NCBI RefSeq assembly: GCF_007859765.1
Contig: NZ_SIHJ01000002.1
Span: 62,001-126,000, forward strand
DNA length: 64,000 bases
Direction of reading: 5' to 3'
Origin: Posidoniimonas corsicana
GTDB taxonomy: Bacteria > Planctomycetota > Planctomycetia > Pirellulales > Lacipirellulaceae
The notes under the pieces are model-generated. The model made no database searches and was not told where the DNA came from. It was given only the letters and a program-made list of their open reading frames with translations. Both the position numbers and the translations under genes were made by a program. Of the stretch, positions 1 through 64,000 are shown in pieces (the stretch's first letter is position 1; the number at the start of each line of letters is the position of its first letter).

Positions 1-34
1 ACACGCACAACAGCAGGGAGAGGAAAGACTTCAT
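1..34 (-). CDS. 5' end of a secreted protein, cut by the window edge
   Basis: An ATG on the minus strand at 34 opens a frame that runs off the window after 11 codons (MKSFLSLLLCV). A lysine followed by a leucine-rich stretch is what the start of a signal peptide looks like. Nothing more can be said about the product, and no clear ribosome binding site is visible upstream, so this is a tentative call. Confidence 0.4.
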   Translation of the reverse strand, partial: MKSFLSLLLCV

Positions 35-198
35 GGCGGACCAGCGGCGGCTGAGGGACAAGCGGCGGGCGGGGCGACCGTGGGCGGGGGCGGCCGGAAC
101 CGGTAGAATCGACTACCGAAGCCCCCTCTCCTGATTATGGCACGGCGGCCCGGCCTGTCGAACCACCGGTCGGGCTGCAACGGATACAACGGCTCTGC

Positions 199-1368
199 AT
201 GTCCCACGACTCGATTGCTGCCCTCCGCGACGCGTTCCGCCAGCTGATGCCGGTCACCGAACGGTACGCGTACCTGGACCACGCCGCGGTGGCCCCCCTG
301 CCCCGCCCCGCGGCCGAGGCGATCGGACGCTGGCTCACGCAGGCCACCCAGCAGGGCGATGTCGTGTGGCCCGACTGGGCGAAGCAGCTCGAAGCGACCC
401 GCGCGGCTGCGGCCAAGCTGATCTCCGCCAAGCCGGAGGAAGTGGCGCTGGTCCCCAGCACCACGCACGGCATCTCGCTGGTCGCCGAGGGGCTGGACTG
501 GCGGCAGGGCGACAACGTCGTGACGCTGGCCGACGAGTTCCCGTCGAACCTCTACCCGTGGATGCACCAGCAGGACCGCGGCGTCGAGGTGCGCACGGTC
601 GAGACCGACAACGGCCGCGTCGACCTGGACGCGCTGCGCAATGCTGTTGACGACCGCACCCGCGTGGTCTCAGTCAGCTGGGTCGGCTACAAGACCGGCT
701 ACCGGCAGCCGATCGACGACATCGCCGAGATCGCCCACGCGGCGGGCGCGTTGTTCTTTGTCGACGCGATCCAAGGGATGGGCGTTGCGCCGCTGGACGT
801 GAGCCGCACGCCGATCGACTTCCTGGCCGCCGACGGGCACAAGTGGATGCTGGGACCCGAGGGCGCCGGCGTGGCGTACTTCCGGCAGGACCGCCTGGAC
901 CTGTTGCGCCCGTTCGGCGTCGGCTGGAACAGCGTGACCGGTCGGCACGACTTCAACCACATTGAGCTGAAGCTCCGCGCCGAGGCGGCGCGGTTCGAGG
1001 GCGGGTCGGCCAACATGGTCGGCATGATCGGGCTGGGCGCCAGCCTGAAACTGCTGACCGACCGCCCGACCGAGGAGTTCCGGCAATCGATCCTCGCCAC
1101 GTCCGACTACGCGTGCGAACGGCTACAGGCTATCGGGGCGACCGTGGTGTCGCACCGCGCGGCGGCGCCCAACGGGCACGACCCACGAACCGGCATCGTC
1201 GCGTTCGAGCTGCCGGGCCGTGACCCGATGGAGGCCCGCCGCCGCTGCCTGGAGGAGCGCGTGGTGCTGAGCTGCCGCGGCGGCCGACTGCGGATCGCGA
1301 TCCACGCCTACAACAACCAGAGCGACATCGACCGGCTGATCGACGCGATCGCCCAGCCGTCAACCTGA
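199..1368 (+). CDS. PLP-dependent class V aminotransferase (cysteine desulfurase/selenocysteine lyase-like)
   Basis: A 389-residue protein of fold-type I PLP enzymes, class V. The N-terminal YLDHAAVAPLP segment is the usual substrate/PLP entry motif, and DGHKWMLGPEG carries the PLP-binding lysine at about residue 215. The family includes cysteine desulfurases, kynureninase-like enzymes and isopenicillin-N epimerase-like proteins; the sequence does not decide which reaction is run. It lacks an obvious catalytic-loop cysteine of the NifS/SufS type, so a desulfurase role is not assured. It is cytoplasmic (no signal peptide). It stands alone, followed by a short repeat and coaD on the same strand. 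No good Shine-Dalgarno is seen, which is common in this window. Confidence 0.85.
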   Translation: MSHDSIAALRDAFRQLMPVTERYAYLDHAAVAPLPRPAAEAIGRWLTQATQQGDVVWPDWAKQLEATRAAAAKLISAKPEEVALVPSTTHGISLVAEGLDWRQGDNVVTLADEFPSNLYPWMHQQDRGVEVRTVETDNGRVDLDALRNAVDDRTRVVSVSWVGYKTGYRQPIDDIAEIAHAAGALFFVDAIQGMGVAPLDVSRTPIDFLAADGHKWMLGPEGAGVAYFRQDRLDLLRPFGVGWNSVTGRHDFNHIELKLRAEAARFEGGSANMVGMIGLGASLKLLTDRPTEEFRQSILATSDYACERLQAIGATVVSHRAAAPNGHDPRTGIVAFELPGRDPMEARRRCLEERVVLSCRGGRLRIAIHAYNNQSDIDRLIDAIAQPST

Positions 1369-1396
1369 CCCTGCGAAGAAACTCAACCGGTACACA

Positions 1397-1422
1397 ATCC
1401 CCCGGCAGAGCCGGCGGCTACG
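1397..1422. repeat. single copy of a 26-bp CCCCCGGC palindromic repeat
   Basis: This spacer between the aminotransferase and coaD contains one copy of the 26-bp unit seen as inverted pairs at 36161-36243 and 45666-45747. It differs from the 36-kb consensus at one position and is followed by the same ctacg end. Here it is a singlet, as expected for a decayed or half REP/REPIN-like element. Confidence 0.6.
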
Positions 1423-1516
1423 AAACACGCGGGCTGCTTGCGACCACGAACCTCATCGGGCCCGCTACGCCAGTCAGATCACGAAGACTCTCTTCACCTC
1501 CCGCTCTACAACGACC

Positions 1517-2005
1517 ATGGCCAGCACTGCCGTCTACACCGGTTCCTTCGACCCGATCACGCTCGGGCACCTGAACGTCATCCAGCGGAGCAGCCGGCTG
1601 TTCGACGAGTTTATCGTCGGCATCGGGGTCAACCCGGACAAGACGGCGTTGTTCGACGCCGACGAGCGGGTCGAGCTCATCCGCCGCGTGTGCGACGGCC
1701 TGCCGAACGTCACGGTGAAGAGCTTCTCTGGCCTGGCGGTCCGCTTCGTGCGGGACTGCGGCGCCCGCACGATCGTCCGCGGCGTGCGTTCGCTGAGCGA
1801 CATGGAGGTCGAGTTCACCATGACGCTCGCCAACCGCAAGCTCGACCCCGACATCGAGACCGTCTTCCTGATGGCGGACGACGAGTTCTCGCACGTCAGC
1901 AGCTCGCTGATCAAGCAGATCACGCCCCTGGCGAGCGACGAGGAACTCGCCCGCTTCGTCCCGCAGCAGATCATCCCCGACCTGCGCGCCAAGCTGCAGG
2001 ACTAG
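1517..2005 (+). CDS. coaD: phosphopantetheine adenylyltransferase
   Basis: 162 residues, the normal length for CoaD, which joins 4'-phosphopantetheine and ATP to dephospho-CoA in the fourth step of coenzyme A synthesis. The nucleotidyltransferase signature TGSFDPITLGHL is at residues 8-19 with the catalytic His18, and HVSSSLIKQ near residue 128 is the second conserved phosphate-binding motif. IVRGVRSLSDMEVEF is also typical of the family. It is cytoplasmic. It converges with the protease gene on the other strand, with only 12 bases between the two stop codons. Confidence 0.96.
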   Translation: MASTAVYTGSFDPITLGHLNVIQRSSRLFDEFIVGIGVNPDKTALFDADERVELIRRVCDGLPNVTVKSFSGLAVRFVRDCGARTIVRGVRSLSDMEVEFTMTLANRKLDPDIETVFLMADDEFSHVSSSLIKQITPLASDEELARFVPQQIIPDLRAKLQD

Positions 2006-2017
2006 ATTCGCGGGCGG

Positions 2018-3172
2018 CTAGCTAACGATCCGCACGAGCTGCAGGAACAGGAACGTGGCGCCCATCACCGCCAGCACGTTCCGCGCGGCGTCAAACCAGG
2101 CGGGCGTCGCCAGGCCGGCGTCGGCGGAGCTGGCGGCGGCGATTGATGCGACGGCGGGCGCCGACTCTTCGTCCGAAGCGGACTTCCACTCGCGGAAGTT
2201 GTCGCCGGCTTCGCCGCCCGCACTGGCGGCGAACAGGTCCTTGGCGATCGGCCGCTCGGGCCACGGCATGCCGGGCTCGTCATCGGTGGACGCCGCTGCA
2301 TCGCGCTTCGTGGCGTCGGCGACCAAAGCAGCGTCGCTGTCGAGGTCGCGGGGTCCGTTCAGCTTCTGCCAGCCGCCGGACTCTTGCTGTTGTGCGTCGT
2401 CGGCAAGCTGAGCGCTCGCGGCCTTGGCCGGCAGGCGGCCTTCGCCGGGACGGGGCGGGGCGTGCGCAATCAAGGCGGGCGTGGAGGGGATGCCGGCCGG
2501 ACCGTGACCGGCCCGCGGGCGCCGGCCGATGTCGGGCGCCACGGAGGCGAGGAACGTCTCGACCCGGGGCGCGAAGCTGCCTAGCGTGGTTCCGTTGGCG
2601 GCGCCGAAAAGCACACCGGCCAGCTCGCCCCGCTCGTTGAAGATCGGCCCGCCGGAATCGCCCTGCCGCGCCTCGACGCTCAGCTCCACCAGCTCGCGTG
2701 GCATGCCGACCTCCGGCGCGTAGAACTCGGTGCACCGGCCGGTCGCCGCACGGTACTCGCCCTGGCCGTAGCCGCAGATCGTGAGCTGGTCGCCCGGGCG
2801 GGGCGGGTGCGCGGCAATCGCGACCGGCTGGGCCGGCGGGCGCCAGATGACCAGCGCGGCGAGGTCCCAGTCCTCATCGAGCTTGACGGCGCGGGCCTCG
2901 CTGCGGAACCCGTCGGGGAACACCACCTCGATCTTGCCGACCGCGTCCCGCACGACGTGCCAGTTGGTGATCACCAGCCCGTGCTGGTCGCGGCTGTCGA
3001 TCAGCGACCCGCTGCCGAACGCGGTGGCGCCGTTCTCCTGTACGATGATCCGCGCCACCGCCGGGTGCGGCGCCGCCCACGCGGCCGGCGCGCAGCACAT
3101 CAGCACCAGCGCGGCGGCGGTGCGGAGTCGGGCGGTCGTGGCGGGCGGTCGGGACACGGCGGTTCGGATCAT
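2018..3172 (-). CDS. secreted trypsin-like serine protease with C-terminal membrane anchor
   Basis: 384 residues. A signal peptide (about residues 1-33, ending AAWAA) leads into a chymotrypsin-fold domain with a visible triad: His72 in TNWHVV, Asp103 in DWDLA, Ser173 in QGDSGGP. Residues about 215-350 are low-complexity and rich in Ala/Pro/Asp. The last ~25 residues (NVLAVMGATFLFLQLVRIVS) form a transmembrane helix, so the protease domain should sit outside the cytoplasmic membrane, tethered at its C-terminus. There is no PDZ domain, unlike DegP/HtrA. The start codon overlaps the stop of the upstream 76-residue gene by 4 bases, so the two are translationally coupled. Substrate unknown. Confidence 0.85.
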   Translation of the reverse strand: MIRTAVSRPPATTARLRTAAALVLMCCAPAAWAAPHPAVARIIVQENGATAFGSGSLIDSRDQHGLVITNWHVVRDAVGKIEVVFPDGFRSEARAVKLDEDWDLAALVIWRPPAQPVAIAAHPPRPGDQLTICGYGQGEYRAATGRCTEFYAPEVGMPRELVELSVEARQGDSGGPIFNERGELAGVLFGAANGTTLGSFAPRVETFLASVAPDIGRRPRAGHGPAGIPSTPALIAHAPPRPGEGRLPAKAASAQLADDAQQQESGGWQKLNGPRDLDSDAALVADATKRDAAASTDDEPGMPWPERPIAKDLFAASAGGEAGDNFREWKSASDEESAPAVASIAAASSADAGLATPAWFDAARNVLAVMGATFLFLQLVRIVS

Positions 3173-3399
3173 TCGGCCCCGCTGCTGCGTAGCCCCCGCA
3201 CGGCGTCGAGCTGCCGCTGGCGGTGGTTCTCGAGGATGAAGTTCAGCAGCCGGGTGCGGGCGGCGAGGCGGCGGAGTTCCTCGCGGCTGTCGTCGACGGG
3301 CGCGTGCGCGGCGGGCTTGGGGGCGCGCACGGTCGGCGCCTCCGTGTGTTGCGCGGCGTAGTCCGCAGCCGACGGCTGCGGGACGGGAAGGCCTGACAT
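3169..3399 (-). CDS. small protein of unknown function coupled to the protease
   Basis: A 76-residue protein starting at an ATG at 3399 (MSGLPVPQPSAADYAAQ). The frame is open 15 codons further upstream, but this ATG is the better start. The N-terminal half is Pro/Ala-rich and probably disordered; the C-terminal half (SREELRRLAARTRLLNFILENHRQRQLDAVRGLR) is a likely amphipathic helix or coiled coil. No signal peptide is seen. It ends within the ATG of the protease gene and is probably in one transcript with it. I do not recognise the family. Confidence 0.6.
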   Translation of the reverse strand: MSGLPVPQPSAADYAAQHTEAPTVRAPKPAAHAPVDDSREELRRLAARTRLLNFILENHRQRQLDAVRGLRSSGAE

Positions 3400-3468
3400 A
3401 GGTTGCTCTCGTGGATCACCCCTGCCGTCGGATGCGCGGCGCATCGCTCGGCGCGGGGGCGACTCGCA

Positions 3469-3777
3469 TCATGCTGCGATAGGACGGCCGCCCTTGAGTT
3501 CCTCCGTGCGTCGCGGGAAGTCCTTGCCGGCGTTGTGGTCGTTCTTGAGTTGCTCGATCTCGCGGCGGAAGGCGCGCTCGGCCAGTTTGGTAAGCGTCAT
3601 CCGTGCGGGGAAACCCGCCAGCGAGACCACCGCGTCGCGGGCCTCGTCCAGCAGGTCGGCGGGGAGGTAGAGCGTGGCCCGGACCTTGGCCGGCTTCGTC
3701 TCCGGCTGGCAGTCCTCGGGCCGGTGCAGGCGCGGGGCGTCGGTGGTGTGGGGGCTCTCTCCCATAACGGCTGCCAT
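3469..3777 (-). CDS. ribbon-helix-helix-like DNA-binding protein
   Basis: 102 residues. After a ~30-residue flexible N-terminus comes KVRATLYLPADLLDEARDAV and then a second helix MTLTKLAERAFRREIEQLK: one beta strand followed by two helices, the layout of ribbon-helix-helix (Arc/CopG/ParG-type) DNA binders that act as dimers. The basic tail ends in GGRPIAA. It lies 69 bases upstream of the coupled small-protein/protease pair and may be their regulator, or it may act on the divergent kaiB promoter. No toxin partner is adjacent. The family call rests on pattern only. Confidence 0.6.
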   Translation of the reverse strand: MAAVMGESPHTTDAPRLHRPEDCQPETKPAKVRATLYLPADLLDEARDAVVSLAGFPARMTLTKLAERAFRREIEQLKNDHNAGKDFPRRTEELKGGRPIAA

Positions 3778-3940
3778 CGGCGCCGGGGCGGACGTTTCTG
3801 CAAACGTCTGACGTTGGGCCTCAGCGCCGCCGCAAAGGTCAGGGTCGCCGCAGCCGGAGCATCCGGCGAACTGGTCGTTCGGCGATCAGCGAGGGACGCC
3901 CGACGCGTCTAGCTGCGCGGCTGTCGCCAATTCGCGCGTT

Positions 3941-3970
3941 TAGCGATTGTGATTGCAAACCCGATCGCTA
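3941..3970. promoter_or_regulatory. inverted repeat in the RHH gene/kaiB divergent spacer
   Basis: TAGCGAT at 3941-3947 is repeated inverted as ATCGCTA at 3964-3970 with a 16-base spacer. It lies about 85 bases upstream of the kaiB start in the 278-bp spacer between divergent genes. The spacing puts the half-sites about two helical turns apart, as for a dimeric repressor, but no binding protein is known. Confidence 0.3.
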
Positions 3971-4055
3971 GGATTGGTTAGATCTTGCCGTGACTCTTCA
4001 CTAGGCGTCTCGCCCGGACGCCGGCGCCACTGGTCGAAGAACAACCAGCGAATCC

Positions 4056-4337
4056 ATGGAACAGTCCAGCTACGTTCTCAAGCTCTACGTCACCGACATC
4101 ACGCCCGCGATTCAGCGGGCCATCGAGACCCTGAGGTCGTTCTGCGACGACGAGTTGACCGGGTGCTACGACTTCCAGGTCATCGACATCCGAGAACACC
4201 CTCAGCTCGCCGAGAACGAGCGGATCCTGGCCGTGCCGACGCTGATCAAGGAGCTGCCGCCGCCGATCCGGCGCGTCATCGGCGACCTCTCCGACCGCGA
4301 CCGGGTGCTGTTCGGGCTCGACCTGCAGTCGGGCTGA
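4056..4337 (+). CDS. kaiB: KaiB-type circadian clock/thioredoxin-like protein
   Basis: 93 residues, the length of cyanobacterial KaiB. YVLKLYVTDITPAIQRAIETL, the NPQLAEE-like EHPQLAENERILAVPTL block and ELPPPIRRVIGDLSDRDRVLFGLDL match KaiB end to end. In cyanobacteria KaiB is a fold-switching thioredoxin-like protein that binds the phosphorylated KaiC hexamer. It sits 52 bases upstream of kaiC on the same strand, so the two are almost surely one operon. KaiA is not present in the window; known KaiBC systems outside cyanobacteria generally lack it. There is no sensor-kinase domain, so this is the free KaiB, not SasA. Confidence 0.93.
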   Translation: MEQSSYVLKLYVTDITPAIQRAIETLRSFCDDELTGCYDFQVIDIREHPQLAENERILAVPTLIKELPPPIRRVIGDLSDRDRVLFGLDLQSG

Positions 4338-4389
4338 AGCGACGCCCATCCCCAACTCTTTCCAACACGCACCCGACAACACCTACCGC

Positions 4390-5892
4390 ATGAGCAGCCC
4401 GCCCAACGACCCTGCCGGCCCGATCGCCGACTCCGAGCACAACGTCCCGCGGCTGCCGACCGGCATCCCCGGCGTCGACGCGCTGGCGTTTGGGGGCCTG
4501 CCGAAGGGCCGCGCGACGCTCATCTGCGGCACCTCGGCCAGCGGCAAGACGGTCTTCTCCGTGCAGTTCCTGGCCTGCGGGATCGCCGAGCACAAAGAGC
4601 CGGGCGTGTTCGTCGCGTTCGAGGAGACGCCCCAAGACATCCGCGAGAACATGGCCGGGTTCGACTGGCCAATCCCCGAGTGGGAAGAGCAAGGCGTCTG
4701 GAGGTTTGTTGACGCCGGCCTCCGGCCCGACGAAGAAGAGCACCTCGTCGCCGGCGACTTCAACCTGGAGGGGCTGCGCACCCGGATCAAGCACGCGGTC
4801 GAGAGCACCGGGGCGAAACGCGTGGCGCTCGACTCGCTCGCCGCTATCTTCACCCGGTTCCCCGACGCGGGCGTCGTGCGCCGTGAGCTCGCCCGGATGA
4901 CCGCCGGGCTCAAGGAGCTGGGCGTGACCGCGGTGCTGACCACCGAGCTGCTCAACAGCGAGGAGGACACCACGCGGTTTGAGGTCGAGGAGTACGTGGC
5001 GGACGCGGTCGTCATGCTGCGGAATCACCCGTCGGTCGCCCGCCGCCGCCGCACGCTAGAGGTGCTCAAGCTCCGCGGCGGCCGGCACAAGACCGGCGAG
5101 CACGCGTTCTCGATCACCGGCGAGGGGATCCACGCGATCCCGGTCGGCTCGCTCGCGCTCACGCAGCCATCGACCGACCGCCGCGTCAGCTCCGGGTCGA
5201 AGCAGCTCGACGAGATGTGCTCCGGCGGCTTCTTCCAGGACTCGGTGACCATCGTCTCGGGCGCGACCGGCACCGGCAAGACGCTCACCGCTATGCAGTT
5301 CCTCAAGGGCGCCGCGGAGAGCGGCGAGCGGGCGTTGTTCCTGGGGTTCGAGGAGAGCCGCCCGCAGCTGGTCCGCAACGCCAAGAGCTGGGGCATCGAC
5401 CTCGAGAAGATGGAGGACGATGGGCTGCTGCAGATCCACTGCCAGCTGCCCGAGTCGGTCAGCCTGGAGATCCACCAGATCACCATCAAGCAGATGCTGG
5501 ACGAGTTCCGGCCGCAGCGGCTGGTGGTGGACAGCATCACGGCGATGAAGCGGGTCGCTGACGAGGGGTACTACCGCGACTTCGTGCTCGGCCTGACCTC
5601 GTCGATCAAGCAGCGGCAGGTCGCCGGCCTGTACACGTCGACCACCGACGAGCTCTCCGGCGTGTCGACCGTCACCGAGCAGAACATCTCGACCCTGACC
5701 GACGCGATCATCTTGCTCCGCTACGTCGAGGAGCCCGACGGCGTAGCCCGCGGCATCACGGTTCTGAAGATGCGCGGCTCGGGCCACGAGAAGTCCGTGC
5801 GTCGGTTCGAGATCAGCAGCCGCGGGATGCAGATCATGGAGCCGTTCGATCACCTGAGCGGGATCCTCGGCGGCAGGCGCGCGCAGGCCTAG
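4390..5892 (+). CDS. kaiC: KaiC-type double-domain ATPase/autokinase
   Basis: 500 residues with two RecA-like domains. CI: Walker A GTSASGKT at 47-54 and catalytic Glu78-Glu79 (FEETPQD). CII: Walker A GATGTGKT at 291-298 and Glu321-Glu322 (FEESRPQ). The autophosphorylation segment is kept: QNISTLTDAIILL has Ser434-Thr435 where Synechococcus KaiC has Ser431-Thr432. The C-terminal tail is short (GILGGRRAQA) and lacks the long A-loop/tail used to bind KaiA, in keeping with no KaiA. It probably forms a hexamer with ATPase and kinase activity that sets a daily or hourglass timer or a stress response; the output is unknown here. Cotranscribed with kaiB. Confidence 0.93.
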   Translation: MSSPPNDPAGPIADSEHNVPRLPTGIPGVDALAFGGLPKGRATLICGTSASGKTVFSVQFLACGIAEHKEPGVFVAFEETPQDIRENMAGFDWPIPEWEEQGVWRFVDAGLRPDEEEHLVAGDFNLEGLRTRIKHAVESTGAKRVALDSLAAIFTRFPDAGVVRRELARMTAGLKELGVTAVLTTELLNSEEDTTRFEVEEYVADAVVMLRNHPSVARRRRTLEVLKLRGGRHKTGEHAFSITGEGIHAIPVGSLALTQPSTDRRVSSGSKQLDEMCSGGFFQDSVTIVSGATGTGKTLTAMQFLKGAAESGERALFLGFEESRPQLVRNAKSWGIDLEKMEDDGLLQIHCQLPESVSLEIHQITIKQMLDEFRPQRLVVDSITAMKRVADEGYYRDFVLGLTSSIKQRQVAGLYTSTTDELSGVSTVTEQNISTLTDAIILLRYVEEPDGVARGITVLKMRGSGHEKSVRRFEISSRGMQIMEPFDHLSGILGGRRAQA

Positions 5893-5955
5893 CGGTTTTG
5901 CGCGTCTCGGCATTAAGGGCGCTTCCGTTTGGTCGGTTTTCGGTCGCCGGAAACT

Positions 5956-6058
5956 GTTACTTGGCGAGAAAGCGTTACTTGCCAAGAAACCCTTTGACCA
6001 ACACGTTTCGCTACGGCTAACGTGTTACTTGAGCCGCCTAACTTTCAACCAGGCGGCT
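5956..6058 (+). promoter_or_regulatory. triple GTTACTTG repeat and hairpin upstream of the PEP-CTERM gene
   Basis: The octamer GTTACTTG occurs at 5956-5963, 5974-5981 and 6024-6031. Just after the third copy, AGCCGCCT at 6032-6039 pairs with AGGCGGCT at 6051-6058 across an 11-base loop. All lie in the 220-bp spacer between kaiC and the PEP-CTERM gene that starts at 6113. The hairpin could end the kaiBC transcript or be a leader element; the octamers could be binding sites. No run of U follows the hairpin. Confidence 0.35.
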
Positions 6059-6112
6059 TGCTCTTCGACGAATCTCTCCAGTCCCTTTTCTACGTTCAGA
6101 GGAAGCCTAGTG

Positions 6113-6790
6113 ATGAGACACCTTGTGACTCGTTCTGTCGCCGTGCTGCTGGCGGCGGGCGCCGCCATCACCGCTCAGGCGGCTCACCTCGACAACCCCA
6201 ACCTGCTCGGCGACCCGAGCTTCGAAGACCCGGCGTCGCTGACCGCGGACGGGCCCCCGTTCGTCGGATCGTACGAGACGTTCTCCCTCGACGGCGACCA
6301 GGCCACCGGCGGCGACACCGTGCTGCACGACACCACCATGCCGCGCACCGGATCGGGCGCCGTGGAGATCGCGATCGGCAGCGTCGAGAACAGCTTCGCC
6401 GGCCTGTTCCAGGACGCGTCCTTCCCGTCGAGCCTGGCGGGCACCCAGGCGTGGTTCAGCGGCTGGCACAAGCTGCAGGGCAACACCGGCGGCACCGAGG
6501 CCCGGATCGAGTGGCGTGACTCGGTGAACGACGTCGAGATCTCGCGCACGCCGAACCTCACGACCTCGCCCGCCGGGAGCGACTACGAGGAGTTCATCGT
6601 CTCGGACACGATCCCTGCCGGCGCCGACACCGCTCGGCTCGTCTACGCCATCCAGAGCTTCGGCGGCGTGCAAGACCAGACGATCTTCCTCGACGACGTG
6701 AACTTCAACATCTCCGGCTACGTCCCGGAGCCGAGCGCCGCCATGCTGGCCCTGCTAGGCCTGGCCCCGCTCACCCGCCGTCGCCGCTAA
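6113..6790 (+). CDS. PEP-CTERM sorted secreted protein
   Basis: 225 residues from the ATG at 6113, which has AGGAAG about 9 bases upstream; an in-frame GTG/ATG further up would put non-signal sequence first. The signal peptide runs to about residue 24 (AITAQAA). The middle is a beta-rich domain (GDPSFEDPASL... FLDDVNFNISG) of the carbohydrate-binding, jelly-roll type often seen in planctomycete PEP-CTERM proteins. The C-terminus is the sorting tag VPEPSAAMLALLGLAPLTRRRR: PEP motif, hydrophobic helix, Arg cluster, recognised by an exosortase that is not in this window. Likely surface or extracellular-matrix located. Confidence 0.88.
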   Translation: MRHLVTRSVAVLLAAGAAITAQAAHLDNPNLLGDPSFEDPASLTADGPPFVGSYETFSLDGDQATGGDTVLHDTTMPRTGSGAVEIAIGSVENSFAGLFQDASFPSSLAGTQAWFSGWHKLQGNTGGTEARIEWRDSVNDVEISRTPNLTTSPAGSDYEEFIVSDTIPAGADTARLVYAIQSFGGVQDQTIFLDDVNFNISGYVPEPSAAMLALLGLAPLTRRRR

Positions 6791-6817
6791 CAGGCAGCGA
6801 ACACTACCGCATCGACC

Positions 6818-6859
6818 GCGAGCCGCGTTGGGCCAAGCCCGACGCGGCTCGCTTCTTTT
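6818..6859 (+). terminator. Rho-independent terminator after the PEP-CTERM gene
   Basis: GCGAGCCGCG at 6818-6827 pairs perfectly with CGCGGCTCGC at 6843-6852, with further pairing in the loop, followed by TTCTTTT. It lies 28 bases past the PEP-CTERM stop codon. Confidence 0.85.
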
Positions 6860-7077
6860 CCGGCAGGCTGCCGCTCACACCTGCGGACGTTATGTCCGCG
6901 TCGACTCGGCACGATGGCGGCGGAAACGCCTTTCACTCCAGCGCCGAGCACTGCCAACGCCACGCGTTGTACTTACGCAGAGCGGGACGAGCGGAAACAG
7001 CTTCAAGCGTTCTCAATCACCACTGCCGGAACTGCGCTGTTGCTTGTTCCGGCCTACACTCACGGTGCGGGCCCGGG

Positions 7078-7491
7078 CTACTCCGCGTCCTCCGGCCCAA
7101 CCCACATCAGCGGGTTGTGCGCCACCTCCCACAGGTGGCCGTCGGGGTCGGCGAAGTAGCCGCTGTAGCCGCCCCAGAACACCTTCTGGGGTTCCTTGAC
7201 GAGCGTCGCGCCGGCGGCGACCGCCTGGTCGACTACGGCGTGGACCTCTTGCTCCGACTTCACGTTGTGCGCCAGGGCGAAGCCCTTGAAGCCGCTCCCC
7301 TCGGCCGAGACCGTGGCGTCCTCGGCCAGCGCCTCGCGGCCGTACAGGCCGAGCCACGTGCCGCCCAGCGTGAAGAACGCCACCTCCGGCGGCGACTCGA
7401 GCTTGGGGAAGCCGAGGCCCTGCTGGTAGAACGCCACCGACCGGGCCAGGTCGCTCACGCCGAGGGTGATCATGCTGATGCGGGGCTGCAC
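7078..7491 (-). CDS. VOC-superfamily (glyoxalase/bleomycin-resistance-like) protein
   Basis: 137 residues from a GTG start, with two beta-alpha-beta-beta-beta modules of the vicinal oxygen chelate fold. PRISMITLGVSDLARSVAFYQQGLGFP is the N-terminal half and GGYSGYFADPDGHLWEVAHNP the typical C-terminal half with the metal-ligand-type Glu (WEVA). Members include glyoxalase I, fosfomycin-resistance enzymes and many proteins of unknown substrate, so no reaction is assigned. Cytoplasmic. It follows the large secreted-protein gene on the same strand with a 37-base gap and may be read from it. Confidence 0.82.
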   Translation of the reverse strand: MQPRISMITLGVSDLARSVAFYQQGLGFPKLESPPEVAFFTLGGTWLGLYGREALAEDATVSAEGSGFKGFALAHNVKSEQEVHAVVDQAVAAGATLVKEPQKVFWGGYSGYFADPDGHLWEVAHNPLMWVGPEDAE

Positions 7492-7528
7492 GCTGGCGAC
7501 CTGCGGGTGTGGAGTGTCGGGGAAGCGG

Positions 7529-10303
7529 CTAGTCGATCTTCTTGATCGAGAGGTTGCGGAATGTTAGCACAGATCCGCCCCAGTTGTACTTGCCGCCGAA
7601 CCCGACCTGGAGCGGGCGGGCGGGCGTCCAGCCCGGCAGCGCTTTACTTTCTACCACGTGCTGGTCGCCGATCCAGACGTCCACCACTCCGCGGTCGAGG
7701 CGCACACGGAACGGCGCCACTTTGTCGGACCACTCCAGCGGCGTCTTGTGCTCGGTGTGCTCCCCGTAGGGCCCCGCGGCGATCCAATCCTCCGAGGGGT
7801 TGAGCATCACGCTGAAGGCCGGCTTCTCCGCCTGGCAGATGAACACCCCGGCGTCCCAGAGGTTGTAGGGGCTCTCGCCGTACTCCCACTCGCCGCTCAG
7901 CTCCCAGGCCGGGCCGAAGTCGGCATGGCAGACCGCGATCACGCCGTCGGTTGAAGAGACGCCCCGCAGCGCCCGGTTGTCCTCTTCACTTGTCCAGAAG
8001 CCCGCCGCCGTTTGCCAACCGGCTAGCGTCGGGTCGGCCTGCAGGGCCACCGCCTGCCCCTCGTCGAACGCCCGCAGCCAGTTGAGCGTTTGCAGCTTCG
8101 ACCGCAGGCGGAACCGCACGTGCGGGCCGATGTCTTGTTGCTCGGCGAGCTCCTCAAGCCGCTGGATCGCGGTGGCGCGGTTGTCCGGGTCGTCGTCCGA
8201 GAGGACTTCCATCAGCTCCGCCGCCTGCGGGGAGGTCCGCACCCGCACCTCCGACACCACCTCGCTGACCGTCACGGGGAAACGGGCGAACGCGTTGAAC
8301 TCGGGCTCACCGTTGAGCTCGTCGAGCCGGCGTTCGGCGTCCTCCCAGTGCTCGGTGCAGTAGGCGAGCGCCAGGTGCACCGACCGCCACCAGTTGGCGT
8401 TGGAGTCTTCGGCGATGTAGCGGTCGCAGACCTCGGCCGCCTCGTCATAGACCCCCTGCCGCTTGAGGATGTCCAGGCCGAGCGTGTTCTGGCTGTCGCG
8501 AGCGACTTTCCAGAGCGCCTCGCACAGCATGTACGGGACGTCGGTGTCGTAGCGTTCGGTCTGCTTGCACCGCAGCCCGAACTGGTACATCTGGCCGAAG
8601 CTCCCTCCCCAGCGGGGCGTCAAGCCGTACAAGTAGGCGTGGTACGCCGGGTTGTGGTCGATCTGCGCCTCGACCGCGCGGTCGAACCACAACCGCATCT
8701 CACTGGGCGGCGACACGTTGTCCGCCATCGTGAGTCCGATCATCTCGGTCGCCGGCTCGGGGCGGTCCGGCGCCGCGATCCAGGCGTCCTCGTAGCAGTC
8801 CCGGGCGGCGGCCATCTCCTTTGCGAACACCTTCCAGCCCTCCTCGGATACCGAAGACGCCCAGCCGGTGCCGCGGGCTTTCCAGGCCCGACGCGAGTGG
8901 TGCGCGCCGCCGATCATGTTGACGATGAACGGCTGCTGCTCCACGTGCGCACGGGCGGCCTCGTAGAACTGGGCTTCCTCGTCTAGGGTGCAGCCCTTGG
9001 CGACCTCCAGGATCGAATCCAACAGTTGCCGCCCCTGCTGGTTGGACAGGTCGTCTTGAAGGATCATCTGCAGGGCCTCCCGCTTGACCGCCTCGGCGAA
9101 CTCGGCCGCGTCCGCGGAATTGGCCATCTGCTGATTCAGCGTGCGGTGGGCGCGATTGGCCGCCGCGTACCTCCGGTTCGCGGGGTAGCCCCGTTCAACC
9201 AGGCCGGCGTAGCTCTGCACCACCAGCTCCTCCGCCTGGGCCTTTGCTTCGTCGTCACTGCCCGCGTCCTGGAGCATCGCGCCCACGCAGTACTGGACCA
9301 TCGGGTCGTCGCAGCCCAGCGCCAGCACCGCCTGGCCCATCTCCGCCAGCTCGGCCTGCATCTTGAAGCCCTCGTCGCCGCCGAAGTGCCGGGCGACCTC
9401 GGAGAGGAACTGCGTGGCTTGCTCGTCCCAGGCGTCGTTGTGCGAGCCGTGCTCCGCGTAGGCGTCGACCAACGTGCGGCGGTTGAACGCCAGCTTGCTG
9501 GCGGCGAAGTCGCGCACGGTCGTGGCCCCAGGCTTCAAGGGGATCGGGCCGGTCAGGTCGGGGCGTTTCGCGCCGGGGGGCCCGAACGACTCAACCAGCT
9601 CCAGGCCGTCCGCCTCGGGCAGCTTGAACGCGTCCTCGGCAAGGTCGGCGTCAAACCGCCAGTTGTCGAAGATCGCCACGGGCATCGGCATCTCCGCAGA
9701 GTCGTCGTCATCGGGCTGCAGCTTCCACTCGAACCTCCGCACGAGGGGCTGGTCGCCCTGCTGCACCCACACAACGACCCGCGAGTCGCCCCGGCCCAGT
9801 TGAAGCCGGTCGCACAACACGCGCCCATCGCGCTGCGGCTCGAGCGTCGACAGCTCGATTCCGGCGCCGGCGACGCCCAGCGGGTCGGCGCCCGCCAGGC
9901 GGACCGCCACGCTAGCGCCCGCCAGCACGCGGGCCGCGGCGGTCCTGAGCAGCGAGTCGAAGTCACCGCCGGCCTCTTCCTGAACCTGCTGGCCGAACAC
10001 CGGCATCGTGGCGACCAGCTTTTTGCCATCGCAGATGAACTGCGCGCCGGAATCGCCCTGCGAGGTGACCGACAGCCGGTTGGGTCGGGCGAGGACCACG
10101 CGGCGTTCTTCGAGCTCGGCCTCCGGCTGGACCATCCCGTATTGCACGTCGACGGAGAAACTCTTGGCGGCGGTGTAGAAATCGGTCACACGCTGCGCAA
10201 GCTGTTGCGCCTCGTCAGCGGCGAACACCGCCGGGCCTCGCGACAGCAGCAAGAGCGCCACCAGCACCGCGGCCGCGGTGCGGCGGGTTTGAAGGATCGC
10301 CAT
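7529..10303 (-). CDS. large secreted protein: DUF2092/LolA-like, DUF4034-like, and beta-sandwich end domain
   Basis: 924 residues from the ATG at 10303, where a signal peptide begins (AAAVLVALLLLSRGPAVFAADE). Residues about 27-230 (VTDFYTAAKSFSVDVQYGM...) look like a DUF2092/LolA-type lipoprotein-carrier fold. Residues about 330-760 are helical, with CYEDAWIAAPDRPEPATEMIGLTM and YHAYLYGLTPRWGGS resembling DUF4034/TPR-like regions. The last ~170 residues (GFWTSEEDNRALRG... WGGSVLTFRNLSIKK) resemble the DUF1080/LamG-like sandwich. Such architectures are planctomycete-specific and of unknown role; the domain assignments are by eye. Probably periplasmic. The 301-bp spacer upstream holds only the hairpins at 10504-10548. 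Confidence 0.75.
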   Translation of the reverse strand: MAILQTRRTAAAVLVALLLLSRGPAVFAADEAQQLAQRVTDFYTAAKSFSVDVQYGMVQPEAELEERRVVLARPNRLSVTSQGDSGAQFICDGKKLVATMPVFGQQVQEEAGGDFDSLLRTAAARVLAGASVAVRLAGADPLGVAGAGIELSTLEPQRDGRVLCDRLQLGRGDSRVVVWVQQGDQPLVRRFEWKLQPDDDDSAEMPMPVAIFDNWRFDADLAEDAFKLPEADGLELVESFGPPGAKRPDLTGPIPLKPGATTVRDFAASKLAFNRRTLVDAYAEHGSHNDAWDEQATQFLSEVARHFGGDEGFKMQAELAEMGQAVLALGCDDPMVQYCVGAMLQDAGSDDEAKAQAEELVVQSYAGLVERGYPANRRYAAANRAHRTLNQQMANSADAAEFAEAVKREALQMILQDDLSNQQGRQLLDSILEVAKGCTLDEEAQFYEAARAHVEQQPFIVNMIGGAHHSRRAWKARGTGWASSVSEEGWKVFAKEMAAARDCYEDAWIAAPDRPEPATEMIGLTMADNVSPPSEMRLWFDRAVEAQIDHNPAYHAYLYGLTPRWGGSFGQMYQFGLRCKQTERYDTDVPYMLCEALWKVARDSQNTLGLDILKRQGVYDEAAEVCDRYIAEDSNANWWRSVHLALAYCTEHWEDAERRLDELNGEPEFNAFARFPVTVSEVVSEVRVRTSPQAAELMEVLSDDDPDNRATAIQRLEELAEQQDIGPHVRFRLRSKLQTLNWLRAFDEGQAVALQADPTLAGWQTAAGFWTSEEDNRALRGVSSTDGVIAVCHADFGPAWELSGEWEYGESPYNLWDAGVFICQAEKPAFSVMLNPSEDWIAAGPYGEHTEHKTPLEWSDKVAPFRVRLDRGVVDVWIGDQHVVESKALPGWTPARPLQVGFGGKYNWGGSVLTFRNLSIKKID

Positions 10304-10503
10304 AGACGGTTCACTTTCAAGTGATGAAGAGGTTGAGCGAAAAGCAGCCGACCGGCGGCCTTCCGCATCCAGTCTATCACCACCCGATCGGCGGCACAAA
10401 GCACTTCGTCGCCGAACGCGCTGCTCCGCCTGCAGGGTCCGCCGGTCGAAGGACGGTTAAGGAGTACTGCCTACTAAACGGCTTGGCCCGGCTGTACGAA
10501 CTA

Positions 10504-10548
10504 CGCCGCGACTGCAGAACGCGGCGTCCACGGTGGAGGACCACCGTG
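10504..10548. other. two adjacent hairpins downstream of the HEAT-like gene
   Basis: CGCCGCG at 10504-10510 pairs with CGCGGCG at 10520-10526; CACGGTGG at 10529-10536 pairs with CCACCGTG at 10541-10548. They follow the stop of the minus-strand gene at 10605 and precede the large secreted-protein gene. There is no U run, so they may be repeat remnants or RNA-stabilising stems rather than an intrinsic terminator. Confidence 0.4.
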
Positions 10549-10604
10549 TGACAGAGGTCGGCCCGAACAAGCGGCTACACTGATTCGGCTTAGGCGTCTC
10601 AAGT

Positions 10605-11021
10605 CTATGTATCGAAACCAGTAACGTTCCAACCGAGAAAGTGCGAAACGTCGTCAGCCGCTGCAATGGCTTGTCCAGTCACGATTCTGTCTGATTCAGC
10701 AAGCGCGGATTCGATGACAGGAAGTACGCGTGTCTCGTCAAGCTTCCCGAACCGTCTGGCAAGGTGACCAAGACTGAGAACAGCATTTCCACGCACCTGC
10801 GGATGATGATGTCTAGCCAAGCCGAGACAGATATCCTGTGACCACTCTAGGTCAGGATCGGTCAGCGAAACGCGGATTGGGATTAGCGATAGCTCGTCTG
10901 GGTCGTCACGATCAATCGCTGCATAAACCTCTTCTTTGGACACGGGGGTAACGTTGCGATATTGCACTTGGAACTCTCTGGGCGGAGTAGTTGAGTCTCG
11001 AATACCCTTCGAGGCTCTCAC
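10605..11021 (-). CDS. HEAT-repeat-like small protein, unusual composition
   Basis: 138 residues from a GTG start at 11021. The core EWSQDICLGLARHHHPQVRGNAVLSLGHLARRFGKLDETRVLPVIESAL is a HEAT/armadillo-type helical pair, and the end (GQAIAAADDVSHFLGW) is conserved in a family of ~130-residue HEAT proteins that often occur singly or near immunity loci in other bacteria. No function is assigned. The gene is visibly poorer in GC than everything around it (many A/T third positions), which suggests recent acquisition. It is isolated between a repeat-bearing spacer and the divergent oxyR-like gene. Confidence 0.65.
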   Translation of the reverse strand: MRASKGIRDSTTPPREFQVQYRNVTPVSKEEVYAAIDRDDPDELSLIPIRVSLTDPDLEWSQDICLGLARHHHPQVRGNAVLSLGHLARRFGKLDETRVLPVIESALAESDRIVTGQAIAAADDVSHFLGWNVTGFDT

Positions 11022-11208
11022 GAACTAAGTATACGAGAGTCGCTGTCGGTCGCTCTGTCCTCACTCCTCCTCTGAGGCGTCACTCCCCACCGCCTGGCGA
11101 CGGTCGCTCCCCCGCCGCTCCTCAATGTCGCTAGTGCTCCCGCCGGTCCACTGCCATAATGCAGTTCTACACAGCACTTCACCTACGGCGGCACGAGCGG
11201 GCGACGCG

Positions 11209-12117
11209 ATGGACACGGATCAACTCAGGCAGTTTCTGCGTGTGGCCGAACGGGGGAACATCACCCACGCCAGCGAGGAGTTGGGCGTCTCGCAGCCGAC
11301 GCTAAGCCGCTCAATCCAGCGGCTCGAGGAGGAGTTCGGCCAGCCGCTGCTGGAGCGTCGCACGCGTTCGATTGCGCTGACCGACGCGGGCCGGCTGCTG
11401 GAGTCCCGCGCCAAGCAGGTGCTGCAAATCCTGGACGACGCCAAGACCCAGATCGCCGACGACGGGCAGAGCGGGCAGCTGCGGATTGCCTCGATCCCGA
11501 CCGTGGCGCCGTATTTCCTGCCAGACTTCCTGCGGTGCTTCCACAACGACTACCCCGATGCGATGCTGGTTGTGCAGGAAGACACCACCGACAAGCTGGT
11601 GCAGCGGTGCAAGGACGGCGAGATCGACTTGGCGGTGCTGGCGCTGCCGATCTCTGCCAAGTACCTCCAGACCGAGCCGCTCTTCAGCGAGCCGCTGCTG
11701 TTGGTCACCGCCACCGACCACCCGCTGGCCACGAAGGCCGAGGTGACGCTGGAGGATGTGGAGCCGTGTGCGTTCATCCTGCTCGACGAGGCCCACTGCC
11801 TGACGGAGAACGTGGTGTCGTTCTGCCGGCAGCGGTCGATCCAGCCGGTGGCCGTCGAGCGGACCAGCCAACTGACCACGGTTCAGGAGCTGGTGTCGTT
11901 GGGGCACGGCGTGTCGATGATCCCGGCCATGGCGCGGCGGCTCGACGAATCGCCCAACCGGGTCTACCGCACGCTGGCCGGCGAGGTCCCCAACCGCACC
12001 ATCGCGATGCTGTGGAACCCCTACCGGTTCGAGAGCAAGCTGCAGCGGGCGCTCAAGGAACGCCTGCGGTCGTATGCCGCAGAGTTCGAGGCCCGGCTGA
12101 CCGACGGCCTGCCTTGA
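11209..12117 (+). CDS. oxyR: LysR-family peroxide regulator of the OxyR type
   Basis: 302 residues from the ATG at 11209 ([19 protein letters not shown]). Residues 1-60 are the winged helix-turn-helix ([23 protein letters not shown]), followed by the linker helix and a two-lobe sensor domain. [14 protein letters not shown] places Cys197 and Cys206 nine residues apart, as for the peroxide-sensing C199/C208 pair of E. coli OxyR (CLRDQAMGFC). It should therefore form a disulfide on H2O2 and activate defence genes. The catalase and WrbA genes lie 3.4-6 kb away and are plausible targets. The Cys pair makes OxyR more likely than CynR/CysB-type regulators. Confidence 0.85.
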
Positions 12118-12265
12118 GCCGCCTCAGGTGGACCGAAGACTCCACTAGCAAAAGCATCGCCCCCCAGGCCCGGCTGGAAGTCCGTTGGCTGCCGTCCTGA
12201 GACGGGGCCGCCGGTTTCCTGCTGAGCCTGAGGGGCTGGATGCTGGTGGGGGCCTGACCGGGTCG

Positions 12266-12781
12266 TTATCGCAGTGCGGTAGTCTTACCCGCGGTCCCCC
12301 TCCGCAGCGTCGATACGCGACGGATTTCGGTTAGCAGCCCTAGCGCCTCGAACTCCGCAGCCACGTCTTCGGCCTCGGCAAGCGTGCCGTAGGTCTCGTG
12401 GTAGCGCCAGTCGGGCTCCTTCACGCCCTCGAAAATGGTCGTGGTGAACAGATTGTCGGGATCGACCCAGTCGTTCGTGGAGGGGTCGATGCCGTTCCAG
12501 TCCTGGCGGTCGCGGTACTTCAGCGCGTCCTCATAGCTGGCGAACGCGCCGCTGTACCAGTACTTGCCGTTCTCGTACGCGTACTCGACGTACCAGGCGA
12601 CGTCGGTTCCCGGCTTGGCAATGTACAACTCGTAGTCGTACATGCTGTCCATCGCGTCGGCCAGCGGGATCGAAACGGGGTCGCCGTACACCTCCTCCAG
12701 CGAGACCGAGCCGCTCTGCGCGAGGGCGGCAGTGGGGGACAGCAGGGCAACCAGGCCGGCGACGGCGATCAGGATCAACAT
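12266..12781 (-). CDS. secreted protein of unknown function
   Basis: 171 residues from the ATG at 12781; an in-frame GTG at 12820 would add 13 residues. A hydrophobic signal segment (LILIAVAGLVALLSPTAALAQ) is followed by a mature domain rich in Tyr/Trp/Asp (YDYELYIAKPGTDVAWYVEY, YWYSGAFASYEDALKYRDRQDW). The phrase FASYEDALKYRDR and a second similar unit (YHETYGTLAEAEDVAAEFEALG) suggest two related alpha/beta units of a SPOR-like small fold. I do not recognise a family. Likely periplasmic. Confidence 0.65.
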   Translation of the reverse strand: MLILIAVAGLVALLSPTAALAQSGSVSLEEVYGDPVSIPLADAMDSMYDYELYIAKPGTDVAWYVEYAYENGKYWYSGAFASYEDALKYRDRQDWNGIDPSTNDWVDPDNLFTTTIFEGVKEPDWRYHETYGTLAEAEDVAAEFEALGLLTEIRRVSTLRRGTAGKTTALR

Positions 12782-12863
12782 GGCGAAACTCACTTCGTGC
12801 GTGGGGGTGGGGGCGAGCACGCCCTGTGCTCTCGCCCGCTAGTACGCACCACGCCGCGGGCTG

Positions 12864-13604
12864 TTACGCGCCATCGGAAGATTCTTGGCCATCGCGGAGC
12901 GCTTCGAGCCGCTGGCGGAGCTCCTCGATGCAGCGGTTGACCTGCTGTTCGTCGTCCAGGCCGTCGAGGTCGAGATCGGCGGCCGCCAGGGGGCGTCCGA
13001 TGCGGACCTCGATCGGCGACCCCAGCCGCAGCCGCAGCGTGTGCGGCCGCAGCGCGTAGTAAGCGCCCTCCAGCCAGACCGGCGCCACCGGCACGCCGAG
13101 ACGCACCATCAGCAGCCCCACGCCGGGCTTCAGCTCCTGGAGCCGGCCGTCGATGGTGCGGGTGCCCTCGGGGAACCAGACTAGGTTTTCGTCGCGCTCG
13201 AGCACGGCCGCCGCGGCCGCCAACGCCGAGGCCTTACGCTCGATAGGCACCGTTTTTGCTAACCTATTAAAAAACCGCCGCACCGCGTGCCGCAGCACGG
13301 CGCCCCGCCGGCCGGCCCAGCGGGTCTTGTCGAGGGTGGCGTTGTCAAGGGCGGCGAACAGCGCCGCGCCGTCCAGCGAGCTGGTATGGTTGGGGGCGAT
13401 GACCAATGGCCCCTCGGCCGGCAGCCGGTCGAGGCCACGGACCGTGAACCGGAACAGCAGTCGCATCAGCCGGCGGTTGATCGCGATAAACAGCCGCCGC
13501 AACCGCGAACGCACCGGCCCCAGCGGGCGGAGCCAGCGGCGCTGCTCGTCGGTCAGGTGCTGCTCCGGCTGGTCGAAGTAGTCGCTTGCGGAGGCGCCCT
13601 GCAT
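12864..13604 (-). CDS. plsC: 1-acyl-sn-glycerol-3-phosphate acyltransferase family protein
   Basis: 246 residues of the PlsC/LPLAT family, which puts a second acyl chain on lysophosphatidic acid at the inner membrane. The catalytic HX4D is His73-Asp78 in NHTSSLD, and FPEGTRT at 144-150 is the glycerol-phosphate-binding motif; PVAPVWLEGAYY is block IV. A basic N-terminal helix (RSRLRRLFIAINRRLMRLLF) probably sits on the membrane. The gene is divergent from the metallophosphoesterase gene, with 46 bases between starts. Acceptor specificity cannot be read, so plsC is the family name only. Confidence 0.88.
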   Translation of the reverse strand: MQGASASDYFDQPEQHLTDEQRRWLRPLGPVRSRLRRLFIAINRRLMRLLFRFTVRGLDRLPAEGPLVIAPNHTSSLDGAALFAALDNATLDKTRWAGRRGAVLRHAVRRFFNRLAKTVPIERKASALAAAAAVLERDENLVWFPEGTRTIDGRLQELKPGVGLLMVRLGVPVAPVWLEGAYYALRPHTLRLRLGSPIEVRIGRPLAAADLDLDGLDDEQQVNRCIEELRQRLEALRDGQESSDGA

Positions 13605-13650
13605 CCCGTCCTCTCAAAAACCTGTGGTTCGACCTCAACCCCGAGGATCC

Positions 13651-14484
13651 ATGCTCACGCTAATGCAAATCTCGGACCTTCACTTCGGCCCGCACTACCT
13701 GCCGAAGGTGGGCGAGGCGACCCTCCGCGCCGCGCACGACCTGCGGCCCGGCGTGCTGGTGGTGAGCGGTGATTTTACCCAGCGCGCTAAGCCGGTGGAG
13801 TACCAGGCGGCCCGCCGGTTCCTGGACGACCTGCCGGCGGCGCCGCAGGTCGTCACGCCCGGCAACCACGACGTGCCGCTTTACCGGGTGTGGGAGCGGC
13901 TGACCGAGCCGTACAAGCACTACCGCCACTACATCAGCGAGGAGCTGGACAGCGTGCTGCGGGTGGAGGGCGCGTGTGTGGTGTCGCTCAACTCGGCGGC
14001 GCCCTACCACGCGATCACCAACGGCCGGATCCGCAACCACCAGCTCGACTACTGCGCCGAGCAGTTCCAGCGGGCCGGCGACGGCGAGCTACGCGTCGTG
14101 GTGGCGCACCACCACTTCGCCCCCGCGCCGGACTACGAGCAGACCGACGTGATGCCGCGGGCCAAGCGGGCGATGGACCGGTTCGAGTCGGTGGGCGTCG
14201 ACCTGATCATGGGCGGGCACCTGCACCGCGCGTACATCGGCAACTCGCTGGACATCTACCCCGGCTCGCGGCGCCAGCGGGGCGTCATTATCTGCCAGTC
14301 GGGCACCACCACGTCGCGGCGGGGCCGCGCCCGCGAGCGCGAGAAGAACTCGTTCAACCTGGTGGAGGTCAGCGACCGCTCGATTACGATTACGCACTGG
14401 ATGTACTTCTCGGACACCGACGGATTTGAGCCGATCAGCACGCACCGGTTCCCGCGGTGGCCAAACCGCAACCTCTCGGCGTAG
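13651..14484 (+). CDS. calcineurin-like metallophosphoesterase
   Basis: 277 residues, starting at the ATG at 13651 just before the first motif. All metal-binding blocks are present: ISDLHFG, VVSGDFTQ, TPGNHDVP, VVAHHHFAP and GGHLHRAYIG. The layout resembles the class III cyclic-nucleotide phosphodiesterase/YfcE/Icc-like branch. Substrate could be a cyclic nucleotide, a UDP-diacylglucosamine-like lipid or another phosphodiester; its neighbours (an acyltransferase and a lipid kinase) hint at phospholipid work, which is only inference. Cytoplasmic. Confidence 0.88.
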   Translation: MLTLMQISDLHFGPHYLPKVGEATLRAAHDLRPGVLVVSGDFTQRAKPVEYQAARRFLDDLPAAPQVVTPGNHDVPLYRVWERLTEPYKHYRHYISEELDSVLRVEGACVVSLNSAAPYHAITNGRIRNHQLDYCAEQFQRAGDGELRVVVAHHHFAPAPDYEQTDVMPRAKRAMDRFESVGVDLIMGGHLHRAYIGNSLDIYPGSRRQRGVIICQSGTTTSRRGRAREREKNSFNLVEVSDRSITITHWMYFSDTDGFEPISTHRFPRWPNRNLSA

Positions 14485-14502
14485 CTTACCGCGGAACCAC
14501 GC

Positions 14503-15405
14503 TTATCGGGGGACTACCACCTCGATCGCGGCGGGGACCGCCTCGAACTCGAACGGCTGCCCCACGAGCATCTCGCCGTCGGCCAGGAAACGGAGCTCGG
14601 GCTGCGCCTCGACCCGCAGCCGGCGGGTCCGCAGGTGCGTGACGCGTTGGTCCTCCAGGTAGTCGCCGAGGAAGAACTCGGCGCTCAGGGCCGCCAGGTC
14701 GAGCGGGGTGCCGTCGCGAACCGCGACCACGTCCAGCAGCCCGTCGGTCATGCTGGCGCGGGGCGCGACCCGCAGCCCGCCGGCGGCGAACGCGCCGTTC
14801 GCCACGATGATGTTCCAGAGCGGCGTTTCAAGCACGCCGTCGTCGTGCTCCAGGCTGACGTGGTAGGCCTGCAGGTCCGCCATCACCGGCAACGCGCTGC
14901 GGAGGTAGCACCACGGGCCCCAGGCCGCCTTCTCCTCGTGCTTCAGGCACTCGATCACTCGGTCGCTGTTTCCGCCGCTCGCCACGCAGGCGTAGTAGCG
15001 CTCACTCCCCGCGAACGACGCCCTGGCCAGGTCGATGGTCACGCGCTGGTCGGACCCGAGCGCCGCGTACGCCGACAGCGGGTCGAGCGGCACGCCCAAC
15101 GCGCGGCACAGGTTGTTCCCGGTGCCCAAGGGCACGAGGCCCAACGGGGGACGGCGGTCGCAACGCATCATGGTGTTGATGACCGAGTTGATGGTGCCGT
15201 CCCCGCCGGCGACGACGATGATGCGGGCCTCGGCGCACGCCTCGCGCACCGCCTGCTCACCCTCTTCCGGCGTGTGGGTCTCGACGACCACTAGCTCCTC
15301 GCCGAACATCTGCTGGAGCTGCTGCGGCAAAAAGTCCTCGGGGTTCGCGGGACCCGCCGCAGCGTTCCGCAAGACGTAGACCGGCGTTCGGGTGAGCTGT
15401 GGCAT
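14503..15405 (-). CDS. diacylglycerol/lipid kinase family protein (DagK-like)
   Basis: 300 residues from the ATG at 15405 (a GTG four codons earlier is also possible). VVAGGDGTINSVINTMM is the nucleotide-binding GGDGT motif and VPLGTGNNLCRALG the second conserved block of the DAGK catalytic domain; the C-terminal half is the beta-sandwich (DYLEDQRVTHLRTRRLRVEA) common to YegS/DgkB. It probably phosphorylates a lipid alcohol such as diacylglycerol with ATP. It converges with the metallophosphoesterase gene, 18 bases apart. Confidence 0.9.
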   Translation of the reverse strand: MPQLTRTPVYVLRNAAAGPANPEDFLPQQLQQMFGEELVVVETHTPEEGEQAVREACAEARIIVVAGGDGTINSVINTMMRCDRRPPLGLVPLGTGNNLCRALGVPLDPLSAYAALGSDQRVTIDLARASFAGSERYYACVASGGNSDRVIECLKHEEKAAWGPWCYLRSALPVMADLQAYHVSLEHDDGVLETPLWNIIVANGAFAAGGLRVAPRASMTDGLLDVVAVRDGTPLDLAALSAEFFLGDYLEDQRVTHLRTRRLRVEAQPELRFLADGEMLVGQPFEFEAVPAAIEVVVPR

Positions 15406-15506
15406 CGTGCGTGGCACTCGGGGGTCTCAGAAAGAAACGGCTCCCTGCATCAGGACAGGCGGCGCGCCGCCGGTCAAGCTTTCCGCTGTGCAAGCTACGG
15501 GACAGG

Positions 15507-17561
<2,055 letters not shown>

Positions 17562-17590
17562 AGCACATTCCTATCGTTGAGCATTGAAGG

Positions 17591-17610
17591 CGGCGGGGAC
17601 GGCCCCGCCG
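17591..17610 (-). other. GC-rich hairpin between wrbA and katE
   Basis: CGGCGGGG at 17591-17598 pairs with CCCCGCCG at 17603-17610 over a 4-base loop. No U run follows in the minus direction, so it looks like an RNA stem or partial attenuator rather than a clean terminator. It resembles the core of the 61-kb terminator. Confidence 0.4.
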
Positions 17611-17646
17611 TACGGTGTTCTGATTGAGCGGCAGCCGGCCGACTGA

Positions 17647-18258
17647 TTACCCGGCCAGCTTCTTGGCGATCTCGGCTACGTGCCTGCCCTGGAAGCGGGC
17701 GATGGCGAGTTCGTTCTCCGAGGGCTGACGCGAGCCGTCATCTTTGGCCAGCGTCGTGGCGCCGTAGGGCGTTCCGCCGGTGATCTCGCCCATCTCCGAG
17801 AGCTCCGGGCAGCTGTAGGGAACCCCAACCACCACCATGCCGTGGTGCAGCAGCGTAGTGTGGAAGCTGGTGATGGTGGTCTCTTGGCCGCCGTGCTGAG
17901 TCGCGGTCGAGGCGAACACGCTGCCGACCTTTCCCACCAGCGCGCCCTTCTTCCACAGCCCGCCCGTCGAGTCGAGGAACGTTCGCATCTGGGCGGCCAT
18001 ATTGCCAAAGCGGGTCGGCGTGCCGAACACGACCGCGTCCGCCTCGGCGAGCACGTCGGTGGTGGCCTCGGGCACGTCAGCGAACGCCTTTCGGGCCTCC
18101 AAGGCGCCCATTTTTTTGAGCACCTCGTCGGGGAGCGTCTCGGCGACCTGGTAGAGCTCTGCGTCGGCGCCATCAACGCCGCTCGCGCCATCGGCGATTG
18201 CCTGGGCGAGCTGGTAGACGTGTCCGTACGTGCTGTAAAAGACGACAGCAACCTTCAT
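17647..18258 (-). CDS. wrbA: NAD(P)H:quinone oxidoreductase, WrbA type
   Basis: 203 residues from the ATG at 18258, where the flavodoxin-like fold begins ([23 protein letters not shown], the FMN phosphate loop). [21 protein letters not shown] and [25 protein letters not shown] are hallmark WrbA blocks. It reduces quinones by two electrons using NAD(P)H, avoiding semiquinone and superoxide. The in-frame extension upstream is Arg/Pro-rich and not conserved. Its place before katE supports an oxidative-stress role. Confidence 0.93.
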
Positions 18259-18525
18259 GGGGGGCCTGCTGGCAAGAGTGCGCGAGGGAGCGAGCGTAGC
18301 GGCCGACCGGAGTCTCCGGCGGCGCACGAGGACTGCTGCTCCGCTACAGCAGGGCCTGTGCCAATTGCTGCGCAATACGAAGCGTGCTGCCGCAAGCATC
18401 GCTTCGGTGCCCGAATAGCGACACGGAATCGACGCGGGCTGGCACCGAGCAGCGCACCGCGGCCGATCGCCGACCGCCCAACCCGACCGGCGGCCGACCA
18501 GCGAGCAACTCGCCGCGACGTCCTG

Positions 18526-18774
18526 CTACCAGAGCGCCGTCGGCGAAGGCTCAGGCGCGTCGTCGACCGACAACGCAACGGCCAGTCGGCGCTCAATCTC
18601 GGCGCGGATCTGCAGCCGGACCAGCCACCGTCGCAGCACACCAGCGGCGTTGAGCCGGAGCTGGTACTCCTCGAGCACGGCCGCCTCGATGCCGGGGAGG
18701 TGCGCATCTCGGATGGCGCGGCCGTAGCGCTCGGGTCCGTCGGCCACGAAACGGTGAGAAGAATCGTCGAGCAT
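18526..18774 (-). CDS. small hypothetical protein
   Basis: 82 residues from the ATG at 18774 (MLDDSSHRFVADGPERYGRAI). The sequence has a protein-like composition with one long amphipathic helical stretch (VLEEYQLRLNAAGVLRRWLVRLQIRAEIERRLA) and no signal peptide. It lies alone in the spacer between wrbA and the GH39-like gene. I do not recognise a family, and a chance frame in GC-rich DNA cannot be excluded. Confidence 0.45.
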   Translation of the reverse strand: MLDDSSHRFVADGPERYGRAIRDAHLPGIEAAVLEEYQLRLNAAGVLRRWLVRLQIRAEIERRLAVALSVDDAPEPSPTALW

Positions 18775-18948
18775 TTCGGTGGCCTCGATCGGATGGCGAC
18801 AACGCCACGAGTGTAGCACGAGCGGCCGCCCCCACCAAAACCGGCCCGCGGCGGCGCGGTTCCGGCGAAAGTTGCGGCCGCGTGCAACCGTCCCCTACAA
18901 TGCTGAGGCGTCGAACCCTTATCCTCAGCTCCGGAACACCAGGCACCT

Positions 18949-20643
18949 ATGGACCCTCGCGCCGCCTACCTCACCCTCGCCCTTTCTTGCGTCGTTGGTC
19001 TCGCCGGCCTGCCGCGTTGCTCCGCCCAGCAGGACGGCCCGTTCTCGGTGTCCATCAAGGTCGACGCCGACCAAACGCAGGACGAGCTGCGGCGGATCTG
19101 GCGGTTCTTCGGCGCCGACGAGCCCAACTACGCCTACATGAAGGACGGCCGCAAGCTGCTCGGCCAGCTCGGCGATATGGCGCCGGGCGAGGTGTTCTTC
19201 CGCACGCACAACCTGCTCAACACCGGGCCCGCGTACCCGGCGCTCAAGTGGGGCAGCACCAACGCCTACACCGAAGACGCCGATGGCGGCCCGGTCTACG
19301 ACTGGGAGATCGTCGACCTGATATTCGACACCTACCTCAAGCGGGGCGTGCGGCCGTACGTGCAGCTCGGCTTCATGCCGCAGGCGCTCTCCACCCGGCC
19401 CGAACCCTACGCCCACAGCTGGCGCCCCGGCATGCCCTACGAGGAGGTGTACACCGGCTGGGCCTACCCACCCAACGACTACGAGAAGTGGGGCGAGCTG
19501 GCCTACCAGTGGGCCCAGCACTGCGTCGACCGCTACGGCCGCGAGGAGGTGGAGTCCTGGTGGTGGGAGACCTGGAACGAGCCCAACATCGGCTACTGGC
19601 GGGGCACCCAGGAGGAGTTCAACAAGCTGCACGACTACGCGATCGCCGGCGTGCTCCGCGCGCTGCCGACCGCCCGCATCGGCGGGCCCGACGTGGCCGG
19701 CGACGGCGGCGACTTCGCCCGCAACTTCTACCGCCACTGCCTGGAGGGCACGAACCACGCTACCGGCGAGCAGGGCACGCGGCTGGACTTTGTGTCGTTC
19801 CACGCCAAGGGCGCGCCCCGCTGGGAGGGCGACCACATCCGCATGGGCATCGCCAACCAGCTGCGGACCATCGACCGCGGCTTCGGCATCGTGGCCGAGT
19901 TTCCGCAGCTCCGCGACACGCCGATCGTGATCGGCGAGTCCGACCCGGAGGGCTGCGCCGCCTGCCAGGGCGATCAGTTCAGCTACCGCAACGGCACGAT
20001 GTACTCCAGCTACACCGCCGCCAGCTTCGCCCGCAAGCACGACTTGGCCGACAAGCACGGGATCAACTTCGCCGGCGCGCTGACCTGGGCGTTCACGTTC
20101 GAGGACCAGCCCTACTTCGCCGGCTTCCGCCAGCTGGCCAGCAACGGGCTGGCAATGCCGGTGCTCAACGTGTTCCGCATGATGAGCAAGATGGACGGCC
20201 AGCGGGTCACGGCCGAGAGCTCGGGGCAGCTCCCGCTCGAGCGGATCATGCGGCGCGGCGTCCGCCGTGAGCCGGACGTCGGCGCCCTGGCCAGCCGCAC
20301 GGACAACTCGGTGGCCGTGCTGGTGTGGCACTACCACGACGACGACCTGGCCGGCCCCGACGCGGCGGTTGCGCTGAAGATCGACGGCCTGCCCGACTCG
20401 CTCGCCAAGGCCAAGCTGAGCCACTACCGCGTCGACAAGCAGCACAGCAACAGCTACGACGCCTGGCTGCGGATGGGCAAACCGGTCGCCCCCGGCCGCC
20501 GGCAGTACGCCGAACTCGAGCAGGCGTCGCGGCTTGCCGAGCTGCACGAGCCACGCGAAGTCGAAGCGTCCGACGGCGCCGCGACCGTCGACTTCGAGCT
20601 GCCACGCCAAGGCGTGTCGCTGGTGGTGCTGAGCTGGGACTGA
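18949..20643 (+). CDS. secreted GH39-like glycoside hydrolase
   Basis: 564 residues with a signal peptide ending near CSA-QQ (residue 26). The (beta/alpha)8 domain carries ETWNEPN with Glu211 as likely acid/base, and VIGESDPEG with Glu330 as likely nucleophile; WWWETWNEPNIGYW and FVSFHAKG are typical of the GH39 xylosidase/iduronidase group and related clan GH-A enzymes. The last ~130 residues form a beta-sandwich (VAVLVWHYHDDD... [11 protein letters not shown]). Substrate unknown: xylan, glycosaminoglycan or algal polymer are possible. A 7-bp stem (GCTGAGG 18902-18908, CCTCAGC 18923-18929) precedes the start. Its last 32 coding bases are duplicated at 24978-25009. Confidence 0.82.
   Translation: MDPRAAYLTLALSCVVGLAGLPRCSAQQDGPFSVSIKVDADQTQDELRRIWRFFGADEPNYAYMKDGRKLLGQLGDMAPGEVFFRTHNLLNTGPAYPALKWGSTNAYTEDADGGPVYDWEIVDLIFDTYLKRGVRPYVQLGFMPQALSTRPEPYAHSWRPGMPYEEVYTGWAYPPNDYEKWGELAYQWAQHCVDRYGREEVESWWWETWNEPNIGYWRGTQEEFNKLHDYAIAGVLRALPTARIGGPDVAGDGGDFARNFYRHCLEGTNHATGEQGTRLDFVSFHAKGAPRWEGDHIRMGIANQLRTIDRGFGIVAEFPQLRDTPIVIGESDPEGCAACQGDQFSYRNGTMYSSYTAASFARKHDLADKHGINFAGALTWAFTFEDQPYFAGFRQLASNGLAMPVLNVFRMMSKMDGQRVTAESSGQLPLERIMRRGVRREPDVGALASRTDNSVAVLVWHYHDDDLAGPDAAVALKIDGLPDSLAKAKLSHYRVDKQHSNSYDAWLRMGKPVAPGRRQYAELEQASRLAELHEPREVEASDGAATVDFELPRQGVSLVVLSWD
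20608..20639 (+). repeat. 32-bp direct repeat, left copy (3' end of the GH39-like gene)
   Basis: These 32 bases encode the last residues [10 protein letters not shown] of the GH39-like protein and are identical to 24978-25009. The copies bracket the sulfatase and GH95 genes. The left copy is followed by a final codon and TGA stop. Confidence 0.85.
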
Positions 20644-20700
20644 ACCACGACGGGCGCTACGCACGCGGGGCTTGGCGTCGGCGTCCCTCCATCAGCCGCG

Positions 20701-20718
20701 ACGCGTTAGCGTGCGGTT
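20701..20718. repeat. ACGCGTTAGCG short intergenic repeat, copy 1
   Basis: An 18-base unit ACGCGTTAGCGTGCGGTT in the 221-bp spacer after the GH39-like gene; it recurs with one change at 25492-25509. Nothing else was recognised in the spacer 20644-20864. Confidence 0.4.
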
Positions 20719-20864
20719 CTATCTTTTCGTACACAATTTGTGACGCCCTGGGAGCTACCAGCTGGGCACTCAGGGACCGCGTGCAGTCCGCGACCAACCC
20801 ACCGGCGCGCCCGCCATGGGCTCTCCCGCACCTGGCGGGCAAGAGGTGGAGCTAGCTCGACAAG

Positions 20865-22262
20865 TTACTTCCTATCCTTGCTGGCGAGCTCACGGTCGTA
20901 GATCTCTCCCGGTTCCACCGGTTCGTGAGACTCCCTCGCCAAAGCGGCCAGCTCCTGCACGGTTTCCGGATGGCTCGCGGCGACGTTGTGCTTCTCTTCG
21001 ATGTCAGCGGCCAGGTCGTAGAGCTCCCAGCGGTTTTTCCCGGCGCGGTAGGCCTTCCATCTGCCTTTTCGCACGGCGACTTGGTTGCGGTGCTCCCAGT
21101 AAAGATACGGATGCTCCTGCTGGCCGGGCTGCCCCATCAATGTCGGCAGGAACGAGAGGCCATCGGTGGGGGGGCAGTTAGCGTCGGTCAGCTCGGCAAG
21201 TGTGGGCATCACGTCTTGGAATCCAAGCACGTGGTCCGAAACAGAGCCGGCCTTGATTGTGCCTGGCCAGCAAACAAGGTACGGCACCCGGAGGCCGCCC
21301 TCGTACAACGACCCCTTGCCGGCGCGGAAACGTTCCCCGGTCACCGGGTTCAGGTTCGGCCCGAAGAACCCGTGGGGGCGGTCGGGGGTCTTGAAGTAGT
21401 CTTGCCCACCGTTGTCCCCGCACAGAAAGATGATCGTGTTGTCGTCAAGCTCGAGCTCCTGAAGCAACGATTTGATCTCTCCGAGCTGGCGGTCGACCAT
21501 GTGCATGAACGCGGCGTAGACCCGGGCGTCGCGTTCCGTGCTCTGCCCCGCCCTCCACGGCTTGTCGGCAAACAGTTTCCAAGAGGGGTCGTCCTCATCA
21601 ATTCCCCAGTGCCCGTGCGGCGGCGTCCAGGGAAGGTAGCAGAAGAAGGGGTGGTCTTTGTTGTCGCGGATGAACTTGAGCGACTCACGGCAGATCACCG
21701 GCTGGGCATGGGTCTTTCCGGTGTAGGGGTCACCGCCGGTGTTGCCGGCCAGTGGCGCCTCTTCGCTGTTGCGGATGAGGTAGCGTGGGTAGTACGTGTG
21801 GGCGTGGACCTGGTCGTAGTAGCCGAAGAAGACATCGAAGCCGTGCTTCTCCGGCACACCCGAGGTGCCCCGCGCACCGATTCCCCACTTCCCGAAACCA
21901 CCGGTCACGTAGCCTTGTTGTTTGAGCATCGAGGCTAGCGTTGGCTCGTCTGCCCGAATGGGCGAGTAGCCGTTGTTGGTTCGCACCGACGTGTGCCCGC
22001 TGTGCAGTCCCGTGAGCAACACACACCGCGTGGGGCCACAGACGGGCGCGCCAGCCAGCGCGTTGGTGAACCGCATACCCTCGCTGGCAAACTGGTCGAT
22101 GTTGGGAGTGACCAACTCCTGATGTCCCATGTGGCTCGACTCGAAGTACCCCCATTCGTCCAGCATCAAGTAGATGATGTTCGGCTGGCTTCGCTCTCCT
22201 TCGGCGGCAGCTGCCGTGGGGAGAGCAACGAGTGTGCAGAGCATTAAGAACAGGTATCGCAT
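20865..22262 (-). CDS. secreted arylsulfatase-type sulfatase
   Basis: 465 residues with a signal peptide to about residue 20 (LVALPTAAAA). The C-x-P-x-R motif CGPTR begins at Cys75, the residue that a formylglycine-generating enzyme would oxidise; it is followed by CVLLTGLHSGHTS. NIIYLMLDEWGYFESSHMG supplies the first metal-binding Asp (family usually has DD), and LCGDNGGQDY the second site. It should remove sulfate esters from a polysaccharide in the periplasm. It lies 78 bases after the GH95 fucosidase on the same strand, which points to sulfated fucose-containing glycans (fucoidan-like). The single Asp (LDEWG, not DDxG) is a small departure from the commonest motif. Confidence 0.92.
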   Translation of the reverse strand: MRYLFLMLCTLVALPTAAAAEGERSQPNIIYLMLDEWGYFESSHMGHQELVTPNIDQFASEGMRFTNALAGAPVCGPTRCVLLTGLHSGHTSVRTNNGYSPIRADEPTLASMLKQQGYVTGGFGKWGIGARGTSGVPEKHGFDVFFGYYDQVHAHTYYPRYLIRNSEEAPLAGNTGGDPYTGKTHAQPVICRESLKFIRDNKDHPFFCYLPWTPPHGHWGIDEDDPSWKLFADKPWRAGQSTERDARVYAAFMHMVDRQLGEIKSLLQELELDDNTIIFLCGDNGGQDYFKTPDRPHGFFGPNLNPVTGERFRAGKGSLYEGGLRVPYLVCWPGTIKAGSVSDHVLGFQDVMPTLAELTDANCPPTDGLSFLPTLMGQPGQQEHPYLYWEHRNQVAVRKGRWKAYRAGKNRWELYDLAADIEEKHNVAASHPETVQELAALARESHEPVEPGEIYDRELASKDRK

Positions 22263-22340
22263 GAGGTGACTACCGGGGCGTGGCGGGCTAAGGACGATGG
22301 AGGGGACGCTGAAACGTTTCCAACGCTCCGCGGCCGGAGT

Positions 22341-24752
22341 TCATTCAACTCCCAGCTCTCGGACGTCGCCGTTGACGCGTAGCTTTACGGCTTCAGGGGG
22401 GAACATGCCGACGCGGCGGACCGACACGTCGGTGACCTTGCCCTCCACCCAGGCGAAATCGAGTTCGTAGCCCCCCCTCGCGCGCAGGCCTTTGACCGAA
22501 CCGTCGGCCCACGCCTCCGGCAGGGCCGGCAGCAGTTCGATTTCCCCCGCGTGCGATTGAAGGAGCATCTCGGCTATTCCGGCGGTGGCTCCTAGGTTGC
22601 CGTCAATCTGGAAGGGGGGATGCTTGTCGAACAGGTTGTTGTAGGTCGACTTCCTGAGCAGCAGAACGAGATTGCTGCGGGCTTTCTCCGCGTCCTTGAA
22701 CCGAGCCCAGAAGTTGATGATCCATGCGCGGCTCCAACCCGTGTGGCCGCCGCCCTGGGCCAATCGGGCGTCAATCGTCTTGCGCGCGGCGGAGACCATC
22801 TCCGGAGCGTTGTTGAGGTGGTACTGACGCCCCGGGTACAGCGCGAAGAGGTGGGAGATGTGACGGTGCCCGGGGTCTACCTCACCGAAATCCTCAGCCC
22901 ACTCCATCAGCCGCCCGTCCGATCCGACCTGGGGCAGCGCCAGGTTCTCAAGCTTGGCCCGCACGTCCGCGACAAACGAGTCGTCGATCCCCAGGATTTC
23001 GGCCGCTTCCAGGGTGTTGGTGAACACGTCCCAGATGACCTGCTGGTCCATGGAAGGCCCCATCGAGAGGTTCGCCCACTGCTTGTTCTCTGTCCCAGGG
23101 ACGTAGAACCTGTTCTCGGGCGAGGTGCTCGGCCCAGAAACCAGCTTGCCGGATTCCGGGTCTTCCACGAGCCAGTCGAGGAAGAACAGCGAGGCTTCCT
23201 TCAGCACAGGGTACGCGCGCGACCGCAAGAACTCTTTATCTCCGGTAAAGCGGTAGTGCTCCATGAAGTGCTGCGTGCACCAAGCCCCACCAACGACCCA
23301 CTGCCCGTACTGCACCTTGCCGAACGGAACGGCAAAGTGCCACGCGTCCGATGTGTGCGAAGCGAAAAAGCCCCGGCAGCCGTACAGGTCCTGAGCGGTC
23401 TGCTTTCCGGCCGGGACCAAGCGTTCCACGTAATCGAAGAACGGCCGGTGGCACTCCGAGAGGTTGCCCACCTCGGCGGGCCAGTAATTCATCTGCGCGT
23501 TGATGTTGATGTGGTAGTCGCTGTTCCAGGGCGCCTCCATGTCCTTGCACCAGATGCCCTGGAGGTTCGCCGGGAGGGCGCCGTCCCGCGACGACGTGAT
23601 CAGCAGGTACCGGCCGTACTGGAAGTAGAGCGCCTCGAAGTTGGGGTCGCTGGCGGGCCCGCCCTGCCCGTAGGTCTGCAGCCGCTCCAGGGTCGATTCG
23701 CTAGAAGGCCTGCCAAGGTTTAGCTCCACGCGACGGAACAGTTCTCGGTGGGACGCGATCGCGTCGTCTCTCACTCTGTCATAACCCTTCGCAACCGCGG
23801 CGCGGACGGTCGCCAGGCAGGTCGCGACGCGGTCACGTTCAAGCGGCCTTGCGGTGTCGTTGCGGTTGTAGTCGGTCGCCGCGGCGATGTAGAGGGTCGC
23901 CGCATCCGCCGAGTCCACCCGGAGGCTGCCGTCCTCCGTGCGAACGCTCCCGTTCGAGGCGACAACTCTATAGACGGCGGCAAATCTCACGCCCTTGTGT
24001 TTGTCGCCGTGCGAAGCCTGGCCCCGCGCGACCAGAGCATCGTCCCCCTGCGGCTCGACCGAGAAGACGCCTTTCCGAGTAGGCGCCGCGGTGAACGACA
24101 CCGCCCCCGGCTCGCTGGCGGTGATTCGGACCGTGACGACCTGGTCGACCGGACTCGCCATCACCTGGCGTGTGTACTCGACGCCCCCAACGGAAAACCG
24201 CGTCGTCGCGACTGCGGTGTCGAGGTTGAGGTCGCGGCGGTACTCGGTCGCCGGTCCCTGGACGCCGAAGTCGAAACTCAACTCGCCCAGCGTCTGGTAG
24301 CTGCGCGGCGATATCCTGGGCGCCATGATCGACTGCTGGAGCTGTTGAGCCTCAACAAAGCGGCCTTCGAACAGCAGCGTTCGCACCTGGCTGATGGTCT
24401 CGCTGGCGTCGCCGGAAAGCGTGGGGACGGGCGGTCCAGCCCAGATCGATTCTTCGTTGAGCTGAATGATCTCGTTGCTGACGCCGCCGTAGACCATCGC
24501 GCCCAGCCGGCCGTTACCGACCGGCAACGACTCTTCCCAGCGGGTCGCCGGCTTTACGTACCAGAGCGACAGGGGCTCCGCGGGCGGTTCGAGCAGGCCG
24601 GTCACTTCGGCCGGCTCTTGGTGCTTGAAGCTGATACCCGGAACCGGTTCGTCCGCGGCGGTCTCCGTTGCCGAAGCGATCGCTGCAATACACGCCAGCA
24701 GAAAGCGCAGCGGATGGGAGCGTAGTGGATTGAAACGCAGAGGCGGCATCAT
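22341..24752 (-). CDS. secreted GH95 alpha-L-fucosidase
   Basis: 803 residues from the ATG at 24752 (MMPPLRFNP), which begins a signal peptide; the upstream in-frame sequence does not look like protein. The N-terminal beta domain has [15 protein letters not shown] and [11 protein letters not shown], both GH95 hallmarks; the (alpha/alpha)6 barrel includes [19 protein letters not shown] and [15 protein letters not shown]95 enzymes invert alpha-1,2-L-fucosides or galactosides. It is the first gene of a two-gene unit with the sulfatase. GC looks a little lower than in the flanks. The unit is inside a direct-repeat bracket. Confidence 0.92.
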
Positions 24753-24977
24753 CGACTGGCGCCTTTCTTGGCTATCTTGACTTGAGCTCTGGGGTGTACC
24801 GTGCGACAGATCCCCTAGCATAACATGGCGCGATCGTGCAGTGATCCGCCGTTCCAACCCGCCCGACTGCGGTGATTGGATTGTGGCTTCCGCGCAGGGG
24901 GTCGGTTCTCTCAACCTCAGCGGGCCGACAGCCCCCAAGCACACGCAGCGTCGCCCTCCTGCGAGGTTCCGTCCGTT

Positions 24978-25009
24978 CAAGGCGTGTCGCTGGTGGTGCT
25001 GAGCTGGGA
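24978..25009 (+). repeat. 32-bp direct repeat, right copy (orphan tail of a GH39-like gene)
   Basis: Identical to 20608-20639. Read in the same frame it gives [11 protein letters not shown] followed by TAG, so even the position of the stop is kept. The bases upstream do not obviously continue the GH39 similarity. The intervening 4.3 kb holds the sulfatase and GH95 genes on the opposite strand. Confidence 0.85.
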
Positions 25010-25048
25010 ATAGCGACCAAAGTGAGGCTGTCGCTAGGGCGCTAGTCA

Positions 25049-25126
25049 GTAGGCCGTAACAAGCGGAGCGCGGTTACGGCAGACACTCTCGTTGCCGTAA
25101 CCGCGCTAACGCATGTTACGGCCTAC
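25049..25126. repeat. long GGCCGTAAC palindrome
   Basis: GTAGGCCGTAACA at 25049-25061 pairs with TGTTACGGCCTAC at 25114-25126, and the inner GCGCGGTTACGGCA (25068-25081) with TGCCGTAACCGCGC (25093-25106), leaving an 11-base loop and a short mismatched bulge. The same GGCCGTAAC core returns at 25411 and, inverted, near 28236. It is a member of a dispersed palindromic family. Confidence 0.7.
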
Positions 25127-25165
25127 GAACGCAGCGGCTAGCTGAGCGGCTGTGCGAACGATCCC

Positions 25166-25316
25166 TTAGAGGATTGAGAAACATGAGAAGACCAAGAGCA
25201 GGACGACACCCATTATGTGCCACGCAACCATGGCCTGATATCGCCAGCTACCCCTTGGATGCGATGCACGCCACCACGAATCAAACGCGATCCCAGAGCG
25301 AAGCCACGTAGGTTGG
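25166..25316 (-). pseudogene. possible 3' remnant of a membrane-protein gene
   Basis: A minus-strand frame ends at TAA (25166-25168) and reads upstream as WLRSGIAFDSWW, then SWRYQAMVAWHIMGVVLLLV: a Trp-rich amphipathic stretch leading to a transmembrane helix, with lower GC than the flanks. No start codon is evident before the frame runs into the palindrome at 25308-25389. It may be the tail of a gene cut off by the repeat, or a short real gene. Weak call. Confidence 0.35.
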
Positions 25317-25389
25317 GCCGATAGGCCCACCGTTTGTTAAGACGCGGCCCGCTAGCGGTGGGCGTTCGCTTCGCTGCCGCCCACCCTAC
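25308..25389. repeat. GTAGGnTGGGC palindromic repeat
   Basis: GTAGGTTGGGC at 25308-25318 faces GCCCACCCTAC at 25379-25389 with one mismatch; the interior also has GCCCACCG/CGGTGGGC pairing (25325-25332 with 25356-25363). It is the second of three palindromes in the 744-bp spacer between the GH95 gene and the membrane-anchored protein at 25497. Confidence 0.55.
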
Positions 25390-25406
25390 GAGACTGCTAC
25401 GAAGGT

Positions 25407-25471
25407 GTAGGCCGTAACAAACGGCAGACGTGCTTCACGCCGCAACTGCGCTAGCGCTTGATACGGCGTAC
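25407..25471. repeat. degenerate GGCCGTAAC palindrome
   Basis: GTAGGCCGTAACAA at 25407-25420 faces an imperfect partner ending TACGGCGTAC near 25471. It is a decayed relative of the palindrome at 25049-25126. Confidence 0.4.
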
Positions 25472-25491
25472 AGCGACGGCTGACCCGACGC

Positions 25492-25509
25492 ACGCGTTAG
25501 CGTCCGGTT
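25492..25509. repeat. ACGCGTTAGCG short repeat, copy 2
   Basis: Differs from 20701-20718 at one of 18 positions. It covers the stop codon (TAA, 25497-25499) of the minus-strand gene that ends here, so the stop itself lies inside the repeat. Confidence 0.4.
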
Positions 25510-27047
25510 TCTTCTGCTTCCGGCATCTCCATCGGCTCTGCCCGCAGCCAGATCCACTCGCGCACGGTCGCGTCGAGGTCGATCTCGATCTCGTCGTAGA
25601 CCGCGCCGCTGGGAAACGGTTGGCCCGGGAAGTTGGGGTCCTCGTCAAGAAGCTGGACCTTGAGGGCCGGTTTCATCGCCGCCGGTACCTGCATCCCGAG
25701 CATCACCGGCAGCCCCTTGTAGAGCCCGATGCCCCCGTAGCTCGGCTGGGTCCGCTCGACGATCTGCAGGGGCAGCGTCTCTTTGGCCCGCCACCGGAGG
25801 AGGGTGTCGGCCGCTTCGCCGCCCTCAGGATCAATTGCGATTGCATCGCCGGCCGGCGTGGTCGACTCGCCATCCGTTGCGTTGCCAGCGTCGATCGTGC
25901 GGTCGCCGACCTGCAGCACCCGCCAGAGCTGCTCGGCGCCCCTCACGAACCGCAGCCGCCAGCGGCTGATGCGGTCGTTGGCGGGCGTGTCCGCCAGCCG
26001 CAGCGCCACCTCGTCGGGCCTGCTGGTGTCCCATCTCAGTTCGACGACCGGCTGCGGCGCTGCGCCGGCGGCAAGCACCGCGTGCAGGAAGGCGGAGCGG
26101 GCCGACTGCGGCGGGTCGGCCTGCCAGCTCAGGGCGTTCTCTCCCTGGGGGCCGCTGCGGAGCTGCCACGACTCGAAAGCCGGCGTCTGGCTGGTGAGCG
26201 TGGCGCCGTCGGTCCCGATGAACGTGGCGGAGACTTGGAGCACGGGGTCTCGCGTTTCCAGACTCGGTCGCGTGAACCACCACTCGTAAGGCCCACGACC
26301 ACGCGGCTGGAACCGCATGCCGTCCCGCAAACCGACGCCGTCAATTTGGGAAGCACCGCCAATGCCGACGAACGGAGAAGCCGGCGGGTAGCTGCGGTCG
26401 GGGTCGTCGATCCAGAGCCGGTATCCCCTCCGCGTCACGTAGTTGTCGCTGTTGCCGTTGAAGTAGCGCCCGCTTCCACGGCCGAAGTCGCGTTTCGGCT
26501 TGTAGTATCGCGAGGAGAGCTGCAGCGGCTCCGGGGCGGGCTCCCGTGTCGGCGGCCAGTTCACCCCACCGGCGGACGACCAGCCGCCCGGTATCCAGTC
26601 GCGGCCCATCGACCGATCGATCACCGGCTCGCCGTCCAGGTACACGACGAAGCGGAACTCCTCGTCGGGCGAGTCGCCGGCGTGGAGCGTCACCCGGTGG
26701 CGCCCCGCAGGGATCGCCACGCGGTCGAAGTCCCTTGGCACGCCGTTCTCAGAGACCTCTCCCACGCCGAGCCGCAGCTCGTAGTCCTGACCGTCGGGCA
26801 CGTGCACGTTCCACGAGTAGAAGTCGTCCGCCACCCGCGGCATCGCGGCCGAGTTTAGCTTGCCCGCGTCGCCCACCCGCAGGCGACTGGAGAGGGCGAG
26901 CAGCTCGTCATGCTCTTGGACCAGTGCCTGGTTCTCTCGGTACGCCGACCCCGCGGCGGCGCCGATCGCCACCACGGCGGTTAGCGTCAGCAGGTTCAGC
27001 AGCGAGAATCGGGGCGAGAGCGATCGCCGCGGGTGGGCGTCATTCAT
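25497..27047 (-). CDS. membrane-anchored protein of unknown function
   Basis: 516 residues. A short basic N-terminus and one transmembrane helix (FSLLNLLTLTAVVAIGAAAGSAY) precede a coiled-coil-like stretch (RENQALVQEHDELLALSSRL), then a large mature region facing outside. Within it, YSWNVHVPDGQDYELRLGVG and AGRHRVTLHAG look like beta-sandwich modules. The FSLLNLLTLTAVVA anchor is typical of planctomycete proteins of unknown role. It overlaps the upstream gene by 8 bases and follows the same design, so the two are an operon and may be partners or paralogues. Confidence 0.72.
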   Translation of the reverse strand: MNDAHPRRSLSPRFSLLNLLTLTAVVAIGAAAGSAYRENQALVQEHDELLALSSRLRVGDAGKLNSAAMPRVADDFYSWNVHVPDGQDYELRLGVGEVSENGVPRDFDRVAIPAGRHRVTLHAGDSPDEEFRFVVYLDGEPVIDRSMGRDWIPGGWSSAGGVNWPPTREPAPEPLQLSSRYYKPKRDFGRGSGRYFNGNSDNYVTRRGYRLWIDDPDRSYPPASPFVGIGGASQIDGVGLRDGMRFQPRGRGPYEWWFTRPSLETRDPVLQVSATFIGTDGATLTSQTPAFESWQLRSGPQGENALSWQADPPQSARSAFLHAVLAAGAAPQPVVELRWDTSRPDEVALRLADTPANDRISRWRLRFVRGAEQLWRVLQVGDRTIDAGNATDGESTTPAGDAIAIDPEGGEAADTLLRWRAKETLPLQIVERTQPSYGGIGLYKGLPVMLGMQVPAAMKPALKVQLLDEDPNFPGQPFPSGAVYDEIEIDLDATVREWIWLRAEPMEMPEAEETGR

Positions 27048-27777
27048 CGGCCGCCACCCCCGCCACCCAGCTGGGGTCGAAGCCGGCGGGTGTTTCGCCG
27101 CGTTTTAGCTGGTCGAACTCCGCGTTAAGCGACTTGGGGCACAGCACGAACAACCCGCCGGCGTAGGTTGTCACCGGCTGGCCCGCGACCTGCTTCTCCT
27201 CGGCGGAGTCGGGGTCGTAGATCTTCAGCAGCGGCAGGATCGTTTCGTGATCGAACGATCGTGGGCCTCGGCTGCTGCTCACTGCCTTCTGGACGACCCA
27301 TGAGTCGTCAAAGTCATCGACGTCGAAACTCCCCCACGAAGAGGTCCCCGATGATCCGCCGAACGCGTGGAACGCCTCGAGCCGGTCGCCCTTCTTCTGA
27401 AAGCTGACGGTCATCAGCTGGTGGATCGCCTCAGGACTCGGAGAGCCCGAGCCCGAACTGGAACCGCCCTGGAAGTAGAGCCCCTCCTCCGCAACCCGGC
27501 CGTCGCCACTGAACCGCATCATGCCGTAGTCTGGAGGGAGGTAGCAGCGGAACTGCCAGACGCGTTCGACCCGCGCCGCCACCTCCGGCGGCACTTCGGG
27601 CGACTCGATCTCCACGAGATGGACGCGTTCGGAGTCCTCGATCGGCATCCGCCCCACCTCGGCTTCGAGCTGGGTGATCTGTCGCTGCAGTTCGTGGTTG
27701 GCCATCGACAGCCGGGCCAGCGCGATCCCGCCAGCAAGCAAGAGGACGATCGCGAACAGTCGAATCACGTATTTCAT
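27040..27777 (-). CDS. membrane-anchored protein, partner of the gene at 25497
   Basis: 245 residues from the ATG at 27777 (MKYVIRLFAIVLLLAGGIAL). One N-terminal transmembrane helix is followed by a coiled coil (ANHELQRQITQLEAEVG), then an extracytoplasmic domain containing VWQFRCYLPPDYGM and a Gly/Ser-rich loop. No family is recognised. Same order of anchor, coiled coil and globular region as the downstream gene, with an 8-base overlap, supporting a shared complex. Confidence 0.7.
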   Translation of the reverse strand: MKYVIRLFAIVLLLAGGIALARLSMANHELQRQITQLEAEVGRMPIEDSERVHLVEIESPEVPPEVAARVERVWQFRCYLPPDYGMMRFSGDGRVAEEGLYFQGGSSSGSGSPSPEAIHQLMTVSFQKKGDRLEAFHAFGGSSGTSSWGSFDVDDFDDSWVVQKAVSSSRGPRSFDHETILPLLKIYDPDSAEEKQVAGQPVTTYAGGLFVLCPKSLNAEFDQLKRGETPAGFDPSWVAGVAADE

Positions 27778-28042
27778 AGGCGCCGTTACGAGGTGTTGGA
27801 GTAGTAGCATCCTATTCGCAATCGGCGCCAGTTTCTTGGGCACGCCGCCGCACTACTGGCTCTGAATCCCCTGGAACGCCGCCGATAAAAGTGTTCCCTC
27901 TACCGCCCTCAGTTCGTTGCTGAAAACGGCCACCCCGCGCGTTCTAATGGAGATTGAGCTCGGGTGTTCGCCTGCCGCGGTGGGGTGGCTGGGCCGCTGC
28001 GCGCAGTGAGCGGTTGTCCAAGCTGAGCGCTGATCAGGCCCC

Positions 28043-28085
28043 GGGTTTTGGCCGATCTGGCGCCGCCAAAATCGGACAAAACCCC
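28043..28085. repeat. TTTTGtCC hairpin element, copy 1
   Basis: GGGTTTTGGCCGAT at 28043-28056 pairs with ATCGGACAAAACCCC at 28071-28085 with one mismatch and a 14-base loop. It is part of a family with copies at 28164-28217, 42301-42335 and 42415-42464. The 663-bp spacer 27778-28440 contains no gene that I can support. Confidence 0.65.
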
Positions 28086-28163
28086 GCGGGCCTGCTGGGG
28101 AGACACCGGCGCAAGAGTTTATTTCAAAAGCACTTACGCACAAACGAGGCAGAAGTATGCGCC

Positions 28164-28217
28164 GAGTTTTGCCCCCTCCGCTCGTGTTTTTGGACAAAAC
28201 GAATCGGACAATACCCC
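28164..28217. repeat. TTTTGtCC hairpin element, copy 2
   Basis: The segment is closely similar, in reverse complement, to 42301-42340: both contain GTTTTGTCC-aAAACACG-GCGGAG-GCAAAAC-like blocks. The arms here are imperfect (TGGACAAAAC against GTTTTGCCCC). Together with copy 1 it forms a pair about 120 bases apart, the same arrangement as at 42 kb. Confidence 0.65.
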
Positions 28218-28440
28218 AAGGCGGGTCTGGCGTTGGTTACGGCCTACAGTGAGCGACGCGCTGGGGATGGCGATCGCCCCCGGCAATCTTGGTCGGGTAG
28301 TCCAGGTTTGCGGGCTGCGCCAGCGGTGGTACGGCAGGTAACCGCCGCCCGGTCGGCGTGCCGAACAACCCATTGGCCCCTCGCTCTGGAGTTGGGCGGA
28401 TGCATCACCAACCAGCGCGCAGCCGCTAAGGACGACCTGT

Positions 28441-29442
28441 ATGAATTGGCAAACCTGCGCGGTTATGACCGTGGCGGTGGCGATCGCCGCCGGCTCTGCT
28501 CACGGGGCGGAGCCGGCGTTCCGCGCGAACGTCCTCCAGACCGCTTGCTACGGAGAGGTCGCTGGCGCCGCGGGTTGTTGCGCATGCGGCAACGACTGCG
28601 ACTGCTGCCCGAGCTGCGAGTTCACCGCGGGGTACCTGTACATGGCCCGCGAGTATGGCCGCAACTCACCGCTGGTGAGCGCCGCTTCCAGCGGCGACAC
28701 CCTGATCGGGATGAGTGACTTCGAGGGCGACTTTGAGTCGGGATTTGAAGTCAGCGGCCGATGGTCACGGCTCGAGGCCCGCTACTTGCAGATCTCGAGC
28801 GATGCGCAGGACTTGGCGGCGGCCTCGTTTGGCAACCAGGTCACCTTTCAGGGCGACGACTACTTCAGCGACATTGCCGTGGCCTACGACACCGACCTGC
28901 ACAGCGGCGAGATCAACCTGTACTGCACGGACCCGTGCGCCGTCGTCCGGGTAAAGTCCGGCTTCCGTTACCTGCAGCTGAACGAGGGCATCGCCGGCAG
29001 CTTCCCCGGGTTCACCGGCGTGCTCTTCACCGAGACCCGGAACGAGCTGTACGGGCTGCAGCTGGGCGTCGACGCCGACCTGTGGGCCCGCCCCTGCTCG
29101 TGCTTCTCTCTGGTCGCGACGAGCAAGGCCGGCGTGTACTTTGCCGACACCCGCCTGGACAGCTTCCCGAACGCCGCCGGCGCGGTCACCCTCGGCTCGA
29201 CCGCCGACTCTTCGGAACGCGGCGCCTTTGTTGGCGAACTCGGCCTGCTGGCCCGCGTCCGCGTCATGGACTGCCTCACCGTCGACGCGGGCTACAACCT
29301 GATGCTGATCACCGGCGTGGCCCTGGCGGGCGATCAAAGCCAAGCCATCGACATGCAGCCGTTCCAGCCCGCTACCTCCAGCATCCAGAACGGCGAGGTG
29401 CTGTACCACGGCCTGACGGCGCGCGCGACGCTCAGCTTCTAG
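28441..29442 (+). CDS. outer-membrane beta-barrel-type protein with Cys-rich N-terminus
   Basis: 333 residues. A signal peptide (to about residue 22, SAHGAE) is followed by CCACGNDCDCCPSCEF (near residues 46-61), a Cys cluster that could bind metal or form disulfides. The rest alternates hydrophobic and polar residues in strands (GYLYMAREYG, GFEVSGRWSRLEARYL, SGFRYLQLNEG) and ends in ARATLSF, a terminal aromatic residue as in barrel proteins. This is a common class in planctomycetes; function unknown. It stands alone, with repeat-rich DNA upstream. Confidence 0.7.
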   Translation: MNWQTCAVMTVAVAIAAGSAHGAEPAFRANVLQTACYGEVAGAAGCCACGNDCDCCPSCEFTAGYLYMAREYGRNSPLVSAASSGDTLIGMSDFEGDFESGFEVSGRWSRLEARYLQISSDAQDLAAASFGNQVTFQGDDYFSDIAVAYDTDLHSGEINLYCTDPCAVVRVKSGFRYLQLNEGIAGSFPGFTGVLFTETRNELYGLQLGVDADLWARPCSCFSLVATSKAGVYFADTRLDSFPNAAGAVTLGSTADSSERGAFVGELGLLARVRVMDCLTVDAGYNLMLITGVALAGDQSQAIDMQPFQPATSSIQNGEVLYHGLTARATLSF

Positions 29443-29944
29443 ACGGCTGGCGGTGCATAGCCCCTGCGGGCCTGGGCTACGAGCCCACTAGGATCACGGG
29501 CAGCGTGTTCGGGCTGTTGGCGCCGAACGCGTTGCCGGCGGGTGAGGCGTGCTAGGCGGCCCGCGGCGCGCAGTGCAGTTCCCGCAACGGGGTCAGGCAG
29601 TCCTACGGCTTTGGGACCAACTCGCCCAACCCAGAAAGCACGGCGGCGGTCGGTCCCCCGCCGGCCGGGCCGCCCACGGCCCCAACCAAGGCTTCCGCCG
29701 GGCGGTGGGCCTATTAGCAGAGTCCCGAGAAAAATGGTAACCTCGTGCGGGCCGATCCCCGCCCACCATGCGGGGGCGGCACGGCCTGAGACGCTCGGTT
29801 GTAGCGGCGCTCTGATCTACAGCAAAGCTTCTATTCTGCCTGCGTGGCCGGTCCTCGGGCGGGCCGCCGGCGCTTCCTTTCCAACCCTCCCGATGCCGCG
29901 TCGCCCCAGCGCGGAAGACAAGGTCAAGACAGCCAGTCGTCGTG
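29443..29944. other. 502-bp spacer without a supported gene
   Basis: GC-rich DNA with no frame of convincing composition on either strand, no strong palindrome and no RNA gene that I can see. It probably holds the promoter of the lactate dehydrogenase gene that starts at 29945. Confidence 0.5.
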
Positions 29945-31183
29945 ATGAGTGAGATCCAGAAAGCCGGCACGCTCCAAAAACTGCTCAAGCCATGCCACGA
30001 CGCCACCGTGCGTCGGTGGACCCAACGCCTCGACAAGTGCTTCACGATTAGCGACCTCAAGTCGCTGTTCGAGAAGCGGATCCCGCCTGTGGTGGGCGAC
30101 TATTTCTTGGGCGGCGCGAGTGACGAGCGGACGCTGCGAGAAAACGAAGCCGCTTTCGAGCGCACCCGCTTCGCACCCAACTACGGGATCCGCTACGACT
30201 CGATCGACACCAGCACCACGGTGGCCGGGACCAAGGTCAGCATGCCCATCATCGCCGCGCCGGTGGGCAGCCTCCGCACCGTGTGGCCCCACGGCGAGGC
30301 GGTCGCCGCCAAGGCGGTGGGCGAAGCGGGCACGATCTGCACCCTGTCGACGCTGACCGGTACCAGGCTGGAAGAGGTTCGGGCCGCTTCGCCGCACGAC
30401 TGCTGGTTCCAGCTCTATCTTGTGGGCGGGCAAGAGGTTGCGACCAAAGCGATCGAGCGTGCGAAGAAGGCCGGCTACACGGCGCTGGTGCTGACGATCG
30501 ACACCCCGGTGGCCGGCCTGAGGTACCGCGACATGCGGAACGGCTCGTCCCAAGCGATCAACGGGGGCCTGCTGCAGAAGATGCGGTTCGCGCCGCAGAT
30601 GAGCCGGCACCTTTCGTGGCTGACCAGCTACTACCACGACGGCGGGCTGATGGACTTCCCCAACATCGAGTTGCCGGGAGGCGAGCCTATGCCGTACGCG
30701 GACATCGGCAATCAGCTGCAGAAGGCCGCCGTCACTTGGGACGATATCCAATGGATCCGCGACGCCTGGCAGGGCCCGATCATCGTCAAGGGCGTGCACA
30801 CCCTCCACGACGCGCAAAAGGCGGCCGACGTCGGCGCCGCCGCAATCGTGGTGTCGAACCATGGCGGGCGGCAGCTCGACCGGGTGCTGCCCACGCTCGA
30901 CGCGCTCCGGGAGATCGCACCGCACATGAAGGACCGGAACATCGATGTCCTCATGGACGGTGGAATCCGGTCCGGAGGCGACGTGGCGATCGCAATCGCC
31001 AGGGGGGCAAAAGCGGTCCTGATCGGCCGCGCCTACACGTTCGGCCTCGGCACAGCCGGACACGCCGGCGTGAGCAAGGCGTTCAGCATCCTGCGGTCAG
31101 AACTCGAGCACACCATGCGCCAACTCGGGTGCGCGAGCCTTGCCGAGCTCGACGAATCGTACCTGCGTGACAGCCGCGTGTAG
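29945..31183 (+). CDS. lldD: FMN-dependent L-lactate (alpha-hydroxy acid) dehydrogenase
   Basis: 412 residues from the ATG at 29945 (a GTG one codon earlier is possible). The TIM-barrel alpha-hydroxy-acid oxidase family is shown by PIIAAPVGSLRTVWPHGE, DCWFQLYL, and VVSNHGGRQLD with the catalytic His and substrate Arg; VLMDGGIRSGGDVAIAIARGAKAVLIGR holds the FMN phosphate. It oxidises L-lactate to pyruvate and passes electrons to the quinone pool or oxygen. Immediately beyond it (minus strand) is the DeoR repressor of the rhamnose genes, and L-lactate is the product of RhaEW, so it should complete the pathway. No transmembrane segment is seen. Confidence 0.87.
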   Translation: MSEIQKAGTLQKLLKPCHDATVRRWTQRLDKCFTISDLKSLFEKRIPPVVGDYFLGGASDERTLRENEAAFERTRFAPNYGIRYDSIDTSTTVAGTKVSMPIIAAPVGSLRTVWPHGEAVAAKAVGEAGTICTLSTLTGTRLEEVRAASPHDCWFQLYLVGGQEVATKAIERAKKAGYTALVLTIDTPVAGLRYRDMRNGSSQAINGGLLQKMRFAPQMSRHLSWLTSYYHDGGLMDFPNIELPGGEPMPYADIGNQLQKAAVTWDDIQWIRDAWQGPIIVKGVHTLHDAQKAADVGAAAIVVSNHGGRQLDRVLPTLDALREIAPHMKDRNIDVLMDGGIRSGGDVAIAIARGAKAVLIGRAYTFGLGTAGHAGVSKAFSILRSELEHTMRQLGCASLAELDESYLRDSRV

Positions 31184-31253
31184 CGAGGCCACCTGCCGAG
31201 ACGTAGCGTCCCAGGGCGTGCAACCGACACTGCACTGCGCCAACCGGCCCGCG

Positions 31254-32081
31254 TTACGGACCGGCGTTGGCGCCCGACGGCGCCGCGATGAGCGTCTGCA
31301 CCCCGGCGGCTTCGAGCGGCCCGAGGAAGTCCTGGTTGGTCTGGTCATCGGTGACCAGCGTGCCGACCTCTGTCAGCATGCCGAAGAAAGAGACCGAGCG
31401 CACGCCGAATTTGCTGTGGTCGGCCAGCAGCACCGACGCGTCCGCCAGGTCCAGCAGCCACCGCTTGAGCGACGCGTGCGCGACGCTCGCCTCGCTCAGC
31501 CCGCGGCGCGGGTCGATGGCCTTGCAGGAGAAGAACACCTTGTCGAAGGCGAACTGGCGGAGCGTGCCCTCGGCGATCGGCCCCAGAAGCGACCGTGACT
31601 CGGGCGCCAGTTCTCCGCCTGTCAGTGTGGCCGTAATGTGAGTCCGCGCGGCGAGCACCCGGACCGCGTCGAGCGAGTTGGTCACCACCGTCAGTGGGAT
31701 GTCGGGCAACGCGCTGGCGAGCTCGAGCGCAGTGCTGGAGGAGTCGAGGGCGATGGTCTCGCCCTCTTGAACAAGGGGAACCGCAACCGCGGCAATCGCC
31801 CGCTTTTGAGCGGCGTTGGTGGTCCGCCGCACCGCGATCGGCGCATCCTGGCGGTCGTCACGGATGCGGAGGGCCCCGCCGTGGGTGCGGACCAGCAGGC
31901 CGGCTTCACCCAAGCGTTCCAGGTCGCGCCGGATGGTCTCCTCGGCGACAGAGAACCGCTCCGCCAGCTTAGCGACACGCACCGAGCCCTGCTTCTCGAG
32001 CAGGCCGATGATCTGGTCGTGGCGTTCCTGGGGTAGCGGCGTAGTAGGCGTGGTGGACTGGGTGGCGGCTTCTTGAGTCAT
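31254..32081 (-). CDS. DeoR-family transcriptional repressor of the rhamnose genes
   Basis: 275 residues. The N-terminal winged helix is RHDQIIGLLEKQGSVRVAKLAERFSVAEETIRRDLERLG (about residues 20-58), and the sugar-phosphate sensor domain follows (LDSSSTALELASAL, VVTNSLDAV, LADHSKFGVRS). DeoR proteins of this type bind phosphorylated sugars or aldehydes such as rhamnulose-1-phosphate or DHAP. The gene is divergent from rhaEW, with 136 bp between starts, so it most likely controls that promoter and its own. It converges with lldD. Confidence 0.9.
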   Translation of the reverse strand: MTQEAATQSTTPTTPLPQERHDQIIGLLEKQGSVRVAKLAERFSVAEETIRRDLERLGEAGLLVRTHGGALRIRDDRQDAPIAVRRTTNAAQKRAIAAVAVPLVQEGETIALDSSSTALELASALPDIPLTVVTNSLDAVRVLAARTHITATLTGGELAPESRSLLGPIAEGTLRQFAFDKVFFSCKAIDPRRGLSEASVAHASLKRWLLDLADASVLLADHSKFGVRSVSFFGMLTEVGTLVTDDQTNQDFLGPLEAAGVQTLIAAPSGANAGP

Positions 32082-32217
32082 GCATCAGCGGCCCGAAGGC
32101 GCCTGAAATTTTGCGATATTGTCCGATCAGCGGCTTGACGAGTGGCATTATGAGTGAGATTATGTGGCCTTTCAATCCCTCTCCGGCCCGTTTTGGCAAA
32201 ACCAGGCGATTTCCCAC
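32082..32217. promoter_or_regulatory. divergent promoter region of the DeoR gene and rhaEW
   Basis: The 136-bp spacer is the most AT-rich DNA nearby. ATTATG occurs twice in direct order at 32147-32152 and 32159-32164, 12 bases apart, and GATATTGTCC lies at 32115-32124. The paired ATTATG units are a candidate operator for the DeoR protein, but no match to a known site is claimed. Confidence 0.4.
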
Positions 32218-34425
<2,208 letters not shown>

Positions 34426-34444
34426 TCGGCGGACACCCTCGCAG

Positions 34445-34521
34445 CGCAACGGGCGCACGCTCGCACGCGGCTTCCACCGTCCCCGGAAGCCTTCCCAACC
34501 GCGTGCGTCGCGCCCGTTGCG
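34445..34521. repeat. large hairpin between rhaEW and rhaB
   Basis: Three nested perfect stems: CGCAACGGGCG (34445-34455) with CGCCCGTTGCG (34511-34521); CGCACGCGG (34462-34470) with CCGCGTGCG (34499-34507); CTTCC (34471-34475) with GGAAG (34485-34489). It starts 20 bases after the rhaEW stop in a 213-bp spacer. It has no U run, so it may be an RNA-processing or 3'-stabilising structure inside the operon, or a mobile palindromic repeat. Confidence 0.7.
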
Positions 34522-34638
34522 TCCGCGCGGCCGGCTGGCGTGTGCGGAGCGCGGGGAACAAACTGCCCGGGCGACTAGACCCGGCGGTCGAGTCATCACA
34601 GAATAGCGGCACTCTTCTCTTACCCCGTTGGTGAATCT

Positions 34639-36141
34639 ATGCAGTCCGCTCACCTGGCCATCGACCTCGGCGCCAGTTCCGGACGCGCGATGCTGGGCCT
34701 GCTGGACGGCGAACCGCTGCAGCTCAAACTGGAAGAAGTCCACCGTTTCGAGCACCACGCCTGCACCGTCCCCACCGGCATCGTCTGGAACCTGACCGGC
34801 ATCTGGCGGCAGATCCTGCACGGGCTGGCGGCCGGCGCTGCGCGGTGCAAGGAGTTGGGCGTCGAGCTGACGAGCATCGGCGTCGACTGCTGGGGCGTTG
34901 ATTTTGTGCTAGTCGGCGCCGGCGGCGAGGTGCTCGGCCTGCCCCACTGCTACCGCGACGCGCGGAACGAGCCCGCCAGCGACCGCGTCGTGGAGCGGGT
35001 TGGCGGCGAGGAGGCGTTGTACGCCCGCACCGGAATCCAGCGGATGCCGTTCAACACAGTGTTCCAGCTCGAGGCGCTCCGCGCCGCCGAGCCGGCGCAA
35101 CTCGACGCCGCCAGCCGGCTGCTGTTCCTGCCCGACCTGTTCCACTACTGGCTATCAGGAGAGCAGGCCACCGAGCGGACGATCGCTTCGACCGGCGCGC
35201 TGCTCGATGTTCAGTCGGGCGAGTGGGACCTCGGCCTGATGGGCCTGCTTGACCTTCCGTCCGGCATCCTCGGACCGATCATCGATCCGGGCACGCAGGT
35301 CGGCTCGCTCCGCGACGCGCTGGCCGACGAGACCGGCGCCCCACGGGGGCTGAAGGTGATCGCGCCCGCCTCGCACGACACCGCGTCAGCCATCGCCGCC
35401 GCGCCGGTAACCGATGCCGGCGCCCCCTGGGCCTACCTGTCCAGCGGCACCTGGTCGCTGCTCGGCGCCGAGCTGAGTCAGCCGTGTAGCACCGAGGCCG
35501 CCTGCCGCGCGCCGTTCACTAACGAGCGTGGCGTCGACGGCACGATCCGATTCCTCAAAAACATCGCCGGCCTGTGGCTCGTGCAGGAGCTGCGTCGCGA
35601 GTACACCGACGCCGGTCAGGACTACTCGTTCGCCAAGCTCGTCGAGCTGGCCGAGGCGGCCGAGCCGTTCCGCACACTAATCAACCCGAACGACGCCAGG
35701 CTCGCCGCGCCGGGGGCGATGACGCCTCGTGTTGCCGAGCTGGCCGCCGCGGCCGGGCAGCCCGCCCCAGAAACCCCCGGCCAGTTTGTCCGCTGTTGCT
35801 TGGAGAGCCTAGCATTGTGCTACGCCCAAACCGCCGACCGGCTGGCGGGCTTCACCGGCAGCCCGATTGAACGGCTGCACGTGGTCGGCGGCGGCACGCA
35901 GAACAAGCTGCTCAACGCTATGACCGCCGGCGCCCTCAACTGCCAAGTGCTGACGGGTCCCACCGAGGCCACCGCCATCGGCAACGCTTTGGTGCAGGCC
36001 ATGGGCTGCGGCGCCATCGCCGACCTGGCCGAGCTCCGCCAGGTGGTCGCCCGCTCCGAGCCGGTCGAAGCCGCGACGCCGATCGGCGCCAAGGATGATT
36101 GGCGCCAGGCGCGCGAGCGATTCGAAACCCTTTCAAGCTGA
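34639..36141 (+). CDS. rhaB: L-rhamnulokinase
   Basis: 500 residues of the FGGY carbohydrate kinase family, with the ATP/sugar-binding start AIDLGASSGRAMLG, IGVDCWGVDFVLVG, and PHCYRDARNE typical of RhaB. The C-terminal ATPase half has YLSSGTWSLLGAEL and VVGGGTQNKLLNAMTAG. It phosphorylates L-rhamnulose at C1 in the cytoplasm, feeding RhaEW. The length is normal for RhaB. Followed by a REPIN-like repeat and rhaI. Confidence 0.94.
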   Translation: MQSAHLAIDLGASSGRAMLGLLDGEPLQLKLEEVHRFEHHACTVPTGIVWNLTGIWRQILHGLAAGAARCKELGVELTSIGVDCWGVDFVLVGAGGEVLGLPHCYRDARNEPASDRVVERVGGEEALYARTGIQRMPFNTVFQLEALRAAEPAQLDAASRLLFLPDLFHYWLSGEQATERTIASTGALLDVQSGEWDLGLMGLLDLPSGILGPIIDPGTQVGSLRDALADETGAPRGLKVIAPASHDTASAIAAAPVTDAGAPWAYLSSGTWSLLGAELSQPCSTEAACRAPFTNERGVDGTIRFLKNIAGLWLVQELRREYTDAGQDYSFAKLVELAEAAEPFRTLINPNDARLAAPGAMTPRVAELAAAAGQPAPETPGQFVRCCLESLALCYAQTADRLAGFTGSPIERLHVVGGGTQNKLLNAMTAGALNCQVLTGPTEATAIGNALVQAMGCGAIADLAELRQVVARSEPVEAATPIGAKDDWRQARERFETLSS

Positions 36142-36160
36142 GATCGCTGACTATTTACCC

Positions 36161-36243
36161 CGTAGCCCCCGGCTCTGCCGGGGGATGGCGTCAGAGCAAA
36201 AACATACGAGCAAAGAGATCCCCCGGCAGAGCCGGGGGCTACG
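36161..36243. repeat. paired 26-bp CCCCCGGC inverted repeat (REPIN-like)
   Basis: Two perfect inverted copies of a 26-bp unit at 36161-36186 and 36218-36243, separated by 31 bases, each itself palindromic (CCCCCGGC/GCCGGGGG). The pair lies between rhaB and rhaI and can fold into a long stem. The same pair occurs at 45666-45747, and a single copy at 1397-1422. No transposase is in the window. Confidence 0.8.
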
Positions 36244-36300
36244 AGCAACTCGGCTCGCCAAATCAACTCACACTTTTCGACGACCTACACGAGACCAACC

Positions 36301-37557
36301 GTGCCCGACCTTGAACAACGCTACAACCTCGCCAAGGAGCAGTTCGCCGAGTGGGGCGTCGACGCCGACGCGGCGCTCCAGCAACTCTCGCAGGTCGCGA
36401 TCTCGATGCACTGCTGGCAGGGCGACGACGTCACCGGCTTCGAGGGCGCCGACGAGCTGGGCGGCGGCCTGGCCGTCACCGGGTCGTACCCCGGCAAGGC
36501 CCGCACGCCCGACGAGCTCCGCGCCGACCTCGACAAGGCCTACGCGCTGATCCCGGGCGACCACCGCCTGAATCTGCACGCCTGCTACGCCGAGCTCGAC
36601 GGCGCCACGGTCGAACGGGACGAGCTGCAGCCGGAGCACTTCGCCTCGTGGATCGACTGGGCCAAGACCAACAACCACGGACTCGACTTCAACCCTACCT
36701 ACTTCTCGCACCCCAAGGCGGACGACGGCTTCACGCTGTCGAGCCCCGACGAGGGCGTCCGGAAGTTCTGGATCGACCACGGGATCGCCTGCCGCGAGAT
36801 CGGCGCGTCGATGGGCGCCGCGCTCGGCTCGCCGTGCGTCACCAACATCTGGATCCCCGATGGCTACAAGGACCTGCCGATCGACCGCCGCGGCCCCCGC
36901 GAGCGGCTGGCCGCTTCGCTCGACGCCATCCTCGCGAAGCCCTACGACAAGCAGCACCTGCTGGACGCGGTCGAGTCGAAGCTGTTCGGCATCGGCTCGG
37001 AAAGCTACGTGGTCGGCTCGCACGAGTTCTACCTCGGCTACGCGGTGAAGAACCAAACGGTCCTCTGCCTGGACGCCGGCCACTTCCACCCGACCGAACT
37101 GCTGGCCGACAAGCTGACCTCGGTGTTCCAGTACGTCGACCAGGTGCTGCTGCACGTCAGCCGCGGCGTCCGCTGGGACAGCGACCATGTGGTGCTGCTG
37201 ACCGACGAGCTCAACGCCCTCGCCCAGGAGCTGGTCCGCGGCGAGTACCTCGGCCGCACGCACATCGGCCTCGACTTCTTCGACGCCAGCATCAACCGCG
37301 TCGCGGCCTGGGTGATCGGCACCCGCGCGACGCTCAAGTCGCTGCTGCGGGCGATGCTGGAGCCGATCGACCGCCTGACCGCCGCCGAGCAGAGCGGCGA
37401 CCTCACCACCCGGCTGGCGCTGCTCGAGGAGGCCAAGCAGATGCCCTGGGGCGCGGTGTGGGACTACCACTGCGAGCGGTCGGGCGTCCCCGCCAGCGAC
37501 GCCTGGCTCGCCGAGGTCAAACGCTACGAGTCCGACGTGCTGGCCAAACGCAATTAG
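36301..37557 (+). CDS. rhaI: L-rhamnose isomerase
   Basis: 418 residues from a GTG start. [23 protein letters not shown] and the metal-site region ([20 protein letters not shown]) are typical of RhaA/RhaI isomerases; [14 protein letters not shown] and [16 protein letters not shown] supply further divalent-metal ligands. It converts L-rhamnose to L-rhamnulose, the first step of the pathway. It follows rhaB after a spacer with a REPIN-like pair. The E. coli gene is called rhaA; rhaI is the usual name for the shorter type found with RhaEW. Confidence 0.94.
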
Positions 37558-37709
37558 TTCAGAGTTGTCGAATATGAACACTCACTGGAGCTGGTCGCCA
37601 AGCTTTCGATTCAGCTAGCCAAGGCTTAGCCAGGGTCGTTACATTAGCGTCGACCGAAGTTCTCTGATAACCAATCCCCTCCTCTTCTCCCCTCTTCTAG
37701 ACACAACGC

Positions 37710-39146
37710 ATGAGCGATTCCGAATCGACGGGCGGCGAGTTTGAACGCGAACCGGCGCCCGAGAGCTCCTTGCTCGGCTTCAAGAGCTTTGTCGGCATGT
37801 ACGCCGGCGAGCACTGCGCCGGCACCGAGCTGATGCTCGGGCCGCTGTTTGTCGCGGCGGGCGTCAGCGCGTTCGACCTGATCGTGGGCCTGCTGATCGG
37901 CAACGCGCTGGCGGTGCTCAGCTGGATGCTGCTGTGCGCCCCGATCGCCACCCGCGCCCGCCTGACACTGTACTACCAGTTGGAGAAGATCTGTGGCCGC
38001 CACCTCGTGACGCTGTACAACGTTGCGAACGGCGTGGCGTTCTGCTTCCTGGCGGGCTCGATGATCACGGTCTCCGCGACGGCGCTCGGCGTGTGGTTCA
38101 AGTTCCCGATGCCTAGCCTCGGCGACACCTACCCGACCTCGGTCAGCTGGGTGGTGGCCGTGGCGGCGCTCGGCGTGGTGGTCAGTATTGTGGCGGCCGC
38201 CGGCTACAGCATGGTGGCCCGCTTCGCCAACATCGCGGCGCCCTGGATGGTGCTGGTGTTCCTGGCGTTCGGCCTGATCGGCCTGCGTGAGTTCATGAAC
38301 GAAACGGGGACCGAGGTCAACTCGCTCGCGTCGTTCTGGGAGCTCGCCAAGAACGACATCTGGAAGGGCGGCGATCCGATCGGCGACCAGTCCAAGTTCA
38401 CCTTCTGGCACGTGATGTTCTTCGGCTGGTTCTGCAACATGGCGATGCACGTCGGCATGAGCGACCTGTCGGTGTTCCGTTTCGCCAAAAAGTCGTGGTA
38501 CGGCCTGGCGACCGCCTCGGGGATGTACGTAGGGCACTTCATGGCCTGGATCAGCGCCTCGATCCTGTACGCCCTGCAGCTGCACCGGAACCCAGAGAAC
38601 ACCGACGTGCTGCCCGGCCCGCTGGCCGACAGCGCCGCCGGCGTGGCGGGCCTGATCTGTGTGATTATCGCCGGCTGGACCACCGCCAACCCGACCATCT
38701 ACCGCGCCGGCCTGGCGTTCCAGTCGATCATCCCCGGCGCCTCGCGGTTCTGGGTCACGGTCGGCACCGGCCTGATCGTCACGGTGGTCGGCATGTTCCC
38801 GGGCGTGGCGATGGGCCTGCTCGGCTTTGTCGCGATCTACGGCCTGATCCTCATGCCGATGGGCGCGGTTATCTTCTGCGACTTCTGGCTGCTGCCGAGG
38901 CTCGGCCTGCGGTCCTACTACGCCGAGTACGCCCGCATCCCGTTCAACTGGGCGGCGGGTGCCGCGTGGCTCGGCACGCTCGCCATCTGCGTCGGCCTGG
39001 TCAAAGGCCTCCCCGACGTGACGATCGGCGGGGTCCGCGTGTTTGAAATCTACTTCGTCGCGTTGCCCGGCTGGTTCATCGCCTCGGCGATCTACATCGG
39101 CCTCAGCAAGGTCCTGCAGCAGTCCCCCGCCGGAGAAGCAGCATGA
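37710..39146 (+). CDS. NCS1/cytosine-permease-like membrane transporter, candidate rhamnose importer
   Basis: 478 residues with about 12 hydrophobic helices and a ~20-residue acidic N-terminus. The general build and motifs such as GMYAGEHCAGTELMLGPLFVAAG, GWTTANPTIYRAGLAFQ and a C-terminal GLILMPMGAVIFCDFWLLPR match the NCS1 (nucleobase:cation symporter) group, where NPxxYRAG is a conserved block. Its place after rhaI suggests that it carries rhamnose or a related sugar instead of a nucleobase; this is an inference from position. It overlaps the next small gene by 4 bases. Confidence 0.8.
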   Translation: MSDSESTGGEFEREPAPESSLLGFKSFVGMYAGEHCAGTELMLGPLFVAAGVSAFDLIVGLLIGNALAVLSWMLLCAPIATRARLTLYYQLEKICGRHLVTLYNVANGVAFCFLAGSMITVSATALGVWFKFPMPSLGDTYPTSVSWVVAVAALGVVVSIVAAAGYSMVARFANIAAPWMVLVFLAFGLIGLREFMNETGTEVNSLASFWELAKNDIWKGGDPIGDQSKFTFWHVMFFGWFCNMAMHVGMSDLSVFRFAKKSWYGLATASGMYVGHFMAWISASILYALQLHRNPENTDVLPGPLADSAAGVAGLICVIIAGWTTANPTIYRAGLAFQSIIPGASRFWVTVGTGLIVTVVGMFPGVAMGLLGFVAIYGLILMPMGAVIFCDFWLLPRLGLRSYYAEYARIPFNWAAGAAWLGTLAICVGLVKGLPDVTIGGVRVFEIYFVALPGWFIASAIYIGLSKVLQQSPAGEAA

Positions 39147-39355
39147 GAACTATCGCCCGCGTTGTCGGCCTGGTTGCCCTGCTCGGCACCATCGCTCCCC
39201 CGGCCGCCTACCTGTCCGGATCGATGAGCCTCGAGAGCATGAAGACCTGGCTGCTGGTGTTCACGGTCGTCTGGTTCATTGTGGCGCCGGTCGCCGACCG
39301 CCAGACCAAGCTCGAAAAGATCGTCGAGGAGTCCGGCGGCGAAGTCGTGCCGTAG
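39143..39355 (+). CDS. small two-helix membrane protein coupled to the transporter
   Basis: 70 residues, with two hydrophobic helices (VVGLVALLGTIAPPAAYL and TWLLVFTVVWFIVAPVA) and a short charged tail (DRQTKLEKIVEESGGEVVP). It starts inside the transporter's stop region (4-base overlap, ATGA), so translation is coupled. It may be an accessory subunit of the transporter. I know of no named family. Confidence 0.7.
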   Translation: MRTIARVVGLVALLGTIAPPAAYLSGSMSLESMKTWLLVFTVVWFIVAPVADRQTKLEKIVEESGGEVVP

Positions 39356-39420
39356 CCGTCAGGTTCCGAATCGATCCTTCCGCTTGCTGAGCGGCGCTGA
39401 CCGTTCCTCGCTTCGGCTGC

Positions 39421-40338
39421 CTACCACAGCTGCTTAGGGTACTTCCCCTCCTCAACGAGTGAACCGATCCGCCGCTGCGCGATCGGCAGGTCCTCCTGGT
39501 AGGTCATGCCGCACCACCGCTCGGCGGTCTTGAACACGCGCACGGTCATCAGGCCGTCGTCCATGATCTGCCGCGTGACGGTGGGAATCTCGTACTCCTG
39601 CTTCGCCTCGCGGGGGCTGTCGAGGAACGCGTGGAAGCGTTTCTCTAGCTCGCCGAACACCTCGGCCGGGTAGCCCCACAGGTTCATCGACACGGTGGTG
39701 TCACCGCTCAGGCGCAGCTCCTCGCCCTCGGCCGCGTGGTACACGGCGTCGTCGCCGGCGCGGGCGATGCTGTGCCGCTCGGTGATGGTCGACAGGGCGC
39801 CGTCGGGGGTCACCTCGCACACGCCGCGGCTCACGGTGCCGTGGTCCGAAAGCGTGTTGCGCAGCTGGTAGCCGATCATCGCCCCGGCCATCGGCTGCTG
39901 GCCGCCCACGCCCTGCAGGAACCCGCCCATCTCGGCCAGGGCCGACGGGCCGTAGAAGTCGTCGGCGTTGATCACCGCGAACGGCCGGTCGATCAGGTTC
40001 TTGGCGCACAGGACCGCGTGCCCGGTGCCCCACGGCTTCTCCCTCTCGACCGGCAGGTGGGCGGCGGGCACGCCGCTCTCGAGCTCCTGGAACGCGAAGT
40101 CGATCGGCGCCGCGCCGCGGGCCCGGTCGACGAACTTGTCGCGGAACTGCTGCTCGAACTCCTTGCGGATCACCAGCACCACCCGGCCGAACCCGCCGGC
40201 CAGCGCGTCGGCGATGGAGTACTCCATGATCGCCTCGCCGCCGGGCCCAACCGGCGCCAGCTGCTTCAGCCCGCCGTACCGCCGGGCGGCGCCCGCCGCC
40301 ATGATCAACAGGACCGGTCCGTCTGGGTTGTGTGGCAC
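39421..40338 (-). CDS. NDP-sugar nucleotidyltransferase family protein
   Basis: 305 residues of the nucleotidyltransferase-A fold. LIMAAGAARRYGGLKQLAPVG is the NTP-binding signature (usually GGxGTRL in glucose-1-P enzymes, here modified), and FAVINADDFYG holds the metal-binding Asp pair. The spacing GTGHAVLCAKNLI is normal. It should join a sugar phosphate to an NTP, or act in regulation; the sugar is not evident. It converges with the small membrane-protein gene and faces divergently from the ABC-2 pair. Confidence 0.82.
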   Translation of the reverse strand: MPHNPDGPVLLIMAAGAARRYGGLKQLAPVGPGGEAIMEYSIADALAGGFGRVVLVIRKEFEQQFRDKFVDRARGAAPIDFAFQELESGVPAAHLPVEREKPWGTGHAVLCAKNLIDRPFAVINADDFYGPSALAEMGGFLQGVGGQQPMAGAMIGYQLRNTLSDHGTVSRGVCEVTPDGALSTITERHSIARAGDDAVYHAAEGEELRLSGDTTVSMNLWGYPAEVFGELEKRFHAFLDSPREAKQEYEIPTVTRQIMDDGLMTVRVFKTAERWCGMTYQEDLPIAQRRIGSLVEEGKYPKQLW

Positions 40339-40490
40339 TTGGGTCTCTCTGGGTTGCGGTTGTTTTTAGTGTCGGAGCCCACATTCTCGCCGCCCCCGCC
40401 GCAGCGCCAAGAGCAGCCAGCTTGCGGCCCGGGGCCGAATGAACGAAGATCGCAGAAACCCCGCCGCCCTCCCCTCTCCCCTTCCTCTGC

Positions 40491-41318
40491 ATGCTGGCCC
40501 GCGCAACAACCTGGTGGACAATCCTGCGGATCTGCCTGGAGGAGCGTCTGGTCTACCGGGGCGACTTCATCCTCGGCACGCTGATGCGGTTCCTGCCGAT
40601 CGTCACGCAGATCTTCCTGTGGACGGCCGTGTTCGCGTCGGTCCGGGGCGGCGACATCCGCGGCTACAGCAGCCACGACGTCATCGCGTACTACCTGCTC
40701 ACCATGGTCAGCCGCGCGTTCAGCAGCATGCCGGGCCTGGCGTCCGGCATCGCCCGGCAGGTCCGCGAGGGCGAGATCAAGAAGTTCATGATCCAGCCGA
40801 TCGACCTGCTGTCGTTCCTGCTGCTGGCGCGGATCGCCCACAAGCTCGTCTACTACATCGTCGCGGCGATCCCCTTCGCGCTGGTGTTCTGGCTCTGCGG
40901 CGACTACTTCCCCCCCTGGCCCGAGCCCACCCAGGCGCTGGCGTTCGTGGCGTCGCTGATCATGGGCTTCTTGCTCGGGTTCTACCTCGAGGCGACCATC
41001 GGCATGCTCGGCTTCTGGTTCCTGGAGGTCAGTTCTCTGCTGTTCGTGTACATGCTGTTCAACTTCTTCTTCTCCGGGCACATGTTCCCGCTGGACTTCC
41101 TGTACGGGTTCCTGCCGGACTGGCTGGCCAAGGTGGTGATGCTGCAGCCGCTGCAGTTCCTGGCGTACTTCCCGTCGGCCGTGTGGCTCGGCAAGGTGCA
41201 GGGCTGGGACCTGGCGCTCGGCCTGATGCTGCAGGCCGCCTGGGTGCTGTTCTTCATCGGGGCCAGCCGCTGGGCCATGAACGCCGGCTACCAGCGGTAC
41301 AGCGGTTACGGAGGGTAG
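40491..41318 (+). CDS. ABC-2-type transporter permease 1
   Basis: 275 residues with six hydrophobic helices and no ATPase domain (PF06182-like ABC-2 family). RFLPIVTQIFLWTAVFASV and GHMFPLDFLYGFLPDWL are characteristic. Together with the next gene it would make the membrane half of an exporter. The ATP-binding subunit usually lies beside such pairs but is absent here, so it must be elsewhere. Substrate unknown. Confidence 0.85.
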   Translation: MLARATTWWTILRICLEERLVYRGDFILGTLMRFLPIVTQIFLWTAVFASVRGGDIRGYSSHDVIAYYLLTMVSRAFSSMPGLASGIARQVREGEIKKFMIQPIDLLSFLLLARIAHKLVYYIVAAIPFALVFWLCGDYFPPWPEPTQALAFVASLIMGFLLGFYLEATIGMLGFWFLEVSSLLFVYMLFNFFFSGHMFPLDFLYGFLPDWLAKVVMLQPLQFLAYFPSAVWLGKVQGWDLALGLMLQAAWVLFFIGASRWAMNAGYQRYSGYGG

Positions 41319-41320
41319 AC

Positions 41321-41449
41321 GATTGCAGATTGCAGATTGCAGATCGCGGATTAGCAAGCGTACGGCGCCGTTCGGGACGCTCCGCTCGCGCGCCCCGGGA
41401 GGCCGCCCGTGACCCGCCAATCCGAAATCCGCAATCCCAGATCCCAGAT
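41321..41449. repeat. 7-bp-periodic inverted repeat element between the permease genes
   Basis: The left end (41321-41356) is a run of GATTGCA units; the right end (41415-41449) is, in reverse complement, a similar GGATTGCGGATT run. They enclose about 60 bp of GC-rich DNA. The element lies 2 bases after the stop of permease 1 and covers the GTG start of permease 2, which is therefore read through the right arm. Confidence 0.65.
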
Positions 41450-42281
41450 ACTCCTGTACCCCAAGCTGTTCCTGACGTTCGCGCGCAACAGCCTGATCCG
41501 GGACATGACGTTCCGCTCCAACTTCCTGATCGAGATGGTCAGCAGCATGACCTGGATGGTCATGAACCTGGGGTTCTACGCGCTGGTGTACGGCCTGCTG
41601 GGCGAGAACTCGTCCGGGCCGGCGACCATCGAGGGCTGGACCAAGTACGAGTTCTTCGTGTTCATCGCCACCACGATGTTCGTCAACAGCCTGGTGCAGG
41701 CGTTGTTCATGCCCAACGCCCAGGAGCTGAGCGAGCTGGTCCGCACCGGCGGGCTCGACTTCGTGCTGCTCAAGCCGGTCGACGCGCAATTCATGCTGTC
41801 GATGCGGAAGATCAGCTGGTCGTCGCTGGGCAACTTCTTTATCGCGTTGATCCTGCTGGCGTACTCGCTGAGCCAGCTCGAGGGCCGGCCGGCCAGCGTG
41901 TGGTCGTTCGTGCTCTACCCGGCGTACGTGATCGCCGGCGTGGCGATCCTGTACAGCATCATGATCACGCTGGCCGCCACCAGCATCTGGCTGGGCCGCA
42001 ACCAGTCGCTGTACGACTTCTGGTTCTACATCACCAACTTCTCCCGCTACCCGATGGAGATCTACCAGGGCCCGGTCGGCGACCCGCTGCAGTTCGTGTT
42101 CACCTACATCGTGCCGATCCTGATCGTGATCAACGTCCCCGCCGGGCTGATGGCCAAGCCGCTCGACCCCAAGTACGCGCAGCTCGCCCTCTACGGCGCC
42201 GCCGCCACGGCCGTGGCGCTGATCTTCAGCCGCTGGATCTTCCAGCGGGCGCTGTCCAGCTACCGCAGCGCCAGCAGCTGA
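41409..42281 (+). CDS. ABC-2-type transporter permease 2
   Basis: 290 residues with six hydrophobic helices; LRKISWSSLGNFFIALILLAY-like and NFSRYPMEIYQGP regions match the partner permease of PF06182-type exporters (the permease 1 homologue plus a DUF-type ABC-2 subunit). The GTG start at 41409 lies inside the repeat element, so residues 1-14 (MTRQSEIRNPRSQI) are repeat-derived and the original start may have been lost; the conserved part begins near LLYPKLFLTFARNSLIRD. An in-frame start inside the conserved region could also be used. Confidence 0.83.
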   Translation: MTRQSEIRNPRSQILLYPKLFLTFARNSLIRDMTFRSNFLIEMVSSMTWMVMNLGFYALVYGLLGENSSGPATIEGWTKYEFFVFIATTMFVNSLVQALFMPNAQELSELVRTGGLDFVLLKPVDAQFMLSMRKISWSSLGNFFIALILLAYSLSQLEGRPASVWSFVLYPAYVIAGVAILYSIMITLAATSIWLGRNQSLYDFWFYITNFSRYPMEIYQGPVGDPLQFVFTYIVPILIVINVPAGLMAKPLDPKYAQLALYGAAATAVALIFSRWIFQRALSSYRSASS

Positions 42282-42300
42282 CGCGGGTTGTGCCCGATTT

Positions 42301-42335
42301 GTTTTGTCCGAAAACACGCGCGGAGCGGACAAAAC
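42301..42335. repeat. TTTTGTCC hairpin element, copy 3
   Basis: GTTTTGTCCG (42301-42310) pairs perfectly with CGGACAAAAC (42326-42335) over a 15-base loop. It lies 19 bases past the permease 2 stop and could fold as a transcript end, although no U run follows. Similar in reverse complement to 28164-28217. Confidence 0.7.
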
Positions 42336-42414
42336 TCCGGGGGCATTTCCCCCTCTCGTCACATTTCACGCTTGTATTGCAGTGTCTGCCGTGCGAAGGC
42401 GGGAATGCGACCCA

Positions 42415-42464
42415 GGGTTTTGTCCGTTTCTGCGCGCAAGCAAGGCCAATAAGGGACAAAACCC
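42415..42464. repeat. TTTTGTCC hairpin element, copy 4
   Basis: GGGTTTTGTCC (42415-42425) pairs perfectly with GGACAAAACCC (42454-42464) over a 28-base loop. It completes a pair with copy 3, about 115 bases apart, matching the paired layout at 28 kb. The rest of the spacer 42282-42641 shows nothing else. Confidence 0.7.
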
Positions 42465-42641
42465 CTTCGCGCGACCGTCGGCACGACCGCGCAGCAGAGA
42501 ACAGCGGCCCAAGCCGCCATCGCGGCCGCCGACTAAGTTCACGCCAGTGCACCACCCATTGGACCACTCTAGGTGGCCGGTTTCTATGACGAAACGGTGT
42601 GATCGTCGTTAACGAGCAAGCGAACGGCGACCGCCCGCGGG

Positions 42642-42870
42642 CTAGAGCTCGTCATCGCGGGGGAGCGTGAACGGCTCGGAATAGATCGAGTCTTTCTGCA
42701 GCAGCGTCCCCCGGCGCAGCGCAGAGGGGATCATTCAGCTGCGTTAGCGAGGGAGCGACCTGTTCCGCGCCGCACGAAGGACACACGACGCGCCCGCCGC
42801 ACTGGCCCACAGTAAACGGGATAGCCCCGCCGCACCCACAGTGCAGAAAGTGGTGAGTTCCAACACCCAT
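42642..42870 (-). pseudogene. frameshifted small zinc-ribbon protein
   Basis: From the ATG at 42870 the frame gives HHFLHCGCGGAIPFTVGQ and VVCPSCGAEQVAPSLTQL: two Cys pairs in a CxC/CxxC zinc-ribbon-like module common at the N-terminus of planctomycete proteins. The frame then drifts into NDPLCAAPGDAAAE, while the +1 frame continues sensibly as LRRGTLLQKDSIYSEPFTLPRDDEL to a TAG at 42642. A single-base shift near 42720-42735 therefore splits the gene (or the base is a sequencing error). Confidence 0.5.
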
Positions 42871-42929
42871 CGTGCCTATGATACCTTGCAGCCGCGTCTG
42901 AATTTGAATCGCCGCCCCGAATCAACCCG

Positions 42930-43667
42930 ATGCCTCTGCCCCACCTCCACCTGCTGCCCGGTATGCACGGCACGCCGGAACTGTACCGGCCGTTCACCGA
43001 CGCGCTGGGCAATGCGCCGCACACCGCCACGCACTACCCGGACGATTGCTCGCCGACCGCCGAGTCGGTCCTGGCGGCCATCGCCGACAGCACACCCACG
43101 GACCGGCCGTACGTGCTGCTGGCCGAGTCGTTCTCCGGCATGTTCGCGGCGCTCTACGCGGCCACACGGCCGGACAACCTGGTCGGGCTGGTGCTGGTCA
43201 ACACATTCCTGAAGCTGCCGATGGGGCCGCTGACATGCGGCGTGACCCAGGTGAAGGTGCGGCCGCCGTGGGTGCTGTCCAGCCTGCTGCTGGTAGACGG
43301 CGACTCCAGCCCAGAGCTGCGCGACCTCACCCGCTCGATCGTCGGCCGGCTCGACCCCCGGCTCGTGGCGGGACGCTTCCGCCTGCTCTACCGCACCGAC
43401 GCCACCCGCCGGGCGGCCCGCATCACCGCGCCGACACTGGTGCTGCACGGCGCCAATGATGTGTTTGTCTGGCCGTACAACTCGCGGCGGATCGAGCGCC
43501 ACATCCCGGGCAGCCAGCGGGTCAAGCTGCCCGGTCCGCACCTGCTGGTGCAGACCCATCCGCAAGAGTCGCTGCGGACGATTGAGCAGTGGTGGGAGCG
43601 TCACGGCATCGTTCAGTCCCCTCCCCCGCAGGGGGAGGGACTCATTGCCGGCGGACCTACTGCTTGA
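42930..43667 (+). CDS. alpha/beta-hydrolase fold protein
   Basis: 245 residues. LLPGMHGTPELY supplies the oxyanion-hole region, AESFSGMFAALYA the nucleophile elbow with Ser, HGANDVFVWP the acid Asp, and PGPHLLVQTHP the catalytic His. Most like small esterases/lipases of the BioH kind. Cytoplasmic (no signal peptide). The C-terminal tail QSPPPQGEGLIAGGPTA is read from a CCCTCCCCC palindrome and is probably not conserved. It overlaps the convergent P1 peptidase gene by 11 bases. Confidence 0.83.
   Translation: MPLPHLHLLPGMHGTPELYRPFTDALGNAPHTATHYPDDCSPTAESVLAAIADSTPTDRPYVLLAESFSGMFAALYAATRPDNLVGLVLVNTFLKLPMGPLTCGVTQVKVRPPWVLSSLLLVDGDSSPELRDLTRSIVGRLDPRLVAGRFRLLYRTDATRRAARITAPTLVLHGANDVFVWPYNSRRIERHIPGSQRVKLPGPHLLVQTHPQESLRTIEQWWERHGIVQSPPPQGEGLIAGGPTA
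43616..43640. repeat. CCCTCCCCC palindrome inside the hydrolase 3' end
   Basis: AGTCCCCTCCCCC faces GGGGGAGGGACT with one bulged base and a 3-base loop. It supplies the PPPQGEG part of the hydrolase C-terminus, so this repeat has grown into a coding end. Confidence 0.5.
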
Positions 43668-44787
43668 GGGCCTCTTTCACCAGGTCGACCGGCAGCGCGT
43701 GCGCGGTGTGGCCGTCGCGGCCGGTGGTGGTGGTCGCCTGGAGCAGCGCGTTGTAGATCGCCTCCTCGGTGGCGTCGGCGGTCGCCTCGAACAGCGGGGT
43801 GAGCCGCGACTCCTCGACAACCAGCGTCGCGCGGGTAACGCCGGCCGGGTCGTTCGGGATGCGGACCGACTCGTGGGTGGAGAACGCGACCACGTAGTCG
43901 CCGCTGCCGTGCGAGAAGTTGGCGCCCGTGCGGGCCATGCCTACCAGCGCACGGCGGGCGAGCCGCTTGAGCTGCCGCGCCGAGAGCGGCGCGTCGGTCG
44001 CGACAATCATCATGCAGGACCCGTACTCGACCGGCGGCTCGGCCGGTTCAAACCGGGCGTGGGCGGGCGGCGGGTCGATGGGATGGCCGGCGATGGTGAG
44101 CCGGCCGCCGAAGTTGGTCTGCGTCAACACCCCGACCGTGAACCCTCCCGCGTCGGCCGGCAACACGCGGGACGAGGTGCCGATGCCTCCCTTGTAGCCC
44201 ATGGTTGTCGTGCCGGCGCCGGCGCCGACGCAGCCCTCGGCGACCGGCCCCCCGCGGGCGGCGTCGAGCGCCTGGGCAAAGTGCCCGGCGGTCAGCGGCC
44301 GCGAGCGGATGTCGTTGAGCCAGCCGTCGTTGGTCTCGCCGACGACCGGGTTCACCGACCGCACCGCTTCGTTGCCCGGCGCGGCGAGGGTGCGGTCGAC
44401 GAGCGCGGCGGCCGCCTCCCACACGTTGAGCGTGTTGGTGAGCAGGAGGGGCGTCTCGAGCTGGCCGAGCTCGTCCACCTGCGTGACGCCCACCAACTTG
44501 CCAAAGCCGTTGCCTACCGCCACCGCGGCCGGGACCTTGCTCTGGTAAAGATCGCCCGCGTGGGGAATCACGGCGGTGGCGCCGGTGCGGAGCGAGTCGC
44601 CCTGGTTGAGCGTGGCGTGCCCCACCCGCACGCCGGCGACGTCGGTGATCGCGTTGTGCCGGCCCGGCTCGAACCGCCCCGGCGTGACGCCCAGCTCGCG
44701 TGCACGGGGGCGTTGCGCGGCCGTAGGTTCAGTGACGAGCAACCCGGCGATGGTAATCAGCACGATTCGTGAGCTAGAGCGGGGCAT
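43657..44787 (-). CDS. secreted P1 family (DmpA-type) aminopeptidase
   Basis: 376 residues with an N-terminal signal peptide (IVLITIAGLLVTEPTAAQ). GRHNAITDVAGVRVGHATL is the characteristic N-terminal block; CVGAGAGTTTMGYKGGIGTSSR contains the GGIGTSS region around the self-cleavage site and N-terminal nucleophile of this family, and LLTNTLNVWEAA the supporting site. DmpA-type enzymes process themselves to two chains and release D- or L-amino acids from peptides. Being exported is unusual compared with Ochrobactrum DmpA. Convergent with the alpha/beta hydrolase. Confidence 0.87.
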   Translation of the reverse strand: MPRSSSRIVLITIAGLLVTEPTAAQRPRARELGVTPGRFEPGRHNAITDVAGVRVGHATLNQGDSLRTGATAVIPHAGDLYQSKVPAAVAVGNGFGKLVGVTQVDELGQLETPLLLTNTLNVWEAAAALVDRTLAAPGNEAVRSVNPVVGETNDGWLNDIRSRPLTAGHFAQALDAARGGPVAEGCVGAGAGTTTMGYKGGIGTSSRVLPADAGGFTVGVLTQTNFGGRLTIAGHPIDPPPAHARFEPAEPPVEYGSCMMIVATDAPLSARQLKRLARRALVGMARTGANFSHGSGDYVVAFSTHESVRIPNDPAGVTRATLVVEESRLTPLFEATADATEEAIYNALLQATTTTGRDGHTAHALPVDLVKEALKQ

Positions 44788-44802
44788 GCCTCTGCTTGTG
44801 GG

Positions 44803-45147
44803 TTAGTGCTTGCGGAAGATGAAGTACGCGGCGGCAGCGATGCAGAGCGACGCCCACAGGTAGTCCCAGGTCAGCTTGTGCCGCAGGTAGAGGACCGCGA
44901 ACGGCGCGAACACCGACAGCGCGATCACCTCCTGCAGCACCTTCAGCTTGCCGACGTCCATCACGGTGTAGCCGATCCGGTTGGCCGGCACCTGCAGCAG
45001 GTACTCGAACAGCGCGACGCCCCAGCTCGCCAGCGCGACCAGCAGCCACGGCTTGCCGCTCATGCCACGCAGGTGGCCGTACCAGGCGAAGGTCATGAAC
45101 ACGTTGCTGCAGACCAGCAACAGGACGGTGGAGAGGTAGGGCGACAC
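44803..45147 (-). CDS. DUF486 family integral membrane protein
   Basis: 114 residues from a GTG start, with four hydrophobic helices (YLSTVLLLVCSNVFMTFAWYGHL, PWLLVALASWGVALFEYLL, LQEVIALSVFAPFAVLYL, YLWASLCIAAAAYFIF). The pattern FMTFAWYGHL...NRIGY and KLKVLQEVIAL are the DUF486 signature. A small multidrug-like fold has been proposed for the family, but no activity is known. It is followed by the P1 peptidase gene on the same strand after 15 bases. Confidence 0.88.
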   Translation of the reverse strand: MSPYLSTVLLLVCSNVFMTFAWYGHLRGMSGKPWLLVALASWGVALFEYLLQVPANRIGYTVMDVGKLKVLQEVIALSVFAPFAVLYLRHKLTWDYLWASLCIAAAAYFIFRKH

Positions 45148-45211
45148 GGCGACGGTGCGGGAGGGGGCGGGGCGAGGACCGCTCCGTTGTAGCGTCGGCG
45201 GCCGCCGCCCG

Positions 45212-45628
45212 CTACTCGCCGATCACGGTCACCACGATCCTCCGCCGGCGGGGGTTCACGTCGCACTCCAGGTGGATGACCTGCTGCCAGGTCCCCAGCA
45301 CCGGCGCGCCGTGCGCCACCGGAAAGCTGAACGAGTGCCCCAGCCAGGTCGCCTGCAGGTGCGAGTGGGCGTTGCCGTCGTGCCACGCCTGCTCGTGCCC
45401 GTAGTCGCGGCCGGGCGGGATGAGGCGGTCGAGCAGCTCGGGCAGGTCGGCCGCCAGGCCGGGCTCGAACTCGATGGCCGCCACCACGCCGGTGCTGCCG
45501 ACATTGAACACTTGGGCCGTGCCGGTCGTGACGCCCGACGCGGCCACCACCTTGCCGACCCGCTCGGTAAGGTCGTGCATGTCGCGGTGGCCGCTGGTCT
45601 CGATGATGAACTCTTCTTGGTGGACCAT
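45212..45628 (-). CDS. yjbQ: YjbQ family (UPF0047) protein
   Basis: 138 residues, the normal size. FNVGSTGVVAAIEFEPGL, HEQAWHDGNAHSHLQATWLG and LGTWQQVIHLECDVNPRRRRIVVTVIGE match the YjbQ family, of which E. coli YjbQ has a weak thiamine-phosphate synthase activity; the His/Asp residues in the second block bind metal. True role unknown. It is cytoplasmic and lies between the DUF486 gene and a REPIN-like pair. Confidence 0.9.
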   Translation of the reverse strand: MVHQEEFIIETSGHRDMHDLTERVGKVVAASGVTTGTAQVFNVGSTGVVAAIEFEPGLAADLPELLDRLIPPGRDYGHEQAWHDGNAHSHLQATWLGHSFSFPVAHGAPVLGTWQQVIHLECDVNPRRRRIVVTVIGE

Positions 45629-45665
45629 GCTGCGCCGCTCCTATCCGGCCAAGCCCAGTGTTGCT

Positions 45666-45747
45666 CGTAGCCCCCGGCTCTGCCGGGGGATCGCGTTGGC
45701 GACACGTCGCGCTGAGTAGTCATCCCCCGGCGGAGCCGGGGGCTACG
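45666..45747. repeat. second paired CCCCCGGC inverted repeat (REPIN-like)
   Basis: Units at 45666-45691 (identical to 36161-36186) and, inverted, 45722-45747 (one change), 30 bases apart. Placed between yjbQ and ispH. The nearly equal spacer length at 36 kb and 45 kb shows that the pair moves as one element. Confidence 0.8.
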
Positions 45748-45781
45748 GGTCGCCCGGTTGCTTGCGTTAGCCTCGCCGCGG

Positions 45782-46747
45782 TCAGGGCCGCGTCAGCACG
45801 CTGGTCACGTCGTGCTTCTCGGCGTGCGCGCGGAGCTCACGCGGCAGCGGGAACGACACGCTCTCGGTGCGGATCACCTGCGGCTCGACGGTCGCGCCGT
45901 AGCGGTCCGCCAGGAAGTCGAGGCACTCGTTAACCACGGTTTCGGGTGCGCTCGCGCCGGCGGTCACCAGCACGGTCTCGACGCCGTCGAGCCAGGCGGG
46001 GTCGATGTCGCCGGCGCCGTCGATCAGGTGGGCGGGCGTGCCGCACTCGACCGAGAGCTCGGCCAGCCGCGCGCTGTTGGAGCTGTTCTGGCTGCCGAGC
46101 ACCAGCGTCAGGTCCGCCTGGGCGGCCAGCTTGGCGACCGCCTCCTGGCGGTTGGAGGTGGCGTAGCAGATGTCGGACTTCGGCGGCGCGGCGATGTGCG
46201 GGAAGCGTTCGCGGAGCCGCTGGATGATGCGGTTGGCGTCGTCGACGCTGAGCGTGGTCTGGGTGAGGTACGCCACCTTGGTCTCGTCGGCCACCTCCAG
46301 GCGGTCGACGTCTTCGGGGGTCTCGACCAGCAGGGTCGCCTCGGGCGCCTCGCCCATGGTGCCGATCACCTCGTCGTGCCCCTCGTGGCCGATCAGCAGG
46401 ATCGTGTACCCCTGCTTGGCGTACTTGATCGCCTCGAGGTGGACCTTGGTGACCAGCGGGCAGGTGGCGTCGATCGCGGTCAGGTTCCGCTCACGGGCGG
46501 CCTGGCGGATCTGGGGCGACACGCCGTGCGCCGAGAAAAGCAGCGTCGAGCCCTCGGGCGCGTCGTCCACGTCATCCAGGAAGGTGACGCCGCGGTCGCG
46601 GAAGTGGGACACCACGTACCGGTTGTGGACGATCTCGTGGTAGACGTAGATCGGCGGGCCGAAGGAAGCCAGCGCCAGCTCCAGCGATTCGATCGCCATA
46701 TTCACGCCCGCACAGAATCCACGCGGGCTCGCCAGCAGCACCTTCAT
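45782..46747 (-). CDS. ispH: 4-hydroxy-3-methylbut-2-enyl diphosphate reductase
   Basis: 321 residues from the ATG at 46747; the upstream in-frame extension is not conserved. KVLLASPRGFCAGVNMAIE has the first cluster Cys at residue 12, and the other two are in AIDATCPLVTKVH and SDICYATSNRQEAV; VYVYHEIVHNRYVV, VIFSAHGVSP-like LLFSAHGVSPQI and THLIDGAGDID-like blocks also match. The enzyme uses a 4Fe-4S cluster to make IPP and DMAPP, the last step of the MEP isoprenoid pathway. Confidence 0.95.
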   Translation of the reverse strand: MKVLLASPRGFCAGVNMAIESLELALASFGPPIYVYHEIVHNRYVVSHFRDRGVTFLDDVDDAPEGSTLLFSAHGVSPQIRQAARERNLTAIDATCPLVTKVHLEAIKYAKQGYTILLIGHEGHDEVIGTMGEAPEATLLVETPEDVDRLEVADETKVAYLTQTTLSVDDANRIIQRLRERFPHIAAPPKSDICYATSNRQEAVAKLAAQADLTLVLGSQNSSNSARLAELSVECGTPAHLIDGAGDIDPAWLDGVETVLVTAGASAPETVVNECLDFLADRYGATVEPQVIRTESVSFPLPRELRAHAEKHDVTSVLTRP

Positions 46748-46873
46748 ACGTCGTCGCACGCCTCGGTCAGCGTCCAGTCGGGGGAGGTCGCGACACACGT
46801 GTGCCGCCTGCCCCCATTGTAGGCCGGCGGCGGCAAGCGAGAAACCGGAGGCCGCAGGGCGTTCTAAGACCCT

Positions 46874-47068
46874 CTACGCCCGGTCGAACGGGTCGGCCGC
46901 CGGTCGCGTCGGCGCGGGGAAGCGGCGTTCCAGTTCAGCGAGCTGGTCGTCCAGGTCCTGGGCGAAGTCGCTGTAGGATTCAAGGGGAAGCAGGATCGGC
47001 TGGAACCACTCCTGCTCGAGGTCAACGAGCGGGTGGTCCTGCTCTTCGGGGAGGGGCTGGGTAGTCAT
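46874..47068 (-). CDS. small conserved-looking hypothetical protein
   Basis: 64 residues from an ATG at 47068 with AAGAGGACG just upstream, one of the clearest Shine-Dalgarno sequences in the window. It is acidic (EEQDHPLVDLEQEWFQPILLPLESYSDFAQDLDDQLAEL), without a membrane segment, ending in a Pro/Arg tail. No function is known. The good ribosome site and protein-like composition argue that it is real. Confidence 0.6.
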   Translation of the reverse strand: MTTQPLPEEQDHPLVDLEQEWFQPILLPLESYSDFAQDLDDQLAELERRFPAPTRPAADPFDRA

Positions 47069-47331
47069 GACGTCCTCTTGCCTGCTGTTCGCTAGACCAT
47101 TCCGGCTTCAGTCCGTGGCGTGACTGACAGGGGGGAACCGGTGCGGTCCGTGTTCTTATACGCAGGACAGGGCGCGATGTTTCCGGGTTCGGGGCGGAAT
47201 TCAGGTTGTTCCGGCGGGCGGGAGAACCGCACCAGAACTTTCCGCGTCCGACGGGAAGATTGCACGCCCGCCACACGAATATCATAGTTGGCGCGCGGAG
47301 ACCGCCAACTAGAAATCCGGGGGCTGTGGGG

Positions 47332-48489
47332 CTAGGGCCGGGCGTCGCCGCGTTCCCGCAGGCGGTCGGTGCGTCCGCGCTGGAGCTGCCGTGCCGCGCG
47401 GCGCAGCTCGCGTGGGTCGAGCTGGCCGTCGGCGTTGGCGTCGAGCCGCTCGAACCGCCGCTGCAGAGCGCCGGTCGCTTCGGAGGCCTGGATCATGCCG
47501 TCGCCGTTGCGGTCCATGGCGGCGACTACCCGCCGCGGGTCCGGCTGCGCCGCACCCGGCTTTGTCGGGGCCGGGCCGTCGGCCTGCCGCCGGGGAGCGC
47601 GGTTGTCGGGCGCGTCGGCGCCCATCATCATCGCGTCGTCCATCTGGCCCGCGTCGCTCTTGTCGCGCTGGCGTGACTCCGTCAGCGCGAGCAGCCGGGC
47701 CGCGCGGCGGGCCTGGGACTGGAACTCCGCGAGGGTGACATCGCCGCTGTTGTCACGATCGGCGGCGCGGACCAGCCGTTCTAGCTGGTCGCGGTACTGC
47801 TCGGGCAGCTCGGCTGGCTCGAGCCGGCCGTCGCCATTTGCGTCGAGCTGCTTGAACAGGTCCTCCATCCGCGGCCCGCTGGCCAGCGCGTCACGCCGGT
47901 TGGGCGCCGAGTCGAACCGCTTGGCGTCGTCGCCCTGCTCGGCCGCGATCCGCTTCAGCTCGCGTTGGACGTCCCACCGCTCGCTGCGGGCGATGCGCAC
48001 GGCGGCCTGCGTCGCCGGGCGGGCGGCCTGGATAAGCTCGCGGTAGATGATGATGTTGTTGTCGTCCTGGTCGACGACCCGGGCCAGCTGGTCGTACGCG
48101 TCGGCCAGCTGCGTCGGCGCTTCCGCCTTGGTCAGCATGCCGTCGCGGTTGGCGTCGAGCTTCAGCAGGAGCAGCCGCAGCGCGTCGGCGCCCGGGTTGG
48201 AGTCGACAGGCTCATCGACGATCGGCTTGGGGGGCTCGCTGGGGGTGAGTCCGGCGGCGAACTCGGCGGGCGTGAGCCGGCCGTCGCCGTCCTGGTCGGC
48301 GCGGCGCAGCAGGCGGTCGAACAGCCGGCGGTGCTCGGCGTCGACCTCCGCTGGATCGAGCACCTGGTCTGAGTTCCCGTCCAGGCGGGCGAAGAGTTGG
48401 TCGCTCGCCTGATCGGCCGACGCGGTGAGGGCGGACAGGAGCAGGCACCCGGCCGCCAGGCGTGTGGTTCGTCGCATTGCGGTGCTCAT
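47332..48489 (-). CDS. secreted multi-EF-hand calcium-binding protein
   Basis: 385 residues from the ATG at 48489, with a signal peptide (RTTRLAAGCLLLSALTASA). At least seven EF-hand loops follow the DxDxDG pattern, e.g. LDGNSDQVLDPAE, ADQDGDGRLTPAE, LDANRDGMLTKAE, LDANGDGRLEPAE, ADRDNSGDVTLAE, MDRNGDGMIQASE, LDANADGQLDPRE. EF-hand arrays are common in secreted planctomycete proteins. Probably a calcium-dependent structural or regulatory protein of the periplasm or envelope; no catalytic domain is seen. Confidence 0.85.
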   Translation of the reverse strand: MSTAMRRTTRLAAGCLLLSALTASADQASDQLFARLDGNSDQVLDPAEVDAEHRRLFDRLLRRADQDGDGRLTPAEFAAGLTPSEPPKPIVDEPVDSNPGADALRLLLLKLDANRDGMLTKAEAPTQLADAYDQLARVVDQDDNNIIIYRELIQAARPATQAAVRIARSERWDVQRELKRIAAEQGDDAKRFDSAPNRRDALASGPRMEDLFKQLDANGDGRLEPAELPEQYRDQLERLVRAADRDNSGDVTLAEFQSQARRAARLLALTESRQRDKSDAGQMDDAMMMGADAPDNRAPRRQADGPAPTKPGAAQPDPRRVVAAMDRNGDGMIQASEATGALQRRFERLDANADGQLDPRELRRAARQLQRGRTDRLRERGDARP

Positions 48490-48682
48490 ACCAACGACTC
48501 GCTTGGTCGATAGACAATTGGTGGAGGCGCGCGAACCGTCGGCCCGCCGCCCTCTTCCATTGTAACCCCCTACGCCGTTGCGGGTTCTGACTGCTAGCGG
48601 GCGCCCGCCCGATCCGCCTTCCGCGCTCGCGGCGTTTCCCGTACATTCCCCGGGTTTCCCAGCTCTCCCGGACCCGTCCGCC

Positions 48683-49714
48683 ATGGCCGACTTCAAGACG
48701 CACGTCACGTTCAGCAGCGTGCTGGGCTGCGGCTACGCGTTCGCCGGCATGACAGCGGGCGTGGACATGAGCACCTCGCTGGTGGCCGGCGGGCTGTGCG
48801 GCGTGTCGGGCATGCTGCCGGACGTGGACAGCGACTCCGGCATCCCCCGCCGCGAGACCATGGGCTTCGCGGCCGCCATCGTGCCGATGCTGATGGTCCA
48901 CCGCTTCCAGGAGTTCAACCTCACCCACGACCAGATGGTGCTGTCGGCCGCCGGGCTGTACTTCGGCATCCGGTTTGGTCTGTCGAAGCTGATCGGCCGC
49001 TTCTCCGTGCACCGCGGCATGTGGCACAGCATCCCCGCGGCGCTGATCTTCGCGGGGCTGGCGTTCCTGATCACCGGCACCAACGACCTGTCGCTCAAGT
49101 ACTTCAAGGCGTTCGCCGTGTTCCTGGGGACGATGAGCCACCTGGTGCTGGACGAGGTGTACAGCGTCGACACGCGCGGCGTGGTGCCACGGTTCAAGAA
49201 GTCGTTTGGCACCGCGGTCAAGTTCTGGGGCAAGAGCCCGTGGGCCAACTTCTCGACCTACGCCAAGCTGATCGCGGTGATGGCCGTGATCTTCGGCGAC
49301 ACCGCCGTCCGCCAACGCTTCCGTGAGAACCACCCCGAGGCGGCCGGCAAGATCCAGGCGCTGCGCGAGGAGGTCCGCGGCTTCGCCCAAGAGCACGTCC
49401 CCAGCCTGCCGCAGCAGGGCCAGCAGCCGTGGGGCCAGGCCGCCGCTGAGAAGCTGGGGTGGGGCCAGTCCAACCAGGGCCAGCCCAATCAGGGTCAGGC
49501 CGGCTGGGGGGCGGCGCCGCAACAGCCGTCGCAACCGGCGTGGGGGCAGCAGCCCCACCAACCACGCCAGCCCTTCGCGCCGATCACCCCCGCCCAGCCG
49601 CAGGGCGGTTTCACGCCCAACAACGGCGGCTACGCCCCACCGCCGCCGCGGTACAACTACCAGTCGCCCACCGCGCAGCAGCCGGGCTACGGCGGCGGGT
49701 GGAACCAACGGTAG
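48683..49714 (+). CDS. YdjM-like metal-dependent membrane hydrolase with Gln/Pro/Gly-rich tail
   Basis: 343 residues from the ATG at 48683. The N-terminal ~200 residues match the LexA-binding/YdjM membrane hydrolase group: THVTFSSVLG, GMLPDVDSDSGIP, FSVHRGMWHSIPA, SHLVLDEVYSVD are the His/Asp metal-site segments, with several transmembrane helices. From about residue 230 the chain becomes Gln/Pro/Gly/Asn-rich (GQPNQGQAGWGAAPQQPSQ), a disordered tail of a kind known in membrane scaffold proteins. Substrate unknown. Confidence 0.75.
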   Translation: MADFKTHVTFSSVLGCGYAFAGMTAGVDMSTSLVAGGLCGVSGMLPDVDSDSGIPRRETMGFAAAIVPMLMVHRFQEFNLTHDQMVLSAAGLYFGIRFGLSKLIGRFSVHRGMWHSIPAALIFAGLAFLITGTNDLSLKYFKAFAVFLGTMSHLVLDEVYSVDTRGVVPRFKKSFGTAVKFWGKSPWANFSTYAKLIAVMAVIFGDTAVRQRFRENHPEAAGKIQALREEVRGFAQEHVPSLPQQGQQPWGQAAAEKLGWGQSNQGQPNQGQAGWGAAPQQPSQPAWGQQPHQPRQPFAPITPAQPQGGFTPNNGGYAPPPPRYNYQSPTAQQPGYGGGWNQR

Positions 49715-49880
49715 TCGATAATCGGGTACAGGCAAGTCGCATTCCGACAAGCGCCTCGGGCTAACCGGCCGCGTACGTCGAGCCAGTCCCCGTTTCTCAA
49801 CGCGCGTGAAGCCGAGGGTCTACGGCCATTGGACACCCCGGGTGAACGCTCCTCTGCGGCGACGGAACTGCACTAGTTCT

Positions 49881-49901
49881 CCGACGGATGTAATCCGTCG
49901 G
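49881..49901. repeat. CCGACGGAT short palindrome downstream of the cyclase gene
   Basis: CCGACGGAT (49881-49889) and ATCCGTCGG (49893-49901) face each other over a 3-base loop, 18 bases beyond the stop of the minus-strand cyclase gene. It may act as a hairpin terminator-like structure but has no U run. Confidence 0.45.
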
Positions 49902-49919
49902 CTGGTGCGATGGATGCGG

Positions 49920-51713
49920 CTAGGTGGCGTCGGTTTTGAAGCTGACCGATCCTTGCCGCTCGATCGACAGCACGCCGTCCCAGCTCTCTGGCGGGCCGTC
50001 GGCGCCGCGGACTACCTCGCGGAGGAACACCGAGCACGGGTCGTCGGGCGGCGTCTGGGAGAGCAGGTCCGCGGCGGCGGTCCAGTCGCCCTGCTCCAGC
50101 GCCGCGACCGCGGCGTCGTACGCCTGGCGGTGCGCGGTCGGCAGCGGCGCGGCTGACTCGAGCGTGTACACGCCCACCGCCGAGTCCACGCCCGGCGGGC
50201 GGAAACGGCCCAGGCGGCGCAGCGACTCGCCGCCCAGCGGGCCACGGGCCGCGTCGGCGGTGGCCTCGTCGAGCAGGATCGGCACGCCCACCTGCTTGGT
50301 CAGGTCCTGCAGCCGCGACGCCAGGTTCACCACCGGCCCGAACACGCCGACCTTGATCTGCTCCAACGCGCCGATGCGGCCGGCGATCGCCTGCCCATGG
50401 CCCACGCCGATGCCGACGCGGAAGCCGTACAGCGGGTCGGCCGGGTCCGCCTGCGCGGCGGCGAAGGTCTGGCTGATGGCGGCCGCCGCGCGGCAGGCCA
50501 GCAGGGGGCCCTCGTCGTTGTCGCTGGGCCAGCCCCAGAAGCCCAGCGCGGCGTCTCCCTGGAAGTCGGCGATCACGCCCTCGTACTTCAGGATGCTGCG
50601 GGTCATGGCGCTCAGCGCGTGGCTCACCTGGTCCAGCAGCGCGTGCAGGTCGCCGGCGGCCTCGACCTTGCGGCTGAAGCCGCGCACGTCGCAGAACAGC
50701 ACGCTCACCGGCCCGCTGCGGGGGGCGAGCGCGTCGTCCAGCGAGCGGTCGGCTAGCTGCTCGATCACCGCGGGCGAGAAGAACTGCCGCATCTGCCGCC
50801 GCTCTTGTTCGAGCGACCGCACCTGCCGCACCGAGCCGAGGAACCGCGCCACCAGCTCGGCGGTGCGCAGCTCGCCGATCAGGTCCTGGGGCGAGCCGAC
50901 CTCGCGCAGGCCGGCGAACCGCCGCTGCCCGCTGACGTACAGGCACCACCACTCGCCGGGCCCGACCGGGATCGGCGTGCAGAAGGCCCAGTCGAGGTCG
51001 TTGTTGAGGGTGAAGTTATCGTCGACCTCGCTGTCGTCGGCCCACAGGTGCACCACGCTCTGCTGGCGGTCGAGAGCCGCGGCGATCAGACGCCGGCTGG
51101 GGCGGAACCGGACGACCGACGCGTCGCGGCAGTCCCACCGCATCAGCGAGGCGTCGGCCGTGGGGTCGCCGGTCGGGCCGCCCGCGGGGCTGTCGAACTG
51201 CATCACCGCGGCGGCCGCCGCGCCGCGGATGGTGTCCAGCAGCAGGTCGACCACCTGCTCGGCCAGGTGCGCGTCGTCGCGGCTCTGGGCGATCAGCTCC
51301 GGCATCTTGCACAGCGCGTGCAGGCAGCTGGCGGGGTTGCTGAACCGCTCGGAGGTGAGCACCTCGTCGCCCAGCACGTGCTCGGCCACGACCGGCTGGC
51401 CGTCGTCGGTCGGCTCGCCCGACTCGAAGAAGAAGTTGGTCTCGCCGATGCGGAACTGCTGCCCGGGCGAGAGCGAGAACTCGCTCGAGGGGCGGTCGCC
51501 GTGGAAGATTGGGTTGCGGGCGGTGGGCAGCGCCGTGACGACCAGCCGCCCCGCTTCCATCCGCAGCTGGGCGTGCTCGCGCGAGATCAGTCGGTCCCAC
51601 GGCGTGGCGCAGCCGCTCCGGGGCGCGCGGCCCAGCAGCACCTCCTCGCCCTCGGCGAGCACGAACCGTGACTGCTGGTTCGAGCCGCCGCCGATCGCCA
51701 CTAGTTCAGCCAT
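49920..51713 (-). CDS. adenylate/guanylate cyclase with FHA and GAF-like domains
   Basis: 597 residues. Residues about 1-105 form an FHA domain (LLGRAP..GCATPWDRLISREHAQLRMEAG with the phosphothreonine-binding R..S.H pattern). Residues about 130-300 look like a GAF sensor (CLHALCKMPELI, LLLDTIRGAAAAAVMQF). Residues about 340-510 are a class III cyclase: SVLFCDVRGFSRKVE and ADFQGDAALGFWGWP with two metal-binding Asp, and GIGVGHGQAIAGRIG. It likely turns phosphoprotein and small-molecule signals into a cyclic nucleotide. The DFQGDAALGFW block is somewhat changed, so activity should not be assumed. Confidence 0.87.
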   Translation of the reverse strand: MAELVAIGGGSNQQSRFVLAEGEEVLLGRAPRSGCATPWDRLISREHAQLRMEAGRLVVTALPTARNPIFHGDRPSSEFSLSPGQQFRIGETNFFFESGEPTDDGQPVVAEHVLGDEVLTSERFSNPASCLHALCKMPELIAQSRDDAHLAEQVVDLLLDTIRGAAAAAVMQFDSPAGGPTGDPTADASLMRWDCRDASVVRFRPSRRLIAAALDRQQSVVHLWADDSEVDDNFTLNNDLDWAFCTPIPVGPGEWWCLYVSGQRRFAGLREVGSPQDLIGELRTAELVARFLGSVRQVRSLEQERRQMRQFFSPAVIEQLADRSLDDALAPRSGPVSVLFCDVRGFSRKVEAAGDLHALLDQVSHALSAMTRSILKYEGVIADFQGDAALGFWGWPSDNDEGPLLACRAAAAISQTFAAAQADPADPLYGFRVGIGVGHGQAIAGRIGALEQIKVGVFGPVVNLASRLQDLTKQVGVPILLDEATADAARGPLGGESLRRLGRFRPPGVDSAVGVYTLESAAPLPTAHRQAYDAAVAALEQGDWTAAADLLSQTPPDDPCSVFLREVVRGADGPPESWDGVLSIERQGSVSFKTDAT

Positions 51714-51743
51714 GCGATAGCAACACGCCTGCAGAGAGAAGAC

Positions 51744-52184
51744 TCAGGGGGACTCAACAATCAGCGTAACGGGGCCGTCGTTCGTGAGCGAGACCTCCAT
51801 GTGCGTGCGGAACCGCCCGGTCCCGACCGTCACGCCGTGCGCCCGCACCGCGGCGACGAACTCCTCGTAGAGCCGCTCGGCAAGTTCTGGCGGGGCGGCG
51901 TCGACAAAGCTCGGCCGGCGGCCCTTCTTGCAGTCGCCGAACAGCGTGAACTGGCTGACCACCAGCATCTGGCCGCCAACTTCGAGCAGCGAGCGGTTCA
52001 TCTTGCCATCGTCGTCCTCGAAGATCCGCAGGCCGACCAGCTTGTCGGCCATCCAGCGGACGGCCGCCGCGTCGTCGCCGTGGCCCACGCCCAGCAGCAC
52101 CATCAGGCCCGCGTCGACGGCGCCGACCGTTTCCCTCTCGACCACCACCGCCGCCGAGCTGACGCGTTGCACTACCGCTTTCAA
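51744..52184 (-). CDS. dtd: D-aminoacyl-tRNA deacylase
   Basis: 146 residues if translation starts at the TTG at 52184 ([15 protein letters not shown]), which gives the standard Dtd length; a frame from an ATG at 52238 would add 18 residues that are not conserved. [19 protein letters not shown] with the catalytic Thr (SQFTL) and [19 protein letters not shown] (the NxGPVT motif, conserved Gly-cisPro-like loop) are clear. It hydrolyses D-amino acids and glycine from tRNA to keep translation accurate. It follows the divergent ZIP transporter gene. Confidence 0.92.
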
Positions 52185-52286
52185 GTCTTCTGGGCCTGGG
52201 CTGAGGGGATAGGGAACCGGCCGCCCGCGGGTTACCATGAGGGGCTTGCCCCTATCCTACCGCACCCGGGTCGCCGCACGAAGCCG

Positions 52287-53198
52287 ATGCCGCCGATTGT
52301 CCTGTTAGCGTACTACTGCGTGGCGATCCTGCTTGCCTCGGTGCTGGGCGGGATGCTGCCGGGCTGGCTGCGGCTGACGCACCGCTGGATGGAGTGCGCG
52401 GTGAGCCTGGTCGCCGGCGTGATGCTGGGCGTCGCGCTGCTGCACCTGCTGCCGCACGCGCTCGACACGGCCGCCGCCACCGGCAGCGGCCCCAACCGCT
52501 TCCTCGGCCCGCTGCAGTGGGCGCTGGTCGGATGGCTGGCGATGTTCTTCGTCGAGCGGTTCTTCTGCTTCCACCACCACGACCTGCCCGACGACGACCA
52601 CGACCACGACCACGCCGGCCCGATCGCCTGCGAGGAGCACGGCCACGCCCACAGCGACCACTCGCACGACCTGTCGTGGGGCGGCGCCATCTTCGGCCTC
52701 ACGCTGCACAGCGTGCTGGCGGGCGTGGCGCTGGCGGCCAGCGTGTTCCACAACCAGACCGGCGGCGCGTGGGCCGGGCTGGGCGTGTTCGTCGCGATCG
52801 TGCTGCACAAGCCGTTCGACTCGATGACCATCGCGATGCTGATGGCCCGCGGGGGCCGGTCGGCGACCGCGCAGGCGGCGGCGAACGCGGCGTTCGCGCT
52901 GGCGGTGCCGCTGGGCGCGGTGCTGTTCTACCTCGGCGCCGTCAACGGGCACGAGGCGGCCAACGCCGCGGCCGGGTCGGCGCTGGCGTTCAGCGCCGGC
53001 ATGTTCCTGTGCATCTCGATGTCCGACCTGCTCCCCGAGCTGCAGTTCCACCACCACGACCGCTTCAAGCTGTCGGCCGCGCTGCTGCTCGGCCTGGCCG
53101 TGGCGTGGGTCGCCTGCCGGTTCGAGCAGCACACGCACGGTCCGGTTGAGCCGGGCGGCGGATTGGGCGCCGCCGCCGTCACTGCAGAGCCGAGCTAG
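52287..53198 (+). CDS. ZIP family divalent metal transporter
   Basis: 303 residues from the ATG at 52287. Eight predicted helices; TM IV and V have the metal-path residues (LTLHSVLAGVALAAS, VLHKPFDSMTIAMLMARGG). The long loop between TM III and IV is a His/Asp-rich string (about residues 93-128: HHHDLPDDDHDHDHAGP, EHGHAHSDHSHD), the classical metal-binding loop of ZIP proteins, probably for Zn or Fe. The divergent dtd gene starts 102 bases away. Imports metal toward the cytoplasm. Confidence 0.9.
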   Translation: MPPIVLLAYYCVAILLASVLGGMLPGWLRLTHRWMECAVSLVAGVMLGVALLHLLPHALDTAAATGSGPNRFLGPLQWALVGWLAMFFVERFFCFHHHDLPDDDHDHDHAGPIACEEHGHAHSDHSHDLSWGGAIFGLTLHSVLAGVALAASVFHNQTGGAWAGLGVFVAIVLHKPFDSMTIAMLMARGGRSATAQAAANAAFALAVPLGAVLFYLGAVNGHEAANAAAGSALAFSAGMFLCISMSDLLPELQFHHHDRFKLSAALLLGLAVAWVACRFEQHTHGPVEPGGGLGAAAVTAEPS

Positions 53199-55262
53199 CT
53201 ACTCGTAGCTCCAGCGGCACTCGTAGATGTTGCCGATCGGCGGGTTGACCGCCGACCAGCCGATCAGCGAGCCGTAGGGGTGGTCGATCTTATAACGCGA
53301 GTCGAGGATGGTCGGCGCCTCGCTGCGGTCGGCGGGGTACTGGACAAGGTTGTACGTACGGTACGGGCGATCTTCCGGGAACAGCATCCACATCGACACC
53401 AGGTCGGTCGTGAGCCGCGTTGCAAACTGGACGCGGGACCTGTCCTGGGGGACGTCGACCAGCAGCTCCAGCTCAAGGACTACTGGCTCGCCGACCGTCA
53501 CGTCCTGCAGGTCGAACTCGAATTCGTAGGGCGTTTTCTCTACGCCGCGTTCTGCAAACTTCTTGGTCACCCTGCGGATGGTGACCGCACGCGCGCCGGG
53601 CGGCTGCGCGAACTCTACCTGGTCAGACGCCAGCGGCATGAACAGCGTCACGCGGCGGTCCCCCTGGTACGAATCCTTCAAACGCAAGCGGACGCGGTCG
53701 TGCAGGTACACCCTGCCCCTCCGATCGGCGTCGCGTTCCAGCGGGCGCCAGCCCCGCAGATCGATGATCCGGCTGTGGCTGAGGACCTCCAGGCCGTCGT
53801 AGTCCAACGGCGCGCGCTCAGCGGCGTCGCCCACGGGCAGCGTGTCCCAGTCCGTTTGCGGCCTTTCGGTCACGAGTTCCAGCACGCGACGGATGTCGGG
53901 GTCGCCCTGGGCGATGGCGTCGTTGACGGTTGTGAGGGTCTGGGCGCGGTCGTACAGCTGGTAGACCTTGAGCGGGAGGTAGACCAGCAGCAGGGCGGCT
54001 ACCGCAAGGTACAGGTACGACGGCCAGTCACGCGGGTCCAGCAGCCGCGACCAGACCCGCCTGACCGCCGAACCACGCAGCCTCCGCGCGATCTCTGTCG
54101 GCGCCGAGGCGCCCACCCCCGCGGCACGGCGCGGCGTGTCTACGCCGGGCAGCCGCTTGTCGGCGACCGGCGCCCACCCTTGTGATGCGGCAACCGGCTC
54201 GGAATCCGGGCCGGCGTGCTCCCGCCACACCTTGTGGGCTACCTCGTAGCCGTGCTGCGCCAGCGCGTTGACCTCTTCGTCGGAGAATCGGTCAAGGTCG
54301 GTGCGGATCGACTGCACCTCGGCCTGCACAACCGGGTGCAGGCAAGGTTGCTCGTCCTCGTCAACCATCTCGGTGATCGGCACGAAGACGAACCCGTCCT
54401 GCTTGCCAAAGTTCTCCCGCTCCAGCTGCCAGACCCGGTCCCACAGGATGTCCGTCGCCCGCACCGACTGGCCGATGAACCCCAGCGCGGTGTCGCTGAG
54501 AATCTGGAACGGCTTGCCCGCGTCGCTGACCACCACCTGCTCCAACTCCTGCCCGTTCTTCTTGAGCCACGAGAACGCGCGGATCCCCAGGTTGTCGAAC
54601 ACGCCGCCGTCGGTGAAGTATTCGGTGGGGAACTCCCCCTCGCGGACGCCCAGGTCGGCGGCCGTTACTTCCACCGGCGGGAACAGGCCGGGGAACGCGG
54701 ACGACGCGCCCACCACGCGGGGGATGCTCGCCATGCGGGCGGGCACAAACTCGAACCGCACCTCGCCGCCTTCCGGGCGCTGCTGGATGTACAGCCCGTC
54801 GCGGTTAAACACGGACAGACCGCCGTTGCTGACGTTGGTCGCCAGCATGTGCAGCATCGGCTGCGCGGGCAGCTCGTACAGGCAGCGGTCGCCGTACAAG
54901 CGTTTCTCGTAGCAGTGTTCGAGGATCGCGTTAGGCGTAAGGTTGCGCACTTCAAGACGCGTCAGCTTCGCCAGCAGGCGCAGCGGGTACTGCAGCGGCA
55001 AGCGACGCACAATAAAGTTTCGCACGTCCGACTGCACGAACCGCACTACCTCGGCGGCGGCCTCGTCGAACTGCTCGTCGCCCCCGTTGTAGCGGTCCCA
55101 ATTCAGCACCAGGTGGGCCGCCAGGATGCTGCCGCCCGACACCGACGCGACATCCGTCACGTGCTGCAACTGGCCCGCGTCCCTAAGGAACCGGACCACC
55201 CCCAGATGGAACAACGTTGCGCGGTACCCTCCCCCTGATAGCGCTAGGCCCAGCTTAGGCAT
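53199..55262 (-). CDS. patatin-like phospholipase with C-terminal membrane-anchored domain
   Basis: 687 residues. Residues about 1-350 are a patatin domain: oxyanion loop SGGGYRAT at 9-15, nucleophile Ser42 (in SVSGG, where the family usually has GxSxG), and catalytic Asp218 in FTDGGVFDN. A variable linker follows, then one transmembrane helix at about 414-437 (YLYLAVAALLLVYLPLKV). Residues about 450-687 are a beta-rich region with no recognised family (SRIIDLRGWRPL, RRVTLFMPLASDQVEF). With the active site N-terminal to the helix, the lipase is probably cytoplasmic and the tail outside, or the reverse; topology is not fixed by the sequence. It should cleave acyl chains from membrane lipids. 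Confidence 0.82.
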   Translation of the reverse strand: MPKLGLALSGGGYRATLFHLGVVRFLRDAGQLQHVTDVASVSGGSILAAHLVLNWDRYNGGDEQFDEAAAEVVRFVQSDVRNFIVRRLPLQYPLRLLAKLTRLEVRNLTPNAILEHCYEKRLYGDRCLYELPAQPMLHMLATNVSNGGLSVFNRDGLYIQQRPEGGEVRFEFVPARMASIPRVVGASSAFPGLFPPVEVTAADLGVREGEFPTEYFTDGGVFDNLGIRAFSWLKKNGQELEQVVVSDAGKPFQILSDTALGFIGQSVRATDILWDRVWQLERENFGKQDGFVFVPITEMVDEDEQPCLHPVVQAEVQSIRTDLDRFSDEEVNALAQHGYEVAHKVWREHAGPDSEPVAASQGWAPVADKRLPGVDTPRRAAGVGASAPTEIARRLRGSAVRRVWSRLLDPRDWPSYLYLAVAALLLVYLPLKVYQLYDRAQTLTTVNDAIAQGDPDIRRVLELVTERPQTDWDTLPVGDAAERAPLDYDGLEVLSHSRIIDLRGWRPLERDADRRGRVYLHDRVRLRLKDSYQGDRRVTLFMPLASDQVEFAQPPGARAVTIRRVTKKFAERGVEKTPYEFEFDLQDVTVGEPVVLELELLVDVPQDRSRVQFATRLTTDLVSMWMLFPEDRPYRTYNLVQYPADRSEAPTILDSRYKIDHPYGSLIGWSAVNPPIGNIYECRWSYE

Positions 55263-55526
55263 TGAAATAGTTCCTCAAGCTGCACGAGATTGGTGATCTT
55301 TGGAAAGTGAGTCCCCTTTCTGTAGTCTAGTTCAACGCTGCTGGCGATCGAAGAAAACCCGCACCGCGGGCTGGTTGAGGGGTCAGGGCCGCTCCGCTGC
55401 CCAGCCGGAAATGAGGTGATCGGCGGCAGGAACCTCTGCGAAAACTCCCCGCCAAAACGTTCGGAACTTCGGTACAATGGATGGTTTCGGATCTGATTGA
55501 CGGCGATTCCACCGCGAGAGCCCCCT

Positions 55527-57329
55527 ATGACCAAAGCACCGCTGCTCATTCTGCTTCTCAGCCTAGGGACCTACTGCACGGCCGCCACAGCCGACGACGC
55601 GGCCTCCAACGACCCCGCCTACTGGGAGTTCGCCCCCACGCCGCCGATGGGCTGGAATAGTTGGGACATCTTCGGCACCACCGTCACCGAGCAGCAGACC
55701 AGAGAGCAGGCCGACGCGATGGCCGAGCACCTGCTGCCCGCCGGCTACGACGTGCTGACCGTCGATATCCAGTGGTACGAGCCGAACTCCGTGGGCCACG
55801 TGTACCGCCCGGGCGCCGAGCTGACGATGGACAGCCACGGCCGCCTGACGCCGGGCCTGAAGAAGTTCCCCTCCGCGGCCGACGGCAAGGGCTTCAAGCC
55901 GCTGGCCGACTACGTGCACTCCAAAGGGCTGCGGTTCGGCATCCACATCATGCGGGGCATCCCCAAGCAGGCGGTCAAGGCGAACACGCCCGTGCTGGGA
56001 ACGGACGTCCGCGCGCAGGACATCGCCGTGACCAGCTCGACCTGCCCCTGGAACCCCGACATGTACGGCGTCGACGCGACAAAGCCGGGCGGCCAGGCGT
56101 ACTACGACTCGCTGTTCGCGATGTACGCCGACTGGGGCGTCGACTACGTGAAGGTCGACGACATCTCCCGCCCGTACGACGAGGTGCAGCGCGCCGAGAT
56201 CGAGGCGATCCGCAAGGCGATCGACAAAACCGGCCGGCCGATCGTGCTGAGCCTCTCGCCCGGCGCGACGCCGGTTGCCGCCGGGCCGCACGTGATGCGG
56301 CACGCCAACCTGTGGCGGATCACCGACGACTTCTGGGACCGCTGGGGGCTGCTGCACGCCATGTTCGAACGCGTCGACGCGTGGACGCCCTACCGCCGGC
56401 CCGGCGCATGGCCCGACGCCGACATGATCCCCCTGGGCTACGTCGAGTTCGGCCGCCCGACCAAGTTCACCGCCGACGAGCAGCAGACGCTCATGACGCT
56501 GTGGAGCATCGCCCGCTCGCCGCTCATCTTCGGCGGCGACATGACCCGCCTGGACGAGCCGACGCTCGCGCTGCTCACCAACGCCGAGGTGCTGAAGGTC
56601 AACCAGGCGAGCACGCGCAACCGCCAGGTGTCGCGTGAGAAAAACCTGATCGTCTGGACGGCCGACGCGGAGAACGGACGCGACAAGTACGTGGCCCTGT
56701 TCAACGCCCAGAGCAAGGGCGACTCCATCGACTTCGGCGACGCCAACTACACCAGCCCGGTCATCGCCGGCCGTGGCAAGTCGCAGGAGGTGGAGGTGTC
56801 GGTCGAGGGGGGCAAGCGGCTGGTGCTGTTCGTTAAGGACGGCGGCGATGGCTTCTCGTACGACCACGCAGCGTGGGTCGAACCCACGCTGCACGGCCCC
56901 GACGGCGACCTGCCGCTCACCGACCTCGAGTGGAGCCACGCCTCGGCCGGCTGGGGCGAGACCCGCGTCGACCGCACCTGCGAGGGCCGCCCGCTGCGCG
57001 TCAACGGCGAGCCCGCCAAGGGGATCGGCACGCACGCCGAGTCGACCATCATCTACGACCTGCCCGACGGCTACGACCGCTTCACCGCCACCGGCGTGAT
57101 GACCCACCGCGGGTCGGCCGTGTTCGGCGTGCTGGTCGACAAGGGCGAGAACGGCGTCGCCGACGCCGCGGAGGTCGCCGTGCCGCTCGCCGAGCTCGGC
57201 ATCACCGGCAAGGCGGCCGTGCGCGACCTGTGGAGCGGCGAGGACCTCGGCGAAGTCGAGGGCGCGTTCAGCCGCTCGCTCCCGCTGCACGCGGCCGGGC
57301 TGTACCGGTTGTCGCCGGTTGGGGAATGA
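55527..57329 (+). CDS. secreted GH27 alpha-galactosidase-type enzyme with C-terminal NPCBM-like domain
   Basis: 600 residues from the ATG at 55527 with a signal peptide (LLILLLSLGTYCTAATA). The GH27 barrel begins with TPPMGWNSWDIFG; VDYVKVDDISRPY places the nucleophile Asp211, where most members have YDNC, so the KVDD form is a departure. SPLIFGGDMTRLDE is the end of the barrel. From about 455 to the end, LTDLEWSHASAGWGETRVDR and KGIGTHAESTIIYDLPDGYDRF resemble the NPCBM carbohydrate-binding domain. Removes terminal alpha-galactose, or related sugars, from polysaccharides outside the cytoplasm. It converges with the AraC regulator. Confidence 0.85.
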   Translation: MTKAPLLILLLSLGTYCTAATADDAASNDPAYWEFAPTPPMGWNSWDIFGTTVTEQQTREQADAMAEHLLPAGYDVLTVDIQWYEPNSVGHVYRPGAELTMDSHGRLTPGLKKFPSAADGKGFKPLADYVHSKGLRFGIHIMRGIPKQAVKANTPVLGTDVRAQDIAVTSSTCPWNPDMYGVDATKPGGQAYYDSLFAMYADWGVDYVKVDDISRPYDEVQRAEIEAIRKAIDKTGRPIVLSLSPGATPVAAGPHVMRHANLWRITDDFWDRWGLLHAMFERVDAWTPYRRPGAWPDADMIPLGYVEFGRPTKFTADEQQTLMTLWSIARSPLIFGGDMTRLDEPTLALLTNAEVLKVNQASTRNRQVSREKNLIVWTADAENGRDKYVALFNAQSKGDSIDFGDANYTSPVIAGRGKSQEVEVSVEGGKRLVLFVKDGGDGFSYDHAAWVEPTLHGPDGDLPLTDLEWSHASAGWGETRVDRTCEGRPLRVNGEPAKGIGTHAESTIIYDLPDGYDRFTATGVMTHRGSAVFGVLVDKGENGVADAAEVAVPLAELGITGKAAVRDLWSGEDLGEVEGAFSRSLPLHAAGLYRLSPVGE

Positions 57330-57347
57330 ACGCCGCGTCGGCCCTAA

Positions 57348-58286
57348 TCAGTTTCGACCGCCGACCGACGCCCTTTCACGGATTGCTTCCACATCCCGCT
57401 TGGGAGGGTTGCCGAAGTGCCGTTTGTACTCGCGGCTAAAGTGGGAAGCGTCCTCGTAGCCGACGGAAAACCCCGCCTGGGCGGCGTCCAGGTTCTCGCT
57501 CACCATCAGCCGGCGGGCCTCTTGCAGCCGCAGGTTCTTCTGGAACTGCAGCGGGCTCATAGCCGTGACGTTCTTAAACTGCGCGTGGAATCCAGACACA
57601 CTCATGCTTAGCTGCTTCGCCACCCCCTCCACCCGCAGCGGCTTGTCAAAGTTGTTGCGGATGGTCTCGATCGCCTCGGCGATGCGGTGCGAGTGGCCGC
57701 CGAGCTTCGCGAGGTGGCGCAGGCGACCGCTCTGCGCGCCCACCAGCAGCCGGTAGACGATCTCCCGCGTGACGAGCGGAGCGAGAACCGCGTACGCGTC
57801 CGGCTGTTCGGTGAGTCGCACCAGCCGCAGCACCGCGTCAAGCAGGTCGCCCCCCAGCGGGCTCACGTCTACGGCCCGCTGCCCGGCGTCCGCTTGCGGT
57901 TCGACAAGTCCCGACTCGACAATGACGGAGGTCACCATTGCGGGGTCGAGCACCAGGCGGAAACTGAGGTAGGGTCGCTCGGGCGACGCGTCGACCACCT
58001 CGCCGGTGAGCGGGAGCCTCAGCGTCGTGATCAGGTAGTGCGCCGGGTCGTAGCGGAACGCCTCGGCCCCCAGCATGATCTCCTTGCTGCCCTGGGCAAT
58101 CACGCAGAACGATGGCTCAACCAGCGCGTGCACCCTCTGGCCGGCCTGGCTGCCACGGTTGAAGAACAGGCCGGGCTGCACCTCCAGCCGACCGTCTTCG
58201 GCGTGCCGGGCGGCGATCCGGTCCGCCAGTTCTTGGGTATCATCCTGCACCCGGTCGGTGGCGGCGCTTGGTAGATCCTGGTTCAT
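57348..58286 (-). CDS. AraC-family transcriptional regulator with AraC_N sensor domain
   Basis: 312 residues. The N-terminal half (HALVEPSFCVIAQGSKEIMLG, YLITTLRLPLTGEV) is the AraC_N cupin-type sensing domain; the C-terminal ~100 residues hold two helix-turn-helices (LRVEGVAKQLSMSVSGFHAQFKNVTAMSPLQFQKNLRLQEARRLM; YEDASHFSREYKRHFGNPP). A typical AraC activator. It sits between the GH27 gene (convergent) and the divergent PQQ-like gene; either could be its target. Confidence 0.9.
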   Translation of the reverse strand: MNQDLPSAATDRVQDDTQELADRIAARHAEDGRLEVQPGLFFNRGSQAGQRVHALVEPSFCVIAQGSKEIMLGAEAFRYDPAHYLITTLRLPLTGEVVDASPERPYLSFRLVLDPAMVTSVIVESGLVEPQADAGQRAVDVSPLGGDLLDAVLRLVRLTEQPDAYAVLAPLVTREIVYRLLVGAQSGRLRHLAKLGGHSHRIAEAIETIRNNFDKPLRVEGVAKQLSMSVSGFHAQFKNVTAMSPLQFQKNLRLQEARRLMVSENLDAAQAGFSVGYEDASHFSREYKRHFGNPPKRDVEAIRERASVGGRN

Positions 58287-58541
58287 AACTGCATCGTAAC
58301 GCGGCGAAACGCGGAGTGCACATCTGAAGCCGACGGATAGAGGATCATTATAGTTTCGGCGAGGATCGTTCTACTCCTTCTCCTGGTGTATCGCGTAAGA
58401 TCCAAGTTGCTGTGCTAACAAGCGATTGTGGCGTTCCTCTGGATCGCTGTATTTTTCTACCACCGGACTGGGTGGTTGCCGCGCGATCTCAGATCACGTC
58501 TGACCCACCAAGCCGCCCCACCTGGAACCAGGAGTCAGCCG

Positions 58542-59897
58542 ATGACCCGCCCCGCCCTCTGCCTAGCGTTCTGCATGCTCGCCACCCCGTCGCTCGCCGA
58601 CTCGGCCGCGGGCGGCGACTGGCCCCAGTGGCAGGGCCCCAACCGCGACGCTGCGTCGGCCGCGACCGGCCTGCTGCAGGAATGGCCCGAGGGCGGACCC
58701 AAGCTCGCCTGGCAGGTCGAGGAGCTCGGCGGCGGCGACAGCGCGCCCGCCATCGCCGACGGGCGCCTGTACGGCATGAGCAACCGCGGCGACGAAGAGG
58801 TGGTGTGGGCGCTCAACGAGTCCGACGGCAGCCCGCTGTGGGCCAGCCCGCTGGGGCCGGCGTTCGATCAGCGGTTCCCCCAATCGAAAGAAGGCCCCGG
58901 CTGCACGCCGACCGTCAACGGCGACCGCCTGTACGTGATTGGCATGGGCGGCACGGTCGCCTGCCTGCGGGCCGCCGACGGCGAGGTGCTGTGGCGGCGG
59001 AGCATGACCGAAGAGTTCGGCGGCGTCGTGCCGGCCTGGAGCTACCGCGAGTCGCCGCTGGTCGACGGCGGCCGCGTGATCTGCACGCCCGGCGGCAAGG
59101 ACGCGACGATCGCCGCGCTCGACAAGCTGACCGGCGAGACGATCTGGACCACGGTCGTCCCCGAGGCCGAGAAACCGGCGGGCGACGGGGACGAGCAGGA
59201 GGGCGGGCGGCGTCGCCGGCGCGGTTTCGACCTCGGCCCGCCGTCTGGCGCGGCGTACTCTTCTCCGATCGCGATCGACTTCGACGGCCGGCGGCAGTAC
59301 CTGCAGTTCACCGGGCTGGCGCTGGTCGGCGTCGATGCGGAGGACGGCCGCCTGCTGTGGCGGTACGACCACCCGGCCAACGCCATGCGGATCAACTGCT
59401 CCACGCCTATCTTCCATGATGGCCTGGCGTTCGCCGCTTCGGCCTACGGGACCGGCGGCGGCGCCGTGCGGCTCAGCCCCGACGGCCAGGGCGGCGTCGA
59501 GGCCGAGGAGGTCTACTTCTCGTCCAACATGCAGAACCACCACGGCGGGATGCTGGTGATCGACAACGCGCTGTACGGCGCGAACGGCGGCAACGGCGGC
59601 GGGTTCTTGGCCTGCCTGGACTTCCCGTCCGGCGAGCTGCTGTGGCGCGACCGCGACGCGCCCAAGGGCGCCCTGCTCTACGCCGACCGGCGGATCTATC
59701 TCCGCAGCGAGGACGGCGAGGTGCTGCTGATCGAGCCCAACCGCGACGAGCTGATCACCCATGGCCGGTTCGAGCAGCCGCAGCGCACCGACAAGCCCGC
59801 CTGGGCGCACCCGGTGGTCGCCAACGGCCGGCTCTACATCCGCGACCAGGGCCTGCTGCTCTGTTACGACGTCAGCGCGGCGGCGTCGGGCGGTTGA
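58542..59897 (+). CDS. secreted PQQ-like beta-propeller protein
   Basis: 451 residues from the ATG at 58542 with CAGGAG 7-9 bases upstream; the earlier ATG-like start at 58428 lacks a signal peptide. Signal peptide to about residue 19 (CMLATPSLA). The mature start [11 protein letters not shown] is the usual PQQ_2 opening, and repeat units such as [25 protein letters not shown] and [25 protein letters not shown] show the Trp-docking AxDxxTGxxxW pattern. No quinoprotein active-site residues are certain, so it may be structural or a BamB-like scaffold. Divergent from the AraC gene. Confidence 0.87.
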
Positions 59898-59954
59898 TCG
59901 CCTGGAGGAAGGGCTGCGACGCGTAGCGGTGGCGCCAGCCGACTGCCTCAGCGG

Positions 59955-60905
59955 CTACATCGCCGACGATGCCAGCCACCCGACGTAGGCGACGTACAGG
60001 CCGAGCAATACGGCGCCCTCCCAGCGGTCGATCGTGAAGCGGGTGAAGAAGATCGGCAGGCAGAGGGCGGCGGCGGCCGTCATCACGGGCAGGTCGAATC
60101 GCAGCACCGCCGGCGCGACCGGCACGCCCGCCGGCGACGCCATGCCCGCGACGCCCAGCACGCACAGCAGATTGAACAGGTTGCTGCCGACCACGTTGCC
60201 GACCGCGATGTCCCGCTCGCCGCGGAGGCTGGCGACCACCGACGTGACCACCTCGGGCAGCGAGGTGCCGGCCGCCACGATCGTCAAGCCGATCAGCACC
60301 TCGCTGACGCCGGCGGCGGTCGCCATCGCGACGGCCGCGTCGACCAGCAGCCGGGCGCCGACGACCAGCATGCCGAGCCCAATAACCGCTGCAGCCGCCG
60401 CCTTCAGCATCATCCGGCCCGCGCCGGCCTGATCGGAGTCTTGTTGCGCTAGTGTCAGCGACTCCTGCTTGCCGATGCGTAGCAGCGCGACCGTGTACGC
60501 TGCGAACAGCGACGCCAGCAGCAGCCCGTCGGCCCGGCTGATCACGCCGTCGCTGGCCAGCCACCACGCCAGCACCGACGCCACAACCATCACGGGGACG
60601 TCCAGCCGCACGAGCTGCGACGAGACCGCCAGCGGTGCGATAAGCGACGCCACACCCAGGATAGCCAGCACGTTGAACGTGTTGCTGCCGACCACGTTGC
60701 CCAGCGCCACGTCCGCCTGGCCGGACACCGACGCCTTGACGCTCACCGCCAGCTCCGGGGCGCTGGTGCCGAACGCCACCACCGTCAGCCCGATGACCAA
60801 CGGTGACAGGCCCACCGCGGCGGCCAGCCGGCTGGCGCCACGCACCAACAGCTCCGCCCCCGCGATCAGCAGCGACAGGCCGCCCAAGAATTGCAGCGTT
60901 ACCAT
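59955..60905 (-). CDS. calcium/sodium antiporter of the CaCA family
   Basis: 316 residues with about ten helices in two similar halves. Each has the paired alpha-repeat motifs: VVAFGTSAPELAVSVKA with GNVVGSNTFNVLAILGV, and VAAGTSLPEVVTSVVA with GNVVGSNLFNLLCVLGV. These hold the acidic (E) and Asn/Ser ion-binding residues. It exchanges Ca2+ and Na+ (or H+/K+) across the inner membrane. Close to the YrbG group. A terminator for the next gene lies just beyond. Confidence 0.93.
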   Translation of the reverse strand: MVTLQFLGGLSLLIAGAELLVRGASRLAAAVGLSPLVIGLTVVAFGTSAPELAVSVKASVSGQADVALGNVVGSNTFNVLAILGVASLIAPLAVSSQLVRLDVPVMVVASVLAWWLASDGVISRADGLLLASLFAAYTVALLRIGKQESLTLAQQDSDQAGAGRMMLKAAAAAVIGLGMLVVGARLLVDAAVAMATAAGVSEVLIGLTIVAAGTSLPEVVTSVVASLRGERDIAVGNVVGSNLFNLLCVLGVAGMASPAGVPVAPAVLRFDLPVMTAAAALCLPIFFTRFTIDRWEGAVLLGLYVAYVGWLASSAM

Positions 60906-61013
60906 GCCTCAAATTAGCACGCCGACCGGGCCGGACGAAGAGCCCCGCACATAGATTATTAGACCGCCCGCGGCCCCGGCTCTGCCCACCACCGCGGGGT
61001 AGCAGACCAGCCC

Positions 61014-61048
61014 AAAACGAAACTCGGCGGGGACGAGCCCCGCCGAGT
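61014..61048 (-). terminator. Rho-independent terminator of the YheT-like gene
   Basis: Read on the minus strand, an 11-bp stem (ACTCGGCGGGG 61022-61032 with CCCCGCCGAGT 61038-61048, 5-base loop) is followed by TTTCGTTTT. It lies 57 bases past the stop of the YheT-like gene and upstream of the antiporter gene, so it should separate the two. Confidence 0.85.
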
Positions 61049-61105
61049 CGAGTCGTTGAGAATCAGTGCGCCAACACGGGACAGGACTCCCGCCGGCGGT
61101 TGGGG

Positions 61106-62125
61106 CTACGCCATCGCAAGCTGAGAGCTAGCGGCGCGGTGCTGACCGCGGACCCACTCCACCACGCGCCAGTCGATCCAGCGGCGGTCGGGGTCGTCGC
61201 CGAAGCGGCCGAAGAAGCCGAGGTGACCGCCGCCCTTGGTGACCACCACCTCGATGGCGCTGCTGAGGCTGAACGCCGAGAGCGCGTCGGCCGGGATGAC
61301 CGGGTCGTCCGCGGCGGCGATGATCTGCGTCGGCAGCTTGATGCGGCCGAGCCGGGGACCGGCGCTGGCGTGGTTGTAGTACTCCTCGACGCTGGCGTAG
61401 CCGTGCAGCGGCGCGGTGATCTGCTCGTCGAGCTGCCGGATGTGCCGCGGCACCCGTGACGTGTCCACGTACGGCGGGTCGGGCATCGTCTCTAGGCGGT
61501 GGGTGATCTGCTTCCACATCATGCGCGCGAAGTGGCGTGAGTACGCCCTGCCGGCGCCGCGGCTGAACGACTTGTCGACCGCGTGCAGGTCGACCGGGGG
61601 GCAGACCGCCATCACGCTGTGCAGCGTGCCGCAGCGTTGTTCGGCCAGCTCGCCGGCCAGGTTCAGCGCGAGCGACCCGCCGAGCGAGTAGCCGATGAGG
61701 TGCAGCGGCGAGCGGGGCGCCAGCTCGCTGACATGCTCCACCACGGCGCGGACGTCATCCCAGCTGCCGCAGTGGGCGCCGCCGCGGGCGTAGGGCTCGC
61801 CGGCGCCGCAGCCGCGGAGGTCCATGCGGAACGTGCGGACGCCCTCGGCGTTGAGCTTCGCCGCGGCGCGTTCGACGTACGGGCTGGCGTGCGAGCCGCC
61901 CAGGCCGTGCACCAGCAGGGCCGAGGGGCTGGCGTCGTTCCAGCCGCGGGGGCAGTCGTCGTGCACCATCAGCCGGTCGCCGTCCTCCAGGTCCACCAGC
62001 CGGCGGACCGCCTTGTACGGGCCGGCCTCCCAGGGGAACAGCGCCGCAAACAGGGTCTGGGCGTTGCCGCCCCAGACCAGCGGGTGGGGGCGGAATCGTT
62101 GCAGCAATCGCGAAGCAGCTACCAA
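61106..62125 (-). CDS. alpha/beta-fold hydrolase of the YheT/EMB8 type
   Basis: 339 residues if it starts at the TTG at 62125, which has AGAGGAAGAG about 8 bases upstream; an ATG at 62260 would add 45 poorly protein-like residues. FRPHPLVWGGNAQTLFAALFPW is the family-specific N-terminus, VHGLGGSHASPYV the oxyanion region, LIGYSLGGSLALNLAGELA the nucleophile elbow with Ser, and ADDPVIPADAL and GGHLGFFG the acid and His. Members are predicted esterases or lipases with no certain substrate. Ends at a terminator. Confidence 0.87.
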   Translation of the reverse strand: MVAASRLLQRFRPHPLVWGGNAQTLFAALFPWEAGPYKAVRRLVDLEDGDRLMVHDDCPRGWNDASPSALLVHGLGGSHASPYVERAAAKLNAEGVRTFRMDLRGCGAGEPYARGGAHCGSWDDVRAVVEHVSELAPRSPLHLIGYSLGGSLALNLAGELAEQRCGTLHSVMAVCPPVDLHAVDKSFSRGAGRAYSRHFARMMWKQITHRLETMPDPPYVDTSRVPRHIRQLDEQITAPLHGYASVEEYYNHASAGPRLGRIKLPTQIIAAADDPVIPADALSAFSLSSAIEVVVTKGGGHLGFFGRFGDDPDRRWIDWRVVEWVRGQHRAASSQLAMA

Positions 62126-62433
62126 GGGACGTCTCTTCCTCTGTTGGACCTCTGAAGATGCTAGCTGGAACCAGCCTACGCAATCCGGAGGGGCACGCCA
62201 AGCAGCCCAGACCACCAGGTCGGGACCCCGAAAAGAGGGCGGCCTCCGGCGTGCAAACATAACCGCCGGGGCGCGGCCGCGAAGAGAAGATCCGCCCCGA
62301 ATCCGCCGAATTGTGCCCCGCCAGCGCCGGACCTAGCTGACGCGCGGGCTGTGCGTCGCCGGGCGCCTGAGCCGGCCGGGGAAACGCTGCTAGCTGGGGC
62401 GGGGGTGACGCCCCGCTGTGCCGGCGGGAGGGG

Positions 62434-63990
62434 TCAGTCCTTGCCGTGGTGCTCGACGTGCGGCCAGTAGAGCTGGAAGTCGAAGTCCGGCGAGTTGTCC
62501 TCGTCGTGGCAGAGCAGGCAGTTGTTGACCACCTCGCCCAGCTTCTGCCCGTCCTTGTTGCCCTCGTTCTCCACCAGCTCCATGTGCAGCTCCTGGCGGA
62601 GGGCCTCGATCTGCTCGTCGGTAGCGTCGATGTCGCCGTTCTCGGCCGCCACGTGGCGGGCGGCCGGGCCGTGGCAGTTCTCGCAGCCGTTGGCGTTCAG
62701 GTGCGACGTGGCCTGCAGGCTCACAAAGCCGGAGTTGAACGGCACGTACTTCTGCGGGCTCCAGCCCGTGACGTGGCAGCTCAGGCACTCGGGGTCGAAG
62801 TGCCGCGGCGGGTCGAGTTCGACCAGCGTCTTGGTGGCGTGCGAGTGCGGCGTGTTCTCGAAGACCTCCATCGCCTCGGTGTGGCAGTCGCCACAAACGG
62901 CCGAGCCGGCAAACTCGTGCCCGCGGGGGTGGGCCACCGCGCGGATGCCCAGGCCCTTGAGGGTCATGGTCTTGAGCTCGTCCTGGTACTCGACGAGCAT
63001 CTGCTGCATCTGGTCCGAGTCCTCGAACCGGTGGTCCATCGGCACGCTCTGGTAGCGGGCCGCGGCGTTGGGGTCCTTGTACAGGCCGATCGCCACCGCG
63101 TACATGCCCTTGTGGCCGACCTCGATGAGCCGCGCCTTGGCGCCCTCGACCTGGCGGGCCTCGATGGTGGGCACGTCCGAGCCCAGGCCGGCGACCACCC
63201 AGTTGAACGCGGGGAAGTGCTTGGCCAGCTCGGCGGCCTCGTCCGGGTAGCCGTGCACCAAGAGCACATGCTGGTCGCAGTGCTCCTCCATCATCTTCGG
63301 CACGACCTGCTTGATCGCCTCCTCCGGGTCCAGCAGGTCGACGTCGGTGAGCTTGCCGAGCTGGGCGATCTCTTTCTTGCCCAGCACCGACGTGAAGCCG
63401 ACCTTTAAGCCGCCCCGCTCAATCACCTTGTAGCGGCGGCTGAACGCCGGGTCGAAGCCGAAGATGCCGACGTTCGCGCTGACCATCGGGTTCTGTTCCG
63501 GGTCGAAGTTGATCAGCACGCCCAGCAGGTCCATCCGCAGGTCCTTGCTGCCGAACGCCACGCCCTGGTAGTCCATCGCGACCAGCGCCTCGAGCGAGCG
63601 GCGGAGCTTGATCTGGGCCTGCTGGCCGAAACGCTTGATCTGGCCGCCGGCGTCCAGCGCAACCGGGTTCCAGCCCTCGGCCTCGAGCCCCTTGAGGAAT
63701 GTGTGGCGCCGCTTCAGGCCGCCCTTCTGGTTGGTCAGGCCCGCGCAGCCGCACGGCTCCATGTAGCCGTCCTGGGCCCCGGTCAGCACCAGCGTCAGGT
63801 CGGGCTTGGTCCAGTCGACAAAGATCGGGCCGTTGGCCTTAATCGGGTCGACTTTGGCGTGCTTGTCGGGCAGCGGGCGTTTCTCGGCGTAGCCGGGCTT
63901 GGCGGGGGCTTCGGCGCCGCTGGTGTCGGCGATCACGCTGCCCGCGTAGCAAACCACCGCCAGCAGTGACAGCGACAACAGCACGCGCAA
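62434..63990 (-). CDS. tetrahaem cytochrome c with N-terminal UshA/5'-nucleotidase-like domain (5' end may lie outside window)
   Basis: At least 518 residues. The frame is open to the window edge (the first possible start here is a TTG at 63990), so the true start may lie beyond 64000. A signal-peptide-like stretch (LLSLSLLAVVCYAGSVI) leads to a metallophosphatase-like domain (about 60-340; EPCGCAGLTNQKGGLKRR, LVHGYPDEAAELAKHFP), as in the UshA family but with its metal ligands not evident. The C-terminal ~150 residues carry four CxxCH haem sites at 366-370, 402-406, 436-440 and 491-495, as in cytochrome c554 relatives. Likely an extracytoplasmic electron carrier or a decaheme-like redox protein. 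Confidence 0.82.
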   Translation of the reverse strand: MRVLLSLSLLAVVCYAGSVIADTSGAEAPAKPGYAEKRPLPDKHAKVDPIKANGPIFVDWTKPDLTLVLTGAQDGYMEPCGCAGLTNQKGGLKRRHTFLKGLEAEGWNPVALDAGGQIKRFGQQAQIKLRRSLEALVAMDYQGVAFGSKDLRMDLLGVLINFDPEQNPMVSANVGIFGFDPAFSRRYKVIERGGLKVGFTSVLGKKEIAQLGKLTDVDLLDPEEAIKQVVPKMMEEHCDQHVLLVHGYPDEAAELAKHFPAFNWVVAGLGSDVPTIEARQVEGAKARLIEVGHKGMYAVAIGLYKDPNAAARYQSVPMDHRFEDSDQMQQMLVEYQDELKTMTLKGLGIRAVAHPRGHEFAGSAVCGDCHTEAMEVFENTPHSHATKTLVELDPPRHFDPECLSCHVTGWSPQKYVPFNSGFVSLQATSHLNANGCENCHGPAARHVAAENGDIDATDEQIEALRQELHMELVENEGNKDGQKLGEVVNNCLLCHDEDNSPDFDFQLYWPHVEHHGKD

Positions 63991-64000
63991 GCGGGCGCCG

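Follow-up and report, generated by a model that had tools for sequence, protein, structure and literature searches.

Which function can be left to a KaiB-KaiC pair that has neither a KaiA nor a signaling partner encoded beside it? KaiBC pairs outside cyanobacteria and kaiBC-kinase clusters are already known, but the planctomycete Posidoniimonas corsicana carries a kaiBC pair with no such company. Here, we analyzed the pair, its relatives and its surroundings in a 64,000-nt stretch of contig NZ_SIHJ01000002.1 (positions 62,001 to 126,000; hereafter the window), which belongs to a 6.77-Mb assembly of 13 contigs that is ~95% complete.

The window encodes an intact KaiB and a double-domain KaiC

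An earlier note, made from the letters of the window, described full-length KaiB and KaiC in a planctomycete-like genome, and the family models bear this out. The 93-aa product of the first gene (positions 4056..4337, plus strand) scored above the cut-offs of PF07689 (85.4 bits against 27) and of the KaiB equivalog NF006798 (113.2 against 110), and under that of TIGR02654 (107.9 against 145.3). When the protein is aligned with the PDB KaiB chains 1r5p and 2qke, its G87, D89 and R56 fall at the positions of G89, D91 and K58; the glycine and the aspartate with roles in fold switching are kept, and the lysine is replaced by R56 (roles from PMC5520375).

The second gene (4390..5892, plus strand) encodes a 500-aa protein with a double P-loop, an S-T phosphosite pair and no C-terminal tail. 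It scored above cut-off against PF06745 (357.6 bits in two stretches) and NF006799 (608.7, cut-off 408), and reached 520 against TIGR02655, under its cut-off of 546.25. Both PF06745 domains carry a Walker A motif and a Glu pair, the motifs and pairs that the earlier note had pointed out in KaiC. The CI P-loop spans residues 47-54 (GTSASGKT, including K53/T54; 4528..4551, plus strand) and the CII P-loop residues 291-298 (GATGTGKT, including K297/T298; 5260..5283, plus strand), while alignment with the KaiC of PDB 7dy1, which we take to be that of T. elongatus, places the presumably catalytic Glu pairs at E78-E79 (4621..4626, plus strand) and E321-E322 (5350..5355, plus strand). The phosphosite stretch from T429 to S434-T435 (5674..5694, plus strand) is aligned with T426, S431 and T432 of 7dy1, and the numbering Ser434-Thr435 given earlier is exact. 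Every catalytic residue tested in this KaiC is present. Moreover, at 82 columns invariant across 37 other KaiC sequences, the window protein deviates at only 3, all of them common to the kinase-bearing KaiC locus of a sister species (G041). In searches of the PDB, full-length KaiC entries were matched at 472-545 bits. The Rhodobacter entries 8db3, 8dba and 8fwi, identified as such in PMC10076222, were matched at 308-311 bits. A degenerate RadA/RecA-like ATPase, the alternative raised in the earlier note, is ruled out at the sequence level by the family scores, the PDB matches and the residues. These data indicate that the two genes encode a KaiB and a double-domain KaiC, the latter having the same S-T phosphosite pair as circadian KaiC.

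The operon kinase of a sister species is absent from the window

The output of the pair was previously called not evident. Indeed, no signaling gene lies in the cluster, but a concrete reason can now be given, namely that an operon kinase kept by the sister species is absent here. G041 belongs to the family of the window species and has a KaiC of 83% identity. At the same syntenic spot, G041 carries kaiB-kaiC-histidine kinase, in which the kinase (606 aa, PAS-HisKA_3-HATPase-REC) has a predicted start overlapping the kaiC stop. The left flank of both loci holds, in the same order, a class V aminotransferase (199-1368, plus strand) and a cytidylyltransferase-like gene called coaD (1517-2005, plus strand), together with a shared trypsin-like protease (2018..3172, minus strand), and the right flank holds a putative LysR-type regulator, called from sequence (11209..12117, plus strand). 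The gene after kaiC, however, differs between the two species. A glyoxalase-family gene (7078..7491, minus strand) sits 3' of kaiBC in the window but upstream of kaiB in G041, which marks a local rearrangement.

The blastn match to G041 ends at position 5877, within the end of kaiC, and is followed by a homology break (5878..6109) at the place where the kinase begins in G041. No kinase remnant was detected in the window by tblastn with the G041 kinase (best E 1.6). In the window genome, at its ~95% completeness, no orthologue of this kinase was found, the best of 19 matches having 29% identity and 52.5 bits and starting from residue 298, and the PAS type of the kinase gave 0 matches at E ≤ 1e-6, compared with 144 bits in G041. 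Neither search gave a sign of a relocated kinase in the ~95% complete assembly. A genome-wide search for SasA, as suggested earlier, likewise found none of the cyanobacterial type, and the KaiB described above is the single KaiB domain of the genome (E ≤ 0.001). Within 3700-7200, no sigma-70-like site was found in a promoter scan, and one terminator-like site (6818-6852) was found against 1.6 expected.

For comparison, we assembled all 36 related planctomycete loci with KaiC matches of ~1e-100 or better that came up in searches of the family, of two classes and of the phylum sample, the window being left out. KaiB is adjacent to KaiC in 31 of them, and the phosphosites of the 35 readable KaiCs are S-T (28), S-S (5), S-I (1) and F-T (1). 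Two-component genes (HATPase or REC) lie within 3 kb in all 36 loci. A HATPase was recognized by our own profile in 33 of them and by Pfam in two more (G403 and G503), and the remaining locus (G566b) runs off its contig. The window is thus the only one of 37 loci without a two-component gene. Outside cyanobacteria, kaiC-kaiB has been reported to lie almost always beside a kinase or a GGDEF/EAL gene (PMC3164672). Because signaling neighbors are nearly the rule both in that literature and in our 36 loci, loss of the kinase in the window species is likelier than its gain in G041. The kinases themselves leave loss versus gain undecided. Kinases beside kaiBC are often exchanged, and that of G041 is similarly close to its counterparts in G398 (134 bits, 32% identity over 348 residues) and G419 (136 bits, 30% over 451).

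The PAS type of the G041 kinase was found at 90 bits or more in 20 of the 36 related loci, all with kaiB, and five of these 20 supplied seeds to the profile. Among 16 chosen genomes, seven of the eight matches of at least 112 bits were Kai-adjacent (the next best match had 51 bits), a count that is circular because all seven are rows of the alignment. In the plasmid collection, both matching records have KaiC nearby. Across 392 genomes of the phylum, the type occurs at 25 places in 19 genomes. Eleven places scored at least 106 bits, of which five are alignment rows; among the other six, four have an adjacent KaiB or KaiC, one has a weak KaiB-like frame (21 bits) and one has neither, and only one of the 14 weaker places is Kai-adjacent. 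The PAS type is therefore weakened as a marker exclusive to Kai loci; it is Kai-associated rather than Kai-specific.

The pair shows purifying selection between the two species

If the kinase is gone and no output is left, the pair may be a recent relic heading for decay, intact only as little time has passed. The absence of the operon kinase, and of any partner of its PAS type in the genome, fits this reading, as does the maximum-likelihood tree, in which the KaiC branch of the window species (0.151) exceeds that of G041 (0.080). However, the tested motifs are all intact, and no departure specific to the window was seen at the 82 invariant columns. The pN/pS between the two species is 0.224 for kaiB and 0.233 for kaiC, among the lowest of the locus; the seven flanking genes range from 0.165 to 0.492, and only coaD lies below the pair. 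Relative-rate counts for KaiC were not significantly uneven between the window and G041 with any of eight outgroups (chi2 ≤ 2.33), so that the longer branch is a hint of relaxation which the counts do not show. Hence kaiBC is under purifying selection between the two species, although the selection measured may mostly predate the kinase loss. We regard a recent relic as an unlikely reading, albeit one to be taken seriously.

The genome harbors a second KaiC with its own kinase

The window genome (G000) encodes a second double-domain KaiC, of the S-Y type (C2:555596-557176), which is adjoined by a PAS_3-HisKA-HATPase-REC hybrid kinase, both reading frames being open (C2:555596-559180). This arrangement resembles the second kaiC context described in the Ramlibacter paper, in which an S-Y kaiC lies beside a dedicated kinase (PMC3164672). 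The orphaned pair could in principle work through this second system. However, the two KaiCs are only ~29% identical. In addition, G041, whose kaiBC operon includes a kinase, encodes the second KaiC as well; among the 43 family genomes, eight have it at an identity of at least 49%, those of the window and G041 included. Output by this route is thus improbable.

The pair was probably acquired horizontally

A close copy of the window KaiC occurs in only two of the 43 family genomes, those of the window and G041, and four others have a KaiC at 28-33% identity. At E ≤ 1e-105, KaiC matches were found in 28 of 397 genomes of the window's class (the window's counted) and in 3 of 298 genomes of the class of another planctomycete, G398 (itself counted). 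Of 392 genomes sampled across the phylum, 21 matched at E ≤ 1e-60, and a single-protein scan of genome contigs returned one remote locus only. In the KaiC phylogeny, an analysis proposed in the earlier note, the window and G041 join G398 with a support of 100 and then a Sphingobium plasmid KaiC with a support of 78, while the order-mates G711 and G769 fall in a separate clade; the tree has long branches, and several deep supports are low (34-61). The patchy presence and the tree conflict suggest that the kaiBC pair was probably acquired horizontally.

The tree also bears on a stress-response role that involves no timing. Such a role has been reported for non-cyanobacterial KaiC2 homologues, including that of Legionella (PMC5520375). 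The window KaiC is of the S-T type and falls outside the clade of Rhodobacter-like S-S KaiCs, in a tree that was built without the Legionella KaiC, and we consider such a role quite improbable.

KaiA-like genes and the KaiC tail vary together in related loci

Apart from a few exceptions, KaiA is usually regarded as restricted to cyanobacteria. No KaiA-like domain was found in positions 1-16000 of the window, in agreement with the earlier remark that no kaiA is near. That remark was nevertheless incomplete, because many of the related loci encode a KaiA-like domain and one unlinked copy exists in the window genome.

In 21 of the 36 related loci, the gene immediately preceding kaiB (or kaiC, in five loci lacking kaiB) encodes a protein with a predicted KaiA-like domain. 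The domain was recognized with a profile seeded from nine loci, which found the other twelve; of the 15 other loci, G543 and G566b are uninformative, as their sequence stops at kaiB or close to it. The proteins share a C-terminal domain of ~100 residues, and their N-terminal parts are a receiver (G258, G156, G840, G483a and G058), a PAS (G549, G446 and G496) or a HAMP-PAS (G237, with a Cache match under cut-off, 32.5 against 45). Ten of these proteins were scanned with Pfam, and no model exceeded its cut-off over the shared domain; RsbU_N came up once, at E 0.04. Most profiles compared with the PDB suggested a resemblance to KaiA. Profile A2, built from 15 kai-linked sequences, matched KaiA first (E 0.052; 7 of 12 matches were KaiA), and profile A5, built from 28 sequences including seven unlinked homologues, gave 13 matches of which the top eight were KaiA (best E 0.00067; seven named KaiA and one named 'circadian oscillation regulator', which we take to be KaiA). 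KaiA was also matched by profile A4, but not by A3, whose C-terminal end was over-trimmed and to which the protein of the window's own genome had been added. In a profile search of 42 genomes, strong matches (139 bits or more) were seen only in genomes that have the kai-linked gene, with the best 97 candidates scored in some large genomes. These upstream genes, which on sequence grounds are predicted to be sensor-fused and KaiA-like, are the most novel part of this work.

The short KaiA-binding tail reported for the window KaiC was confirmed: three residues extend past the reference point, compared with 19-40 in 19 KaiA-linked relatives. We then compared gene and tail across 34 leaves of the tree (32 planctomycete loci, the window and the Sphingobium plasmid). 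A KaiC tail motif is present in all 19 leaves with a KaiA-like gene and in none of the 15 without it. The motif was relaxed after inspection of the tails, a stricter first motif having given 16 of 20 against 2 of 16 with truncated ends included. The association gives a Fisher value of 5e-10, which overstates independence because gene and motif each change only three times on the tree. The excluded G543, whose contig ends at kaiB, has the motif, and among KaiCs with no KaiA-like gene beside them, some have a tail, as long as 28 residues at most, in which the motif is absent. Since KaiA binds the KaiC tail in cyanobacteria (PMC4794148), a functional KaiA would be expected to produce such a pattern. 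In the window, G041 and G398, the tail motif is missing, as is a KaiA-like gene at the locus. The missing tail argues against a KaiA-driven protein, not against its being a KaiC.

The genome-wide search for kaiA proposed earlier gave no match to the Pfam KaiA model PF07688 at E ≤ 0.001. Profile A2, in contrast, matched C1:3805376-3805675 with 44 bits, unlinked to kaiBC. The match lies in a 334-aa protein (C1:3804761-3805765) that adjoins a gene we take to be infC, and the C-terminal part of this protein reached 19.7 bits against PF07688 (cut-off 22.2). A profile of seven such unlinked proteins aligned with A2 at E 2e-12 and gave eight PDB matches at E ≤ 10 (best E 0.0021), seven of them named KaiA and one 'circadian oscillation regulator'. 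Proteins of the unlinked type were also matched in G003, G007, G009, G042, G006, G209 and G399, all of them relatives that lack a close KaiC, and the protein is therefore probably not the KaiA of the window kaiBC. That it completes a dispersed KaiABC oscillator, as its PF07688 score and its likeness to PDB KaiA might suggest, is very improbable given its relatives in genomes without a close KaiC and the tail-less end of the window KaiC; in cyanobacteria the tail is the part bound by KaiA, and here it accompanies the KaiA-like genes.

A proposed KaiA-independent timer

Taken together, we favor the reading that the window pair is a KaiA-independent KaiBC phosphorylation timer, which has been constrained between two species and orphaned of its operon kinase; its timing activity seems probable rather than assured. 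In a first step of stripping, the lineage of the window, G041 and G398 would have come to be without a KaiA-like gene in the locus and without the KaiC tail motif, and in a second, the operon histidine kinase, the expected reader of KaiBC, would have disappeared from the window species. By analogy with studied KaiBC systems, KaiC hexamers would autophosphorylate at S434/T435 with no need of KaiA, at a pace set by the slow CI ATPase, and a fold-switching KaiB would bind KaiC and drive its dephosphorylation. An external signal, for example the ATP:ADP ratio, would reset the cycle, and because of this the pair would be an hourglass rather than a self-sustained clock. The state of KaiBC may at present be read by an unlinked partner, by the second KaiC system or by nothing.

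Among the closest parallels is the kaiC-kaiB-histidine kinase cluster of Rhodobacter (Cereibacter) sphaeroides, which likewise has KaiB and KaiC without KaiA and is driven as an hourglass by ATP:ADP (PMC10076222). The kinase activity of this KaiC is constitutive, KaiB helps to keep KaiC dephosphorylated at night, and the cue is the ATP:ADP ratio (PMC10076222). In contrast to the window protein, the Rhodobacter KaiC belongs to another clade, is of the S-S type and has a coiled-coil C-terminal extension, and its cluster retains an HWE kinase; extension and kinase are both missing from the window pair. Removing the C-terminal coil of the Rhodobacter KaiC left phosphorylation and exchange rates similar (PMC10076222). 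In Prochlorococcus, kaiA was lost, and the KaiA-free KaiBC is considered to be derived by loss and to act as an hourglass (PMC4794148); that system is cyanobacterial, and the window additionally lacks the operon kinase. The kaiC-kaiB clusters of the first context in the Ramlibacter paper have kinase or GGDEF/EAL neighbors (PMC3164672), whereas the window cluster has no signaling gene. The sister pair that differs by one operon kinase provides natural variants for testing the readout of KaiBC outside cyanobacteria, and the loci in which the KaiA-like gene and the KaiC tail motif vary together provide natural variants for testing how KaiBC is driven.

The upstream genes of the related loci have a parallel in KaiA3-KaiB3-KaiC3 of Synechocystis and a few other bacteria, in which a KaiA-like protein (a receiver plus a KaiA-type C-terminal domain), kaiB and kaiC follow one another in the same order as in several planctomycete loci (PMC11372060). 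Some planctomycete versions differ in carrying PAS or HAMP-PAS in place of the receiver, and the lineage of the window is without the gene in the locus. KaiA3 was reported from five genera outside cyanobacteria, none of them planctomycete, and the main text of that report names no planctomycete (PMC11372060). For KaiA in a planctomycete assembly, we know of one sentence, on Planctomycetaceae bacterium TMED241 (PMC8113500). A paper on these planctomycete kai loci was not found in the open-access literature, which is weak evidence of absence.

On a wider scale, we tentatively suggest that Planctomycetota may run three-part Kai clocks, in which a sensor-bearing KaiA-like protein (of the receiver, PAS or membrane-type HAMP-PAS kind) would act with KaiB and with a KaiC whose tail helix binds it, and in which the readout would fall to a kinase that is often of one shared PAS type. 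The lineage of the window would then record a stepwise dismantling, first of the KaiA-like gene and the tail together and then of the kinase, with the bare KaiBC core still kept by selection. The group may thus show how a biological clock is dismantled step by step. The sensor-fused KaiA-like proteins, if truly such, would provide a direct input path to a clock of a kind not described in the excerpts of the literature examined here.

Kai-associated genes in Planctomycetota

Among the 36 planctomycete loci with close KaiC relatives, the window excluded, 21 have directly upstream of kaiB or kaiC a gene whose product is predicted to carry a KaiA-like C-terminal domain (L042:8180-9028, L109:7724-8638, L045:3733-4638, L090:7992-9080 and 17 other loci; positions are counted within each locus). 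Receiver, PAS and HAMP-PAS are among the types of their N-terminal parts. The window's own genome also encodes a KaiA-like protein, unlinked to kaiBC (L178:1262-2266; contig C1:3804761-3805765), whose N-terminal part has no Pfam match and, from its sequence, looks like a degenerate receiver. Relatives without a close KaiC also have matches to proteins resembling it.

Five loci belonging to a single clade (L090, L093, L094, L100 and L101) combine an S-S-type kaiC with a KaiA-like gene and a kinase; no kaiB adjoins these genes, and the kinases lack the PAS type that many other kai-linked kinases share. The plasmid kaiC of Rhizobium sp. 11515TR (L116:5875-8964) consists of two matching pieces with a gap of about 1.1 kb.

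Directly 3' of kaiC in the window, where the sister species has its kinase, lies a gene (6110-6790) whose product, by eye, appears to end in a PEP-type sorting motif, the NCBIfam match for which is below the cut-off. The kinase adjoining the nearest outside KaiC, in a planctomycete of another class (L041:7733-8845), matches neither HisKA nor HisKA_3, shows by eye no histidine at the usual place, and is possibly a pseudokinase. One PAS type (L040:8570-8923, alignment A1) occurs beside kaiBC both in a GGDEF protein and in kinases that belong to different families, and it also adjoins KaiB-like genes without KaiC in three genomes (G399, G281 and G382). The window's genome has a second KaiC, which is of the S-Y type; after it comes a hybrid kinase with the domain order PAS_3-HisKA-HATPase-REC (L016:7597-11180 for the two genes; contig C2:555596-559180).
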